Shown: one piece after another, positions 1 through 50,382 of the stretch | How positions within the stretch are numbered: the first letter of the stretch is position 1 | Layout of the letters: each line of letters starts with the position of its first letter | Source: Gammaproteobacteria bacterium | GTDB lineage: Bacteria > Pseudomonadota > Gammaproteobacteria > GCA-001735895 | Length of the DNA stretch: 50,382 nt | Assembly: GCA_024232855.1 (NCBI GenBank) | Contig: JAAEPH010000264.1 | Coordinates: 1-50,382 of the forward strand | Reading direction: 5' to 3' | Made by a program: the position numbers and the translations under genes | The notes under the pieces: generated by a model | Database searches by the model: none | What the model was told of the DNA's origin: nothing | Seen by the model: the letters and a program-made list of their open reading frames with translations, nothing else

Positions 1-221
1 CTCGCTTGTCTATTGATTCCACAAGAAATATATCCTCAGTCGCTCGTAATCACCGATACGAGACTTCTTCGGATATTTCCTTGTGAAATCAATATACTGC
101 GCGATTTTTGCGCATATTTATGAATTCTCCGGGCTAAATCAATCGATTGCACATCTTTTTCGCGCCCTACTGCGTTTTCTAGGTTAAATACAGCCGCATA
201 GCCGAACCATAGTTGTTCCGG
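1..221. other. AT-rich intergenic region with inverted and periodic repeats
   Basis: There is no plausible gene here. Arms at 11-35 and 71-95 are imperfect inverted repeats (TATTGATTCCACAAG against its complement CTTGTGAAATCAATA) that enclose a smaller hairpin, CTCGTA (43-48) with TACGAG (57-62). AAATCAAT recurs at 86 and 136, exactly 50 bp apart, and AAAT recurs at 186, which suggests a degenerate 50-bp tandem repeat. The region lies downstream of the SDR gene, so transcription of the benzoyl-CoA operon probably ends within it. Confidence 0.5.
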
Positions 222-224
222 CTA
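199..224 (-). terminator. candidate hairpin terminator of the benzoyl-CoA operon
   Basis: On the minus strand TAGCCGGAAC pairs with GTTCGGCTA (one bulged G) around a short loop. The hairpin starts in the SDR stop codon. No clear U-tract follows, so its role as an intrinsic terminator is only suggested by position. Confidence 0.4.
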
Positions 225-953
225 CAGGTATTGCCCCGCGTCAACCTTCAGCACCGACCCGGTGATCGCAGCGGTCGGGTCCGACAGCAGGAATAATGCG
301 GCATCGGCAATATCGTCGGCAGTCGCCAGTTCGCCAAGGGCGGTTTCGGAACGGGCGCGTTCAAGAATTTCCGGCGGCAATAACGTAGTCATTTCGGTCA
401 AGACCATGCCGGGTGCGATAACGTTGACGGTAACGCCCTTGCGCCCAAGTTCACGCGCGGCGGTTTTTGTCAGGCCGATGAGTCCGGCCTTTGCCGCCGT
501 ATAGTTGGCCTGCCCGAACTTTCCTCGAATGCCGTTGATCGATGCGATGTTCACAATTCGTCCATGTCCGGCAATGGTCATCGAGGGCGCCATGGCGCGT
601 ATCATATTGAATGCGCCGGTCAGATTGGTATCGATGACGGATTGCCACTCGTTATCCTGCATTTTCATGAGCGTCCGGTCGCGGGTAATCCCGGCATTGT
701 TGACCAGCAGGGTGGGGCGATCGGCGAGGGCACTTATCGAATCGTTGACCGCCGCCGCACTGGTAATATCAACGCTATGAAATTCACCGGGTAGAGGGGC
801 GGTATCATCCGCATTCAGATCGAAGATGTGTACCCTGCATCCCGATTCGGCAAGCCGCTCGGCAATGCGCAGGCCGAGTCCTCTGGCGCCTCCCGTAACC
901 ACGGCCGAACGCCCGTTGAAATCATAGCGATTCGGTCGGGCCGGCTGGTTCAC
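222..953 (-). CDS. short-chain dehydrogenase/reductase (FabG/PhaB-like)
   Basis: This 243-residue classical SDR has the cofactor motif TGGARGLG near residue 21, the NNAG motif near residue 86 and the catalytic Ser...YTAAK pair near residues 137-155. The Asp-rich end of the second strand (HIFDLNAD) favours NAD(H) over NADP(H). The start is GTG at 953, overlapping the preceding acetyltransferase stop by 4 nt, so the genes are translationally coupled. It is the last gene of the benzoyl-CoA operon. A role as 3-hydroxyacyl-CoA dehydrogenase, perhaps acting on 3-hydroxypimeloyl-CoA released by Oah, fits the context but is inference. An acetoacetyl-CoA or 3-oxoacyl-ACP reductase is equally compatible with the sequence. 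Confidence 0.85.
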   Translation of the reverse strand: MNQPARPNRYDFNGRSAVVTGGARGLGLRIAERLAESGCRVHIFDLNADDTAPLPGEFHSVDITSAAAVNDSISALADRPTLLVNNAGITRDRTLMKMQDNEWQSVIDTNLTGAFNMIRAMAPSMTIAGHGRIVNIASINGIRGKFGQANYTAAKAGLIGLTKTAARELGRKGVTVNVIAPGMVLTEMTTLLPPEILERARSETALGELATADDIADAALFLLSDPTAAITGSVLKVDAGQYL

Positions 954-1483
954 AGGGCGCAGCGCAGGGCAAGTTGCTGCGCCGGTTCGAATCCGGCCTT
1001 GGAGAGAAAGTGATTCATGGCGGTGTCATCCCATTTCACGATGGTGCGTAACGCATCAAGTCGCAAGGATCCCAGGTTGGCGAATAACTGGTTCAACAAC
1101 GCCGAGCCGGCGCCGGGGAAGCCCGGGTTGATACCGATGGTATCAATGACGGCAAACGATGCGGTCTGGCCATACTCTCCATGGTCCATCCGGGCCATGA
1201 TAAAACCAGTCACCAGGCCGTCCTGTTCGGCGACCAGCGAAACCCGGATGCCGGATTGATTAATGACTTCATCCATTTTTTGCGCGAGATAATCGCTTCG
1301 ATCCAGCCCGGTCAGGCGTTTGTCGATCCGACATATGGCATTAAAATCGCCGGCAACGAGGCTGCGAATTTCGAATTCCACGCGCGCCAGCGATTCGGGA
1401 GAATCGCCCAGTGCATCGCTGAAATCCGCCTCCCGGATTTCCGGGTTGTGGCGGGAGGATGCAACTACATCTTCTTTTTGCAT
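950..1483 (-). CDS. GNAT family N-acetyltransferase (first of a pair)
   Basis: This is a 177-residue protein if started at the ATG at 1483. A longer open frame upstream runs into the neighbouring gene and lacks GNAT similarity. The GNAT core lies in the C-terminal two thirds, with motif A around IDTIGINPGFPGAGSALL (an acetyl-CoA loop with a poor Q/R-x-x-G-x-G/A match) and the terminal strand FLSKAGFEPA. It shares its layout with the next gene upstream (I-D-[ST] strand, W-D-x-x-x-M, F-x-[SA]-K-[SA]-G-F), so the two look like a tandem duplication. Substrate unknown. Rhodopseudomonas palustris BadL, a GNAT encoded in a benzoate cluster, acetylates aminobenzoates, which makes detoxification or enzyme acetylation a reasonable hypothesis. 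Confidence 0.75.
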   Translation of the reverse strand: MQKEDVVASSRHNPEIREADFSDALGDSPESLARVEFEIRSLVAGDFNAICRIDKRLTGLDRSDYLAQKMDEVINQSGIRVSLVAEQDGLVTGFIMARMDHGEYGQTASFAVIDTIGINPGFPGAGSALLNQLFANLGSLRLDALRTIVKWDDTAMNHFLSKAGFEPAQQLALRCAL

Positions 1484-1529
1484 AACACCTGTTCTCTTTA
1501 TTCTGTATCCGTGTGATGAGTGCGCCCTG

Positions 1530-1985
1530 TCAGGGCTGAGCCAGATTCTTTTCCAGCACGTTAACCGGTATCGGCGAAAAGCCGGATTTGGCAAAAAAGC
1601 CCAGCATGTCCTGCCGGTCCCACCCCGCCAGTGTCCGGATTTCGGCACAACCCAGTTCTCTCGCCCGGCTTTTCAGGGTCTCCATCAGCTCCGCACCGAT
1701 GCCGCCGCCGTGAAGTTCGGTTGCGACCGCCATGCTGTCGATAATGGCAAGCTTTCTGCGGGTACCGAATTCACCGGTGAGAATGTGGCCGAGGACAAAA
1801 CCGCAAATGCTATCCTGACGCTCCGCGATCAGGCCGATATACGAATCCGGTTTATCCTCCATGGCCTGCCATCGGCGCCTGAAAAAATCATTTCTGGTGA
1901 ACCCGGCGGCCATGGCGTCAAGCCCGGCCACCCGCTCGAGGTCCGTTGAAACCATGTCACGGATGTTGAAGTCGATGGTGTTCAT
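1530..1985 (-). CDS. GNAT family N-acetyltransferase (second of a pair)
   Basis: This 151-residue single-domain GNAT has its acetyl-CoA binding segment at about residues 85-105 (VATELHGGGIGAELM, matching the x-x-G-x-G/A pyrophosphate loop) and a C-terminal strand GFFAKSGFSPI. It lies 15 nt downstream of the ferredoxin gene and 46 nt upstream of its paralogue in the benzoyl-CoA operon. Its loop is closer to the GNAT consensus than that of the paralogue, so this copy is the more likely to be active. Substrate unknown; acetylation of an inhibitory aromatic amine or of a pathway enzyme is inferred only from operon membership. Confidence 0.8.
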   Translation of the reverse strand: MNTIDFNIRDMVSTDLERVAGLDAMAAGFTRNDFFRRRWQAMEDKPDSYIGLIAERQDSICGFVLGHILTGEFGTRRKLAIIDSMAVATELHGGGIGAELMETLKSRARELGCAEIRTLAGWDRQDMLGFFAKSGFSPIPVNVLEKNLAQP

Positions 1986-2000
1986 ATTTTTACCTTTGCT

Positions 2001-2246
2001 TCAGGCCGTTAGCATTTCATACTTTTGCCGCAGCTCTTCCGGAGATTCGACAAAATCCGGGTTCGGCACGATACAATCCGGATCGCACACGGGTTTGCAT
2101 TGCGGTTCGTCAAAATGCCCGACACATTCGGTGCAGCGTAGTGCGTCAATCGTGTAGATATCATCGCCTTCACTGATAGCCTCGTTGGGGCACTCGAGTA
2201 CACAGGCATCACACAGGGTGCATTCTTCATTGATCATCAAAGCCAT
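2001..2246 (-). CDS. fdx: 2[4Fe-4S] ferredoxin, electron donor to benzoyl-CoA reductase
   Basis: This 81-residue ferredoxin has two cluster motifs. The first is CTLCDACVLECP (residues 9-20). The second begins CTEC near residue 38 and continues after an insertion with CKPVC, the pattern of the Allochromatium/YfhL and Thauera-type ferredoxins with an enlarged second loop. It ends with a short helical extension. Such ferredoxins have very negative potentials. In Thauera aromatica the equivalent gene lies next to bcrD and its product donates electrons to benzoyl-CoA reductase. Here it follows bcrD by 29 nt. Reduction by KorAB is expected from the Thauera system and from the divergent korAB genes. 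Confidence 0.93.
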   Translation of the reverse strand: MALMINEECTLCDACVLECPNEAISEGDDIYTIDALRCTECVGHFDEPQCKPVCDPDCIVPNPDFVESPEELRQKYEMLTA

Positions 2247-2275
2247 AATTGGTACCTAATAGTTAAAGGGTTTTC

Positions 2276-3118
2276 TCAGGAAGCTTTTTCCAGCAGACCC
2301 TGATCGAGCAGTTTCTGATAGCGAAAGGATCCCCACAGGGCGGCGCCTATGGCGCCGGCAAAAGGTGAATCCGGGTGGTTTCTGGCATTTATCTTGAGCT
2401 TCATGTCTGTCAGCGAGTCGTTCAATGCGCCCAGTAAACCATCGTCCAGCGCCAGGCCACCACTGAGGAAAACGATACCATCCTCGGCTTTCACAACCCG
2501 CAACAGTTTGGCTAATCGCCCCGCCATGGAAAGATGTATGCCGCGCAGGATATTGGGCGCGGTAATGCCGCGCGAAACCATGTTTATCACATCGGTCTCC
2601 GCCAGCACGGCACAGATGCTCGATACCGTTTCCGGCTCATCCGCCTGCAGCGACAGCGTCCCGATTTCACTTTGGGCAATCCCCAGGTAACGGGAAATAT
2701 TCTCCAGAAACTGACCGGAGCCCGAGGCGCACTGACTGGTCATTCGGTATGAAAGGACCTTTCCCAGGTCATTGATCTTTATGGCGCGACCGTGCAGCGC
2801 ACCGATATCCAGCACCGAGCGTGCTTCGGGCTCGAGATAGATTGCGCCACGGGCATGGGTCGTCATGGAGTAAAAATGCCCGGTCGCAAAGGGTACGTTC
2901 TCACCATCACCGGTGGTGGCGGTATAGTCAACCTGAGCCTCGTCAAGACCGGTTTCTTCGAGCAACTCTTCAAAGGCGGTGCGCGCCAGTTTCAGCGGGT
3001 CGCGCTGGCGAATCTTGAAATTACGCTTTGCACGCCAGTTGATTTGCTCACCCTCGGTTTCGAACAGCACCGCTTTTATCGCGCCAGTTCCTACATCAAT
3101 TCCCGCGCTGATCGTCAT
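2276..3118 (-). CDS. bcrD: benzoyl-CoA reductase, subunit D (ATPase module)
   Basis: This 280-residue protein belongs to the BadF/BadG/BcrA/BcrD family of ASKHA-fold ATPases. GIDVGTGAIK near the N-terminus is the phosphate-1 loop. TSQCASGSG at about residue 127 carries the cysteine that, with BcrA, ligates the bridging [4Fe-4S] cluster, and FLSGG near residue 220 is the adenosine loop. I chose the ATG at 3118 because it places the family's opening residues at the N-terminus and gives the usual length. An open frame reaching 3298 overlaps bcrA and looks spurious. With BcrA it hydrolyses two ATP per electron pair to drive electrons into BcrBC. It lies 64 nt after bcrA and 29 nt before the ferredoxin gene. 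Confidence 0.93.
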   Translation of the reverse strand: MTISAGIDVGTGAIKAVLFETEGEQINWRAKRNFKIRQRDPLKLARTAFEELLEETGLDEAQVDYTATTGDGENVPFATGHFYSMTTHARGAIYLEPEARSVLDIGALHGRAIKINDLGKVLSYRMTSQCASGSGQFLENISRYLGIAQSEIGTLSLQADEPETVSSICAVLAETDVINMVSRGITAPNILRGIHLSMAGRLAKLLRVVKAEDGIVFLSGGLALDDGLLGALNDSLTDMKLKINARNHPDSPFAGAIGAALWGSFRYQKLLDQGLLEKAS

Positions 3119-3182
3119 TACCGGTTTCTCCCGTTTTGCATCATGATTTTGTTGTATCGAAGGCTTATCACCGATCCTGTCC

Positions 3183-4499
3183 TCAATGAACCTTGCTACC
3201 CGTTCCCGAGCGCCGCGCGAACTCCGCGGCACCCAGTGCACCGGTATAGATTGATTCCGGATCGATATTGATCTTGACATCACCGTAGTTTTCCACAACC
3301 AGCTTGCGCAATTCTTTCACCGCCGCTTCGTTCTTGGCGACACCGCCGGTAAATGTGAATTCGTTGCTGACGCCACCCGAGCGCGAAATGATGGACATGG
3401 CGCGCAGTATGATGGCCCGGTGCAGGCCGGCGACAATGTCTTCGCGCTTTTCACCCAGGGCCAGGCGGTCGCGTAACTCGGCACCGGCAAATACGGTGCA
3501 GGTGGAATTGATACGCACAGACCGGGTCGATTTCATCGCCATGGGTCCCAGTTCATGCAAGCCCATGTTCATCTCGTCGGCGATATAGCCGAGGTAACGG
3601 CCGCAGCCCGCCGCACAGCGATCATTCATCTGGAAATTGGCGACGATACCGCTTTCATCAACCTGGATGCCCTTGGTGTCCTGCCCGCCGATGTCCAGTA
3701 CCGTGCGGGTGTTCGGGTACATCAGGTGCGCACCGAGGCCATGGCACAGAATTTCAGAGCGGATATGTTCTTTCGGAAACGGCAGGCGAACCCGTCCGTA
3801 ACCGGTACCAACGATGTAACAGGCCTCGATTTCCTCTTCCAGGGCGCTTTGAATCGGCTTGCGCATCAGATCTCCACTGATATCGGTTTGCTTCAAAACC
3901 CGATCCAGCGCATTCATGAATTTTTCATCGAGATTGTGGGCGGGTGGCCGATTTTCGACCTCGATAATAGATTTGTCGTAGATATTCAGCAGGGTTTCGA
4001 AACTAAGGCCCATCTGCGTGGCCACCTCTTCCCCGACGTGCATATAGGCCGATCCGGCAAGGTCGCGGAAAAAGTCGGATTTTCGTGCCGCGCCCGGTGC
4101 AAACAGGGATTCCAGGGTTTTGTTAAGCTGTTGAAATATCTCCTCCAGGGCTTCCGAAAGATCTGCGCCACCCCCGAAAATACTGAGATCCCGGGCGCTC
4201 TTGAGACAGGTCTGATGCAGGTCATCCAACTGTTCCAGAAACAATTCCAGGCGGAAATATCGTTCGAGGTCATCCAGTAATCCCGTGATCTTCCCTTTCA
4301 GTTCCGGTATCGCGTCGAGCCTCTGGCGAAACAGCGTCAGGCGCGTGCTAATGGAGGCTTCCATCTGCGCCACCCGGCTGGCGGTATCGTAGTTGGAGCG
4401 GGAATTGGTGATGCCGTGACCCAAAGCCTGGCCATCTTCATCAACAATAACGGCCTTGGTGGTGGTCGAGCCGAGATCAATACCAATAAAGCATTTCAT
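3183..4499 (-). CDS. bcrA: benzoyl-CoA reductase, subunit A (ATPase module)
   Basis: This 438-residue ASKHA ATPase is the larger partner of Bcr[11 protein letters not shown] at residues 6-15 is the phosphate-binding loop, [11 protein letters not shown] near residue 265 is the second nucleotide loop, and NDRCAAGCG at about residues 292-300 holds the cluster-ligating cysteines. FTGGVAKN near residue 385 is the adenosine motif. A helical insertion at about residues 45-225 distinguishes BcrA from the shorter BcrD. Start ATG at 4499. The gene order bcrC-B-A-D matches Thauera aromatica. The presence of A and D with B and C shows a class I, ATP-dependent reductase rather than the tungsten BamBC type. 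Confidence 0.95.
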
Positions 4500-4528
4500 A
4501 AATGTGTTTCCGGTGAAATATTCATGTC

Positions 4529-5809
4529 CTAGGCCGCGCTGGACTGGGAACGCTTTTGTTCGATCATCTGGAAATAACTCTCCAGGCGGTTCTTGACGTT
4601 GGCGGCAGAAAAGTAACGCGGATCAACCAGGTCGGTTTCGATAAATGCGGCGGGTTTACCGGTGCGTTTCTCCACTTCCTGCATCATCATCAGCTGGCCC
4701 GCGGAAAAACTGTTGCAGCTTTTAATGGAGTTAATCAATAGCCCGTCAGCCTGAAAATCCTCGATATAGTCGGTCAGCATCTCAACCCGGTTGGGCAGGT
4801 TGCGATTGGTATAGCAACCCAGGCAATACTCGGCCAGGGACTCGAGAGGACGCTCGGGATCGTGCCGAAAGCCCAGGTCGTAGACACCACCGACCTTGGT
4901 GTAGGTGCTGGATACCACTACCGCCCCTTCTTCGTAGAACATCTTCCAGAACTCGCGGAAATGAGTCCAGTTGGGCGGGCCTTCCACGACAAGGCGGTAC
5001 TTTTCCTCGGGCATGTCGCCTTCGGGCGTGATCGGCCCGAGATTCTGTTCGATACGCTGTTCTATTTCGCCGCGCAATACGCGATAGTAGTCGACCGCTT
5101 CCTGGGTGCCGCGAAACGCGGTAAATATCGGGCCGATGTAATACACGCCGCCAAAGTAGGCATCGATCGGGGAGCGAACGTTTTTGGCGCTTTCAAGCAC
5201 CCACACCAGGTTGTCTTCGGCCGCCGCAGACCGACGCAAATTCTCACGCAACCGGTCGATGTCAAATTTAACGCCGCTGATGCGCTCCATCGCCGGGATA
5301 ACTTCTTCCTTCAATTGCTTGACGACATAGTCGCGCATATTGTCGGTAATAATGCCATCGCCCGTATAAGGGACCTGCAGCATCACGGTCTCGCAGCCGT
5401 ATTCGTGGCGCAGCAGCTCAAACCACTTCATGAAGGTAAAACAGCCGGTATACGACAGTAACAGTAAATCGGGGGGCGGCATCGGTTTGCCATTGGGCGC
5501 AATATTGCCTTTTGACATCTGCCCGATGTCGGCTTTCACATAGGTACAGACGTCTTCGGAATGGCCGTGGCGTTCCGCGTCCATGATCATGGCGCCGCTT
5601 TTCTTGCGCATGCCATTCTGGATCGCATTGATCTCGGGCAGGTTGTTGAGCATATCGAAACACATGATCAATTCGTTCAGGTTACCCGGCACGAAAGTCG
5701 AGGCAACCTTGCGACCGTTTTCCTGGGTACTGGTCAGGGCATCGTAGTTCCTGGCAATCATTTCCTTTTGCATTAACATCGATGATTCTTTGATGACTTC
5801 TGTATTCAT
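4529..5809 (-). CDS. bcrB: benzoyl-CoA reductase, subunit B (substrate-reducing module)
   Basis: This 426-residue member of the 2-hydroxyglutaryl-CoA dehydratase D-component/BcrB family forms, with BcrC, the half of the enzyme that binds benzoyl-CoA and reduces the ring to cyclohexa-1,5-diene-1-carboxyl-CoA. Candidate cluster ligands are the cysteines in [17 protein letters not shown] and SIKSCNSF. The start ATG is at 5809; an internal ATG at 5776 is possible. Unusually, the ATG lies one base from the end of the 271-bp palindromic element. The only upstream Shine-Dalgarno-like bases (AAAGAG, about 11 nt before the ATG) are therefore part of that element. Spacing to bcrA is 29 nt. Confidence 0.94.
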
Positions 5810-5810
5810 A

Positions 5811-6081
5811 TTAGTGCTCTTTCATGGTCATAATTACGGATTCAGCGTTGCTGTATTGTGTCGCAGCAAGGCGCGGTGCGAAGCGCAAGGGCCAATCCCT
5901 TGTCGAGCGCTGCAACGCGGCTGCGAGGCAATACAGCAACGCCCTTCGGGTCAGCTTGTCGTCGCCCACGGACTGCGTTGCGCCTCTTGACAAGGGTGTG
6001 GCCATTGCCTGCGAGGCGCGCCTTGCCGTGAACGACGACAAGCTGACTGAACTCGCAATCATGACCATGACAGAGCACTAA
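5811..6081. repeat. 271-bp composite foldback element (nested inverted repeats, MITE/BIME-like)
   Basis: The ends are 35-bp inverted repeats (5811-5845 and 6047-6081, both starting TTAGTGCTCT; 30 of 35 match). Inside are two long hairpins separated by CCTTCGG. Hairpin 1 spans 5845-5942 (14-bp perfect outer stem GCGTTGCTGTATTG, apical CAAGGG/CCCTTG). Hairpin 2 spans 5950-6047 (15-bp perfect outer stem GTCAGCTTGTCGTCG). The reverse complement of hairpin 1 resembles hairpin 2 (shared GCGTTGC, GACAAGGG, TGGCC, CGCGCCTTGC), so the element is two inverted paralogous palindromes inside terminal repeats. Three frames stay open across it, but none resembles a protein. No transposase gene or clear target-site duplication is seen. 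It fills the bcrC-bcrB junction. Confidence 0.88.
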
Positions 6082-7238
6082 CTCCACAACTTGAGTGTGT
6101 CGGCAAAGGTGCCGGTCTGTTCCCTGATAGGCTGCATCTGTCCGGAGTTTTCCGCATACTTGAAGGAAATGTGCGGGACGTCGTGTTCAGTCATGCGATC
6201 GGTCAGCATGGGTCTTTCCAGCAGCGCCGGATCACAAAAGCTGGGGGCTGCGAAAATAACGCCTTCGGCCTTGTGTTGCTTTACCGATTGCAACAGGAAC
6301 TGGCCGACATCTTCTTTCCTGGTACAGTACTTGGCCGCCGTATCGGCACTGTGGTGCAGGAATGCATCGGCCAGTACCTGGAGTGCATTTCCATCGGTTG
6401 CCAGGTCCTCGAGCAACCATCGATTACCGAGCAGGTAGTCGTCATCGACGATGTAACAGCCGGACATTTCAATCGTCTTGATCAGGTTGAGCGGCGGTTG
6501 TTCACAGAATGACCCGTTGATCACGACCCGGCAAGAGTCTCTCAGCGGGCGTTGTTCCTCGTTGGCAGCCGCCAGGTAATCCTTCATCATCGCAATGTGT
6601 TCTTCGACCGGGATCACCAGGCCTGCCCGCATCAACAGATAGACCTCCGATGCCGGCGCCTTCCACGGCGTTTCGGAGCGGAATTCGTAGATCTCCCTGA
6701 CCAGGCGTCGGCGTTCGTTATAAATCGCAATCGACCGGTTGATGGCATCGTTACTGATCGGCTTGCCGGTCAGCTCCGCAAAACCGTCACGCAAATGCTC
6801 GAGTTCCCTGACGTAGTATTCGCCGCCGATCCCATCGACAAAATTCTGCGGCACGTCGAAATAGGAGACGAACTTGTCGGGATGGATCATTTTCCACATT
6901 CCGGACAGGTTTCGAATTACGTCACAGATGCTTGGAAACAGCATTCCATCGATAAAATCCAGCTTTCCGGTAACGCCGAGTTCGATGGTGGAGCGGGGAA
7001 TCCGGCAAATGTAACTCTGGTAATAGGCATCGCCATGGATTACTTCCATTTGATCGCCACCGCCAACGATGCCCAGCGGCATCATGCCGGCCGCGTGGAT
7101 AATCTCCTCGGGGACATAGACCGGCATATAAGCCATTACCTTTCGATCGGGGTCGGCGGCTTTCCAGTTTTTCGCCGCGTTAAACTCCAAGTCATCAAAT
7201 AACTCGGTGCAGCGTTCGATGATGTCTTTGATGGCCAT
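6078..7238 (-). CDS. bcrC: benzoyl-CoA reductase, subunit C (substrate-reducing module)
   Basis: This 386-residue protein is of the BcrC/BadD/HgdB family. Cysteines in NGSFCEQPP, SGCYIVDDDY and APSFCDPAL are candidate [4Fe-4S] ligands, and DDDYLLGNRW is typical of the family. It pairs with BcrB to hold benzoyl-CoA. I chose the ATG at 7238, which overlaps the dch stop as TAATG and gives the expected length; a TTG at 7244 is the alternative. The last sense base and the TAG stop lie within the terminal repeat of the 271-bp element, so the C-terminus may differ by a few residues from an ancestral form. Confidence 0.94.
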   Translation of the reverse strand: MAIKDIIERCTELFDDLEFNAAKNWKAADPDRKVMAYMPVYVPEEIIHAAGMMPLGIVGGGDQMEVIHGDAYYQSYICRIPRSTIELGVTGKLDFIDGMLFPSICDVIRNLSGMWKMIHPDKFVSYFDVPQNFVDGIGGEYYVRELEHLRDGFAELTGKPISNDAINRSIAIYNERRRLVREIYEFRSETPWKAPASEVYLLMRAGLVIPVEEHIAMMKDYLAAANEEQRPLRDSCRVVINGSFCEQPPLNLIKTIEMSGCYIVDDDYLLGNRWLLEDLATDGNALQVLADAFLHHSADTAAKYCTRKEDVGQFLLQSVKQHKAEGVIFAAPSFCDPALLERPMLTDRMTEHDVPHISFKYAENSGQMQPIREQTGTFADTLKLWS

Positions 7239-8044
7239 TAGCAATGCTCCCAGTTGGGTTGGCGTTTTTCGATAAAAGCGGTCAGACCTTCGACCGGGTC
7301 ATGTCCGGCCATCAATACTTCGAGGTATTGCTTTTCAACCCGGTCCAGATTCAGTTTCATTCGCTCCACAATATCTCCCCGCGCGGCCCGGACCGCTTGC
7401 CGAAGCGCAAATTTGCTTCGCGGAGCGAGCTGTTGATCGAAATATTTCAGCGCCGCATCTTCGGGGGAATCGTCGATGAATTGTACCAGCCCGCAGGACA
7501 ATGCCGCGGCGGCATCGATGCTGCGGCCGGAAAACAGCAGGTCTTCTGCCCTGGCCTGGCCGATTCTTTCAGGTAGCAGACAGGATGCGGCCGGGGCAAA
7601 AACAGCGAGCGTTATTTCAGGTTGTCCGAAGTTGGCATCGGCCGAGGCGAAGATCATGTTACTGCCGAGGGCGAGTTCGAGCCCGCCACCGAAACAGAAT
7701 CCTCGCACGCAGCACAGCACCGGCACCGGGGCGGCAATCAGCGTTAGCACCAGCCTGTGCAGCTTCGCCAGCATGTTGGCGCATTGATCGGGCAGGTGTT
7801 CGGGCACGCTGGCGCCAAAGCTGAAATTGGGGCCCTCGGCGCCAATCACTACCGCCGTCAGGCCCGGATCGTCGAGGTGCTCATCGAGAGCGGCCTGCAA
7901 CAGATCGATCATCTGCTCGTCGACAATGTTGGCCTTCGGCCGGTTCAGCTTCAGGCTTAACAGGCTGCCTTCACGGAGTAAACGGGTTGCCAGTGCGGAA
8001 TCGGTCATCGTCATTACCAGCGGCTTAACTATCGTTTCCGACAT
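7238..8044 (-). CDS. dch: cyclohexa-1,5-dienecarbonyl-CoA hydratase
   Basis: This 268-residue enoyl-CoA hydratase/isomerase (crotonase fold) has an oxyanion-hole segment FSFGASVPEH near residue 75 and VRGFCFGGGLELAL near residue 115, where crotonases have a conserved G-G-x-x-x-A. Dch adds water to the dienoyl-CoA product of benzoyl-CoA reductase, giving 6-hydroxycyclohex-1-ene-1-carbonyl-CoA. Assignment to Dch rather than to a generic hydratase rests on its position between oah and bcrC, the same as in Thauera. It overlaps oah by 20 nt and bcrC by 1 nt. The ATG at 8044 is used here; internal ATG codons about ten residues downstream are possible starts. Confidence 0.9.
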   Translation of the reverse strand: MSETIVKPLVMTMTDSALATRLLREGSLLSLKLNRPKANIVDEQMIDLLQAALDEHLDDPGLTAVVIGAEGPNFSFGASVPEHLPDQCANMLAKLHRLVLTLIAAPVPVLCCVRGFCFGGGLELALGSNMIFASADANFGQPEITLAVFAPAASCLLPERIGQARAEDLLFSGRSIDAAAALSCGLVQFIDDSPEDAALKYFDQQLAPRSKFALRQAVRAARGDIVERMKLNLDRVEKQYLEVLMAGHDPVEGLTAFIEKRQPNWEHC

Positions 8045-9173
8045 TGTTGGCCGGCATCAGGCTTTCGATCAGTTCGGGTGTCCAGGGCGTTCCGATAGCC
8101 AGTGCCTGGCGCAGTGCGACAAAATCGATCTCACGGCCAATTTCCCGGTTGCCTTCATTAAAGGCCCGAAAGCCGGTGCGCGCCTCGTTCATCATGTTCA
8201 ATGCCAGCCACGCGCGGGAGCCTTCGTGATTCTGATTCCATGACGCCAGTTTGGGCTTGCGCAATTCCTCCAGGCTTTTGGTCATGCACTCGGGGAAGGT
8301 CATCAGCAACTTGGCGCACAGCTGTTCAACCGCTTCATCCAGCAGGCTCAGGTCGATCTCGCCCTGTTTGATCCGGGCGCGCCCTTCCTTTAGTTCTTCG
8401 CCGGTTTTGAATTCACCATGGACGATCCGTCCAAACGAGTCCAGCATCCGGTCGGTGACGACGGTGGGGTTTGCGATGAACTCGCCATCGACCTTCAGCG
8501 CCGGTACGATGCCGGTGCAGACGCCCAGGCGGTAGGCGCGATGCGCGGAAAATGGTTCACACAGGGTGCCGGATACCATGGCCTGTTCGCAGCCAATCAT
8601 GACCGGCAGGAAGTCGGTGGAACCACCGATTGCCGCCGAACCGTGTTTTGGACCCGCCTGGCCGAAATTGGCCAGATCCTGCGCCACGCTGTAGTCACAG
8701 GCCATGCCGATTTCCTGGCCACCACCGATGCGCATACCGTTTACGCGGCAGATCACCGGTTTGTCACAGGACAATATGGCGGACACCATGTCATTGAACA
8801 GGCGCATGTACTGACGATATTCCTGGGGATTGCCGGCATAGTACTCCGCGTATTCCCTGGTATTACCACCGGTGCAAAAGGCTTTATCGCCGCTGCCGGT
8901 AAACACCACGGCATTCACATCCCTCGAATTGCTCGCGGCGCGAAATGCGAGAATCACGTCCTTCACCATCTGCGTGGTGTAGGAATTATATTGCGCCGGG
9001 TTGTTGAGCGTAATCCAGGCATTGAACAGGCCGTCCGCCACGCTGCCATCGGGCCTCCGTGCCGGGCGTTTCTCATATATGACACCGTCTTCGGGGCTAA
9101 ATGGAACGAGGTCGTGATTCAACAGCGGATCGGGGGCGGTCCGCTGGGCGATATCATGGGTGGTTTCGGTCAT
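8025..9173 (-). CDS. oah: 6-oxocyclohex-1-ene-1-carbonyl-CoA hydrolase
   Basis: This 382-residue crotonase-superfamily enzyme of the Oah/BamA family cleaves the ring, converting 6-oxocyclohex-1-ene-1-carbonyl-CoA plus two waters to 3-hydroxypimeloyl-CoA. Recognisable segments include NSYTTQMVKDVI near residue 60, FTGSGDKAFCTGGNTREYAEYY near residue 95 and RVNGMRIGGGQEIGMACDYS near residue 140. The length agrees with the family (about 375-380), which is clearly longer than ordinary enoyl-CoA hydratases. Start ATG at 9173 has AGGAG six bases upstream. It follows had by 34 nt. Oah is the usual functional marker gene for anaerobic aromatic degradation. Confidence 0.95.
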   Translation of the reverse strand: MTETTHDIAQRTAPDPLLNHDLVPFSPEDGVIYEKRPARRPDGSVADGLFNAWITLNNPAQYNSYTTQMVKDVILAFRAASNSRDVNAVVFTGSGDKAFCTGGNTREYAEYYAGNPQEYRQYMRLFNDMVSAILSCDKPVICRVNGMRIGGGQEIGMACDYSVAQDLANFGQAGPKHGSAAIGGSTDFLPVMIGCEQAMVSGTLCEPFSAHRAYRLGVCTGIVPALKVDGEFIANPTVVTDRMLDSFGRIVHGEFKTGEELKEGRARIKQGEIDLSLLDEAVEQLCAKLLMTFPECMTKSLEELRKPKLASWNQNHEGSRAWLALNMMNEARTGFRAFNEGNREIGREIDFVALRQALAIGTPWTPELIESLMPANNVGNDS

Positions 9174-9207
9174 GGAAGCTCCTAAAGTTGTAACCTTGTG
9201 CGTTTGC

Positions 9208-10281
9208 TCAGGCGTTCGGCACTAAAATGGCCCGCTCGGTCAATTCGTGAGCATGGGCGGCAGTAAATACATCATTGATCTGATCCAGCGGATACTGGCG
9301 GGTAAACGGTTTCATCTGAACTTTTTTATCCAGTACCAGCTGTAACGCGGCGGGGTAGTGCTCGGGCAGGCAACCCCAGTTACCCTGCATGCGGGCATGG
9401 AATGCCATCAGATTGGAGAGCCTGACCTCGCTTTTTGCCATGGTGAAACCGACGATCGCCAGGTGCGCGCCATGCACCATCAGGGAAAATGCGGTGGCTT
9501 GTCCGGTAGCGCTACCCGAGCATTCAAAAATTTTCCATTCAGTAGAGCGCAGCCCCCGTTCACCGGCAAACGCGGCAATCTGTTTTTTCAAACTACGGCT
9601 GTCAGTTGATCCGGCATTGACGGTCAGGGCGGCGCCGAAGTCGGTAAAGCGCGACAGCTTGTCATCGTCAATATCGATGGCGACCACGGTCGCACCCAGC
9701 GCGCTGGCAACTTGTACCGCATAACCGCCGACACCACCCACGCCGATGACGATGGCGAGGTCGCCGGCCTCTATATTCGCCAGTAATGCCGCCTGGTAAG
9801 GTGTGGTCACGGCATCGGCCAGAACCGAAACATCGGCCAGATCCATACCGATGTTGGCTAGATCCGCCTCGTCGACGACACACAGGCCATTCGAAGGCAC
9901 GGTGATATGGCTCGCAAATCCACCCTGAATATCGTTCCCCGGCATGCATTGCTGGCGACAGATGGCGCCCTTTCCGCGTTTGCACAAATCACAACTGCCG
10001 CAGGGAATGACCGCCGGGATGACCACGGAGGAATCGAGGTAAGACTTCGATGCGTCTCCGCAGGCAATGACGCGGCCGCTGATTTCGTGTCCCAGGGCAA
10101 GGGGCAGGGGATGATTGGTGCGTACACCATCGTAGAGGAAGCCCAGGTCGGTATGACATACCCCGCAGCCGGCAACTTCGACTACCACTTCATTTTCTTT
10201 GGGTATTTCCGGGGTAAATGTTTCCCGGGTCAGGGGTTTGTCGACTGCCGTCATCACCCAGCGATGCGCGGATATCTGCAA
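9208..10281 (-). CDS. had: 6-hydroxycyclohex-1-ene-1-carbonyl-CoA dehydrogenase
   Basis: This 357-residue zinc-dependent medium-chain alcohol dehydrogenase shows catalytic zinc residues in GCGVCHTD (near residue 37) and GHE (near 63). The structural-zinc lobe is [19 protein letters not shown] (near 93-111). The NAD-binding motif is GVGGVGGY near residue 180, followed by an acidic VAIDID that favours NAD. Had oxidises the Dch product to the 6-oxo compound used by Oah. The start is a TTG at 10281, supported by GGAGA six bases upstream and by the absence of a better in-frame start. First gene of the operon, under the consensus promoter at 10314-10341. Confidence 0.94.
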
Positions 10282-10313
10282 AATGTCTCCTCATCCTAGT
10301 TAAACTTTCAGGA

Positions 10314-10341
10314 ATTATACTGCATTTTACATTACTGTCAA
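10314..10341 (-). promoter_or_regulatory. near-consensus sigma-70 promoter of the had-bcr operon
   Basis: On the minus strand TTGACA (10336-10341) is followed after 16 bp by TATAAT (10314-10319), both perfect hexamers, about 33 bp upstream of the had TTG start. Such a strong core promoter implies that tight control comes from repression, which fits a BzdR-type repressor encoded at 15480-16397. A TGCA, the core of known BzdR/BoxR sites, lies at 10321-10324 inside the spacer. Confidence 0.8.
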
Positions 10342-10362
10342 TATGTACTATATTACCTGTCA
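10326..10362 (+). promoter_or_regulatory. candidate korA promoter and overlapping direct-repeat operator
   Basis: TTTACA (10326-10331) and TATATT (10349-10354) are separated by 17 bp on the plus strand, 45 bp before korA. The sequence ATTACTGTCA (10331-10340) recurs as ATTACCTGTCA from 10352, 21 bp or two helical turns away, and overlaps both divergent promoters. It is a good candidate operator for the cluster regulator. Promoter assignment here is weaker than for had. Confidence 0.45.
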
Positions 10363-10398
10363 GTTGAATCCTCCGACATAGCACAAGCCTGGCTCAAT

Positions 10399-12153
10399 AT
10401 GAATAAAACATCGGAAAACGGAACCGTGAAACCCGTATCGCTTTCCATTGCCCTGGTCGGCAGTGGCGGGTCCGGTGTGATGACGGCAGGCTCCCTGTTG
10501 CTGGAAGCGGCGGGTCGTGCCGGACTGTACGGCATCATGACACGCGTATCCGGACCGCAGATTCGTGGAGGCGAGGGTGCGGCGCTGTTAAGGCTTTCAA
10601 CCAGGCCTGTGTTTTGTCACAGCGGTCACTTCGACCTTTTGCTGGCAATCGACTGGTTAAACGCGGATCGGTTTGCGGGCGAGATCCCCCTGGATCAAAA
10701 CAGTTTTATTGCCGGTGACGAAAAGATACCCGAATTTTTCTCACAGCGCGGCGCAACCTTCTGCGAAGTTTCTTTTAAGCAGCTGGCTGCCCAGGCGCCG
10801 GGACTGCGACCCAATATGATTGCCCTGGGATTAATCGGTTCCGCCATTGGGCTGCCCACCGAAGCGCTTGAAGATGTGTCGCGCAAGTTGATCGGTAAAA
10901 AAGGCGAGGCGGCGGTTCAGGCCAGCCTTGCCGGGTTATCGCTGGGCGCATCCCATGCCGGTTTGCTGGATGGGCTCCCCGCGATTGCGCATAACCCGAA
11001 TTCCCGTTCTGCGGACTTGCCCGAACTGTGGAACATCAGTGGCAACGAAGCCGCGGGGCTGGGCGCTATCCGGGGCGGGATCAGGTTCGTGGCCGCTTAC
11101 CCGATCACACCGGCAACGGAAATCCTCGAATGGCTGGCGCCTTCGCTCGAGAAAGTCGGCGGGGTGCTGGTTCAGGCGGAAGACGAACTTGCTTCGGTAA
11201 ACCAGTTGATTGGCGCCTCCTTCGGCGGCACGCCATCGCTCACCGCCACGTCGGGCCCCGGATTTGCGTTAATGACCGAATCCATCGGTCTGGCGGTAGC
11301 CTCGGAAACCCCCATCGTGGTAGTCAATGTGGCGCGCGGCGGACCGTCGACCGGGATTCCCACCAAGTCCGAGCAAAGCGACCTTAATATCGCCTTGTAC
11401 GGATTGCACGGGGATGCACCACACCTGGTGGTGGCGCCTTTTTCCGTCAGCGACTGCCTGTTCTCGACCCAGTGGGCGGTGCATCTGGCGGAAACCCTGC
11501 AAACCGCGGCCATCGTTCTTTCCGATCAATCCCTCGGACAAACCCGATCGATTATTCCGCGCCCGACAAATGTGTCGTTTACCACCCAGCGTGTTATCCA
11601 GTCCGAAGCGACTGAAAATTACCAGCGCTATATGACCGGGGGCAGCGGTGTTTCGCCGATGGCTTTACCGGGTCTTGCCGGTTGTCAGTACACCGCGGAT
11701 GGCCTCGAACACAGCCCCAGAGGTACCCCTTCGAGCCGTGCCGAGGATCATGCGCAGCAACTCGATAAGCGGCGAGACAAGCTGTCGCAACATGATTACG
11801 GTGAGCACTGGGCGCATATCGAAGGAGACGGGGCGATGGCTGTCATTACCTGGGGGTCGAGCCTTGCACCGGTAGAGGAAGCCCTGCATGCATTGGCGGC
11901 GGAAGGTATTACGCCACGTCTTATTGCCCCGCGCTTGCTGATGCCGGTACAGCCCGAACGCATGGCGGCGGCGCTGGCAGGTGTAGAAACCGCCCTGGTT
12001 ATAGAACAGTGCCATGGCGCCCAGTTCTTCCACTACCTGAAAGCCTTCTACGCCCCACAATGCGAACTGCACAGCATGGCATTGCCGGGACCCCTGCCAA
12101 TCCGGCCGGATGATGTCCGCAAAGAAATCAGAAAACACTGGAGACAGGAATGA
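10399..12153 (+). CDS. korA: 2-oxoacid:ferredoxin oxidoreductase, fused gamma-alpha subunit (KorA)
   Basis: The protein has 584 residues. The N-terminal gamma domain (about residues 10-190) shows VGSGGSGVMTAG and RVSGPQIRGGEG. The alpha domain (about 215-580) shows AYPITPATEILEW, QAEDELASVN and TATSGPGFALMTESIG, the pyruvate/2-oxoglutarate ferredoxin oxidoreductase signature. With KorB it oxidises a 2-oxoacid plus CoA to acyl-CoA and CO2, reducing ferredoxin. In Thauera aromatica a 2-oxoglutarate-specific KorAB regenerates the ferredoxin used by benzoyl-CoA reductase; placement divergent to had suggests the same here. Substrate preference cannot be read from the sequence. It overlaps korB by 4 nt. 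Confidence 0.93.
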   Translation: MNKTSENGTVKPVSLSIALVGSGGSGVMTAGSLLLEAAGRAGLYGIMTRVSGPQIRGGEGAALLRLSTRPVFCHSGHFDLLLAIDWLNADRFAGEIPLDQNSFIAGDEKIPEFFSQRGATFCEVSFKQLAAQAPGLRPNMIALGLIGSAIGLPTEALEDVSRKLIGKKGEAAVQASLAGLSLGASHAGLLDGLPAIAHNPNSRSADLPELWNISGNEAAGLGAIRGGIRFVAAYPITPATEILEWLAPSLEKVGGVLVQAEDELASVNQLIGASFGGTPSLTATSGPGFALMTESIGLAVASETPIVVVNVARGGPSTGIPTKSEQSDLNIALYGLHGDAPHLVVAPFSVSDCLFSTQWAVHLAETLQTAAIVLSDQSLGQTRSIIPRPTNVSFTTQRVIQSEATENYQRYMTGGSGVSPMALPGLAGCQYTADGLEHSPRGTPSSRAEDHAQQLDKRRDKLSQHDYGEHWAHIEGDGAMAVITWGSSLAPVEEALHALAAEGITPRLIAPRLLMPVQPERMAAALAGVETALVIEQCHGAQFFHYLKAFYAPQCELHSMALPGPLPIRPDDVRKEIRKHWRQE

Positions 12154-12992
12154 CGACCGGCACTACAAGTCAACCAGCGTTGAAAGCAAAGGATTACAAA
12201 TCCACGATTAAGCCGGTATGGTGTGCCGGTTGCGGTGACTTCGGCGTGCTGTCTGCCATTACCAGGGCGCTGGCGGAGCTTAAAATCGCACCGGAGAATA
12301 CGGCCGTAATTTCGGGGATCGGCTGCTCATCGAGAATTCCCGCCTACCTCAATACCTACGGGTTCCATGGTGTGCACGGGCGTGCGTTACCGGTAGCGAC
12401 CGGGTTGAAGATATCCCGCCCGGATCTCACCGTACTGGTAAGCAGCGGCGATGGTGACGGTTTTTCCATCGGCGGTAACCACTTTATGCAGGCATGCAGG
12501 CGTAACGTTGACATGACCTATATCGTCATGGATAACCAGGTATATGGCATGACCAAGGGACAGGCATCGCCAACCACGGACGCTGACTGGGATCGTAGCA
12601 AAATGACACCTCACGGAACGCATATCAACCCGTTTTACCCGCTAGTGGTGGCGCTTGCATCAGGCGCCAATTTTATCGCTCGCGCCTCGAGCAGTAATCC
12701 CAGTGGAGCCGCCGAGGTCATCAGCGAGGGTATTCAGCATCCCGGGTTTTCTTTCATCCAGATATTAAGCCCCTGCGTCACCTTTCGCCCGGAACAGCGG
12801 GACTGGAAAAAAGTAGTGCGTCCGGCACCGATAGAAGCCACGACCGATCCAGCCGCTGCCGCGCGCCGCCTGATGACGGACGATAATTTTTATCTGGGTG
12901 TGCTCTACAAGGGTGATCGAGCGTCATTCCAGCCGGAATTTACAGACCAGCCTGTATCTGAAGCGGAACTGGAACGGGAATTTATATTGTAA
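12150..12992 (+). CDS. korB: 2-oxoacid:ferredoxin oxidoreductase, beta subunit (KorB)
   Basis: This 280-residue thiamine-diphosphate subunit has WCAGCGDFG at residues 23-31 (CxxC cluster ligands and TPP contact), GIGCSSR near residue 58, and the TPP/Mg motif GDGDGFSIGG near residue 97 continuing to NQVYGMTKGQ. It forms the catalytic core with KorA and carries at least one [4Fe-4S] cluster. No separate delta-type ferredoxin subunit is encoded nearby, so the soluble 2[4Fe-4S] ferredoxin at 2001-2246 is the likely acceptor. The gene overlaps korA by ATGA and is followed by a 68-bp gap before the AOR gene. Confidence 0.93.
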   Translation: MTTGTTSQPALKAKDYKSTIKPVWCAGCGDFGVLSAITRALAELKIAPENTAVISGIGCSSRIPAYLNTYGFHGVHGRALPVATGLKISRPDLTVLVSSGDGDGFSIGGNHFMQACRRNVDMTYIVMDNQVYGMTKGQASPTTDADWDRSKMTPHGTHINPFYPLVVALASGANFIARASSSNPSGAAEVISEGIQHPGFSFIQILSPCVTFRPEQRDWKKVVRPAPIEATTDPAAAARRLMTDDNFYLGVLYKGDRASFQPEFTDQPVSEAELEREFIL

Positions 12993-13060
12993 ATACCCTG
13001 AATATGAAATATTAGTTGTAACTATTTGGCACTGCCCAATCGATAACACGGCAAAAGATA

Positions 13061-15415
13061 ATGAAGCGACAGGATGACACCAACAGCAACAGTTCGACCT
13101 TGAGTATTGAGCGGCGGGTTGAATCCCTGTTGCAGAGATTTGATGGCGCACCCTGCTATGAGACCCAGGGCGAGACATTATTTGTCAACCTGGCCAACCG
13201 GCGTGTTGACAGGAGTCGACTGCCCCGCGAAGCGGTGGACACCTTCCTCGGCGGGCGCGGGTTGAACATGTACCTGCTTTACAACCTGATGGACGAGAAC
13301 CGCCCGGCGCTGGACCCGGACAATCCGTTGATCTTCGGTACCGGCGTTCTCACCGGGTACACCACGGCCGCGGCTCGCGCTAATGTCAGTGGATTATCAC
13401 CCGACAGCAACGCGTTGCTGGACACCAATGCGGGTGACTGGTTTCCGGCCTACATGCGTTTGCATGGCATCGACCACATCGTATTGTTCGGTCTGAATGA
13501 GAATCTGGTACTGATTGAAATCGACGGCGATCAAGTTATTTTCCACGATGCGGAATGCTGGCGGGGCCTCGATAACATGGAATTTACCAAAGCGGTCGAA
13601 GAACATTTCGGAGTCCGCGAGCGCCGCGACATGGCGCTCGCGCGCATCACCTCGGCCGGTGAAAACAAGGTGCTTTGTTCGGGCATCATGGCGGGCCCCA
13701 AGGCCATTTGGGCCCGCGGGGGAGCCGGCGCCAAAATGGGGGCGCTCAACGTCAAAGGCATCATGATCCGGGGCAAGCCCGAAAAACCGGAGCTGAACGA
13801 CGATTTTCGCACCGTCAACCGCACGCTGGGGCGGAAGATTACCGCTTCCAGCGTCGTCAAACACGCACTCAAGACCGTGGGCACCCCGTTTCTGTATAAA
13901 CCGAGCCGGGTCCTGTGCGCTATCGGCGCGCTCAACAATCAAAAAACCTCCTGGACCGATAATCTCGATGCGGATAATTTCGATCGCTATCGAACGGGTA
14001 TGGACGGCTGCCTGAAATGCCCGGTTCACTGCCGGCCGCTGAACGACATGAAACCCGGCGCCAAGGGCGGGTGGGGCGCGGGTGCACTGATCGGCCGCAA
14101 GGGCAACGCCAGCTACGATAGCCAACAATCGAACCTCGAGCATGAAGAGGGTGTGCAGTACCAGGGTGCCGCCGGTGATGGAAGTTTCGACAACTACGAT
14201 GCCGGAGATGGTCCCGAGTACGTGACCCTGGGCAAGTTTGGGCCGGGTATCGGCATCGAATCGCCGCAACAGGTTCTGCGGCTGAACAACATTCTGAATG
14301 ATCTCGGTCTCGATTCGTCCAGCACCGGCGGCGCCATTGCCTGGGCCATGGAACTGTTCCAGCGGGGAATTATCGATATCGACGACACCGGCGGGCTGGA
14401 TCTGAAATGGGGCAACTACGCGGCGGTGGAAAAATTGCTGTTCATGACCGCCAGGCGGCAGGGTTTCGGGGACGTCATCGCCGACTCGGCGCGGGCGGTA
14501 GATACCGGGAAGTACCCGCGCGAAGCGTTGGCATGGCGTATGGCGGTTAAAGGATTGTTTCAATCCGACCCCCACGACAGCCGGATACTCAAGGCCTTTG
14601 CGCTGGGACTCGCGGTGGCGACGCGGGGTATGGATCACCTGCGAAACCGCGTTACGATGGAAATCAACGCCAGAATCAATGACGATGAAGCCTTCAAGAC
14701 CGAACTGTACGGCGGCAAGGTAGCGGCCCGGCCCAACGATTACGAGGGCAAGGAATACGCGGTACGCCGCTGTGAAGATACGTTTGCGGTCGGCGATGCG
14801 GTTGGCATGTGCCGCTTCGATACCAAGCTTTTCAATTCGCCCACGCTGCCCGGCTGCGAGGAATTTGCCGACCATCTCCGCACCCTGACAGGCCTCGATT
14901 TCAGCGCTGACGATCTGCTTCAGATCGGGCGTAACATTACCGGGCTGGAGCGAATGATCAATGCCCGCCGCGGACTTGGCGCTGCAGACGATACCTTGCC
15001 GCAGCGCTGGTTCGATGAACCCGTAGACGCCGGGCCTTTTACCGGAGAGTTTATCGATCGGGATCGGTTCGACGCGATCAAACAGCGTTTTTACGACATT
15101 ACCGGGCTCGATTCCGATGGGCTTCCGCAAACGAAATGGAGGCAGCAGCTGCAGGAAAAGACCACCGGATTCGCAATTTCGCTAACACTGCCGGCAGAAT
15201 GGAAGCCGAAACATTGCGTCCCGGATCAAACTACCAGAAGCCTGCCTGAACTCAGGCAATGGATTGAAGGTCGCTTCCCGGAATGCCGGGACGAGTTGGC
15301 GGATGTTTCGCTCAACTTCGCGGTGAACGGCGAGCTGGTCATCGAAAACCAGGAGTCGGTGGTGCTTCGTTCCGGCGATGACGTGACCCTGGTGCCGGCG
15401 GTGGCGGGTGGATGA
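13061..15415 (+). CDS. tungsten aldehyde:ferredoxin oxidoreductase with C-terminal MoaD/ThiS-like domain
   Basis: This 784-residue protein has the AOR N-terminal tungstopterin domain (about residues 45-270; FLGGRGLN, GVLTG, ARGGAGAKMG). The cluster cysteines C-x2-C-x3-C (GCLKCPVHC, near residue 316) and a distal VGMC (near 583) complete the AOR body to about residue 700. The last 80 residues form a beta-grasp domain ending VTLVPAVAGG, matching the C-terminal diglycine tail of MoaD/ThiS sulfur carriers. AOR oxidises aldehydes to acids with ferredoxin as acceptor, so benzaldehyde to benzoate is a reasonable role here. In Aromatoleum a MoaD-like protein (AorD) is encoded separately; here it is fused. 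Weak RBS. Confidence 0.88.
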   Translation: MKRQDDTNSNSSTLSIERRVESLLQRFDGAPCYETQGETLFVNLANRRVDRSRLPREAVDTFLGGRGLNMYLLYNLMDENRPALDPDNPLIFGTGVLTGYTTAAARANVSGLSPDSNALLDTNAGDWFPAYMRLHGIDHIVLFGLNENLVLIEIDGDQVIFHDAECWRGLDNMEFTKAVEEHFGVRERRDMALARITSAGENKVLCSGIMAGPKAIWARGGAGAKMGALNVKGIMIRGKPEKPELNDDFRTVNRTLGRKITASSVVKHALKTVGTPFLYKPSRVLCAIGALNNQKTSWTDNLDADNFDRYRTGMDGCLKCPVHCRPLNDMKPGAKGGWGAGALIGRKGNASYDSQQSNLEHEEGVQYQGAAGDGSFDNYDAGDGPEYVTLGKFGPGIGIESPQQVLRLNNILNDLGLDSSSTGGAIAWAMELFQRGIIDIDDTGGLDLKWGNYAAVEKLLFMTARRQGFGDVIADSARAVDTGKYPREALAWRMAVKGLFQSDPHDSRILKAFALGLAVATRGMDHLRNRVTMEINARINDDEAFKTELYGGKVAARPNDYEGKEYAVRRCEDTFAVGDAVGMCRFDTKLFNSPTLPGCEEFADHLRTLTGLDFSADDLLQIGRNITGLERMINARRGLGAADDTLPQRWFDEPVDAGPFTGEFIDRDRFDAIKQRFYDITGLDSDGLPQTKWRQQLQEKTTGFAISLTLPAEWKPKHCVPDQTTRSLPELRQWIEGRFPECRDELADVSLNFAVNGELVIENQESVVLRSGDDVTLVPAVAGG

Positions 15416-15419
15416 GGAA

Positions 15420-15455
15420 TCCCGAGCGGTGTAACCCGCGCCGGTTATCTCGGGA
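15420..15455. promoter_or_regulatory. inverted repeat between the AOR and regulator genes
   Basis: TCCCGAG (15420-15426) pairs with CTCGGGA (15449-15455), and inside them AACC pairs with GGTT. It starts 5 bp after the AOR stop codon and ends 25 bp before the regulator start. It could terminate or attenuate transcription from AOR, or be an autoregulatory operator. No U-tract follows, which makes intrinsic termination less likely. Confidence 0.45.
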
Positions 15456-15479
15456 CTGGAATTTACGGGTAGCTCTACG

Positions 15480-16397
15480 ATGAAGAAACCTGGAACAAAA
15501 AAGAAGTCCGCGGTTACCGGCAAAAACGGCCATGCCGGCCAGCTTATGACGGAGGTAGCGCAGCGGGTACGCACCACGCGTTCGCGGCGCGGCCTTACCC
15601 GTAAAAACCTGGCCCATCATTCCGGTATCTCCGAACGTTACCTGGCCCAGGTGGAAAATGGTGAGGCGAACGTTTCATTGGCATTGCTGGCGCGGATTGC
15701 CGAAGCGCTTGGCGTTTCCATCGAGTCGTTGCTGCCGATTGGGGACAACTGCGCCATTGGGCACGAGCGTCTGGGAAAACTGATCGATCTGATGGATGCG
15801 GACACCCGGGAAAAGGCGTACCAGGTATTGACCGAGGCATTTGGAGAACCCCGCGGCGAGACGCGCACGGGGGTAGCGCTGATCGGGCTGCGCGGAGCTG
15901 GAAAGAGTACCCTGGGCGAGCATTTGGCGCGCCACCATAAGGTTCCATTCGTGCGCCTCGATGAAGTGATTTCACAGCTTGCCGGGCTGGAAATGGGTGA
16001 GTTGATTTCCCTGACCGGGCAGAGTGTCTTCCGCCGCTATGAAGCGGAAGCGCTGCAGAAAACATTGCACGACTACCGATATGTGGTCGTCGAGGCCGGG
16101 GGGAGCCTGGTATCTGAAACTGAAACCTACAAGCTTCTTCGAGAGCGCTATTTTACCGTCTGGGTTCGCGCCATGCCCGAGGATCATATGAACCGGGTCA
16201 CCGACCAGGGCGATTTGCGTCCAATGGACGGGCACCTTCAGCCGATGCAGGATCTGAAACGGATTCTGAGCGAGCGCGCCGCGGATTATGCGCTGGCCGA
16301 TTACGAACTGATGACGTCGGGCCGTAGCATCGATTCCTGCCTGGCGGACCTGGTAAAAGTTTCCGCTCCGCACCTGCAAAGAACCCGGCAATGCTGA
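15480..16397 (+). CDS. BzdR/BoxR-type transcriptional regulator (XRE HTH plus shikimate-kinase-like domain)
   Basis: In this 305-residue protein, residues 20-80 form an XRE helix-turn-helix (TRSRRGLTRKNLAHHSGISE, then LAQVENGEANVSLALLARIAEALG). A linker leads to a shikimate-kinase-like domain (about 128-290) with the P-loop GLRGAGKST and VVVEAGGSLV. This domain pair is diagnostic of BzdR of Azoarcus and its paralogue BoxR, repressors of anaerobic and aerobic benzoate pathways that are released by benzoyl-CoA bound at the kinase-like domain. It very probably represses the adjacent had-bcr and kor-AOR units. The first few Lys-rich residues before the HTH may not be conserved. Start ATG at 15480. 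Confidence 0.93.
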   Translation: MKKPGTKKKSAVTGKNGHAGQLMTEVAQRVRTTRSRRGLTRKNLAHHSGISERYLAQVENGEANVSLALLARIAEALGVSIESLLPIGDNCAIGHERLGKLIDLMDADTREKAYQVLTEAFGEPRGETRTGVALIGLRGAGKSTLGEHLARHHKVPFVRLDEVISQLAGLEMGELISLTGQSVFRRYEAEALQKTLHDYRYVVVEAGGSLVSETETYKLLRERYFTVWVRAMPEDHMNRVTDQGDLRPMDGHLQPMQDLKRILSERAADYALADYELMTSGRSIDSCLADLVKVSAPHLQRTRQC

Positions 16398-16476
16398 GGC
16401 GTAGGTTATTAGTGCGGTATGGTCATAGCCTGTTGATCGGAATTTTACAGGCATACCATAGAGTCAATGAGAATCG

Positions 16477-16514
16477 GGAAAAGATGGAAAAGAAGTGCTT
16501 TTTCCATCTTTTCC
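16477..16514 (+). terminator. strong hairpin downstream of the regulator gene
   Basis: GGAAAAGATGGAAAA (16477-16491) pairs perfectly with TTTTCCATCTTTTCC (16500-16514) around an 8-nt loop. The 15-bp stem sits 80 bp after the regulator stop. T-rich bases are inside the stem rather than after it, so termination may be weak or the site may be a protein-binding palindrome. Confidence 0.6.
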
Positions 16515-16533
16515 GATATGATGCGAGCAAAAA

Positions 16534-16560
16534 ATAGCGATCGATTGACGCTATCTCGCA
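16534..16560 (+). repeat. 27-bp repeat, copy 1
   Basis: The sequence starts ATAGCGATCGATTGA and matches 18744-18770 at about 23 of 27 positions, in the same orientation and also just after a hairpin. The two copies bracket the universal stress protein and symporter genes. Confidence 0.6.
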
Positions 16561-16612
16561 GGTGAGTTAGGGTTGAATTTCAAAATTTGCAATACACCAA
16601 TGGAGGATAATC

Positions 16613-17047
16613 ATGTCTGAAACATATGTGGTTGGTATCGATGGCAGCGAGGGCAGCGTTCGCGCCGTTCAATTTGCCGTGGACCACGCCTCGAAAACAA
16701 AAGCCGTTGTCAAGGTCATTCACGTTCTGGAGTGGTCGCCGTATACTTTTCTGACCAACGAGGAATTGGCTGAACGTCACAAACGACGAAGGGAGGAGCT
16801 GGAGCGGGCAAAAACCGCAATAGTCGATCTTGTCGTTAAAAAAATCAATGAACAAGACGTATCGATCGAAGGAGAGGTACGTTATGGACATGTCGCGGAA
16901 CAGTTGCAGCAATACTGTGAAGAAACCGGTGCCGGCCACATGTACATTGGACGTCATGGCGGTGGGGCAATATCTACGCGAATATTCGGTTCAGTGCCCG
17001 GTGCCCTGGTACAGATTTCCAATGTCCCGGTTACCGTAGTTCCATAA
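16613..17047 (+). CDS. universal stress protein (UspA family)
   Basis: This single Usp domain of 144 residues begins [22 protein letters not shown], the usual first strand and helix. It ends with the nucleotide-binding pattern G-x2-G-x9-G-[ST] ([23 protein letters not shown]) and a terminal VPVTVVP strand, so it should bind ATP. A GGAGG RBS lies 6 bp upstream. It is encoded 50 bp upstream of the AGCS symporter, probably in one transcript. Usp proteins next to transporters often modulate them or respond to the same stress; that link is inference here. Confidence 0.9.
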
Positions 17048-17097
17048 CAAACATTACGAAATTAATAAATAATCGAACACAAATTAGGAGGATAATT

Positions 17098-18651
17098 ATG
17101 AAAATCTGGAAAATGACGATTGTCTGGTTGATCAGTATTTGCACCCCGGGCGTGGTATTCGCCCAGGACGCTGATAGATCAATCGATCAGATAATAAGTG
17201 AGGCGGTCGCTCCGGTGATCTACCCGTTCGTAGGCGCGGTCTTTTCCCCGATGCCCGGCTCGGAAGCGATATTCGGCACCTCATTTCCGTGGATCGTGGG
17301 GTGGTTGGTAGTTGCCGCTACAATTTTCACCATTTATTTCGGGTTCATCCAGTTCAGGGGGTTTAAACACTCGATTGAGCTGGTGCGCGGGGATTATCTC
17401 GATCCCAACGACGCCGGTGAGGTAACCCCGTTCCAGGCGCTGTGTACGGCGTTATCCGGCACGGTGGGCCTGGGGAACATAGCCGGCGTCGGCGTTGCCG
17501 TAGCCATCGGTGGACCCGGGGCGACATTCTGGATGATCCTGGCTGGATTACTGGGTATGGCCGCGAAGTTCACCGAGTGTACCCTCGGCGTACATTATCG
17601 AAATGAATACGAGGATGGCTCCGTTTCCGGTGGTCCGATGTACTACCTGTCAAAAGGCCTTAGCGAGCGCGGCATGGCCGGGTTTGGCAAGTTTCTGGCG
17701 GTATTCTTCGCGATTTGCTGTATCGGTGGTGCCTTTGGTGGTGGAAACATGTTTCAGGCCAACCAGTCCGCGCAGCAGATTTCAACCATTTTCCCATTCT
17801 TCGCCGACAAGGGCTGGTTGTTCGGGCTCATAATGGCGGTGCTTCTCGGGGTCGTGATCATTGGCGGAATCAAGTCCATCGCCCGCGTAACCGAGAAAGT
17901 CGTACCGTTCATGGCGGCTATTTACGTGGGTTCGGCGATAGTGATCATTCTGTTGAATATTGGATCGGTCGGTGATGCTTTTTCCGCGATCATCAGCGGT
18001 GCATTCGCCCCGACAGCGGTTGCGGGCGGTGCGGTAGGCGCATTGATCCAGGGCTTCAAGCGGGCCGCGTTTTCCAATGAAGCCGGTATCGGTTCAGCCT
18101 CGATCGCGCACTCGGCGGTACAGACCAAGCATCCCGCAACGGAAGGTTATGTTGCGCTGCTGGAGCCTTTCATCGACACCGTGATTATCTGTACCATGAC
18201 ATCGCTGGTCATCACCATTACCGGTTCCTGGATACCCCAGGGTCAGGAAGGTCATCTTGCCGGTATCGCACTAACCTCAAAGGCATTTTCCTCGACATGG
18301 GGTGGATTCGTCTATGTGCTGGCGCTGGCCGCGGTTCTGTTTGCCTTTTCCACGATGTTGTCCTGGTCCTATTACGGGCTGAAAGCCTGGACTTACCTGT
18401 TCGGTGAAGGGGCAACAAAGGAACTTGTATTCAAGGTGCTTTTCTGTGTCTTTGTTATCCTCGGCGCTTCCATGAGCCTAGGCCCGGTCATCGACTTTTC
18501 CGATGCGATGATCTTTACCATGGCGATATTCAACATCATTGGTTTGTATATCCTGATGCCAAAGGTGAAGGAATTGCTGCGTGATTATCAGACCAGGCTG
18601 GCTTCCGGCGAGTTCAAGAATGTCAGAAAGGAGGCTAAGGCTTCCGCGTAA
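17098..18651 (+). CDS. sodium:alanine/glycine symporter (AGCS family)
   Basis: This 517-residue inner-membrane protein has an N-terminal hydrophobic segment that could be a signal peptide (cleavage near VVFAQDADR) followed by about ten membrane helices. Family signatures include [26 protein letters not shown] near residue 120, [23 protein letters not shown] and [20 protein letters not shown] near residue 320. The family couples Na+ entry to uptake of alanine, glycine or related amino acids. An AGGAGG RBS precedes the ATG at 17098. It is cotranscribed with the Usp gene and followed by a series of hairpins. Confidence 0.93.
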
Positions 18652-18671
18652 TATCGGGCGAAATGGTTGCG

Positions 18672-18707
18672 ATGCTAATTTTCCGTGGAGAACGGAAAAT
18701 TTAGCAT
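18672..18707 (+). terminator. intrinsic terminator downstream of the symporter
   Basis: ATGCTAATTTTCCGT (18672-18686) pairs with ACGGAAAATTTAGCAT (18692-18707) around a 5-nt loop with a single bulge. A run of T follows at 18715-18721. It lies 20 bp after the AGCS stop. Confidence 0.75.
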
Positions 18708-18743
18708 ACCGACCGTTTTTTTATCGGAACGATGGGAGAGCGG

Positions 18744-18770
18744 ATAGCGATCGATTGATGCTGTCCTGCA
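18744..18770 (+). repeat. 27-bp repeat, copy 2
   Basis: ATAGCGATCGATTGA plus 12 further bases; the partner of 16534-16560, 2210 bp away in direct orientation. Confidence 0.6.
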
Positions 18771-18808
18771 ACGGGAAAGCATTTTTCCTCCCTGTAGTCG
18801 TTAAACAT

Positions 18809-18839
18809 AAAATCCGCAGTAGATTCAACTGAGGATTTT
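18809..18839 (+). other. hairpin preceding a terminator
   Basis: AAAATCCGCAGT (18809-18820) pairs with ACTGAGGATTTT (18828-18839) around a 7-nt loop with one mismatch. It is followed 12 nt later by a canonical terminator. The tandem could be the 3' part of a small RNA or an antitermination structure. Confidence 0.45.
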
Positions 18840-18850
18840 AGGTTAAATCC

Positions 18851-18876
18851 AAGGGCTTGCAGCAATGCAAGCCCTT
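18851..18876 (+). terminator. canonical intrinsic terminator with GCAA tetraloop
   Basis: AAGGGCTTGCA (18851-18861), loop GCAA, then TGCAAGCCCTT (18866-18876), followed by TTTCCTTT. The 11-bp GC-rich stem, GNRA loop and T-tract make this the clearest terminator in the window. The nearest upstream gene already has its own terminator, so another transcript may end here. Confidence 0.85.
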
Positions 18877-18926
18877 TTTCCTTTACGGCGTCCGCACGAC
18901 TGCATGGATGCGGCGTTCCGGCGTTT

Positions 18927-18991
18927 CGAGATACGCGGGCTAGGTATCGGAGCAATTGCCGAGTAGGAAATCGGCGAGATATGCGGATTAG
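18927..18991 (+). repeat. dispersed short repeat, two tandem copies
   Basis: A partial copy CGAGATACGCGGGCTAGG (18927-18944) and a fuller copy (18963-18991, core CGGCGAGATATGCGGATTAG) lie 36 bp apart. Related copies occur at 23924, 33055, 36754 and 38044. Consensus core: CGGYGAGATATGCGGGCTAG. Confidence 0.65.
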
Positions 18992-18996
18992 TTAAT

Positions 18997-19116
18997 CTAC
19001 CCCCACCTCAGGTCGAATGCGTTGCAACAATCTTCACGCGCCGAACGGGTGATTTCATGCAGCAGAACCTGGGTGGTTGGCTTCCAGTCGGCCTTTTCTG
19101 GTAACTCTGGAGGCAC
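18997..19116 (-). CDS. possible small protein translationally coupled to the ABC permease
   Basis: A 39-residue ORF starts at GTG (19114-19116), which overlaps the permease stop as TAGTG. It begins MPPELPEKADWKPTTQVLLH and continues with a charged stretch including EITRSARED and CCNAF. The balanced residue composition and stop-start overlap look like a genuine gene, and its strand and position fit the ABC operon. No function is recognised, and a short length by chance cannot be excluded. Confidence 0.4.
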   Translation of the reverse strand: MPPELPEKADWKPTTQVLLHEITRSAREDCCNAFDLRWG

Positions 19117-19958
19117 TACTTCTGTCGTGATCCAATAAATTGGGTGGCCAGTAACAGCGTGGTCGATACCAGGATCATGATAGTGGAGATGGCGGCGATG
19201 GTTGGATCAATAAAATCACGCAAGGCCGCGAACATGTGTTTTGTCAGTGTTGCATTCGACCCGCCGGAAACAAAGATCGCGATGATGACCTCGTCAAATG
19301 AGGTAAGAAACGACAGCAGCGCCGCAGTTACGATGGAGAATTTAATCTGTGGCAAAGTGATGGCGAAAAAGGCCCTTACCCGCGTTGCGCCCAGGCTTCG
19401 GGCGACGCGTTCCTGGTCCAGGTCATAGCTGCGCAGCGCCGATGTAATGACGATCATCACGAGCGGAGCGGCGAGCACGGTATGGGCCATGACCAGCCCG
19501 GTGATCGTATTGTTAAGGCCGACACGCCCGTAGGCGTAAAAGGTACCGATCGCGATCAGAATAACGGGCACGATCATCGGTGTAATAAGGAAAACAAAAA
19601 TAGCCCTGGCCGCGCGATGCCCGGATACGAACAGTGCATAGGCTGCCATGGTTCCGACCGGGGTTGCCACCAGCATGGTCAATACACCGACCTGTAACGA
19701 GGTCACCGTAGCGCGCATCCACTTCGGTGACTCGAGGTAGACGATATACCAGCGATCGGACCAATGGCTGGGAGGGAATTCCAGGTACTGCGAATCGGAA
19801 AAAGACATCGGGATGACGATAAAGGTCGGGATCACCAGGAGCAACATGATGATCGCAGCCAGCACATACAGCCACAGCCGGTTGCCATGGGTGATCTGGG
19901 TATCCGAAGCAGGTTTTTGCCACCAGCGCATATCAGTGTTTACCGAAAAGCGCGGCAT
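19116..19958 (-). CDS. ABC transporter permease, PotC-like
   Basis: This 280-residue inner-membrane protein has about six helices. The first spans about residues 28-50, and the EAA-loop region is near SLGATRVRAFFAITLPQIK (about residues 190-208), which docks with the ATPase. It belongs to the spermidine/putrescine (PotC, binding-protein-dependent MalFG) permease family. It overlaps the upstream permease gene by 26 nt. With its three partners it would import a polyamine, a related cationic compound or another small organic ligand. Confidence 0.9.
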   Translation of the reverse strand: MPRFSVNTDMRWWQKPASDTQITHGNRLWLYVLAAIIMLLLVIPTFIVIPMSFSDSQYLEFPPSHWSDRWYIVYLESPKWMRATVTSLQVGVLTMLVATPVGTMAAYALFVSGHRAARAIFVFLITPMIVPVILIAIGTFYAYGRVGLNNTITGLVMAHTVLAAPLVMIVITSALRSYDLDQERVARSLGATRVRAFFAITLPQIKFSIVTAALLSFLTSFDEVIIAIFVSGGSNATLTKHMFAALRDFIDPTIAAISTIMILVSTTLLLATQFIGSRQK

Positions 19959-20841
19959 CGAGTTTCAGAAACCGTCCCGCCAGGTACAGAATTACGATTG
20001 TTGCCACCAGTAGCACCACGCCGAGCGCGCTTGCCGCACCCCAGTTGAACTGGTTTTCGAGAATTGCCGTGATCTGGGTGGCCACCATTACCACGCGCCC
20101 GCCCCCGAGCACTGCCGGGGTGACGTAGAATCCCAGGCAGAGAACAAAAACGATCAACGATCCGGCAACCATTCCGGATAACGACAAGGGGAAATAAATC
20201 TTCCAGAAGGATTGTATCGGCGATGCGCCGAGATTGGCGGCCGCGTGCATCATGTCGCGTTCGATTTTTCGCATCGACCCGTACAGCGGTAATACGAGAA
20301 AGGGCAGCATGATGTGGGCCATGCCGATGAGCGTGCCCGTCATGTTGTGGACCAGCTTGATCGGTGTCTCCCAGAGGCCCGCCGAGATCGCGAAATCGTT
20401 GAGAATTCCATTCTTTTGCAACAGGACAAGCCAGGCGTAGGTGCGCACCAGCAGGGACGTCCAGAAAGGCAACAACACCGCCAGCATGAAAAACCCGGCC
20501 AGGCGTTGCGGCAGCATCGCCAGGAAATAGGCCAGGGGGTAACCGATCAGGATGCACAGCAGCGTTGTCAGAATGCTGACCTGGAAGGTTGTCACGAATA
20601 CGCGCGCGTAGGATTTGTACTCGATCATCTTGCGGTAATGTTCGAGTGAGAATTGTCCGTCGCCGCCAATAAAGGACAGGTAAAACAACCAGCCGACCGG
20701 AATCAGTATGATTGCGACGATCATCAGGAAAGCGGGCGTTGCCAGGCTGAGCAGCATGCGTTGTTCGCGAATGCCCTGGCTCCTGAGCTGATTTTCATTC
20801 GGGAGCCCGGGGTCGACTTCATTTTCGATCGCTGTGTTCAT
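19933..20841 (-). CDS. ABC transporter permease, PotB-like
   Basis: This 302-residue membrane protein has a first helix at about residues 31-53 after a polar N-terminus and an EAA-loop near NLGASPIQSFWKIYFPLSL (about 213-231). It is of the PotB class. The start overlaps the ATPase stop by 4 nt (20838-20841) and its end overlaps the PotC-like gene, so the permeases and ATPase are made as a coupled set. Confidence 0.9.
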   Translation of the reverse strand: MNTAIENEVDPGLPNENQLRSQGIREQRMLLSLATPAFLMIVAIILIPVGWLFYLSFIGGDGQFSLEHYRKMIEYKSYARVFVTTFQVSILTTLLCILIGYPLAYFLAMLPQRLAGFFMLAVLLPFWTSLLVRTYAWLVLLQKNGILNDFAISAGLWETPIKLVHNMTGTLIGMAHIMLPFLVLPLYGSMRKIERDMMHAAANLGASPIQSFWKIYFPLSLSGMVAGSLIVFVLCLGFYVTPAVLGGGRVVMVATQITAILENQFNWGAASALGVVLLVATIVILYLAGRFLKLDAALFGKH

Positions 20842-21959
20842 TGATCGCTGGTCTGTGGAATGACAATGACATCCTGTCTGTTCAGGCCAAGGGAAACCGG
20901 ATCTCCCGGTCGCATGCTGTCCTGGGACGACGAAGAATCGGTACCGAAGCGGAACGATAGATCATGCGTATCGCTTATCGATGTCAGTGCAAAGGCCGTT
21001 TCGCCCTGAAACACGAATTCACGCACCTTGCCGGAAAAGGTGATGGTTTTATCCGCGTCGACGGTTTCATCGCCGATCATGAACAGGCGTTCGGGGCGAA
21101 CGAGCAATGCGTAATCCTTGCCTGTCTCCGTCTGATAGTCGGTTGCGATGAGGTGGTCTTCGAAATAAAGCTTGCCGGTGTCATCCCGCGTTAACGGCAG
21201 CATGGACGATTCACCGATAAAATCGGCGACGAAGCGGTTTACGGGCCGGTTGTAAATCGCGTGGGGCGTGTCAACCTGGGCCAGTTTGCCGTCATTGATG
21301 ACCGCGATACGATCCGACATAGTAAGTGCCTCACGCTGGTCGTGGGTCACGTAGACGGTCGTGACACCAAGCTGTTCATGCAGGTGCTTGAGTTCGATTT
21401 GCATTTGTTCGCGCAGCTTTTTATCAAGCGCGGAAAGGGGTTCGTCCATCAGCAGGATTCTAGGGCGAAAGACGAAGGCTCGCGCGAGCGCAACCCGTTG
21501 GCGTTGACCCCCGGAAAGCTGGTCGATGCCGCGCTCACCGAGATCGGATAACTGCACGGTGGCCAGTGCGTCTGCGACGCGCTGCGCAGTTTCTTCTGCG
21601 CCGGTACCGCGCAGTTTCAGGGGAAACGCAATATTCTCTGCGACCGTCATATGTGGAAACAGGGCGTAGCTCTGGAACACCATGCCCACATTGCGTCGAT
21701 GCGGCGGCGTCAGAATCATTTCGGTGTCGGCAAAGCGAATGCTTCCCGCATCCGGTCTGTTGAATCCGGCGATGGCCATTAATAGCGTGGTTTTTCCGGA
21801 GCCTGACGGTCCTAACAGGGTGAGGAATTCGCCGCTCCTGACCTCGAGGTCTACGTTATTGAGCGCGTACATCCGGCCATACTTTTTAGTCAGGCCCTGA
21901 ATGTGTATGGGTAATGCCGACGCTTTGGTCGACGACTGGTCATCAGGATGGCTTGCCAC
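20838..21959 (-). CDS. ABC transporter ATP-binding protein, PotA-like
   Basis: The protein has 373 residues. Walker A is GPSGSGKTT near residue 51, the Q-loop is in VFQSYALFPHMT, the signature is LSGGQRQR near 149, Walker B is ILLMDEPLSALD near 168, and the H-loop is in VTHDQREA. A C-terminal TOBE domain (about 290-368) is typical of polyamine and ferric-ion importers. The start is GTG at 21959 with GGAG upstream. It energises import by the two adjacent permeases. Confidence 0.93.
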   Translation of the reverse strand: MASHPDDQSSTKASALPIHIQGLTKKYGRMYALNNVDLEVRSGEFLTLLGPSGSGKTTLLMAIAGFNRPDAGSIRFADTEMILTPPHRRNVGMVFQSYALFPHMTVAENIAFPLKLRGTGAEETAQRVADALATVQLSDLGERGIDQLSGGQRQRVALARAFVFRPRILLMDEPLSALDKKLREQMQIELKHLHEQLGVTTVYVTHDQREALTMSDRIAVINDGKLAQVDTPHAIYNRPVNRFVADFIGESSMLPLTRDDTGKLYFEDHLIATDYQTETGKDYALLVRPERLFMIGDETVDADKTITFSGKVREFVFQGETAFALTSISDTHDLSFRFGTDSSSSQDSMRPGDPVSLGLNRQDVIVIPQTSDQ

Positions 21960-22026
21960 AGGCGGGGCTCCAATAGCCGTGGTTGCCGGACGGCGAAAGC
22001 GCCCGGCAACCGGTTGGCGTTTGTTG

Positions 22027-23115
22027 TTATTCGCTCATCATTTCCATGTAAAGTTCGAGCGCTTCGGTTCTGTGCTTCGCATAGAAGTCCAGGCTCACGG
22101 GGAGCATCATCGGGACATTCTTGGGATGGGAAGGCAGAGACTCGATCAACTCTTTGGGAGCGGTTGTCACCTCGTAGGCCTTTTTATTGGTCGGTCCGTA
22201 GGTAATGTGGAAGGGAAGGTTCGCCTGGTATTCGGGTTTGGATATCTCGGCCAGGAATTTCATCGCGGTATCCTTGTTTGGAGCGCCTTTTACCATTGCC
22301 ATGCAGTCGAAATCATACAATGCCTGGTTGAAGGTATAACCGACCTTGGCACCGTCTTTTTTGGCATTGTCGAAGCGACCGTTCCAGCCGGTGGTCATGT
22401 CAACTTCGGCGTCCTTCATCAGTTGGGCCTGTTGTGCACCCGATCCCCAGAATACGGCGATATGCGGTTTGAGCTCGCGAATCTTGTCGACTGCACGCTT
22501 CATCCCGGCGGTGGTGGAGAGCACTTCATACACTTTCTCCGGTGGGACACCGTCTGCCATCAGGGCCGGTTCGAGTGCGCCATCGACGTTGTTCGCTCGA
22601 TAGGCGCGGGTGCCCGGAAATTTTTCCACATCCCAGAAATCAGCCCATGAATTGGGTGCACCGGGACTGCCAGGCTGGCCATATTTGTCCGTGTTCCAGG
22701 ACATTACGGTAGCGAAAACGTCGGTCCCGACGCAGTAATCGGTATACATGCCCGGAATGAAATCTGAAACATCGACAACACTGAAATCGATTTTTTCCAG
22801 ACAGCCCTTGGCAGCAGCGGCGGCCGAACCGCCCGACCCGGTAACGACCAGATCCCAGGAGACCGCTCTGGATTCAACCTGTAAACAGGCCTTTGACATG
22901 CTAGCTCCTGATTCCCGGTTGATAGCAATACCGGAATTCTTTGATGCGTCGTTAAAAAGCGCCGCATCCTGTGCCGCGCCATAACTTCCACCCCAGGAAA
23001 CCACTGTAACAGGGTCGGCAGCCGATAGACCTGTCGCAAAGGTCGCGGCCGCGACCAGCCCGGCGACCAGCGCCGCTGAACGGATTCGTTGAGCCGGATT
23101 TGAAAATTTATACAT
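22027..23115 (-). CDS. periplasmic substrate-binding protein, PotD/PotF-like
   Basis: This 362-residue binding protein has a signal peptide (cleavage near GLSAADPVTV). It then has the family opening VVSWGGSYGAAQDAA, a lobe with WDLVVTGSG near residue 90, and NSWADFWDVEKFPGTRA near 160. I used the ATG at 23115 because AGGAGG lies 7 bp upstream and the signal peptide follows directly; an open frame extends to 23181 but lacks support. First gene of the ABC operon. Binding proteins of this group (type 2, PBP2 polyamine-like) take polyamines but also other small cations and carboxylates, so the ligand is undetermined. Confidence 0.9.
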   Translation of the reverse strand: MYKFSNPAQRIRSAALVAGLVAAATFATGLSAADPVTVVSWGGSYGAAQDAALFNDASKNSGIAINRESGASMSKACLQVESRAVSWDLVVTGSGGSAAAAAKGCLEKIDFSVVDVSDFIPGMYTDYCVGTDVFATVMSWNTDKYGQPGSPGAPNSWADFWDVEKFPGTRAYRANNVDGALEPALMADGVPPEKVYEVLSTTAGMKRAVDKIRELKPHIAVFWGSGAQQAQLMKDAEVDMTTGWNGRFDNAKKDGAKVGYTFNQALYDFDCMAMVKGAPNKDTAMKFLAEISKPEYQANLPFHITYGPTNKKAYEVTTAPKELIESLPSHPKNVPMMLPVSLDFYAKHRTEALELYMEMMSE

Positions 23116-23252
23116 GACAGTCCTCCTATGAACTTGAATTATGGATTGGTTGTTTGCAGGAGTATGATAAAGAATAAACACCTGTTTGCAATGAATCCGT
23201 GGATATCGGTTCGGTTATTACCGAGTGAATCTGGCCCGCATCCGATGGAGTA

Positions 23253-23266
23253 TTGATTTGCATCAA
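23253..23266. promoter_or_regulatory. FNR/ANR box
   Basis: TTGAT-TTGC-ATCAA is a perfect match to the palindromic consensus TTGAT-N4-ATCAA. Its centre is about 52 bp upstream of the start codon at 23312, so it can serve as an activator site for the flavodoxin-fold gene. It is 138 bp from the start of the divergent ABC operon, which it might also affect. Confidence 0.85.
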
Positions 23267-23311
23267 GACTGAACCGGGATTATCTCTGTAGCTTCGTGCA
23301 CAGGAAGCTAA

Positions 23312-23926
23312 ATGACTAATCACTCTAGTAAAATACTGGTAATTAACGGTTCCTATCGTGTCGATGGTATTACCGATCAGGCTGTCGATGTGGCGATTAA
23401 AACGCTAGAAGAACTGGGTTCCGAAGTCGAAAGCGTGTTTCTGCGTGAATACAAGATCGAGTTCTGCTTCAATTGCCGGGAATGCACCCAACAACCAGGC
23501 GACATGCCCCGTGAGTGCGTCCAGCATGACGGCATGCAGAAACTGATTGAAAAGATTGAGCAGGCAGATGGCTATATTCTTGCCTCACCGACCAACTTTG
23601 GATCGGTTACCGCGATTTTCAAGCGTTTTATGGAACGGCTTATAGTCTATGCTTATTGGCCGTGGGAAAATAATTTTCCCGAGTTTCGCAAGGCAAATAC
23701 TCCAAGGAAGAAAGCGTTGCTGATTTCTTCCAGCGCGGCTCCGGGAATTTTCGGGCGCTGGAGGTATAGCACCATCAGCCAACTTAAAACGGCTGCACAA
23801 ACGATTGGTGCTGACTCTTCAGGCACCCTGTTTACCGGTTTGATAGGCAGAGATCCAGGCCCACAACTGCCCAGGAAGGTCGAAGCAAAGGCCAGGATAC
23901 TGGCTGCAAAACTGCTTAATCCCTAG
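23312..23926 (+). CDS. flavodoxin-fold NAD(P)H:FMN oxidoreductase / iron-sulfur flavoprotein-like
   Basis: This 204-residue protein of the NADPH-dependent FMN reductase superfamily has the FMN phosphate loop INGSYRVDGITDQ at about residues 12-24 and a flavin-contacting SPTNFGSVTAIFKRFMER at about 90-107. A cysteine cluster CFNCRECTQQ plus a later Cys (about residues 51-70) resembles the compact cluster motif of iron-sulfur flavoproteins. It is probably a redox enzyme expressed without oxygen, given the FNR box upstream. Its TAG stop lies inside a copy of the dispersed repeat. Substrate unknown. Confidence 0.82.
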   Translation: MTNHSSKILVINGSYRVDGITDQAVDVAIKTLEELGSEVESVFLREYKIEFCFNCRECTQQPGDMPRECVQHDGMQKLIEKIEQADGYILASPTNFGSVTAIFKRFMERLIVYAYWPWENNFPEFRKANTPRKKALLISSSAAPGIFGRWRYSTISQLKTAAQTIGADSSGTLFTGLIGRDPGPQLPRKVEAKARILAAKLLNP

Positions 23927-23951
23927 CCCGCATCGCTCACCGTTTTACGTC
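23924..23951 (-). repeat. dispersed short repeat, inverted copy
   Basis: On the minus strand it reads GACGTAAAACGGTGAGCGAT followed by GCGGGCTA. It overlaps the TAG stop of the flavodoxin-fold gene. Confidence 0.7.
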
Positions 23952-24213
23952 GCGAGGGCGTCGGGACAGAAATTTGCCAACGGGCATGTGATGCAAATAT
24001 TGTCACAAATGAATGTGTGGGCTCGTGGGCGTACGTTCCTGACCGTTCAGAGACTGCCCGGTCTAACCATTTCGGGCCTCACGAACGGCTGTTGTCGGTG
24101 AAGGTGGTCAGTCGGCTTCGGTCAAATCAGACACCTCCTGTAAGATCCGATACCCACTATTACGGTTTGTGATATAACTGTGCTCCCACGTTTGATAGCC
24201 GCAGCAGGAGATC
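23952..24213. other. intergenic region upstream of the formate dehydrogenase cluster
   Basis: There is no gene here. The region contains an imperfect palindrome TGTGA-N11-TCACA (23987-24007), whose spacing does not fit CRP. The RBS CAGGAG lies at about 24206. The formate dehydrogenase promoter must lie here, but no consensus is convincing. Confidence 0.5.
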
Positions 24214-24750
24214 ATGGACACGCTCGAAATGGACGATTTCGATCAGGCACTGCCCGATTCGCTGGCGATCGCGGTGGTGATGGAGAAGAAACCTTCATCG
24301 CATGCCTGGGCCGACTTTCGTTACGACGCGATCGGTGTGGTGGTGCAGGACGCCGGGGCGGAAGCGTCGATCAGCCGTATTTACCAGGATGGCGGTACCG
24401 AGCATTTCCTCGTCAGCGGCCTGAGCCTGCGCCTCCACCTCGATGAATGCGAAAGCTACTACCACAACCTGATGTCACCCGAACCGGGGTGCTTTATCGT
24501 TGCCGGCCAACCCGAGGGGGATGACGAAATGCCGGTGCCCTACCTGGTATCCCTGAGTTTCGACGAGGCGCACGCTTACCTCGAAGGGGATGAACAGGTC
24601 TATTCGGTCGAGATACCGGCACGGCTCTACAAGTGGGCGGAAGCTTACGTGCTGACGCATTACGTCGCTATCAAGAAAACCAGACGCAAGCTCAAAAACT
24701 GGAGCGAGACCGAAAAACCAGCAAATGCTCCGGAGAGCAAGTCTTCATGA
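24214..24750 (+). CDS. DUF3305 family protein, formate dehydrogenase accessory
   Basis: This 178-residue soluble protein is recognised as DUF3305 by W-x-x-x-R-Y-D-x-x-G-V-V near residue 30, FLVSGLSLRLHLDECESYYHNL near 70, and CFIVAGQPEGDDEMPVP near 95. It ends with a Lys-rich tail. No catalytic motif is visible. DUF3305 genes are found next to DUF3306 at the head of formate dehydrogenase clusters in Shewanella and other gammaproteobacteria, and an assembly or maturation role is assumed. Overlaps the next gene by 4 nt. Confidence 0.85.
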   Translation: MDTLEMDDFDQALPDSLAIAVVMEKKPSSHAWADFRYDAIGVVVQDAGAEASISRIYQDGGTEHFLVSGLSLRLHLDECESYYHNLMSPEPGCFIVAGQPEGDDEMPVPYLVSLSFDEAHAYLEGDEQVYSVEIPARLYKWAEAYVLTHYVAIKKTRRKLKNWSETEKPANAPESKSS

Positions 24751-25295
24751 ACGACGATAACGGCGAATCGGTGGTGTCGCGGTGGTCGCGCCGCAAGCTC
24801 GAGGCGGAGGCGGAGCCGGCAAGTGTCGAGCACCCCCCCCCGGTGGAACCGACCGCCAACCTCAACCAGCCGGTGGCGGATGAAATCGAGGCGCTGCCAC
24901 TGACCGATGCCGATATGCCCGATATCGAGTCGTTGACCGAAGAATCCGACTTCAGCGGTTTCATGTCTCCGGGTGTTAGCGATGAATTGCGCAATCTCGC
25001 CCTGCGCAAGCTCTTTCGCGCGCCCGTCTTCAATATTCGCGACGGCCTCGATGAATACGATGAAGACTATACCTATTTCGAAAAGCTCGGTGATATCGTC
25101 ACCAGCGACATGAAGCACCAGATCGAAATGCAGCAGCAAAAGTTGCGCGAAGCCCTGGCAACGGAAAACGAGGTCAGCGATGAAGCAGAGCTCGAAGATG
25201 TCGAATCCATCGAAGATGAGGACGAGGCGGGCATCGAATCGGGGGATGACGTGGTTCGACCGCAATCGACTGTTGCGGAGGAGGACGATGAGTAA
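24747..25295 (+). CDS. DUF3306 family protein, formate dehydrogenase accessory
   Basis: This 182-residue acidic protein opens with WSRRKLEAE and contains the DUF3306 core FMSPGVSDELRNLALRKLF followed by a short segment ending DGLDEYDEDY (about residues 70-110). The C-terminal third is very acidic and probably disordered. I used the ATG at 24747, overlapping the DUF3305 stop. The coding sequence contains a run of nine C (24833-24841), a slippage-prone tract: a one-base change would truncate the protein before its core. It overlaps the next gene by 8 nt. Confidence 0.85.
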   Translation: MNDDNGESVVSRWSRRKLEAEAEPASVEHPPPVEPTANLNQPVADEIEALPLTDADMPDIESLTEESDFSGFMSPGVSDELRNLALRKLFRAPVFNIRDGLDEYDEDYTYFEKLGDIVTSDMKHQIEMQQQKLREALATENEVSDEAELEDVESIEDEDEAGIESGDDVVRPQSTVAEEDDE

Positions 25296-26853
25296 CGTCG
25301 AGGCGCGTGAGCAGGCCGTGGCGCTATATGACGCTTTCGAGTTCGAGCCGACCAGTTTGCTCAGTTACCGGTCTGCCGGGAAGCTGCTGGCGCTGGGAGA
25401 TGAGGCCGCGTTGCGGAAATGCGCCGATCTGCCTGCATCGATCGACCTCACCCCGATAGCGGTCGCCGATGGCCGCGCAAGTATTAGCGGTTATCTCGGC
25501 GCTTTTGTCGTAGAGATCGCCGGGCCGGGCGATGAGCAGCACCGTTACCAGGGTGATGCCATCCTCGACCTGGGTGAAGCGCCATTGCTGGCGCGCGAAC
25601 TATTGCCGCCGGGATATTTTCACCTGCCGCCCGCCGCCTGGAATGATACGCAAGCGCTCGCGGAGCTGGGTGAACTGCGCGGCGAGTTTCAGAAACCCGG
25701 GTACTTCGACTACGACGCCGCGATCTGCGCGCACTCGGTCAATGGCAAGATCGCTTGCCGACAGTGTCTCGACGCCTGTCCGGCGGAAGCGATTAAAAGC
25801 CTCGGTGACATCATCGAGGTTGATCCCTACCTGTGCCAGGGTGGGGGCAGTTGTACCACGGTTTGCCCGTCGGGCGCGATTCGTTACCTGTACCCGAACC
25901 TTCGCGATAACGGCCTACGCCTGCGCGACACGCTCGCCTGCTATACAGAGCAGGGAGGCGAAGCCGCCATCGTCCTGTTTCACGCGCAGGATTTTTCCCC
26001 GCTGCCCTATCTACAAGCCTACGAAAACCTGCTACCGGTGGCTGTCGAAGAAGTCGCCAGTGCCGGCACGGACCTGTGCCTGTCGGCGCTGGCATACGGC
26101 GCCGCACAGGTGGTGCTCTACCTCGATGGCCAGGTTCCGGTCAGTTCAGTCGCCAACCTCGAGCGGCAGGTCGACTGGGTTCAGGAGCTGATCATTGGCC
26201 TGGGTTTGCAGCGAGAGAGTATTACGATCTGTCGGCACGAGGTGGCGCTGGCGTCACTCGACAGCGCGCGCGCCATCGAGGCGGCCGAATACGATATGCC
26301 GCCGCACAAGCGCGATGCCATTTTACAGGCGCTCGACCACCTGGTTGCGCGCCTGCAACCCGCGGCGGAGTGGGTCGATTTGCCGGGCCAGGCACCTTTT
26401 GGTGAAGCCGTTATCGATGCCGAAAAATGTACCCTGTGCATGGCCTGTGTCGGCGCCTGCCCGGGCAGGGCCCTGCAGGATGGCTCGAATCGCGAACTGC
26501 CCGAGGTTTTTTTCATCGAGAGTAACTGCCTGCAGTGCGGCGCCTGCGTGCAAACCTGTCCCGAGGATGCGATCGGTCTCACGCCGCGCCTGCTGTTGCA
26601 GTCGGAGGCGCGCAACCGTGCGCGCGCGCTCAATCGTGACAGGCCGTTTGCGTGCATATCCTGCGGCAAACCTTTTGCACCCACTTCGGTCATACACAAG
26701 ATGCAGGAAAAACTGAAAGACCATTACATGTTCGCTGGTGAGCGCGCGCTGGATCGCCTGAAGATGTGCGAAGATTGCCGCGTGGTCGATATCGTGCAGG
26801 ATCCCGAGGCGATGGGCGGTCAGTTCAATCCAGACAAAGACTTTCGCCAGTAG
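25288..26853 (+). CDS. multi-cluster 4Fe-4S protein of the formate dehydrogenase cluster
   Basis: This 521-residue cytoplasmic protein has one pair of ferredoxin-like clusters around residues 155-205 (CRQCLDACP; CQGGGSCTTVCP) and another around 380-440 (CTLCMACVGACP; CLQCGACVQTCP). C-x2-C pairs near the C-terminus (CISCGKPF; CEDCRVVD) could bind zinc or a further cluster. Between them is an open domain with Cys residues resembling the MvhD/HdrA-linked electron-transfer region. Homologues lie between DUF3306 and torD-like genes in Shewanella-type fdh clusters. It may donate electrons or clusters during FdhA maturation. Start ATG at 25288. Confidence 0.82.
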   Translation: MSNVEAREQAVALYDAFEFEPTSLLSYRSAGKLLALGDEAALRKCADLPASIDLTPIAVADGRASISGYLGAFVVEIAGPGDEQHRYQGDAILDLGEAPLLARELLPPGYFHLPPAAWNDTQALAELGELRGEFQKPGYFDYDAAICAHSVNGKIACRQCLDACPAEAIKSLGDIIEVDPYLCQGGGSCTTVCPSGAIRYLYPNLRDNGLRLRDTLACYTEQGGEAAIVLFHAQDFSPLPYLQAYENLLPVAVEEVASAGTDLCLSALAYGAAQVVLYLDGQVPVSSVANLERQVDWVQELIIGLGLQRESITICRHEVALASLDSARAIEAAEYDMPPHKRDAILQALDHLVARLQPAAEWVDLPGQAPFGEAVIDAEKCTLCMACVGACPGRALQDGSNRELPEVFFIESNCLQCGACVQTCPEDAIGLTPRLLLQSEARNRARALNRDRPFACISCGKPFAPTSVIHKMQEKLKDHYMFAGERALDRLKMCEDCRVVDIVQDPEAMGGQFNPDKDFRQ

Positions 26854-26876
26854 CGCGAAGCCAGGACGATTCAGCT

Positions 26877-27479
26877 ATGACGACCGCAGACGACGCAAGT
26901 ATCGAAGAAGAGCAACGCTACCGGGCCTCGGCATGGGCGCTGTTGGCGGCCCTGTTGCGCGCCGCGCCCGATCAGGCCCTGCTGGATCACGTGGGTAAGT
27001 TGTCACCCGGCGGTGATGGCGATTCCGACGACCTGAGCGAGGCCATGTCGAGCCTCGCCGGTGCGGCGCAAGGCCGGGATCCAGTCCAGCTGGAAGTAGA
27101 GTTCAACAACCTTTTCATCGGTGTCGGCCAGGGTGAAACCGTTCCCTATGGATCCTTTTACCTGACTGGTTTTCTTATGGAACAACCGCTTAGCGACCTG
27201 CGCGATGATTTACGCGCGCTCGGTTTCGAACGCAACGCGGACACCCACGAACCCGAGGATCACGCTGCCGCGATTTTGGAAGTTTTTTCTGTTATGATTG
27301 GCGACGGTTTCAGCCTTCAGCAGCAGCAAGGATTCTTCGAAACGCACATGCTGTCCTGGCTGGAACGTTTTTTTACTGATCTGGGCCGGGCCCAATCAGC
27401 CGATTTTTACAGACCAGTCGCACAGTTTGGCGCGGCAATTTTGAAATTGGAGTCAGCATACCTCTCGATGCGTAGTTAA
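26877..27479 (+). CDS. TorD/DmsD family chaperone for formate dehydrogenase
   Basis: This all-helical protein has 200 residues. The family pattern is present as E-F-N-N-L-F-I-G-x-G at about 79-88 (usually E-Y-x-x-L-F) and PYGSFYLTGFLMEQPL at about 92-107, followed by EPEDHAAAILEVFSVM near 128, matching the E-P-x-D-H signature of TorD proteins. Such chaperones insert cofactor and proofread Tat export of molybdoenzymes; the target here is almost certainly FdhA. Start ATG at 26877, 23 bp after the Fe-S protein gene. Confidence 0.9.
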   Translation: MTTADDASIEEEQRYRASAWALLAALLRAAPDQALLDHVGKLSPGGDGDSDDLSEAMSSLAGAAQGRDPVQLEVEFNNLFIGVGQGETVPYGSFYLTGFLMEQPLSDLRDDLRALGFERNADTHEPEDHAAAILEVFSVMIGDGFSLQQQQGFFETHMLSWLERFFTDLGRAQSADFYRPVAQFGAAILKLESAYLSMRS

Positions 27480-27522
27480 AAATAAAACAGTCGAACTCTA
27501 TTATCCTGTGGAGGAGAAGCAC

Positions 27523-27729
27523 GTGAAAAATAAAAGTCAGCCCAATGACCAGGAACGACGGGAATTCATCAAAAAGTCCACGCTAGTGGGCGCGGGTGCG
27601 GCAGTCACTGCCATGGCCGGCACCGCGGCGATCGCCGATGTCGGTGGCGCAACTTCCGAAAAACCAGGTCAGAAGGGTTACCAGCTAAGCCCGCACGTTC
27701 TCGCCTACTACAAGTCTGCTGACATTTAA
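27523..27729 (+). CDS. small Tat-signal protein of the formate dehydrogenase region (FdhX-like)
   Basis: This 68-residue protein has a twin-arginine-like signal ERREFIKKSTLVGAGAAV (about residues 11-28), then an alanine-rich core and a short mature tail. The start is GTG at 27523 with GGAGGAG six bases upstream; an upstream GTG at 27508 overlaps the RBS. Small Tat-targeted proteins directly upstream of fdhA are a constant feature of this type of cluster; their function is not established. They may be structural subunits or export helpers. Confidence 0.8.
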   Translation: MKNKSQPNDQERREFIKKSTLVGAGAAVTAMAGTAAIADVGGATSEKPGQKGYQLSPHVLAYYKSADI

Positions 27730-27742
27730 CCGGGGGAACGAC

Positions 27743-30631
27743 ATGAAAAAGTTAACCAGAACTTCATCCGTTGTCGATCCACGAGGCAGCGCATCATCCA
27801 CGCAAGCCATACCCGGAGCGATAACACGGCGCTCATTTCTGCGAAACTCGAGCCTGATGGCGGGTGGCGCGGCATTGGCGACCACGGTATCGCCGGTCAT
27901 GATGAAGAAGGCCGAGGCCTCGAATGCGACCGGCGCCAATACCGAGGAGATCAAGACGATCTGTACGCATTGTTCAGTCGGCTGCGGCATCATCGCCGAA
28001 GTTCAAAACGGCGTCTGGACAGGACAGGAACCGGCTTTTGATCACCCCATCAACAAGGGTTCGCATTGCGCCAAGGGCGCCTCTATCCGTGAACACGGAC
28101 ACGGCGTACGCCGCCTCAAGTACCCGACCAAGCTGGTCGACGGCAAGTGGCAAAAGGTTTCCTGGGAACAGGCGATCGAGGAAATCGGCGACAAGTTACT
28201 CGAGATCCGCGAGAAATCGGGCCCCGATTCGGTCTACTGGCTGGGTTCGGCCAAGCACAACAACGAGCAAGCTTACCTGTTCCGCAAGTTTGCCGCCATG
28301 TGGGGCACCAACAATGTCGACCACCAGGCGCGCATCTGCCATTCGACCACGGTCGCAGGCGTTGCCAATACCTGGGGCTACGGCGCGATGACCAATTCCT
28401 ATAACGACATCCACTTCTCCAAGTCGGTATTGCTGATCGGTTCCAACCCGGCGGAAGCGCACCCGGTCGCCATGCAGCACATTTTCAAGGCCAAGGAAGA
28501 AAACAATGCGCCGATTGTCGTTATCGATCCGCGCTACACCCGCACCGCGGCGCATGCAAATCATTACCTCAAGATACGCCCGGGCACAGACGTCGCCATC
28601 ATCTGGGGCATGATGTGGCATATCTTTGAAAACAACTGGCATGACAAGGAGTTTATCCGTCAACGCGTTTACGGCATGGACGACGTCATGAAGGAAGTCA
28701 AGAAATGGAACCCGGCTGAAGTCGAGCGCGTCACCGGCGTACCCGAAAACCAGGTTTATGCCGCTACCAAGGCCATGGCCAACAATCGCCCGGGCACCTT
28801 TATCTGGTGCATGGGCGGCACCCAGCACACCATCGGTAACAACAACACACGTGCCTACTGCGCGTTCCAGCTGGCGCTCGGTAACATGGGCGTGTCCGGC
28901 GGCGGCGCCAATATCTTCCGCGGCCACGATAACGTGCAGGGCGCGACCGACCTGGGTGTGCTCTCCAACACCCTGCCGGGATACTACGGCTTGTCCGCGG
29001 GTTCCTGGAAGCACTGGTCGCGCGTCTGGGGTCTCGACTACGAGTGGGTCAAGGGCCAGTTCGACAGTGGTAGCTACGAGCAGAGCAAGGGCAAGGATGT
29101 GCCGGTCATGAACACCAAGGGTATTCCGGTGTCGCGCTGGATCGATGGCGTGCTCGAAGACAAGGCCAATATCGCGCAGAACGACAACCTCAAGGCGATG
29201 TTCTTCTGGGGTCACGCACCCAACAGTCAAACCCGCGGCGCCGAACAGAAAAAAGCAATGGATGGCCTCGAAATGATGGTGATCGTCGATCCCTACCCGA
29301 CAGCGTCGGCGGTCATGCCGGATCGCAAGGACGGCATTTACCTGCTGCCGGCCTCCACGCAGCTGGAAACCTATGGTTCGGTCACCGCATCCAACCGCTC
29401 GTTCCAGTGGCGTTCAAGGGTCATCGAACCGATGTTCGAGTCGAAGCCGGATCACATCATCATGTACCAGCTGGCGAAGAAGCTGGGACTGGCCGAGCAG
29501 ATGTTCAAGAATATCCAGGTCAATGGCGATGAGCCGCTGATCGAAGACATACTGCGCGAGATCAATCGCGGCATGTGGACCATCGGCTATACCGGTCAGA
29601 GCCCGGAGCGGCTGAAGAAGCACCAGCAGGCCTGGGGCACTTTCGACTACGATACGCTCAGGGCCGAAGGCGGTCCCGCCGACGGCGACTATTACGGTCT
29701 GCCGTGGCCGTCCTGGGGGACGCCGGAAATGAACCACCCGGGCACGCCGAACCTGTATGATACATCGAAGAATGTAGCGGACGGCGGTTTGACCTTCCGT
29801 GCCCGCTTCGGTGTCGAACGCAACGGTACCAACCTGCTTGCAGAAGGTTCTTTCGGCAGGGGTTCCGAGATCAAGGACGGCTACCCCGAGTTCAGCGACA
29901 AGGTGTTGAAGAAGCTGGGCTGGTGGGACGACCTCACCGACGACGAGAAAGCGGCGGCCGAAGGCAGGAACTGGAAAACCGATCTGTCCGGTGGTATTCA
30001 GCGAGTCGCCATCGCGCATGGTTGCTCACCGTTCGGCAATGCTAAGGCGCGAGCGATGGTGTGGACTTTCCCGGATCCGGTGCCCATTCACCGCGAACCG
30101 CTGTACACGTCGCGGCGCGACCTGGTGGAGAAATACCCGACCTATGAAGATCGCAAGTCCTTCTGGCGGCTGCCAACGCGTTACAAGTCGATCCAGGCAA
30201 AGGATTACTCCAGGGATTACCCGATTATCCTGACCACCGGCCGGCTGGTCGAATACGAGGGGGGTGGCGAGGAAACGCGCGCCAACGCCTGGCTCGCCGA
30301 GCTGCAGCAGGACATGTTCGTCGAAATTCATCCGCGTGACGCCAATAACGCGGGCATCAAGGATGGCGACGATGTCTGGGTCGAAGGGGCGGAAGCCTCG
30401 AGGGTCAAGGTCAAGGCCATGGTGACGCGCCGTGTCGGTTCCGGAGTGGCCTTCATGCCTTTCCACTTTGCCGGGCATTTCCAGGGTGAGGATCTGAGGC
30501 ACAAGTATCCCGAGGGCGCCGATCCCTATGTTTTGGGTGAGGCCGCAAACACAGCGATGACATATGGCTACGATTCCGTGACGCAAATGCAGGAATCGAA
30601 GTGCAGCCTTTGTCGCATTAGCAAAGCTTAG
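27743..30631 (+). CDS. fdhA: formate dehydrogenase, catalytic alpha subunit (Mo/W-bisPGD)
   Basis: The protein has 962 residues. A Tat signal with TRRSFLRNSSL is centred on residue 29. The [4Fe-4S] motif CTHCSVGC...HCAKG occupies about 74-109. The metal ligand is cysteine in ARICHSTTVAG near residue 198, where many homologues have selenocysteine, so no SECIS is needed. The MopB domains follow, and the C-terminal molybdopterin-dinucleotide domain begins around 820 (ILTTGRLVEYEGGG). It oxidises formate to CO2 in the periplasm, passing electrons to FdhB. Export is as a folded complex with FdhB through Tat. Confidence 0.95.
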   Translation: MKKLTRTSSVVDPRGSASSTQAIPGAITRRSFLRNSSLMAGGAALATTVSPVMMKKAEASNATGANTEEIKTICTHCSVGCGIIAEVQNGVWTGQEPAFDHPINKGSHCAKGASIREHGHGVRRLKYPTKLVDGKWQKVSWEQAIEEIGDKLLEIREKSGPDSVYWLGSAKHNNEQAYLFRKFAAMWGTNNVDHQARICHSTTVAGVANTWGYGAMTNSYNDIHFSKSVLLIGSNPAEAHPVAMQHIFKAKEENNAPIVVIDPRYTRTAAHANHYLKIRPGTDVAIIWGMMWHIFENNWHDKEFIRQRVYGMDDVMKEVKKWNPAEVERVTGVPENQVYAATKAMANNRPGTFIWCMGGTQHTIGNNNTRAYCAFQLALGNMGVSGGGANIFRGHDNVQGATDLGVLSNTLPGYYGLSAGSWKHWSRVWGLDYEWVKGQFDSGSYEQSKGKDVPVMNTKGIPVSRWIDGVLEDKANIAQNDNLKAMFFWGHAPNSQTRGAEQKKAMDGLEMMVIVDPYPTASAVMPDRKDGIYLLPASTQLETYGSVTASNRSFQWRSRVIEPMFESKPDHIIMYQLAKKLGLAEQMFKNIQVNGDEPLIEDILREINRGMWTIGYTGQSPERLKKHQQAWGTFDYDTLRAEGGPADGDYYGLPWPSWGTPEMNHPGTPNLYDTSKNVADGGLTFRARFGVERNGTNLLAEGSFGRGSEIKDGYPEFSDKVLKKLGWWDDLTDDEKAAAEGRNWKTDLSGGIQRVAIAHGCSPFGNAKARAMVWTFPDPVPIHREPLYTSRRDLVEKYPTYEDRKSFWRLPTRYKSIQAKDYSRDYPIILTTGRLVEYEGGGEETRANAWLAELQQDMFVEIHPRDANNAGIKDGDDVWVEGAEASRVKVKAMVTRRVGSGVAFMPFHFAGHFQGEDLRHKYPEGADPYVLGEAANTAMTYGYDSVTQMQESKCSLCRISKA

Positions 30632-30643
30632 AGGGATTGAAAA

Positions 30644-31237
30644 ATGGCTAGAATGAAATTCTATTGTGACGCGGAACGCTGTGTCGAATGTAACGCCTGT
30701 GTAACCGCCTGCAAGAACGAGCACGATATTCCCTGGGGCGTGAACCGCCGCCGCGTGGTCACCATCAAGGATGGCGAACAGGGTGAAAGGTCGCTGTCGG
30801 TGGCCTGTATGCACTGTTCCGATGCACCCTGTGCAATGGTTTGCCCGGTCGATTGTTTCTATACCACCAGTGACGGCATCGTGCTGCACGACAAGGATAT
30901 CTGTATCGGCTGCGGCTATTGCTTTTACGCCTGTCCTTTCGGCGCGCCGCAGTTTCCCGAGTCCGCGGCATTCTCTTCGCGCGGAAAGATGGATAAATGC
31001 ACTTTCTGTGCGGGTGGACCGGAAGACGATAACAGCTCACAGGAAACCACCAAGTACGGCCGCAATCGCCTCGCCGAGGGCAAGCTGCCTCTGTGCGCGG
31101 AAATGTGCTCCACCAAGGCTTTGCTGGCGGGTGATGCCGACGTGCTATCGAGCATTTACCGCAAGCGCGTCATCAATCGCGGCGCCAGTGCTTTCAATTG
31201 GGGTGTCAACTTCAATAACTCCAAGATCCAGGGGTAA
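30644..31237 (+). CDS. fdhB: formate dehydrogenase, iron-sulfur beta subunit
   Basis: This 197-residue four-cluster ferredoxin of the FdnH/FdhB type has Cys groups CVECNACVTACKNEH (about 14-28), CMHCSDAPCAMVCP (about 56-69), CIGCGYCFYACPFGAP (about 90-105) and a fourth set with CTFC...CAEMCSTKAL (about 121-155). It relays electrons from FdhA to the cytochrome b subunit. It lacks the C-terminal membrane anchor seen in FdnH. It lies 12 bp after fdhA and has no signal peptide, so it is carried out with FdhA. Confidence 0.94.
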   Translation: MARMKFYCDAERCVECNACVTACKNEHDIPWGVNRRRVVTIKDGEQGERSLSVACMHCSDAPCAMVCPVDCFYTTSDGIVLHDKDICIGCGYCFYACPFGAPQFPESAAFSSRGKMDKCTFCAGGPEDDNSSQETTKYGRNRLAEGKLPLCAEMCSTKALLAGDADVLSSIYRKRVINRGASAFNWGVNFNNSKIQG

Positions 31238-31300
31238 AAATACGCAAATAAAAATGTGGCTGCCTGACCGGGCCATGTTTATCTTCGGGGATAACGGAAA

Positions 31301-32404
31301 TTGGCGGGATATGTTTTGCTAGATAGTTTCAGGTCATCCATTCTTTACGATGTTTTAAAACTGACATCGACCCTGCTGTTGGTATTCATGCTGACCGCGC
31401 CGGCGACTGCGGGGCCGGGCCCTCCCAAGAGGCCCGACTTTCCACAGGGTGTTTCCACAACCAATCCGGGTAACGACCTGTGGCGCGAGGTACGTCAGCG
31501 GGACCTTCCGGTCACCGGCACCAGCCAGGTGAAGGGTGTCGACAGCGGTGTCCTGATCAATGTCGAGGGCGACCGTTGGGCGCGCTTTCGCATCGACAAT
31601 CCGGTGCGCCATGCCCCCACGCTCCTGGTTGCGGTGGTGCTGGTGCTGCTGGCGTTTTACGTGTTGCGCGGCAAGGTAGGCATTGAGGGCGGGCTGTCGG
31701 GCCGCATGGTGTTTCGCTTTACCGACTACGAGCGCAGCCTGCACTGGTGCCTGGCCATCGTCTTTCTGTTCCTGGCGATCACCGGCCTGATCCTGCTGCT
31801 TGGGCGTACGCTTATGATTCCGTTGTTCGGTCATCACCTTTTTTCCCTGATAGCGTCGGCGAGCAAGGAGGGACACAACCTGTTTGGCCCGATATTCCTG
31901 GTTTCGCTGTTGTTGATGCTGGTCAGTTTCGCGCGCCGCAACATCTATGAAAAGGGAGACTTGACCTGGCTGTTGAAAGGGGGCGGCATCGTCGGCAAGG
32001 GGCACGTCTCCGGCGGTTTTTTCAACATGGGTGAAAAGAGCTGGTACTGGCTGGTGATCCTGGTCGGCCTGGCGATCTCGATCAGCGGGCTGATCCTGGT
32101 GTTCCCGAATTTCGGCCAGGGTCGCGTGATCATGATGGTGTCGAACGTTGTGCATGTCTTCGGTGCGATCGTATTGATTGCCGTTTCCATCGGGCACATG
32201 TACCTGGGTTCGATCGGCACCGAAGGTTCGTCAGAAGGCATGAAAAGCGGCTATGTCGATATTAACTGGGCCGAGGCGCACCACGATCGCTGGGCCAAAA
32301 CCTGCCATGAAAATGACGAGATCCTGTCGGCCGAGGAATTTGCCCGCCTGCAGGGGAACCCAATTGATTCCGGCGACGCAACCACAGGGGCGGCAAATGA
32401 TTGA
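31301..32404 (+). CDS. fdhC: formate dehydrogenase, cytochrome b556 gamma subunit
   Basis: This 367-residue protein has a cleavable signal (ending near APATAGPG) and a periplasmic segment of about 65 residues. Four or five membrane helices begin around residue 104. Haem-ligand histidines are likely in RSLHWCLAIVF, GHHLF, GHNLFGPIF and the last helix (HVFGAIVLIAVSIGHMYLG). The fold is the FdnI/FdoI family with the longer N-terminus of the Shewanella type. It passes electrons from FdhB to quinone or to the next proteins. The start is uncertain: a TTG at 31301 fits the signal peptide, and no ATG gives a full-length product. Confidence 0.9.
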   Translation: MAGYVLLDSFRSSILYDVLKLTSTLLLVFMLTAPATAGPGPPKRPDFPQGVSTTNPGNDLWREVRQRDLPVTGTSQVKGVDSGVLINVEGDRWARFRIDNPVRHAPTLLVAVVLVLLAFYVLRGKVGIEGGLSGRMVFRFTDYERSLHWCLAIVFLFLAITGLILLLGRTLMIPLFGHHLFSLIASASKEGHNLFGPIFLVSLLLMLVSFARRNIYEKGDLTWLLKGGGIVGKGHVSGGFFNMGEKSWYWLVILVGLAISISGLILVFPNFGQGRVIMMVSNVVHVFGAIVLIAVSIGHMYLGSIGTEGSSEGMKSGYVDINWAEAHHDRWAKTCHENDEILSAEEFARLQGNPIDSGDATTGAAND

Positions 32405-33038
32405 ATACCTGATCAAGGGGCCACTGTGGTATTTCTCGCTTGCGGTGTTCTGCATTGGCGTGCTCTGGCAGATGGCGCGAATCGTGTTCGCCAAAGGCAA
32501 GACCGATCTCTCGGTAGCGCGCGGCTCGGCGAGCAGCGGCGCGATTCGCAATGTCTTCAGCCGCTTTGTGCCGCATCGTGAAATTGCAGCGCAGATCCGC
32601 CTGCAGGTTGTTGCGGGTTACATGTTTCACCTCGGCCTGTTCGCCCTGCTTTTTTTCGCGGCGCCACACGTGCACTTTCTTGAGAAGCACCTGCTCGGCT
32701 TCGGCTGGACGCCGATGCCGCACTGGGCCTTCATCGTTGCCGCCCAGTTTGCCTTTTTCGGCCTCATTCTGTTGTGGTTACGCCGTATGTTGAATTCGGT
32801 CAGCCGTCTGATATCGACCACCGACGACCATATCACGGCAATCCTGACCTTCGTGGTGATGCTGACCGGTTGCCTGGCGCTGGGCAAGGGATTTCATGCG
32901 TTGAACCTTTTACATTTCTTCACCGTTGAACTGCTGATGGTTTATTTTCCTTTCAGCTGTCTGATGCATGCCTTTACCTTCATCCCCAGCCGGGCCTTTA
33001 CCGGCGCCTGGTTCGGTCGACGCGGAATCGATGCGTGA
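32397..33038 (+). CDS. NarI-like membrane cytochrome b subunit
   Basis: This 213-residue integral membrane protein has about five helices related to the nitrate-reductase gamma/HdrE/DsrM group. Candidate haem-b histidines lie in YMFHLGLFALLFFAAPHVHFL (about residues 76-96) and near the C-terminus (FHALNLLHFF, LMHAF). It overlaps fdhC by 8 nt (ATGATTGA) and is followed by an HdrD/GlpC-like gene. The pair looks like a two-subunit HdrDE/DsrMK-type quinone-interacting module added to the formate dehydrogenase operon. Confidence 0.83.
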   Translation: MIEYLIKGPLWYFSLAVFCIGVLWQMARIVFAKGKTDLSVARGSASSGAIRNVFSRFVPHREIAAQIRLQVVAGYMFHLGLFALLFFAAPHVHFLEKHLLGFGWTPMPHWAFIVAAQFAFFGLILLWLRRMLNSVSRLISTTDDHITAILTFVVMLTGCLALGKGFHALNLLHFFTVELLMVYFPFSCLMHAFTFIPSRAFTGAWFGRRGIDA

Positions 33039-33054
33039 ACGGAGTTAACCCGTA

Positions 33055-33080
33055 GTAGTAAAACGGTGAGATATGAGGGA
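33055..33080 (+). repeat. dispersed short repeat copy supplying an RBS
   Basis: GTAGTAAAACGGTGAGATAT followed by GAGGGA. The terminal GAGGGA (33075-33080) lies 8 bp before the following ATG and acts as its Shine-Dalgarno; in other copies the same place reads GCGGGC. Confidence 0.65.
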
Positions 33081-33088
33081 TTTCGATC

Positions 33089-34354
33089 ATGAGTGAGCGA
33101 CTGGAAAAAGGCCTCAATATGCTGCGCCAGGAAATGGACAAGAAGGTGATGTCCTTTTTCTCGAGCTGCGTACGCTGCGGCGTTTGCGCCGAGGCCTGCC
33201 TGTTTTACACCGAGACCCGGGATCCCAGGTATACCCCGATCTATAAAACCGAACCGATGCGCAAGCTGTGGAACAGCGAGTACAGTTTCTGGGGCAGGCT
33301 TGCGAGTAAGCTCGGTATCAGCAAGCCCATGACCGAGGCAGATCTCGCCGACTGGGAAGAACTGGTTTACGACGGTTGTTCCATGTGTGGCCGCTGCAGC
33401 ATGGTTTGCCCGCTCGGAGTCGATATTTCGATGGTGATCTTCAAGGTAAAGCATGCGCTTGCGGTGGCCGGTTTCTCTCCCGAGGGCCTGGTCGGCGCCG
33501 TTCAGCGCGCGGTCGATATCGGTAGCCCGATGGGCATTACCATGAAAGCCGTGCTGGCGACGATCAAGCACGCCGAGGAGAACACCGGCCTGAAGATACC
33601 GATGGATGTCGAGGGCGCGGATTACCTGGCGCTGCTGTCGTCGAATGAAATTGCGCTATACCCCGAGTACCTGGAAGCGCTGGCCAGGATTTTCGATCAC
33701 GCCGGCGTTAGCTGGACGCTGTCTTCCGAAGCCTACGAGGCGACCAATGCCGGTTTGCAGATCGGTAACAAGGCGACAGCCGGGCAACTCGTGCAACGTG
33801 TCGTCGATGGCGCCGAAAAACTGAAGGCCAAAAACGTGATCAGCCCCGAATGCGGACACGCCTATACCGCGCTGCGCTGGGAAGGCCCGAATTTCATCGG
33901 CAAGGCTTACCCGTTCCGCGTGGTGCATATCCTCGAGCTACTCGACGAATTGCAGGCGAATGGCTCGCTCAAGACTACCGGCCTGGAAAGCGATCGCCTC
34001 ACCTTCCACGACCCCTGTTCTATCGTTCGCCGCGGCGGCATCCAGGCGCAACCGCGCAACCTGCTGCAGCCGATCGCGCAAAACTTTGTCGAGATGAAAG
34101 ATCACGGCAGTATGAACTGGTGTTGCGGCGGCGGTGGCGGCGTCAGCAGCAACGAACGCGCCGAGGAACTGAAGCACACCGTCTTCAATCGCAAGAAGTC
34201 ACAGATCGAGGAACTCGAGGTCGACGCGGTCGTCACCGCCTGTTCCAACTGCCGCATGGTGATGGAAGAGGGAATCGAGATCAATGAAATGGATATCCCG
34301 CTGCTCGGTCTGACCGAACTGATCGCCGAACACCTCGCCGAAAAATCCAACTAA
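33089..34354 (+). CDS. HdrD/GlpC-like Fe-S protein with CCG domains
   Basis: This 421-residue protein has two N-terminal [4Fe-4S] motifs (CVRCGVCAEACLF at about 28-40; CSMCGRCSMVCPLG near 97-110). Two CCG-type modules follow: one incomplete near CGHAYTAL (about 255) with CSIVRRGG (about 310), the second NWCCGGGGGVSSNE (about 347-360) with ACSNCRMVME (about 387). HdrD, DsrK, GlpC and related proteins use the double-CCG site for a catalytic or electron-bifurcating cubane. With the NarI-like subunit it could exchange electrons between quinone and a cytoplasmic thiol/disulfide or ferredoxin. Substrate unknown. Confidence 0.85.
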   Translation: MSERLEKGLNMLRQEMDKKVMSFFSSCVRCGVCAEACLFYTETRDPRYTPIYKTEPMRKLWNSEYSFWGRLASKLGISKPMTEADLADWEELVYDGCSMCGRCSMVCPLGVDISMVIFKVKHALAVAGFSPEGLVGAVQRAVDIGSPMGITMKAVLATIKHAEENTGLKIPMDVEGADYLALLSSNEIALYPEYLEALARIFDHAGVSWTLSSEAYEATNAGLQIGNKATAGQLVQRVVDGAEKLKAKNVISPECGHAYTALRWEGPNFIGKAYPFRVVHILELLDELQANGSLKTTGLESDRLTFHDPCSIVRRGGIQAQPRNLLQPIAQNFVEMKDHGSMNWCCGGGGGVSSNERAEELKHTVFNRKKSQIEELEVDAVVTACSNCRMVMEEGIEINEMDIPLLGLTELIAEHLAEKSN

Positions 34355-34370
34355 ACAACTACACCGACTA

Positions 34371-34473
34371 TTTCTCGCGGAGGCGCTAAGGCGCGGAGGC
34401 CGCCGAGAGTATAAAGGTGGTACCGCCCGTTATTACCCCGCGCTCCTTGCGCTCTCCGCGCCACTGCGAGAAA
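34371..34473. terminator. long inverted repeat between convergent genes
   Basis: TTTCTCGC (34371-34378) pairs with GCGAGAAA (34466-34473), and GGCGCGGAG (34390-34398) with CTCCGCGCC (34454-34462). It lies where plus- and minus-strand transcripts converge and may terminate both. The GGCGCTAAGGCGC type of sequence is a common dispersed motif in proteobacterial genomes. The last codons of the aminopeptidase gene lie in the right arm. Confidence 0.55.
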
Positions 34474-35551
34474 CATTCTCGCGCATTGGACAGATACCGG
34501 TGTCAGGGTTGGCGCTTTCGTCCCAGGCGTCAAGACAGCGGTTGCGCGTTTCCCGGTCGAGGCCAGCCAGTTTTTCGACATAGCGGTAAAATGCCGGGAA
34601 ATCGTGGCCGTGGGCGGCAAGCATGTTGACGAATGCCGCCAGGCGCGAATTGTAGGTCGCCACCGAACCGATCTTGGCATTGTTGAGTTCACTCGCAAAC
34701 CAGGGCCCGTAGCCGCCCGAGATATCGTGCTTCGCGGCTATGCCGTCGTGAGTGGCGCGCGCCGCGTCGAAATGCCGGGTTTTGGACCGACGCTTTTCCG
34801 TCTCGTTCAGATCGCCGGCGTAAAGCTCTGTCAGCCCCGCCCGTGTCGACACGATTAACGCGATGACTTCTTCACGGTAAGCCAGCCAGCGCGACATTTC
34901 CAGTAGCGCCTCCCCATCGTTTTTCGATCTCAGCCAGAGCTCCGTGCCAACCTGCTGCACCGCGGAGGCCAGCGATTCGTTGAAGGTGGTGTCGTCGTCA
35001 ATATAGATGCGCTGATGGGTGAGTTCGTGAAAAAGCAGACCGGCAAGCCGGTGTTCGGGCCAGTCGATGAAACTGCTCAGTACCGGGTCGTCGAACCAGC
35101 CCAGTGTCGAGTAAGCGGGCACCTTGCCGACGTACACCTCCAGGCCCTGTGATTCGAGATGTTCGATGTAGGCCCGCAGACGTGTTTCGTCGTAGTAACC
35201 CCGATAACTGGCGCAGCCGATGAATGGGTAACACCATTGCTGTAATTGCGTCGAGAATTCGGCGGCGGCGAAAAGATTCTGTACGACCCAGGGCTTGTCC
35301 AGCTGTACGTAACTGTCGTAGCTACCGTTATCGGGCAGGTCGAGCTGCTCGATCGAGAACTGGCGAATCTCCTGAAGTAGTTGCAGGCGCTGCTGCAGCT
35401 GGGCGTCGATTTCGTCGCTCGCGAGCATGTCCTGGATATCGACACGCTGGTTCATGAGCGCGAGGTGGCCGCGGGTGCTGTGCCAGTAGTAGCCGAGATC
35501 GGCACAGCCGCATAGCAGCAACAGCAGAGGAATCGAAATTAACGAGCGCAT
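34433..35551 (-). CDS. lipoprotein, predicted aminopeptidase (COG4324)
   Basis: This 372-residue protein has a lipoprotein signal (LLLLLCGCADLGYY; acylated Cys at 16 or 18). The metal-binding HELTHQ-like motif is present as LLFHELTHQRIYI near residue 170, with N-E-S-L-A-S-A-V-Q further on (a third ligand). This is the arrangement of COG4324 predicted aminopeptidases, usually annotated from genomes only. I used the ATG at 35551; a longer open frame upstream lacks the signal sequence. The C-terminal tail, SRSGAESARSAG, is encoded by the inverted repeat and probably not original. Confidence 0.85.
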   Translation of the reverse strand: MRSLISIPLLLLLCGCADLGYYWHSTRGHLALMNQRVDIQDMLASDEIDAQLQQRLQLLQEIRQFSIEQLDLPDNGSYDSYVQLDKPWVVQNLFAAAEFSTQLQQWCYPFIGCASYRGYYDETRLRAYIEHLESQGLEVYVGKVPAYSTLGWFDDPVLSSFIDWPEHRLAGLLFHELTHQRIYIDDDTTFNESLASAVQQVGTELWLRSKNDGEALLEMSRWLAYREEVIALIVSTRAGLTELYAGDLNETEKRRSKTRHFDAARATHDGIAAKHDISGGYGPWFASELNNAKIGSVATYNSRLAAFVNMLAAHGHDFPAFYRYVEKLAGLDRETRNRCLDAWDESANPDTGICPMRENVSRSGAESARSAG

Positions 35552-35602
35552 AAAGTATTCTCTCACACAGCTTTCGCCCAATGAAACGAAGATAGAATAT
35601 CC

Positions 35603-36732
35603 ATGATCATTTCCAGTCAGTTCGACGGCGGTAATATCGAATGCATCGATTGCAGCAATCCCTCGCGCGTGCTGCTCAACATTCGTGCCGACCGGCAGTC
35701 CGAGTTTTACCAGGGGTTCTATTTTCGCGCCGCCAACGTCAGGGACCTCGACTGCCGCTACCTGATCACCAATGCCGCGGGGCGGCCTATCGGAAAGGCT
35801 GGCAGGATTACCGGGCGGTCGCCAGCTACGACCGCGAATTCTGGTTTCGTGTCGATACCTCGTTTGACGGCGAAAGTCTGGTGATCGAGCATAACAGCAC
35901 CGAGGACCAGGTGTATTTTGCATATTTCGCCCCTTACTCGATGGAGCGCCACGCCGATCTGATCGCGTTCGCGCAGACGAGTGAGCGTTGCCAGGTCGAA
36001 ACCCTGGGGTTGACGCTCGATGGCCAGACCCTCGATTGCCTGTGTTTCGGCGAGCCCGGCGCTTCGCGCAAGACGGTCTGGATGGTGGCGCGCCAGCACC
36101 CGGGGGAGGCCATGGCGGAATGGTGGATGGAGGCTATGGTAAACCGCCTCGTCGATCACAGCGATCCGGTCGTCAATGCCCTGCTCGACAAGGCGGTTAT
36201 CTACCTGGTGCCGAACATGAACCCGGATGGCAGTCGGCGCGGACATCTGCGCACCAATGCGGTCGGCTCGAACCTGAACCGGGAATGGGACAATCCGAGT
36301 TTGGACAAGAGCCCCGAAGTACTGTGCGTGCTCGACAAGATCACCCGCACAGGGCTCGATTTCGGGCTCGATGTGCATGGCGACGAAGCCCTGGCCTATA
36401 ACTTCATCGCCGGCACCGAGGGAATTCCCGGCTGGAATCGCGAGCGTCAACAACAGCTCGAACTGTTCAAGATGACGCTGGCAAATCTCAATCCGGATTT
36501 CCAGGTGGAGCAGGGCTATCCCGCTAACACGGCCGGTAACGCCAACATGAGCTATTGCTCGAGCTCGCTCGCCGAATGTTTCGGCGCGCTGGTGATGACG
36601 TTGGAAATGCCGTTCAAGGATGCCACCGCAACCCCGGATATCGTGCAGGGCTGGAGTCCCGAGCGTTGCGGCAGGCTCGCCCATTCCTGCCTGGATGCCC
36701 TGCACCTGTGCTGGGATCAGGTGATCAAGTAG
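35603..36732 (+). pseudogene. M14 family carboxypeptidase, interrupted by a 1-nt frameshift
   Basis: The start at 35603 gives SSQFDGGNIECIDCSNPS and FYQGFYFRAANV, the N-terminal beta domain of the cytosolic M14 family. After NAAG (near 35780) the frame ends wrongly, while the next frame continues with YRKGWQDYRAVASYDREFW and the catalytic domain. That domain holds the zinc pattern RQHPGEAMAE, the NPDG motif, DVHGDEA, and a late Glu in VMTLEMPF. Adding one G to the GGGG run at 35779-35782 restores a 376-residue protein of normal length. All catalytic residues remain, so this is either a recent frameshift or a homopolymer sequencing error. Confidence 0.85.
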
Positions 36733-36753
36733 CCAGTGATGGGACGCCCTCAT

Positions 36754-36787
36754 GACGTAAAACGGTGAGATATGCAGGCTAGCGCTG
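36754..36787 (+). repeat. dispersed short repeat, full copy
   Basis: GACGTAAAACGGTGAGATAT followed by GCAGGCTAGCGCTG. It lies 22 bp after the carboxypeptidase stop and contains an ATG (36772) that is not a credible start for the aminotransferase. Confidence 0.7.
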
Positions 36788-36846
36788 TAGTAAGATACGC
36801 GCGCATCGGGCTGTGGCCCGGCTATCCGATCAAGAAACAGGATTCA

Positions 36847-38058
36847 ATGATGACCATCGATAAACAGGCTGCCCGCGAAGATCTGCTGTCCGAGCCGGGA
36901 TTCATACACCTGGACAACGCCGGTGCCGCACTGATGCCGCGCTGCGTACTACAGGCCCAGACTGATCATCTGCGACTGGAGGCGTCTGTCGGCGGCTACG
37001 AAGCGAAGCGCTTGCGGCATGACGCAATCGAGGCCGTCTACGACTCGATTGCACGGCTGATCAACTGCCGGCGCGATGAAGTCGCGATCGTCGAAAATGC
37101 CACGGTTGGCTGGATGATGGCCTTCTACGCCATTCCCTTCCAGCCGGGGGATCGTATTCTAACCGCCGAAGCCGAGTATGCCTCGAACTACCTGGCCTAC
37201 CTGCAGATCGCCAGGGACAGGGGAGTCGTGGTCGAGACCATCCCGTCGACCGCGAGCGGGGAGGTTTGCGTCGAGTCGCTCGAGGCGATGATCGACGCGC
37301 GCGTCAGGCTGATAGCGATAACCCACGTACCGACCAATGGCGGCCTCGTCAATCCGGTCGAGGAAATCGGCGCGGTGGCGAGGGCGCACGACATTTTGTA
37401 CCTGGTCGATGCCTGCCAGTCTGCCGGACAGATTGCTCTCGACGTCGACGCGATTCAATGCGATCTGTTGAGCGCAACCGGGCGCAAATACCTGCGTGGC
37501 CCCCGCGGTGTCGGTTTCCTGTATGTCGACAGTCGTGTTCTCGACTCGCTGCATCCGCCGATGATCGACCTCTTTTCGGCGCGGTGGATCGATGCCGGGC
37601 ATTACGAGCTGCGCGCCGATGCGAGACGGTTTGAAAACTGGGAATCCAACTATGCCGCCAAGCTGGGCCTCGGTTGCGCCATCGATTATGCCCTGGCGAT
37701 TGGTCTCGGCGATATCGAAATTGAAGTTTGCCGGCTCGCCGACAGCCTGCGCGCGCAGCTTGCCGGGATTCCCGGGGTTGGTGTTCACGACATCGGCAAA
37801 CGAAAATGCGGTATCGTGACTTTTTCAGTTGCCGGGGTAGATTCGACCGAGGTTGAAACCAGGCTGCGGCAGCTCGGCATCAACGTCAATATGACTACGC
37901 CGAGCAGTACCCTGATCGATGCGACCCGCCGCGAGTTGCCGGAGATGGTGCGCAGTTCCGTACACTACTACAACCAGGAGTCGGACCTGGAAGCGCTGGT
38001 GAAGGCTGTCGGGGAGATCGCGCGCGCCGCCGCGCCGTCCGCAGTAGGAAATCGGTGA
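36847..38058 (+). CDS. class V aminotransferase-fold PLP enzyme
   Basis: This 403-residue fold-type I enzyme of the cysteine desulfurase/isopenicillin N epimerase group reads HLDNAGAALMP near residue 19, the cofactor-contacting ENATVGWMMAF near 80, and ITHVPTNGGLVNPVEEIG near 160. VDACQSAGQI near 190 carries the PLP Asp, and ATGRKYLRGPRGVGFLYV near 218 carries the Schiff-base Lys. I used the ATG at 36847 (or 36850) with CAGGA upstream rather than the repeat-borne ATG at 36772. There is no nearby sulfur-transfer gene, so it may be an epimerase or lyase. Its stop codon lies inside the next repeat copy. Confidence 0.87.
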   Translation: MMTIDKQAAREDLLSEPGFIHLDNAGAALMPRCVLQAQTDHLRLEASVGGYEAKRLRHDAIEAVYDSIARLINCRRDEVAIVENATVGWMMAFYAIPFQPGDRILTAEAEYASNYLAYLQIARDRGVVVETIPSTASGEVCVESLEAMIDARVRLIAITHVPTNGGLVNPVEEIGAVARAHDILYLVDACQSAGQIALDVDAIQCDLLSATGRKYLRGPRGVGFLYVDSRVLDSLHPPMIDLFSARWIDAGHYELRADARRFENWESNYAAKLGLGCAIDYALAIGLGDIEIEVCRLADSLRAQLAGIPGVGVHDIGKRKCGIVTFSVAGVDSTEVETRLRQLGINVNMTTPSSTLIDATRRELPEMVRSSVHYYNQESDLEALVKAVGEIARAAAPSAVGNR

Positions 38059-38077
38059 GCGATGCGGGCTAGTGCTG
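38044..38077 (+). repeat. dispersed short repeat, full copy
   Basis: GTAGGAAATCGGTGAGCGAT followed by GCGGGCTAGTGCTG. The aminotransferase TGA (38056-38058) is the TGA of CGGTGAG, and the other end reaches the DUF1631 stop. With the copy at 36754 it brackets the aminotransferase gene. Confidence 0.7.
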
Positions 38078-40474
38078 CATCTTTGACGTGATGGTGTATA
38101 TCGCGCGGTCGAACGCCGAGGACGATTCGATGCATTTGACGCGGCCGGCGCGTAATTCCATGGCGAGGCCGTTGATCGTGCATTTACGTACCTTGTGTCC
38201 CTGGCGATTGACGAAAACCAGGTTGCCGGTCACGTTGCTCTTCCAGGACAGCCGGGCGATCAGGATTTTCGACGACGATTCGATAAATTCAACCCAGTTG
38301 CCGATTTCGAGCGACTGCGCCTGTTCGATGTGATTTTCGAATTCGTCCACCAGCTCATGAAAGTCGTCCGTTTCGGAGGCCAGTACGATTTCCTCTTCGA
38401 CCTTGATCTGCCCCTCTTTGACCCCGGAGGTAAACCGGTTGAGATCGTCGATGACGTCACTGGTCGAGGCGGCTGAAATGATGGTAATCGAATCGTCGTC
38501 CTCCTCGTTTTTGACGACCTGAACCTCGCCGCTAGCGTCCGTGGTGAACTCGAGGTCGATCGCCTTCGCTGGATCGATTCCCTGCGCCCGGGCGAATGCC
38601 TGGGAACCGCCATCCTCCGGCCATACCGTCTGGTCGTCGACGCGGGTGACGATATTCTTCGAAGTCTGCTTGACGATCCTGGCGTGTTCCCTGGCGAGCA
38701 TCTGGAAGATGCGGTTTTGCACCTCGGTGCTGATCTTGACCAGTCCCATGCCCTTTGACAGCGCGCGCAGCAGGGCCGGGATGGTCTTGATAATCTTGAC
38801 GCGATCTTCTTCGCTGAACTTGGGGACCAGCGTCCACACGAAGGTGGTCGAGATGCGCTTCAGGTTACGCCAGTGGTTCGACGATTCGCCCAGTGACAAA
38901 TGGGCATTGAACAGTACCGATGTCCAGGTGGTTTCGAGAAAGTCGGTGACTTCGAAACTCAGCTCCCGATTCGTGGTGAGTTTTGCGACCAGCTGGGCTG
39001 CTGCATCCTGCGCCGCCTGGATCTGCAGGTCTTTTTGCTGTTCCTGCTGTTGCAACACCTGTACTGCTTTTTCCGATTCCTGGCTTTCCTCGCGGACAAA
39101 GTTTTCGAAATTGTTGAAGGCTTCTTCAAACACGCCGATATCATCGTGAAACTCGTTAATCAGGAAATTGACGATCTCCTCGGTCTTGTCGACAAGTGCC
39201 TGCTGGTCGCCATTATTGTCACTCCAGCCCAGCGAGGCGCGCGAAATGCTGTCGAGCAGCTTGCGCGCGGGGTGCTTCTTCAGGTTGAAAAAATCCTTGT
39301 CGATGATGGCGACCTTGAGCATGGGAATCTGCAATCTACCGATCAGCACCTTGATCGGCGTCGGCAGCGCCTCGTCGTCAAAAAAGAAATCGAACAGCAT
39401 CGATACCACGTCGATGGTCTGATTATCGGTGCCGTTGAAACGGTGTCCATTTTCCTGCCTGAAGGCGCCCAGCTGCTGTTGCGTGGTCGACCTCAGATTC
39501 TGCGGATCGAGCAGGTCCAATGGCTGGTTCATCAGGCTGTTGCTTTGCAGATCGGTCAATGCCCTGACAAAATCCGCGGCCGCTATAGGGGGCAGCGCCT
39601 GTCCGCCGGTACCCGCCGTGAGGCCGGCAACGCCGTTTTCCGCGCCGCCTGCGCCGGGAATTGCCTGCTGCAGGGCTGCAAACAGGTTGCCGTTGGCGTT
39701 CGCGGCAACGCCCGTCATGCCGGCGGGGAGTGCCTGCGCGGAATTGTTTTTAATGCGATTGGCCATGAAACGAGTCGCTTGTTTCATGCGCTCCTGGTCG
39801 GCCTTGAGGCCCGGTAACACGCCTTTTTCGACAAACAGTTCATTCACTTCCCTGTAAAAGTGTCCCAGGTTATTGATTACGTAGCGTTCAAACAGTTTGT
39901 AAAAGATCAGCTTGACCTGGATGTCGGTTTCCAGCAGTTCCGAGGCGCTGTGAAAACTGTCGCAGATGGCCCTCGGGTCCAGCGGATTTTCGTCCTGGTC
40001 CAGTTCACTGCTTTTCAACACCAGCTTGAGCCGCTCGGTCACCCCGAACAGGTCGTCTTCGAAATGCGGCCGCGCGCGCGAAATCATGTTGTCGATCGCG
40101 ATAGTGTCTTCGAGGTCGTCGAGTTCGATAAGGGTCAACTCATCTTCGTCGTTATCGTCGCTTGCGGAGGCGGTCCCGGCGCCTGTGCCTGTAAGGCGAC
40201 CGAAACACTGTTGCATTTCGTAATCGAATCGCTGTTTCAGGCCATCCCGCTTCAACCTGATTTCGCGCATCGCCTCGAAATACATGTTGCGTTCCTGGTC
40301 GTTGCCGACCTTGTCCGACAGTTCGAACAGGGCGTCATCGACACTTTCCATCAACACCCGGATGAGGTCGCTGAGACCTTCCAGGGAAAACCGTTTGACG
40401 GAGTTATAAACCGGATTCGGTGCCGGGTTTCTGGCGCTATTTGCGCTTATGACCTTGAGTTTTGTGGCGAGCAT
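38069..40474 (-). CDS. DUF1631 family protein
   Basis: This large cytoplasmic protein of about 801 residues starts at the ATG at 40474, preceded by AGGAAG. Upstream open frame to 40606 lacks support. It is rich in acidic and helical segments. DUF1631 features include FYKLFERYVINNLGHFYREVNEL near residue 190, PTPIKVLIGRLQIPMLKVAI near 390 and HPARKLLDSI. The C-terminal part holds a PilZ-like beta region (GNWVEF...SKILIARLSWKSNVTGNLVFVNRQGHKV). Some members are called thymidine phosphorylase by propagated error. In some bacteria these proteins bind c-di-GMP-related partners; no specific role is claimed here. Confidence 0.85.
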   Translation of the reverse strand: MLATKLKVISANSARNPAPNPVYNSVKRFSLEGLSDLIRVLMESVDDALFELSDKVGNDQERNMYFEAMREIRLKRDGLKQRFDYEMQQCFGRLTGTGAGTASASDDNDEDELTLIELDDLEDTIAIDNMISRARPHFEDDLFGVTERLKLVLKSSELDQDENPLDPRAICDSFHSASELLETDIQVKLIFYKLFERYVINNLGHFYREVNELFVEKGVLPGLKADQERMKQATRFMANRIKNNSAQALPAGMTGVAANANGNLFAALQQAIPGAGGAENGVAGLTAGTGGQALPPIAAADFVRALTDLQSNSLMNQPLDLLDPQNLRSTTQQQLGAFRQENGHRFNGTDNQTIDVVSMLFDFFFDDEALPTPIKVLIGRLQIPMLKVAIIDKDFFNLKKHPARKLLDSISRASLGWSDNNGDQQALVDKTEEIVNFLINEFHDDIGVFEEAFNNFENFVREESQESEKAVQVLQQQEQQKDLQIQAAQDAAAQLVAKLTTNRELSFEVTDFLETTWTSVLFNAHLSLGESSNHWRNLKRISTTFVWTLVPKFSEEDRVKIIKTIPALLRALSKGMGLVKISTEVQNRIFQMLAREHARIVKQTSKNIVTRVDDQTVWPEDGGSQAFARAQGIDPAKAIDLEFTTDASGEVQVVKNEEDDDSITIISAASTSDVIDDLNRFTSGVKEGQIKVEEEIVLASETDDFHELVDEFENHIEQAQSLEIGNWVEFIESSSKILIARLSWKSNVTGNLVFVNRQGHKVRKCTINGLAMELRAGRVKCIESSSAFDRAIYTITSKMQH

Positions 40475-40774
40475 TTGTGTCTGTCTTCCTCGTTCATCAT
40501 CCCTGAGTCTTAATTCAACTTCCCGACTCGAAAGCCTGTTTTGTAAGGCGTCTGTATTTGAAATAAAGAGTGTGACGCATTTCACAGGTGTGGGGCGGTA
40601 AATCAAAGCTTAGTCGCAATTTTGGCTGCCATACGACCATTGGGAGCCAAAATTCAACCGTTCGTCGGTAAGCGAGGGGAAATGCCCGGGTTTGACTATG
40701 TCGCCGCGTAAACGCCGGCACAGAGGGCATTGCGGATTGTTGCCTTGCCCGTATCCGGTTTCGCAATCGCCGCT
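40475..40774. other. intergenic region with a perfect 10-bp inverted repeat
   Basis: AATTTTGGCT (40618-40627) and AGCCAAAATT (40645-40654) form a hairpin with a 17-nt loop, a possible terminator for the envelope operon that ends at 40775 or an operator for DUF1631. GCGTTTACGC near 40709 is a second small palindrome. No gene was recognised. Confidence 0.5.
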
Positions 40775-42055
40775 TCAGAAATACCAGGCGAGTTGGGCGA
40801 AAAGCGAAGCGCCGACGGACAAAGGATTCTCGGAAATGTCCGAATCGATGCCGCCAAACTCGGTACCGTCATCCCCATGCGGCAGATTCAGCGCCAGCAA
40901 TAGCTGCAGGTCCTGCTGCAGGTCGTGGCGGCTGAAGACCTGCAATAACGTCGAATCGTCGTCGAGATTTCTGAAGACGCTGGTGGTGAGCAACCATAAC
41001 GGCGTCAGCTCGATGGTTGCCGCGGCCGCCAGGTAGTTTTGCGCAAGTGTAAACAGTTCACCGCGCTCGATGCGCGCCACCAACTCCGGGTTGGCGGCGA
41101 GGGCGAGTGGGTCGTAGTTGCCGTCGTCGATTCCGAAACCGTTGTGAAAGTACTCGATGGTCGTACTCAGGTTGCGCTCCCAGGCGAGCAGGGCGTACGA
41201 CCAGCTCAGCACCGCGCTGGTAAACTGCTCGCCGTTCGAATCCGTGAGCATGAGGTCGCTACGCCATATCGCGTCCGCGATATCGACACTGCCGCCAACG
41301 GCGCCTATGCGCGCGTCGTAGTGGTCGGCGACGAGCAGGTCGAGCTCGCTGGACCCGGAGAAGATGTGGTACTTGAGCGCGAGGCTGGTGGCATCGCTGC
41401 TGACATGACCGTCATCGTCGCGCCGGCCGACCCAGACGGACTGTACATCGTTGCCGCTATCCAGCAGGTACTGCGCATACAGCATGTCGTCACCGGTTTT
41501 GTACTCGGTGTCGATCGCGGCGGGATCGAAGGGATTAAAAAAGTCGACCGGGTTGTAGATTATGCCGTTACCCCAGGTCACGGCCTGGCGACCAATGTTG
41601 AATACCGTCTTGTCGGTGGTACGGCTCAGGTAGAAACGATCCAGCCGATGCGCGATGACACGATCGTCGCGGTCGCTGATGCGGCGGGACAGGTCAAGCA
41701 CGCGGTGGTCATCGTCCACCACCGGCGCACCGCCGAACCCGGGGATCGAGTTCTGTTGTAACAGTTCGAGTTGATCGCCCTGTCTTGCGAGCAACTGGTA
41801 GTCACTATGCCAGCTCCAGTTAGCCGCGCCGCCGGAGAAATTGAGGCGTAGATCGAGGCCGCTGTCAACGGCCGGGTCGTCGATAAATTCCTGCAGCGCG
41901 CTGCCGGCGGGGATATTGGCCACCGTTGCCTGGGGCTTGAAGTGTCCGCGCAAATCGTAGGCCTGCGCATTGCCGCAAGCGATGAGCAGCGCGAGAATGC
42001 CGGTAACCCACCCGCTTGTTGCCGTCTTCGCGGGGATGGATCTACTGTGCTTCAT
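40775..42055 (-). CDS. predicted outer-membrane beta-barrel protein of an ABC envelope operon
   Basis: This 426-residue protein has a signal peptide (cleavage near GNAQAYDLRG) and alternating hydrophobic strands throughout. Its terminal AQLAWYF ends in the aromatic residue recognised by BAM. It carries RQAVTWGNGIIYNPVDFFNPFDP (about residues 165-187), also seen in DUF1302-like and other porin-like proteins. It is the last gene of the operon that begins with a LolA-like periplasmic protein and overlaps the ATPase gene by 14 nt. It is therefore a good candidate for the outer-membrane end of that transport route. Exact family not recognised. Confidence 0.75.
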   Translation of the reverse strand: MKHSRSIPAKTATSGWVTGILALLIACGNAQAYDLRGHFKPQATVANIPAGSALQEFIDDPAVDSGLDLRLNFSGGAANWSWHSDYQLLARQGDQLELLQQNSIPGFGGAPVVDDDHRVLDLSRRISDRDDRVIAHRLDRFYLSRTTDKTVFNIGRQAVTWGNGIIYNPVDFFNPFDPAAIDTEYKTGDDMLYAQYLLDSGNDVQSVWVGRRDDDGHVSSDATSLALKYHIFSGSSELDLLVADHYDARIGAVGGSVDIADAIWRSDLMLTDSNGEQFTSAVLSWSYALLAWERNLSTTIEYFHNGFGIDDGNYDPLALAANPELVARIERGELFTLAQNYLAAAATIELTPLWLLTTSVFRNLDDDSTLLQVFSRHDLQQDLQLLLALNLPHGDDGTEFGGIDSDISENPLSVGASLFAQLAWYF

Positions 42056-42725
42056 CGCTGATGATTTTCCCGTCCTGCATCTTCACCAGGCGCCGCGCGT
42101 AGGCCATCACGCGCTTGTCGTGGGTGGCGATGACGAAGGTGGCCCCGTGGTTTTCATTGAGACTGGCAAACAATCCCATCAGGTGTGCCGCGGCGACGCT
42201 GTCGAGGTTGGCGGTGGGTTCGTCGGCCAGCACCAGGTCGGGTTGCGAAACGATGGCGCGCGCGACCGCGACGCGCTGCTGCTGACCTCCGGATAACTGT
42301 GCCGGGCGGCGGTCCTCCAGGCCTTGAAGACCGACCTCGGCGAGGATAGCGTTCGCCTTGCGCGCACGTTCCGCGGTTGCCACCCCCTGTACTTGCATCA
42401 CGAATTCGACGTTTTCGCGTGCGCTCAGCACCGGGATCAGGTTGTAAGCCTGGAAAACGAAACCGATGTGGTGCAGGCGCATATCGGCGAGCGCACCCCG
42501 CTTGAGCTGATCGATGCGTAGATCGCCCATGCGAATCTCGCCGCTGTCGGGCGTATCGAGCCCGCCGATGGCGTTCAGCAGGGTTGTTTTGCCGGACCCC
42601 GACGGCCCCGACAGGCACACGAACTCACCGGTTTCAATGGTGATATCGACGTGATCGAGGCCGGTTATGATTTCGTCACCCTGGTGGAAGGTTTTACAGA
42701 GTTGGTGGCAGTGTATTGCGCTCAT
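42042..42725 (-). CDS. ABC transporter ATP-binding protein, LolD/MacB-like
   Basis: The protein has 227 residues. Walker A is GPSGSGKTT near 40, the signature is LSGGQQQRVAVARA near 143, Walker B is DLVLADEPTANLDS near 163, and the H-loop is in ATHDKRVMAYA. It is of the LolD/FtsE/MacB class, which powers extrusion or lipoprotein release rather than import. It is encoded 9 bp after the second permease and overlaps the barrel gene, indicating one functional unit. Confidence 0.93.
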   Translation of the reverse strand: MSAIHCHQLCKTFHQGDEIITGLDHVDITIETGEFVCLSGPSGSGKTTLLNAIGGLDTPDSGEIRMGDLRIDQLKRGALADMRLHHIGFVFQAYNLIPVLSARENVEFVMQVQGVATAERARKANAILAEVGLQGLEDRRPAQLSGGQQQRVAVARAIVSQPDLVLADEPTANLDSVAAAHLMGLFASLNENHGATFVIATHDKRVMAYARRLVKMQDGKIISDEAQ

Positions 42726-42734
42726 ATCGCCTCG

Positions 42735-43976
42735 TCAGGTGGAATTCAGTGCCCGCACCGGGTCCAGTTTGGCGGCGCGCCAGGCCGGTAATATGCTGGT
42801 CAGTACGCCAAGTAAAATGACGACCGAATTGGCGAGCAGCAAATCGGAAGAAGTCAGCTTCGGGTACAGCATGCTGCTCGCGCCCATCATCGCCATGCCC
42901 TCGGCGACGACTGAAATATCGAGCCCGCTCTCCAGTGGCTTGATCGTCGCCAGCGCCAGGCCGTTACCGAGGCCGAGGCCGATCAGCAGCAACAGCGTGG
43001 ATTCCATCAGTATCTGGTACAGGATCAGCGCCGGGCGCATGCCGAGCGCCTGGATCAGACCGATTTCACGCACGCGTTCGAATATCGCCATCACCAGCGT
43101 GTTTACCAGTCCGAAGGATAGCGCCAGGAAAATGATGATCACCCAGACCAGTACGAAGCCATCCATCATGTTGAACATCGTGGCGAGGTAGGTGTCGATC
43201 TCGTACCAGGCGCGCACCTGCAGGTCCGCCGGCGCCTGTTGGCGAACCTGCCGATAGAGCGGCTCGATGTCGCGGTAGTCCTCCCCGACGACAATGATTT
43301 GCGAGACGCGGCCCTCGATACGGAGCAACTGCTGCAGGGTATCGCGCGCGGCGTATACATTGAACTCTTCGAGGCCGGGCAATTTGGCGCGGTAAATGCC
43401 GACGATTCTGAAACCACGCTCGCGGATGTTGTTATCTGGATCCTGGCTCATGACGACGACGCGCTTGCCCAGCCGCGTTTCCAGGCGTTCGGCCAGTTTA
43501 GCGCCGATGATGATACCGCTGTCCTTGCGGGATTCGAGGAATCGACCCGCGCTCAGCAGCTCCGGCAGGCCGCTGACATCGGCCTCGGCGGCGGGTTCGA
43601 TACCGACCAGGTTGATACCGCGCGTTTCGCGTTCGCTGGCGATAACCGCCGGCACCCTGATCCGGGTCGCCCAGCGTTTGCTTTCGATGCGCTGCAACAG
43701 CGCCTCGAATTCGCCCGCGGGCTCGGCGATGCTGTTGGCCACGCTTGGGTCGTCGAGAAAATCGGGGTGTTGAATCTGGATATGCCCCGGCAGGTTGTGA
43801 ATACCCTCGTTGAGCATGTCATCGACCATGCCGCGCATCAATGCGGTCATGAATATCATCGCCCATACCCCGACCGCAATCGCGCCCAGCATGATGCCGG
43901 TGCGCCGATGATTGCGCCACAGGTTACGCCACGAAAGGGTTAGCAGTACGCTGAAATGGAGTCTGTGCGCCGCCAT
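42735..43976 (-). CDS. ABC permease, LolC/LolE-like (FtsX domain), second copy
   Basis: This 413-residue permease has one N-terminal helix (about 25-48) after the WRNLWRNHRRT cytoplasmic motif. A large periplasmic MacB-PCD-like domain follows (about 50-280), then three C-terminal helices with the FtsX pattern (VREIGLIQALGMRP near 310). It ends WRAAKLDPVRALNST, the typical tail. It is a paralogue of the next permease; the two probably form a LolCE-type heterodimer with the LolD-like ATPase. Confidence 0.9.
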   Translation of the reverse strand: MAAHRLHFSVLLTLSWRNLWRNHRRTGIMLGAIAVGVWAMIFMTALMRGMVDDMLNEGIHNLPGHIQIQHPDFLDDPSVANSIAEPAGEFEALLQRIESKRWATRIRVPAVIASERETRGINLVGIEPAAEADVSGLPELLSAGRFLESRKDSGIIIGAKLAERLETRLGKRVVVMSQDPDNNIRERGFRIVGIYRAKLPGLEEFNVYAARDTLQQLLRIEGRVSQIIVVGEDYRDIEPLYRQVRQQAPADLQVRAWYEIDTYLATMFNMMDGFVLVWVIIIFLALSFGLVNTLVMAIFERVREIGLIQALGMRPALILYQILMESTLLLLIGLGLGNGLALATIKPLESGLDISVVAEGMAMMGASSMLYPKLTSSDLLLANSVVILLGVLTSILPAWRAAKLDPVRALNST

Positions 43977-43977
43977 G

Positions 43978-45210
43978 TCAGACCGCCCGCATCGCTTCGA
44001 TCGGCTGCAGCCGGTTGAGGCGCAGCGCGGGGTAGATCGCGGCCAGCAGGCTGCCGAGCGCGACGATGACCGGGCCGAGGGTGAGCGAGAGCGGCGATAT
44101 CGCGGGATACATACGATCCGGCAGGTTGAACTTGACCGCCATTTCCTCCATGCCGGGATAAGAGAAGCCGACCACGCTCAGGTAAGCCGTGATGAGGGCG
44201 CCCAGGGTAATACCGAGCAGCAATCCCAGCGCCGTCATCATGCCGGTTTCGAGCATGACCAGGCGCGCCAGGTGAATCGGTTTCAGGCCCAGCGCCATCA
44301 TCGTGCCGAATTCACGGGTGCGCTCCAGCACCGACATCAACTGTGTGTTGAGTACGCTGAATGCGACCAGCACGATGAGCACGATGTACATGAACCAGGC
44401 GCTGGTCATATCGGCCTGTATGGCCTGGCGCAGGCCAGGTTGCAACTCGTTCCAGTCGCGTGGCACGATCCTGGAAGGATCGTCGATGCCTGCCGAGATG
44501 CGCGCCATCAATCCATCGACGTCGTCGATGTGCGCGGCGCGGATGACGATGCTGTGGCCCGCCCGTTGCATCGCGAAGCTGTCCTGGAAGTAACCCAGGT
44601 TGATCTGCGCCATGGCGCGATCGAGGTCGGGGATGCCCGACTCGAAGATTCCGACCACCGTTACCACGCCGGCGGCGAACGATTCGTCGAGGCCGCTGCC
44701 GAGAAAGCTGAGTTCGTCGCCGATGCCGACCTTGAGGTTACGCGCCAGGATTGATCCGATCACGATCTCCTCCTGCGCACCGGGGCCCAAATAGCGCCCC
44801 TCATTCACCAGGCCGGGAAAAGTGGATACCAGTGGCTCGTGTTTGGCATCGACCCCCAGCAGCTGGATGCCGTGGCTGCGCTTGTTGCTGGAGGCGAGCG
44901 CGAACCCGGAAGCACGCGCGCTAATGCTCTCCAGGGCGAGTTCGTCACGCAGTTTTTGCGCGTTGGCGACGATGTCCGCCAGGGTGTAGCGCATCTTCGG
45001 TTGATCCAGGTAGGAGGGATGCTGCAACTGGATATGTCCCGAGAAGGTTTGCAGGCTGTTATCGATCATCATGTCGTAGCTGCCGAATTGCAACGAAATC
45101 GAAAATACCAGTAAGCTGTTGGAGAAGATCATTGCGCCGACCGTAAGCCAGGTGCGTCGCCCGTGTCGCCACAGGTTGCGCCAGGCCATGCGCAGCACGA
45201 CGCTCTTCAC
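43978..45210 (-). CDS. ABC permease, LolC/LolE-like (FtsX domain), first copy
   Basis: This 410-residue permease has the same layout as its neighbour. It opens MAWRNLWRHGRRTWLTVGAM, has a periplasmic domain that includes SGHIQLQHPSYLDQP, and has three C-terminal helices after RTREFGTMMALGLKP near 300. It ends RLNRLQPIEAMRAV. The S/P-GHIQ-[LI]-QHP segment is shared with the paralogue (residues about 58-66), which suggests both bind the same partner. The start overlaps the LolA-like gene by 4 nt. Confidence 0.9.
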   Translation of the reverse strand: MKSVVLRMAWRNLWRHGRRTWLTVGAMIFSNSLLVFSISLQFGSYDMMIDNSLQTFSGHIQLQHPSYLDQPKMRYTLADIVANAQKLRDELALESISARASGFALASSNKRSHGIQLLGVDAKHEPLVSTFPGLVNEGRYLGPGAQEEIVIGSILARNLKVGIGDELSFLGSGLDESFAAGVVTVVGIFESGIPDLDRAMAQINLGYFQDSFAMQRAGHSIVIRAAHIDDVDGLMARISAGIDDPSRIVPRDWNELQPGLRQAIQADMTSAWFMYIVLIVLVAFSVLNTQLMSVLERTREFGTMMALGLKPIHLARLVMLETGMMTALGLLLGITLGALITAYLSVVGFSYPGMEEMAVKFNLPDRMYPAISPLSLTLGPVIVALGSLLAAIYPALRLNRLQPIEAMRAV

Positions 45211-46019
45211 TGGCGCGGATTCCTGAGGTTGGAGAGGGTAAACAGGTTAGCGGATAATTCGACGTCGAAATCGATGGCGTCGATACTCATTTCGGTCCAT
45301 TCCTGTTCCCTTTCGAGCTTGTGCATGCGCATGCGTGTAGCGATGTTGCGGCCATCCATGAGCGCGATTTCGGTGGTGTTCATTTCCTTCACCAGGATGC
45401 CGTCCTGGTCCCAGAATTCCTGGCGCAGCATGATGTAGTCATCGCGAATGACGAGTACTTCCCGGCCCCAGACCACCGCTGCGTCCTCGTGCGGAACCGA
45501 CTCGATGGTGTAAACAAGGTGATCGTCGCGGGTTTCGGTGCCGATCAGGCGATGATCGTACTGATCGATGATGTCGGTCGACTTGCTGATGTCCTTGTTG
45601 GAAAAATCACTGCCCATCCAGCTCTGATTCATCATCGACGGCGGCACCTTGAGGATGCGGTTGATCTTGGGTGAGTAGGTCCACATGCTTTGATCCTGGA
45701 CCAGCGTGCCGTTGCCGGCGTCGCGCCTGGGCTCGGTTACCCGCACCAGCGATAACTTGTCACCCTCGGTCCAGGCCTGCATCGAAAAACTGCGCTGCCA
45801 GTCTTCGCGGTGTATGGTCATGGTCATTTCGGAGTAAGAGGTTACCCCGCGCCAGTGTTCCATGGCGGCGCGAATCAGTTCGCTCGGTTGCGGGGCGTCG
45901 GCCGCCTGCGCGATGCCCGATGCCGGCCCCATCGATAGTGCCAGCAGCATTATCAGGGGTTGCTTAACGCCCGTGATCAAGTTGAATCCTGGTATCGGCA
46001 TTGCCGGTCTTGTCTCCAT
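45207..46019 (-). CDS. periplasmic LolA-like outer-membrane lipoprotein-sorting protein
   Basis: This 270-residue protein has a signal peptide (cleavage near GIAQAADAPQ). It then has a LolA/LolB-type half-barrel: SYSEMTMTIHREDWQRSF near residue 60, VQDQSMWTYSPKINRILKVPPSMMNQSWMGSDFSNKD near 105, and a C-terminal strand ending NLFTLSNLRNPRQ. This subgroup is distinct from housekeeping LolA and commonly accompanies FtsX-type permeases or RND/MmpL exporters. First gene of the operon; probably a periplasmic shuttle for a lipid or lipoprotein between the permeases and the outer membrane. Confidence 0.87.
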   Translation of the reverse strand: METRPAMPIPGFNLITGVKQPLIMLLALSMGPASGIAQAADAPQPSELIRAAMEHWRGVTSYSEMTMTIHREDWQRSFSMQAWTEGDKLSLVRVTEPRRDAGNGTLVQDQSMWTYSPKINRILKVPPSMMNQSWMGSDFSNKDISKSTDIIDQYDHRLIGTETRDDHLVYTIESVPHEDAAVVWGREVLVIRDDYIMLRQEFWDQDGILVKEMNTTEIALMDGRNIATRMRMHKLEREQEWTEMSIDAIDFDVELSANLFTLSNLRNPRQ

Positions 46020-46248
46020 TGCGCCCTGCTAAAACGATGCGAAATCGGATCGTCCCGATGCTGCAATACTATCAGTGTGACAGCCTGATATTTACCTGTC
46101 CTGAACAAAGAGTCCACGGAACAGGAGATTATGCCAGCTACCGGGCCGTCATCGTTGAGCCAGATTAATTCATTTTTCGATATACGTGCTAGCTTTTCGA
46201 TGTTGGATGAGTATATTGGCAATACCCTGATTTGAGGAGCAAACGGCC

Positions 46249-46572
46249 ATGAGCAATGACGTCAAGGAAAACCTGAAGAGCCAGTCCACCTGGATGCGCG
46301 GTCTGTACATGCTGATCTATGCTTTTTTCTATACCATCGCCGAGATCGTGCTTTTCGCGATAATTATCTTTCAGTTTCTGCTCAAGCTGTTTAGCGGCGA
46401 TACCAATGATCGCCTGCGCAAGCTGGGGCAGGGGTTGAGTACCTATATCTACCAGATACTGCAGTACATGAATTTCAACAGCAACTACCAACCCTATCCC
46501 TTCGGCGCCTGGCCGAAGGGCGAGCCCCGGCCCGCCAAACTCGAGAGCCAGGCTAAATCAGAAGATTCGTGA
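46249..46572 (+). CDS. DUF4389 family membrane protein
   Basis: This 107-residue protein has a membrane segment at about residues 17-45 (LYMLIYAFFYTIAEIVLFAIIIFQF, likely one long or two short helices). FSGDTNDRLRKLGQGLSTYIYQILQYMNFNSNY follows, typical of DUF4389, and then a hydrophilic tail with PYPFGAWP. GAGGAG precedes the ATG. Function unknown. Its 3' end overlaps the convergent EamA gene by 15 nt. Confidence 0.85.
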   Translation: MSNDVKENLKSQSTWMRGLYMLIYAFFYTIAEIVLFAIIIFQFLLKLFSGDTNDRLRKLGQGLSTYIYQILQYMNFNSNYQPYPFGAWPKGEPRPAKLESQAKSEDS

Positions 46573-47487
46573 TCGCTGCCGCGAGGCGATTATACCGGCG
46601 CTGACGATCAGTATGATGCCGGCGGACACCAGGGCTCCGGGCAACTCGGCGAAGATCACGAAACCCCAGATCGCGGCAAAGCCGACGTAGCTGAAGTCGA
46701 AGATCGCGACCGTCGACGCCGGGCCTCTTTGATAGGCGACCGCGGCGCCGATACTGCCGGCCATGATGGCCACCGCGAGAATCCCCATGATGCGCCATTC
46801 GGCCAGCCCCATCGGTGTCCACGGACCGAACAGGAAGGGATTCCAGGCGACGAGTTCGGCATCCGGGCTCCACAGTTTCAACCCCAGCAAGGCAATCGAG
46901 CCGACTACAACGAAGCTGATGTTGAGCCACAGGGATAGCACGGTTGGCTTTTCGTGGCGGCACTTGCTGCGCGTCAGAATCATCGCGCCGGCATAAAGCA
47001 GCGCCGATACCAGCGGCAGCGTCGCCCAGGCGTTGAAGTCATCGGCTTGCGGCTGCAGGATCAGCAGCGTGCCGACGAAGCCCGTCACGATCGCCAGCCA
47101 GCCGCGCGTGGAAATTCCTTCGCCAAGGAACAGTGCGGCGAACAGGGTGATAAACAGCGGCAAGGTGTAGAACGCGGCGGCGGCCACGGCGAGCTCGATG
47201 TGCGGTAACGCGGCGAAGTAAAACACCCACATGACGACCAGCAACAGACTGCGCAATAACGTCCAGGCGAGGGCATCGGGTTTGAGCGGATCCTGGCAGC
47301 TGCGAATACGCGCAAGGTAAACCAGGAAGGGAATCGTGATCAGTGAGCGTACCACGAAAATCTGCCACAGCACGAAACTGGTGCTGTATTGCTTGATCAG
47401 CGCATCCCCCAGCGATAGCGCGAAGCAGCCCGCGACGATCGCGCCGACGGCCAGTTTCAGATTATCCTGTTTGGGGGTTTCCGGCAT
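46558..47487 (-). CDS. EamA/DMT family transporter
   Basis: This 309-residue protein has ten predicted helices in two EamA repeats (about residues 12-150 and 160-300). LRSLLLVVMWVFYFAALPHIELAVAAAAFYTLPLFI near 95-130 and its second-half equivalent YVGFAAIWGFVIFAELPGALVSAGIILIVSAG are characteristic. It is probably a metabolite exporter; substrate cannot be predicted. Start ATG at 47485-47487. Confidence 0.9.
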   Translation of the reverse strand: MPETPKQDNLKLAVGAIVAGCFALSLGDALIKQYSTSFVLWQIFVVRSLITIPFLVYLARIRSCQDPLKPDALAWTLLRSLLLVVMWVFYFAALPHIELAVAAAAFYTLPLFITLFAALFLGEGISTRGWLAIVTGFVGTLLILQPQADDFNAWATLPLVSALLYAGAMILTRSKCRHEKPTVLSLWLNISFVVVGSIALLGLKLWSPDAELVAWNPFLFGPWTPMGLAEWRIMGILAVAIMAGSIGAAVAYQRGPASTVAIFDFSYVGFAAIWGFVIFAELPGALVSAGIILIVSAGIIASRQRSRIF

Positions 47488-47654
47488 GCTGCACTGTCAC
47501 TTAAGAGGGAGTGCCAGTAGTCTGTATTAGCCCCTCATACTCTGTCCAGACATTGATGCCGTCTTTAGCCCGGCTTTTCCGCGAACGCGAGTAATCTATT
47601 GTCTGAATTTGCCCGAACGAGCACCGTGACGATGGCGCTAATGGCCGGTTTCAG

Positions 47655-48595
47655 ATGCTTCATGCCCGCAGACACTTGCTTCGCGACGGCGGACTGGGTT
47701 GCGCCGCCTATTGTCACGCTAACGCCGAGATCAGCGCCGTCATGTCGGAAGGCGCGGTAGGTGAGGATGTCGCGGCGATGCATACCAACGTGTCGGGCGA
47801 CAAGGCCGATGTCTGGCACTGGACGTCTACGCGTTCGCTACCCTCGCACACGTTAAAGGACGGCCACCTGGTTTACGGGATCGGCGACTACAACAGTAGA
47901 AAGGCCGACAAGGGCGAGAAGCCGACGATCGACAACGACACCAAGAAGCTGAAGCATTCCAAGAAAGGCCAGCCGGCTTATATGAGCTATCGCGACTCCG
48001 TGTCGGGGGATTACGGATCGTCCGAACCGGGTCGAACCCATTTCCAACAGCATGACGCGATACCGATAAGTGATAAAGTCAAGTTCGTCAAGAGCGATAC
48101 CATCCCCTATTCAATCAGTCGCCCATCCACCGGCAGCCGCGCCGATGTCACGGCCCATGCCACGTTTAACGATGAAACCCATCGCTGGACACTGGAGCTG
48201 AGACGTCGGCGTAATACCGGTGATGGCAACGATTACCAGTTCGGTGCTGGTAACAACGCCGGCGCGCCCGCTAATCCGGCCGCGATCGTCGGTGATCCGG
48301 AGAGGGGGCACAGCTGTACCAGACGCATGGTTGCGCTGGCTGTCACCAGGACAAGGGGCAGGGCCTGCTCGACAATGGCAAGTGGGTATTCCCGAGAGTT
48401 CAGCGAGCCTCCGGCGCTACCATTTTGAAGACGGTTCAGCTGAACCGCGAGATGCGCGGCGCGGTGAGATCGTTCATCGCCGAGGAAATGAAAAAAGCGA
48501 GCCCGCGGATGATGCCGGACATCCAGATTACCGAGCAGGAAGCGGAAGATATCGCGAGCTGGTTGCAGCAGCAATTCATGCCCATCGGGAAGTAG
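47655..48595 (+). pseudogene. 5'-truncated, frameshifted haem-binding (ethylbenzene dehydrogenase gamma-like) plus cytochrome c protein
   Basis: The first frame encodes GLGCAAYCHANAE, then GDKADVWHWTSTRSLPSH and VTAHATFNDETHRWTLELRR, matching the EB_dh/cytochrome haem-binding domain of DMSO-reductase family gamma subunits. At the GGGGG run (48304-48308) the frame is lost. The next frame reads GAQLYQTHGCAGCHQDKGQG and continues to a stop at 48595, a c-type cytochrome domain with CxxCH. One added G would join GDPERG to AQLYQTHG and give 313 residues. The usual N-terminus with signal peptide is not found, so a real 5' truncation is likely. There is no molybdoenzyme gene adjacent. Confidence 0.75.
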
Positions 48596-48926
48596 TTGTT
48601 TCTCAAATTAGGGCGAATTAGCGGACAGACCAGAATGGCACTTATTTAAGCCTGCTACTACCGTGATCCCGGCCTTGAGCCGGGATCCAGCGAAGGCTAA
48701 GTGGGGCTAGATTACTGGGAACTCCGGGGGCAGTAAATAGGTATACTGTCCCACTGCTGTCCGAATCAGGCTTCTCGATGTGCTCAATTGGCTTGTTCCT
48801 ATCGTCACAGTTAATTGTTTGATAGGAAATCAGGATAGCGATTTTCAGCCGCCTGAATATAACTGCCTAGTTTGGCCGGTTACATAGTAAAGACCGCGAA
48901 GATTGTTGGAGTGATTTACGGACGAT
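48596..48926. other. intergenic region with REP-like hairpins
   Basis: GATCCCGGC-CTTGA-GCCGGGATC (48665-48687) is a perfect 9-bp hairpin of a type widely dispersed in proteobacteria and may terminate the preceding gene. GGGGGCAGTA (48726-48735) and TACTGTCCC (48744-48752) form a second imperfect inverted repeat resembling REP sequences associated with RAYT transposases. No gene was seen. Confidence 0.55.
48665..48687. repeat. GC-rich REP-like hairpin
   Basis: Nine-base arms GATCCCGGC and GCCGGGATC flank a 5-base loop. Common intergenic palindrome; can also act as a terminator. Confidence 0.65.
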
Positions 48927-49958
48927 TTATGTTGCCCTGGGAATGGTGAAGAAGAAACTACTGCCCTTGTCCAGGCCTTCTGACTCAACCCAGATACGCC
49001 CACCATGCAACTCCCCGATTCGACGTGCCAGTGCCAGGCCAACCCCGGTACCTTCGATCTGTAGATTTAAGCGGTCGAACAGACTGAAGATTTTTTCGTG
49101 GTAGCTAGGATCGATACCTGCACCATTATCGCGAACGTAGCAGATCGCCTCCGGCCCGTCATTTCGCGAGCCAATCTCGATCCGTGGCTCAGACTGATCC
49201 CCCATGAACTTGATCGAATTATTAACCAGGTTTTGCATCACCTCGAGCAGGCGAGCCCGGTCTCCGTATATATCCGCTAGATCAGGCAGGATTTTAACTT
49301 CGACATCGCGTTCGGCAATTTGAAAGGAAACAGATTTCACAGCATCCCTTACCAGATCGCCAAAGTTAAACTTTTGGGCCGGATTGACAACGCGGCCGAT
49401 ACGCGACAACTCTACCAATTCCGCAAGCAGCGTCGACATGGTGCCAATCGCCGAGGTGATCTGCTCGATATCGCTTTCCACCTTGTCCGTATTTCCGCTC
49501 TTTACATCACTACCCAACATCCCGGCAAAACCAGATATAGTCACCAATGGGCTTTTGAGTTCGTGCGAAACGGTATAAACGAAGCGCTCCAATTCCGCAT
49601 TTTTGGACTCCAGACTCTTGACCAGACTGTTTGTTTCACGCGATTTGGCGGCTTGATAAATAAATATGAGTCCAATCAGGTATACAAATAATAATGCCGA
49701 CAATATGGATAATTTATTCGTAGCGGCGCTACCGTTGTCGATATCATCGTGAATGGGACCCTCCCCGTCACCCAGCCTGTTTTCAGCTTCCTTTATCAGC
49801 AGAAAGGGGCGTCTCATTGCATCGAGCATCTGGATCGCATTCTGCCCCTTCACGCCGGTAGAAATCTGGTCCCTGAGGCCAAATATCTGGATTATTCCGG
49901 TGAATACTAAAATCCCGACAATGACACTAATAGTCAGAAATCTCCCGGAAAAGAACAT
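48927..49958 (-). CDS. orphan membrane sensor histidine kinase
   Basis: The protein has 343 residues. Two helices (about 4-24 and 83-102) bracket a short periplasmic region. A HisKA domain follows with the phospho-acceptor His in VSHELKSPLVTISG (about residue 132), then HATPase_c with LVNNSIKF (N box), DNGAGIDP (G1) and GTGVGLALARRI (G2). The layout resembles phytochrome-like/CHASE3-type kinases, but the roughly 60-residue sensor is shorter than a CHASE3 domain. I used the ATG at 49958 with GGGAG upstream; a GTG at 49979 would add seven residues. No response-regulator gene is in the window. Confidence 0.87.
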   Translation of the reverse strand: MFFSGRFLTISVIVGILVFTGIIQIFGLRDQISTGVKGQNAIQMLDAMRRPFLLIKEAENRLGDGEGPIHDDIDNGSAATNKLSILSALLFVYLIGLIFIYQAAKSRETNSLVKSLESKNAELERFVYTVSHELKSPLVTISGFAGMLGSDVKSGNTDKVESDIEQITSAIGTMSTLLAELVELSRIGRVVNPAQKFNFGDLVRDAVKSVSFQIAERDVEVKILPDLADIYGDRARLLEVMQNLVNNSIKFMGDQSEPRIEIGSRNDGPEAICYVRDNGAGIDPSYHEKIFSLFDRLNLQIEGTGVGLALARRIGELHGGRIWVESEGLDKGSSFFFTIPRAT

Positions 49959-50182
49959 CTTGCTCCCATCACTCCCCACTGTTATTACAGTACAAAATAA
50001 TACATTACACCCTTGCCCGGGCGCCGCAAGGCGGCGAACCTTTAGCTCAGGCAGCGCAGACCTATGCCTCCCATATCAGCTTCGAAACCGATCACGATCA
50101 GTAAGTTCCTGAAGGATTAACCCCTTTTTCCCAATCTGCGCCCCGGCTCTTGTTGCTGAATTTCAGGTGAGTCACTATTCCC
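49959..50182. other. intergenic region, possible gene debris
   Basis: CGCCGC-AAG-GCGGCG near 50022-50036 is a compact hairpin. A short plus-strand frame ends TYASHISFETDHDQ at about 50112, which could be the remnant 3' end of a gene but is too short to assign. Confidence 0.35.
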
Positions 50183-50382
50183 TCATACTCCTGGACGCCA
50201 ACGCAGCTCGGCATCCATTTTACGGGGACTATTCGCCAATGTTGTCAGCGCATCGGCGCGGTGTTGCGCAAACTGATCCGGGGGCTCGGACGTTACCGCG
50301 GTAACGTCATCGGACTCTGTTTCTTTCTGTTCCGCGTTGCGCGCATCCATCGCGGCGTTGAGCGCCTGCAGCACGACGGCGC
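50183..50382 (-). pseudogene. fragment resembling DUF222/HNH endonuclease proteins, cut by the window edge
   Basis: The minus-strand frame enters from beyond 50382 and ends at 50183. AVVLQALNAAMDARNAEQ, a variable acidic stretch and QHRADALTTLANS resemble the middle of DUF222 proteins. The frame then ends after an unrelated PRKMDAELRWRPGV tail. If so, the HNH part is missing and this is a truncated copy. The similarity is judged by eye from short segments, so the call is tentative. Confidence 0.45.

Follow-up and report, generated by a model that had tools for sequence, protein, structure and literature searches.

Fusion of a MoaD domain to the C terminus of an aldehyde:ferredoxin oxidoreductase (AOR) has been known since 2006, when Iyer, Burroughs, and Aravind noted it in Azoarcus and suggested that AOR-linked MoaD genes might serve tungsten-cofactor synthesis for AOR (PMC1779556). 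Coverage in the accessible text of that work is confined to a single line together with a figure and a note to a table, without an ortholog survey, a test of the C-terminal diglycine (GG), an altered active site, or a benzoyl-CoA link. The same source describes MoaD-MoaE and ThiS-ThiG fusions, in which a carrier is likewise joined to the protein that it serves. Dedicated carriers also occur as separate genes. A 2026 classification of tungsten-oxidoreductase-family enzymes (WORs), in the sections available, names the separate "ThiS-like" gene beside Class I WORs WorX and calls its exact function unknown (PMC13328260); the AorD and AorE proteins of Aromatoleum aromaticum are, like WorX, ThiS/MoaD-like and dedicated to a WOR.

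This work concerns a 50,382-nucleotide stretch of gammaproteobacterial DNA, referred to here as the window (contig JAAEPH010000264.1 of assembly GCA_024232855.1), which encodes a protein with the same domain order as the Azoarcus fusion. Whereas WorX, AorD, and AorE are encoded by separate genes, the carrier-like domain of this protein cannot leave the enzyme unless it is cut off. In addition, whereas the partner in MoaD-MoaE and ThiS-ThiG fusions is a biosynthetic enzyme, here it is the enzyme that ultimately uses the cofactor. On balance, the evidence leans toward a WOR-family enzyme with its own tethered AorD/WorX-type sulfur carrier, serving the benzoyl-CoA pathway. In the accessible text of the literature searched, we found neither the GG invariance nor the split state, and likewise no mention of the altered active site or of a benzoyl-CoA link; no paper on the function of the fused paralog was found in the portion of the open-access literature that was available.

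Domain architecture and predicted fold

The open reading frame (ORF) belongs to the WOR/AOR superfamily: it has both AFOR_N and AFOR_C domains, the AOR fold, and all four cluster cysteines. Its features are listed below, in positions of the window.

13061 to 15415, forward strand: WOR/AOR-family enzyme with a C-terminal MoaD-type domain, 784 amino acids (ORF and translation)
13100 to 13102, forward strand: putative alternative TTG start at residue 14 (in line with where the G027 ortholog begins)
13172 to 13774, forward strand: AFOR_N, residues 38 to 238 (Pfam, 156 bits)
13817 to 15151, forward strand: AFOR_C domains, residues 253 to 697 (Pfam, 290 bits)
14009 to 14032, forward strand: [4Fe-4S] ligands C317, C320, and C324 (CxxCxxxC; CLKCPVHC), invariant in 40 orthologs
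14810 to 14812, forward strand: C584, the fourth cluster ligand (VGMC), invariant in 40 orthologs
15173 to 15412, forward strand: MoaD-type beta-grasp domain, residues 705 to 784 (Pfam ThiS; VIA-align to 1fm0_D)
15407 to 15412, forward strand: codons of Gly783-Gly784, with the stop directly after (ortholog alignment)

A first-pass annotation had proposed these ORF coordinates, the AOR body, and the CxxCxxxC and VGMC motifs, all of which were borne out by ORF calling, Pfam, and the 40-ortholog alignment. Its proposal of a C-terminal beta-grasp domain of about 80 residues with a free GG also held: Pfam ThiS matches residues 723 to 784 with 32.9 bits (cutoff, 22.5), and the protein terminates in VPAVAGG followed by the stop codon. 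At the other end, the true start may be the TTG at 13100, 13 codons downstream of the ATG used, since the G027 ortholog (82% identical) begins there; residues 1 to 12 have pLDDT values below 50 in the AlphaFold2 model.

This model, built from the 40 orthologs, has a mean pLDDT of 81.5 and a pTM of 0.88. Foldseek and VIA-align comparison of the body with solved WOR-family structures returned 9mqx_D (Z, 41.5) and 1aor_A (Z, 38.9). Values of pLDDT in the ThiS region are mostly 81 to 88, falling below 50 in the last three residues (∼44 in the tail). Superposition on Escherichia coli MoaD, the check suggested in the first-pass annotation, agreed with the predicted beta-grasp: residues 705 to 784 gave a Z of 10.1 against 1fm0_D within the full model (VIA-align), and the domain folded alone gave a Z of 10.7 with an rmsd of 1.7 over 76 aligned residues. 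Folded alone, the domain also resembled 1jwb_D, which is MoaD in its acyl-adenylate complex with MoeB (Z, 9.6), while ThiS proteins reached a Z of only ∼6.7; the predicted fold thus appears closer to MoaD than to ThiS. The score against the housekeeping MoaD equivalog TIGR01682 was 17.4 bits, far under its cutoff of 66.15, which indicates that the fused domain is not an ortholog of housekeeping MoaD. Full-length 1aor aligns to residues 32 to 702 of the model; the MoaD-like domain is therefore predicted to start without a linker, right behind the last AOR helix. The TGF motif at this junction (residues 702 to 704) is kept in 38, 39, and 31 of the 40 orthologs, respectively.

The domain folded alone is also similar to SAMP1 and Urm1 (Z, ∼8 to 10), a likeness that would suit a protein modifier whose GG is conjugated to lysines, linking the enzyme to itself or to its partners. 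We know of no precedent for a 784-residue modifier, which counts against such a role. The split carriers described below sit next to the AOR gene to which they belong, in the manner of dedicated cofactor genes, and inspection of the annotated neighbors, which did not extend to a dedicated search, brought no conjugation or deconjugation genes to notice. Although Thermococcus kodakarensis carriers are, according to the available text, also conjugated to proteins (PMC11323500), we regard a modifier as very improbable.

Conservation and evolution of the fusion

Genome contigs were scanned using one genome per species (84,980 species), yielding 57 loci. The fusion was found in a single frame in 40 sequences, including that of the window, and all of these were aligned. 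Their hosts are Gammaproteobacteria, Aromatoleum, Geobacteraceae, and one planctomycete. The fusion, which the first-pass annotation had proposed to look for in other AORs, thus occurs in several phyla, and this recurrence rules out an assembly or read-through artifact. The gene is nonetheless rare; the window's own genome was the only carrier among 398 sampled genomes of its phylum. A search for the clade on plasmids retrieved only distant AORs with less than 60% identity. The first-pass annotation had set the fusion against Aromatoleum, in which the AOR operon encodes a separate AorD. This contrast was incomplete: Aromatoleum evansii and Aromatoleum toluclasticum, the two Aromatoleum genomes tested, have a 620-residue AorB-type AOR as well as the fused paralog elsewhere in the genome.

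G783 and G784 are identical in 40 of 40 fused sequences and P711 in all 39 rows that have the column; the other columns of residues 703 to 784 vary. The mean fraction of the most frequent residue is 0.58 for residues 703 to 784, compared with 0.75 for AFOR_N and 0.79 for AFOR_C, making the MoaD-type domain the least conserved part of the protein. The terminal GG is present in all 42 aligned domains, fused and split. Conservation of this terminus, on which the first-pass annotation had staked its proposal, therefore stands, with one sequence extending four residues beyond it. This sequence, the homolog from a planctomycete MAG (L083:8150-8226), reads MFAGG-TDGA-stop; the extra tail may point to either a trimming requirement or a sequence error.

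Pairwise dN/dS values (eight pairs) range from 0.04 to 0.24 for the domain and from 0.02 to 0.10 for the body, with certain synonymous distances near saturation. Values this far below 1 indicate purifying selection on the domain. In seven of the eight pairs, the domain is the faster-evolving part. Together with the residues behind the GG in L083, this could be taken as the mark of a structural or dimerization element, the relic of a former carrier. However, an invariant GG at the extreme C terminus runs directly counter to what a relic would display, and structural domains need no free diglycine; we consider a relic unlikely.

A split form was found in nine Acidobacteriota orthologs, in which the AOR stops at the normal place and a separate ThiS-like gene ends in GG. 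The carrier gene overlaps the AOR gene or lies at most ∼400 bases away, with a single case ∼830 bases downstream. In a tree of AOR bodies, a single clade (SH-aLRT, 99) unites 39 fused sequences, and L083 is placed among the split sequences (SH-aLRT, 93). From the position of L083, the fused or split state changed at least twice on this quick tree, for which no root was inferred. Sister AORs from Bathyarchaeota have a separate GG-ending ThiS-like gene immediately upstream; their join to the clade is uncertain, and the branches are long. Since the carrier is encoded with the WOR gene, either fused to it or separately (Acidobacteriota and Bathyarchaeota), it can be classed with AorD and WorX.

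The tree also bears on whether an ordinary aldehyde:ferredoxin oxidoreductase merely lost the stop codon ahead of aorD by accident and without consequence. Elsewhere, matches continue past the AOR stop in the same frame to the end of the carrier, such that one lost stop could create a fusion. Yet several phyla have retained the fused state in what is nearly a single clade (the 39 sequences above), and its body is unlike that of ordinary AORs at the positions of Glu313, Tyr427, and Tyr452 described below. An inconsequential accident thus seems improbable.

Outside the AOR family, ThiS-family matches were observed within open frames of 480 to 640 residues (e.g., G058:C324, G062:C13, G069:C271, and G070:C212). 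These are not AOR fusions and are possibly further large sulfur-carrier fusions.

Active site and enzyme class

Residues were mapped to Pyrococcus furiosus AOR by profile alignment and fragment alignment. The following positions are relevant to the enzyme class.

14222 to 14224, forward strand: V388, aligned with the catalytic Glu313 of P. furiosus AOR (in the clade, Val in 46 of 49 and Thr in 3 of 49)
14573 to 14575, forward strand: H505, at the position of Tyr427 (His in 49 of 49 fused and split members)
14636 to 14638, forward strand: H526, the conserved counterpart of His448 (49 of 49)
14648 to 14650, forward strand: R530, aligned with Tyr452 (the same in every clade member)

T275 corresponds to Thr243 and is present in 49 of 49 clade members. 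Outside the clade, with BamB-type and bathyarchaeal rows set aside, Glu occupies the 313 position in 14 of 14 AOR-type rows. According to the accessible text of a 2025 review, Glu313, His448, and Tyr427 are conserved second-shell residues, with Glu313 as the proton acceptor, and a Tyr-to-His change is on record in one characterized AOR (PMC12096430). P. furiosus AOR (1aor) and A. aromaticum AorB (8c0z) share with the window's protein the fold (Z, 35.9 to 38.9), the cluster cysteines, and the counterparts of Thr243 and His448. In contrast to both, the window's protein falls in a separate clade, has Val or Thr for Glu313, His for Tyr427, and Arg for Tyr452, and carries the additional C-terminal domain.

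The name aldehyde:ferredoxin oxidoreductase, under which the first-pass annotation had entered the gene, is consequently not safe. The aligned residues place the protein in the superfamily, but the Glu313 and Tyr427 of AOR sensu stricto are missing. The Val or Thr in place of Glu313, as well as the His for Tyr427 and Arg for Tyr452, makes an aldehyde oxidoreductase label doubtful. No report of this altered active site was found in the accessible text of the literature searched.

BamB, the class II benzoyl-CoA reductase (4z3w), belongs to the same superfamily, likewise lacks the AOR glutamate, and is linked to benzoyl-CoA. Assignment of the window's clade to BamB-type reductases was rejected, as the BamB-type sequences (L125 and L128, so named by length and clade rather than by a family model) lie far off in the tree and differ from the clade in their active-site residues.

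Gene neighborhood and the benzoyl-CoA pathway

The gene lies in a korA-korB-aor-regulator arrangement, divergent from a had-oah-dch-bcrCBAD cluster for class I benzoyl-CoA reductase.

2276 to 7244, reverse strand: bcrC, bcrB, bcrA, and bcrD, class I benzoyl-CoA reductase
7238 to 8044, reverse strand: dch, cyclohexa-1,5-dienecarbonyl-CoA hydratase (TIGR03189)
8025 to 9173, reverse strand: oah, 6-oxocyclohex-1-ene-1-carbonyl-CoA hydratase (TIGR03200)
9208 to 10281, reverse strand: had, 6-hydroxycyclohex-1-ene-1-carbonyl-CoA dehydrogenase (TIGR03201)
10399 to 12153, forward strand: korA-like 2-oxoacid:acceptor oxidoreductase alpha subunit (TIGR03710)
12150 to 12992, forward strand: korB-like 2-oxoacid:acceptor oxidoreductase beta subunit
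15480 to 16397, forward strand: BzdR/BoxR-like regulator (HTH and shikimate kinase-like; NF006015, anaerobic benzoate regulator)

At the G027 locus, the stop codon of korB is overlapped by the start of aor. Within the flanks examined, had, oah, and dch were found at L043 and L071, at L067, and at L073, L074, L088, and L095, in at least three arrangements. A BzdR-like regulator adjoins the gene at most of these loci and also in Sedimenticola. Certain Sedimenticola and Geobacter loci have other 2-oxoacid:ferredoxin oxidoreductase genes close by instead, and the neighbors at the Aromatoleum locus examined are transporter genes. No Rfam match to a Moco/Tuco riboswitch ahead of the operon was found within the window.

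The association extends to whole genomes. Among 57 related genomes, Oah (TIGR03200) was detected in 3 of 3 with the fused gene and in 0 of 54 without it, which is one arrangement in 29,260 under independence, although these genomes are not independent. Other AOR-family matches occurred in 35 of the 54 genomes lacking Oah. More broadly, Oah was present in 28 of 32 carrier genomes (that of the bathyarchaeal sister included) and in 0 of 14 control genomes. The clade tracks the benzoyl-CoA pathway, a link that appears in none of the papers searched, as far as their text was accessible.

One bathyarchaeal locus (L093:1-6645) encodes a sister AOR (33% identity) in which Thr takes the place of Glu313 and has had- and oah-like genes near it; the locus may represent a benzoyl-CoA pathway in archaea that includes an enzyme of this kind. 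Farther along the window (27743-34354), a formate dehydrogenase-like alpha subunit gene is followed by genes for a cytochrome b (formate dehydrogenase gamma-like), a membrane anchor (TmcC-like), and an iron-sulfur protein (DsrK/HmcF-like); together they may form an unusual composite electron-transfer cluster.

Cofactor genes elsewhere in the genome

The genome that carries the window (G000) contains three AORs: the fusion and two ordinary enzymes of 615 to 640 residues (C269 and C396), each of which has a separate GG-ending MoaD-like gene. The MoeB gene that the first-pass annotation had proposed looking for is present (C277:7817-8560), as is MoaE (C140), so partners for both charging and using the GG are available. 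There is also a further MoaD beside MoeA. The fused domain was rejected as the sole MoaD, as further ThiS/MoaD proteins were found in G000 and in 20 of 20 other carrier genomes examined. With another MoaD in G000, sulfur transfer does not strictly depend on the fused domain.

This redundancy is relevant to the main rival explanation, in which the domain is a chaperone for cofactor insertion or folding, and its GG would dock on the apo-enzyme or a maturation protein to report loading while another MoaD in G000 could provide the sulfur. The linker-free junction behind the last AOR helix and its conserved TGF motif would fit such a role. A docking surface, however, would be expected to be conserved domain-wide, whereas conservation is confined to the terminal glycines and a few structural residues, a pattern that fits a carboxyl terminus needing activation. 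A chaperone without sulfur is therefore possible but doubtful.

Other carrier genes of G000 were also recorded. On C277 (L101:7817-10663), MoeB, an AorC-like flavoprotein gene, and an AorA-like ferredoxin gene lie on one strand, adjoined by moeA-moaD on the other. On C396, tandem MoaD-like genes (L103:3384-3626 and 3715-3966) follow an AOR gene and the flavoprotein gene that accompanies it; the upstream copy ends in WPQC without GG, and the second is intact with a GG end. The tandem resembles the aorD/aorE pair of Aromatoleum, and one copy may be decayed or a noncarrier. Only four ThiS-family proteins in G000 score over the cutoff, all of them apparently MoaD-like or AOR-linked, and no ThiS of the thiamine type turned up in the draft assembly.

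Proposed function

A tethered sulfur donor, as proposed in the first-pass annotation, is the best available reading of the domain, unproven as it is, and we rate it slightly better than even. It is based on a MoaD fold that is weakly conserved and strict only in its free C-terminal diglycine, which is what a MoeB-activated carrier requires. That the carrier occurs both split and fused, and that the two other AORs in G000 have separate carriers of their own, indicates that the carrier belongs to the enzyme. Consistent with such pairing, deletion of carrier genes in T. kodakarensis lowers or abolishes tungsten-enzyme activity in an enzyme-specific manner, according to the available text, whose authors also consider it possible that the sulfur goes on only once the apo-cofactor sits in its target (PMC11323500). 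Counting against the reading, the accessible part of Arndt et al. has AorD and AorE of A. aromaticum absent from the purified enzyme (PMC6365974), L083 has four residues beyond its GG, and G000 has a further MoaD.

In the proposed scheme, housekeeping MoeB would adenylate the free Gly784, and a desulfurase would then load it as a thiocarboxylate. The tail would enter MoaE and give up the dithiolene sulfur for pyranopterin, with the tether holding pyranopterin synthesis beside an apo-enzyme requiring two pterins for each metal. The finished enzyme would act in the benzoyl-CoA pathway, probably swapping low-potential electrons with ferredoxin, alongside KorAB. Thiocarboxylation, sulfur donation, and channelling, as well as tungsten as the metal, the electron partner, and the substrate, are what we infer in this scheme.

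A bolder version is that the clade represents a tungsten enzyme performing a nonaldehyde reaction in benzoyl-CoA ring reduction, with its own thiocarboxylate giving dithiolene sulfur to a pterin precursor already in or near the apo-enzyme. We hold this version to be a long shot; if true, part of cofactor synthesis would happen on the final enzyme.

Implications

The fusion is real, conserved, and meaningful, and its invariant GG suggests that the enzyme carries with it a component for assembling its own metal cofactor. It touches on the question of why many tungsten-enzyme genes have a MoaD-like gene of their own. How a carrier finds its client enzyme is likewise asked in the accessible text of the T. 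kodakarensis study (PMC11323500). As the fusion occurs naturally in cultured Aromatoleum and Sedimenticola, the question of dedicated carriers becomes testable on a single protein. The changed active-site residues and the close association with the benzoyl-CoA pathway, in turn, point to an uncharacterized tungsten enzyme in anaerobic aromatic degradation.

Follow-up and report, generated by a model that had tools for sequence, protein, structure and literature searches.

The five adjacent genes at positions 40775-46019 of the window (the whole stretch of DNA analysed, 50,382 nt) probably encode a self-contained machine that uses ATP to export a hydrophobic or amphiphilic molecule through the cell envelope. 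Dedicated transport of a hydrophobic compound had been put forward in the preliminary description of the sequence, and this reading was supported by the co-occurrence of the barrel gene with the other four and by the separate housekeeping Lol genes of the genome. In a single five-gene unit, the operon offers candidates for the engine, the carrier and the exit channel by which hydrophobic molecules, apart from LPS and lipoproteins, could cross the envelope.

Operon layout and gene content

The ORF check located all five genes on the minus strand where the preliminary description had placed them, with no overlap or gap between neighbours above 14 bp. From gene 1 to gene 5 the spacings were a 4-bp overlap, a 1-bp gap, a 9-bp gap and a 14-bp overlap, the last of which (ATPase/barrel) assumes that the barrel starts at the first ATG of its ORF. 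This spacing suggests that the genes are read as a single transcript. Scans of the operon for promoter and terminator consensus sequences gave nothing above shuffled sequences. The features are listed below.

45207..46019, minus strand: gene 1, LolA-like periplasmic carrier, 270 aa (PF17131, LolA_like)
43978..45210, minus strand: gene 2, FtsX/MacB-type permease 1 (Type VII ABC), 410 aa, GTG start (FtsX, MacB_PCD)
42735..43976, minus strand: gene 3, FtsX/MacB-type permease 2 (Type VII ABC), 413 aa (MacB_PCD, FtsX)
42042..42725, minus strand: gene 4, LolD-like ATPase, 227 aa (ABC_tran)
40775..42055, minus strand: gene 5, outer-membrane beta-barrel, 426 aa, 18 strands, C-terminal AWYF (AF2 model)
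41486..41593, minus strand: hyper-conserved barrel segment, residues 155-190 (column conservation; hhalign to DUF1302)

The kinds of gene that had been proposed, a LolA-like protein, two FtsX-type permeases, a LolD-like ATPase and a barrel ending in WYF, were borne out by the Pfam searches and AF2 models.

ABC transporter components

In the Pfam search permease 1 matched FtsX (61.5 bits) and MacB_PCD (43.8 bits), permease 2 matched MacB_PCD (64.5 bits) and FtsX (50 bits), and the ATPase matched ABC_tran (119.3 bits). Since PF02687, PF12704 and PF00005 all scored over their cut-offs, the proteins were assigned to the Type VII (MacB/LolCDE/FtsEX) ABC superfamily. The energiser of the operon is this ABC transporter and not an RND (MMPL/HAE3) pump. 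The scores of the permeases against the TIGR02212 lolCE model (97 bits for permease 1 and 124 bits for permease 2) did not reach its cut-off of 362, and the ATPase scored 210.8 bits for DevA and 204.6 bits for LolD, each below its own cut-off. The 42 ATPases of the system formed a clade apart from LolD, YbbA and MacB (support 100/97) in a tree with only four reference rows and long branches, and 49 permeases of the system separated from the LolC/E clade with FastTree support of 0.81 for the system and 1.0 for LolC/E.

A GHIQ-QHP motif had been described as common to the two permeases and is present in both. Its G-H-x-Q part is kept across relatives, with G in 74, H in 66 and Q in 76 of 77 rows for permease 1, whereas the 'HP' part is not conserved (H 15 and P 26 in the same rows; H 43 and P 46 in 74 rows related to permease 2).

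Periplasmic carrier

The carrier has an N-terminal signal peptide by inspection and belongs to the LolA_like family PF17131 (167.5 bits, E 3.2e-49, cut-off 30); the Pfam search gave it no match to PF03548, LolA proper. Its sequence relatives in the PDB were 4z48, 9tp6, 3buu and 3bk5, and the AF2 model (pLDDT 87.5) matched these four structures at Z 24.4-26.2, predicting a LolA-like half-barrel fold. P. gingivalis LolA3 (9tp6) was matched at Z 26.2 with rmsd 2.2 over 224. The LolA3/DUF1329 structures thus stood at Z 24-26 and LolA at only about 12-14. Carrier alignment A6 took 57 of 80 LolA-like rows together with the operon carrier.

Separation from the housekeeping Lol system

The expectation that normal Lol genes lie elsewhere in the genome was confirmed for LolA, LolB, a LolC/E above the curated cut-off and a LolD-like ORF. 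The genome's own LolC/E, away from the operon, scored 504 bits against TIGR02212 (cut-off 362) and has the LolD-like ORF beside it, while the sole PF03548 match and the LolB gene (PF03550) are each found on another contig. The operon holds no PF03550 match, and its fifth gene is the barrel. Because the ABC parts form clades of their own and the carrier structure is far nearer LolA3/DUF1329 than LolA, the operon is not the Lol system, and its proteins resemble Lol proteins without belonging to the Lol families. The housekeeping role was accordingly rejected as a candidate, and the earlier view that the operon differs from the housekeeping system was upheld by its separate clades, its LolA3-type carrier and its barrel in place of LolB.

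The LolCDE-like architecture would also suit a second, specialised lipoprotein-sorting route. Certain lipoproteins would then be extracted by the ABC transporter and handed on by the carrier to the barrel, which would insert them into the outer membrane or pass them through it. For a Borrelia cluster with comparable genes, lipoproteins or another non-polar ligand have been proposed as the cargo (PMC13078400). Such a route is nevertheless unlikely here. No lipoprotein gene was widely common beside the operon in 80 loci, the Z scores of the carrier favour LolA3/DUF1329 over LolA, deletion of lolA3 in Flavobacterium is described with no phenotype seen (PMC11885536), and a folded lipoprotein would not easily leave through a porin-like barrel whose long loop is conserved.

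Outer-membrane barrel

The AF2 model of the barrel (pLDDT 93.8, pTM 0.87) has 18 strands, counting the two halves of strand 4 as one. No Pfam family was matched above cut-off. In the fold comparison the OprD/Occ porins gave Z 23.2 with rmsd 3.1-3.2 over about 300 (OpdQ 3t24, Z 23.2, rmsd 3.2 over 300; 3jty, Z 23.2) and AlgE (4afk) gave Z 22.2 with rmsd 3.9 over 316, so that the two are tied as nearest folds within about 1 Z. Sequence identity to these structures was 6-12%, and the predicted 18-stranded fold that the barrel shares with them is a fold likeness, not family membership. Porins ranked first and no Omp85 entry occurred among the VIA rows of this comparison; a Pfam Omp85 match was also absent. 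The best PDB sequence matches, light-harvesting proteins over about 40 residues, were disregarded. The barrel was rejected as a lipoprotein by inspection: the lipobox-like LIAC in its signal peptide looks incidental because the other aligned rows do not have it. Barrel alignment A3 left out 4 of 63 matches, which scored under 150 bits, and alignment A1 comprised 23 sequences, with L062 and fragments left out.

Conservation is concentrated in residues 155-190 (GRQAVTWGNG...NPVDFFNPFDP...YKTGDD), a stretch taken up largely by the long loop that joins strands 5 and 6. Of its 36 columns, 17 reach 90% conservation or more, compared with 60 of 426 in the whole barrel (hypergeometric p 4e-7). By hhalign the barrel aligned to DUF1302 (PF06980) with a probability of 57% over 34 columns, a short GRQ..WG motif being common to both. 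The operon barrel itself had no DUF1302 match at E 0.1 in the Pfam search, while five orthologous barrels matched at E 9.7e-5 to 8.7e-4 (19.1-21.9 bits, gathering cut-off 23.2), and one ortholog reached 23.3 bits when neighbouring matches were counted. The confinement of this likeness to 34 columns counts against the export reading.

The place of OprD/Occ uptake porins among the nearest folds counts against export and brings in the opposite direction, in which the barrel would take up a hydrophobic nutrient, the carrier would move it inward and the ABC transporter would load it into, or clear it from, the inner membrane. PP_0765/PP_0766 of P. putida, the closest studied DUF1302/DUF1329 pair, is reported to be needed for growth on Tween 20 (PMC10866462), a role that also fits uptake, and the window has genes typical of anaerobic aromatic degradation. 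Those genes, however, lie more than 6 kb from the operon, no catabolic gene was widely common beside it in 80 loci, and the Type VII ABC systems covered in one account extract, export or signal (PMC12646458). Uptake is therefore regarded as improbable.

Conservation and co-occurrence

Among 276 sampled genomes of the class, 22 had both carrier and barrel, 2 the carrier only, 1 the barrel only and 251 neither. These counts rest on thresholds of 219 bits (carrier) and 78 bits (barrel) chosen after the score gap was seen, with four weaker barrel rows (30-43 bits) uncounted, and the genomes include relatives and are not independent, so that the Fisher value of the co-occurrence overstates certainty. 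The barrel adjoined the other genes in 22 of 23 readable loci, lying 5 kb away in the remaining one, and in 63 of the 65 readable loci of the named-genome scan. Both non-adjacent loci of that scan had less than 400 nt of contig left, and several of the L080-L159 contigs had also supplied loci used as seeds for the profiles. The supposition that the barrel belongs with the other four genes held in the genome counts and in the adjacency, and the barrel as a chance neighbour was rejected on both.

The gene set was found in Pseudomonadota, Thermodesulfobacteriota, Deferribacterota and Bacteroidota, and is carried by the culturable relatives Shewanella schlegeliana, Parahaliea mediterranea and Kineobactrum sediminis. 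Because set and gene order recur in distant genomes, the association is beyond chance. Order variants were carrier-ATPase-fused double permease-barrel (L222-L225, L227) and ATPase-single permease-carrier-barrel (L255), all of which keep the barrel. Some loci speak against the reading: the set was rearranged or interrupted at L136 and L132, L256 had a weak barrel match (41 bits) and no carrier, and nothing was seen in the locus search at L076. In Desulfonema (L155), likewise, the profiles for permease, ATPase and barrel found nothing in the roughly 10 kb downstream of the carrier.

No sixth gene was widely common: the largest neighbour clusters covered 10, 9 and 9 of 80 loci, were lineage-specific or broad families, and gave no clue to the substrate. 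The distance matrices of the five proteins correlated at 0.87-0.94 over 58 loci, values which, having no control, show only joint inheritance.

Relatives driven by RND pumps

The operon's own genome has a separate MMPL/RND form with a TetR gene upstream; profile comparison of the operon barrel with the MMPL-linked barrel gave a probability of 1.4%, and the lack of kinship counts against the export reading. Distant relatives of the carrier pair with MMPL/RND pumps, usually followed by a barrel, although in 5 of 21 weak-carrier rows the next position held no ORF of 250 aa or longer on the same strand, a result against the reading. DUF1302 or other barrels stand beside the carrier in the RND versions, and in Haliovirga abyssi the operon's barrel family lies beside an MMPL-LolA_like pair. 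These RND versions, together with the export phenotypes published for RND analogues (PMC6394551), speak for the export reading. Since distant carriers with MMPL/RND pumps usually also precede a barrel, carrier and barrel look like a constant core with an interchangeable energiser. It is close to an even question, leaning slightly towards no, whether this extends to a general Gram-negative class in which a LolA_like carrier and its own barrel are constant, the engine is either a Type VII ABC transporter (paired, fused or single permease) or an MMPL/RND pump, and the barrel replaces LolB as direct receiver of a cargo bound for the cell surface. Such a class would unite the scattered annotations LolA_like/LolA3, DUF1329, DUF1302, MMPL and LolCDE-like, and the energiser swap, if true, leads one to expect the barrel to take the place of LolB.

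The RND relatives also raise the idea of a broad efflux pump that would clear toxic hydrophobes, for example terpenes or solvents, and act on a wide range of compounds instead of a single endogenous lipid. Export of Nile Red and protection against monoterpenes are reported for AmeABCD (PMC6394551). Broad efflux is very unlikely for the operon: no regulator was widely common beside the ABC form in 80 loci, unlike the MMPL form with its TetR gene, and the strong conservation of the barrel loop suggests a definite cargo.

Proposed export mechanism

In the export machine, permeases 1 and 2 would pair as a heterodimer and, joined by two ATPase subunits, make up a Type VII ABC transporter. Cytoplasmic ATP hydrolysis may lift the cargo from the inner membrane's outer leaflet, by analogy with YbbAP and with LolCDE, whose cargo is lipoproteins, after which the LolA-like protein would take it into its half-barrel and ferry it across the periplasm. 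The putative acceptor is the 18-stranded barrel and not a LolB-type lipoprotein, and the cargo would enter the outer membrane or cross it. The conserved strand 5-6 loop may line or gate the lumen.

Comparison with known systems

A set of ABC transporter, LolA_like carrier and porin-like barrel was not found described in the open-access papers searched, a scope outside which most subscription journals and bioRxiv lie; among related systems, AmeABCD as an RND analogue and an ABC/LolA/Omp85 cluster of Borrelia are already published. AmeABCD of Castellaniella defragrans is described as an HAE3 RND pump with DUF1329, DUF1302 and a further periplasmic protein (PMC6394551). This system and P. putida PP_0765/0766 with PP_2018/2019 resemble the operon in joining a LolA-superfamily periplasmic protein, a barrel and a dedicated inner-membrane energiser, and differ in being RND-driven, in the extra periplasmic protein and in a barrel homology limited to the short motif. 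Borrelia BBJ23-BBJ29 (2026) likewise clusters a Type VII ABC transporter, a LolA-like protein and a dedicated outer-membrane barrel, but is set apart, as described, by a single, homodimeric permease and added TPR proteins, and probably by its barrel, which is of Omp85/BamA type; as far as described, this type of cluster is confined to spirochaetes (PMC13078400).

The aryl polyene proteins ApeL/ApeM/ApeN and the flexirubin proteins LolA2/LolB2 are comparable in that their hydrophobic product is proposed to reach the outer membrane on a Lol-like carrier; unlike the operon, they have a LolB-like acceptor and lie in a biosynthetic cluster, and the Ape energiser is an RND pump. YbbAP has reportedly been proposed to lift hydrophobic compounds other than lipoproteins from the inner membrane, but E. 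coli YbbAP-TesA has a hydrolase partner and a ten-helix permease, with no carrier or outer-membrane barrel. E. coli LolABCDE shares the FtsX/MacB-fold permeases, the LolD-like ATPase and the LolA-fold periplasmic carrier; the operon differs in its own clades, its PF17131/LolA3-type carrier, the clustering of all five genes and, where the E. coli system has the lipoprotein LolB, a dedicated 18-stranded barrel.

Operon organization

The operon consists of five close-set genes on the minus strand, running from 46019 to 40775. The Pfam families of the first four agree with the preliminary description of a LolA-like protein, two FtsX-type permeases and a LolD-like ATPase; the Pfam scan assigned no family to the fifth, which is identified as a barrel by its model.

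Genes of the operon
45207-46019, minus strand, LolA-like carrier (PF17131)
43978-45210, minus strand, permease 1 (MacB_PCD and FtsX, Pfam)
42735-43976, minus strand, permease 2 (MacB_PCD and FtsX, Pfam)
42042-42725, minus strand, ATPase (ABC_tran, Pfam)
40775-42055, minus strand, barrel without Pfam family

From carrier to barrel the genes are spaced by a 4-bp overlap, a 1-bp gap, a 9-bp gap and a 14-bp overlap. An EamA transporter gene lies about 0.5 kb upstream and a DUF1631 gene downstream, and no neighbour gene was common enough across loci to point to a pathway. Elsewhere in the window, 3183-34354 carries genes of kinds that serve in the anaerobic degradation of aromatics or hydrocarbons (BadF/BcrA-type ATPase, 2-hydroxyglutaryl-CoA dehydratase D-type protein, enoyl-CoA hydratase, aldehyde ferredoxin oxidoreductase, molybdopterin oxidoreductase and Fe-S proteins), and an ethylbenzene-dehydrogenase-type domain was observed at 47655-48428. 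The aldehyde ferredoxin oxidoreductase at 13061-15415 has a C-terminal ThiS-family domain (residues 723-784), possibly an unusual fusion.

Relation to the housekeeping Lol genes

The operon does not hold the only Lol genes of its genome (4.15 Mb, 546 contigs, 97% complete). LolA (PF03548) was located on contig C48, LolB (PF03550) on C476 and LolC/E on C146 (504 bits, above the curated cut-off) with an adjoining LolD-like ORF. A single LolC/E copy was found in the 546 contigs; the housekeeping permease may be homodimeric or its second gene absent from the assembly. In trees, 42 system ATPases separated from LolD (n=2), YbbA and MacB with support of 100/97, and 49 system permeases separated from LolC, LolE and the LolC/E of the same genome with support of 0.81. 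As judged from sequence, the trees show the ABC parts as a distinct subfamily, apparently not Lol by descent, rather than their exact position, because the reference rows are few and the branches long.

Conservation of the barrel gene

The barrel had been described as dedicated to this operon, and neighbourhood conservation supports this. A barrel match was found in 30 of 95 genomes, drawn from near relatives and from a sample of the class. The barrel adjoins the ATPase gene in all 19 strong loci (L052-L070), as far as the contigs extend. Among loci with weak barrel matches, L072, L073 and L074 have the complete set, the contig of L071 ends at the ATPase, L075 shows carrier, permease and barrel, and L076, read with its flanks, revealed no set components. 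Several relatives (L052:5914-8521, L060:5412-8106 and similar) also carry, convergent to the barrel, a set starting with a periplasmic binding protein and ending with an ABC ATPase, which is not at that position in the window.

When named genomes were searched with the carrier alignment, 80 of at least 588 loci were kept, and 65 of these were readable, their contigs including the ATPase and extending 300 nt or more beyond it. The barrel was present in 63 of the 65, and in the other two the remaining contig was 399 and 362 nt long. The remaining 15 contigs end too soon, except L155 (Desulfonema magnum), where neither permeases, ATPase nor barrel was recognised near the carrier; the carrier relative there (L155:10001-10771) has 40% identity. 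The hosts are chiefly Pseudomonadota, also Thermodesulfobacteriota and Deferribacterota, with a few Myxococcota and Acidobacteriota as labelled by the records or the tree tool.

A less biased sample comprised 276 genomes of the class with a completeness of 90% or more. Scores of 219-444 bits were reached by 26 carrier-profile matches, spread over 24 genomes (next score 96 bits), and the barrel profile reached at least 78 bits in 23 genomes. Both occurred in 22 genomes, the carrier alone in 2, the barrel alone in 1 and neither in 251. Both carrier-alone loci (genomes G092 and G154) lie at contig ends; the barrel-alone genome (G306) has permeases and ATPase on a contig beginning inside permease 1. 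The barrel is adjacent in 6/6 of the window, L068, L070 and L072-L074 and in 16 of the 20 other strong carrier loci; one (L215/L254) has it about 5 kb farther along on the same strand and three contigs stop before it could show. Adjacency of the barrel thus holds for 22 of the 23 loci that could be read.

The order variants are telling. In L222-L225 and L227 the carrier is followed by the ATPase, a fused double permease (scanned as a fusion in L223) and the barrel; L255 runs ATPase, single permease, carrier and barrel. Six carrier matches, all read, came from a plasmid collection including chromids. The full five-gene set is found in Vibrio campbellii (barrel profile 100 bits) and in Persicobacter sp. 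JZB09 (Bacteroidota; 105 bits), and in two further Persicobacter loci with ABC sets the gene adjoining the ATPase matches the barrel profile weakly (15 and 18 bits). On a plasmid of Haliovirga abyssi (Fusobacteriota), an MMPL-LolA_like gene pair is followed, two genes farther along, by a barrel of the same family as that of the operon (98 bits; L258:7839-8873). In Ilyobacter the genes are a carrier, a 417-aa ORF that ends in RYSF and matches no profile, and an RND gene.

Possible exchange of the energiser

The same genome carries a parallel TetR-MMPL-LolA_like-barrel cluster on contig C410 (L046:8237-13160), whose MMPL protein scores on the sterol-sensing domain too. Among 20 weak-carrier loci of the class sample (70-96 bits), 18 have an MMPL/RND match within the stretch, and in 16 of 21 weak-carrier rows the carrier is directly followed on its own strand by an ORF of 393 aa or more with an aromatic last residue. 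Seven of these 16 match the C410-type barrel profile, and all three scanned from the remainder are DUF1302. Therefore, the LolA_like carrier and barrel pair is commoner than either the ABC or the MMPL/RND engine. A bolder reading is that carrier and barrel form a core with an interchangeable engine.

By sequence comparison, homology is not demonstrable for all barrels of the different loci. The window-type barrel shares with DUF1302 a stretch of only 34 columns around GRQ..WG (hhalign 57%), five of its orthologues match the DUF1302 profile with E below 1e-3, and its profile comparison with the C410 type gave nothing significant.

Predicted structures

DSSP assigns 18 strands to the barrel model (pLDDT 93.8) when the broken strand 4 is taken as one. 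Its best matches among solved structures are OprD/Occ porins (Z 23.2; about 300 residues aligned at rmsd 3.1-3.2), followed by AlgE (Z 22.2) and LamB (Z about 19). In residues 155-190, mainly a loop of 31 residues that joins strands 5 and 6, 17 of 36 columns are at least 90% conserved compared to 60 of 426 overall. Known porins have both termini periplasmic; if this holds here, the loop lies on the outer side, and its strong conservation suggests that it may fold into the lumen. For the carrier model (pLDDT 87.5), Z was 24.4-26.2 against LolA3 of P. gingivalis, one DUF1329 protein and a pair of LolA_like proteins, and mostly about 11-14 against classical LolA or LolB.

Proposed mechanism and comparison with known systems

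The Type VII ABC transporter would extract cargo from the inner membrane using ATP, the LolA-like carrier would shield it and the barrel would release it. For extraction the models are LolCDE and YbbAP-TesA, the latter a system with a proposed role in hydrophobic-compound extraction (PMC12646458). The pairing of a LolA-superfamily protein with a barrel is modelled on AmeABCD and PP_0765-PP_0766; loss of AmeABCD is reported to increase Nile Red accumulation and to reduce monoterpene tolerance (PMC6394551), and a complex is predicted for PP_0765-PP_0766 (PMC10866462). Lol-like carriers for non-lipoprotein products are likewise proposed for aryl polyenes (PMC8253772) and flexirubin (PMC11885536).

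The open-access literature searched yielded no paper on the window-type set of ABC, LolA_like and barrel. The closest published set is Borrelia BBJ23-29 (PMC13078400), in which an Omp85 barrel accompanies a Type VII ABC and a LolA-like protein. The set described here differs from it in the type of barrel, in having paired permeases and in its range of taxa.
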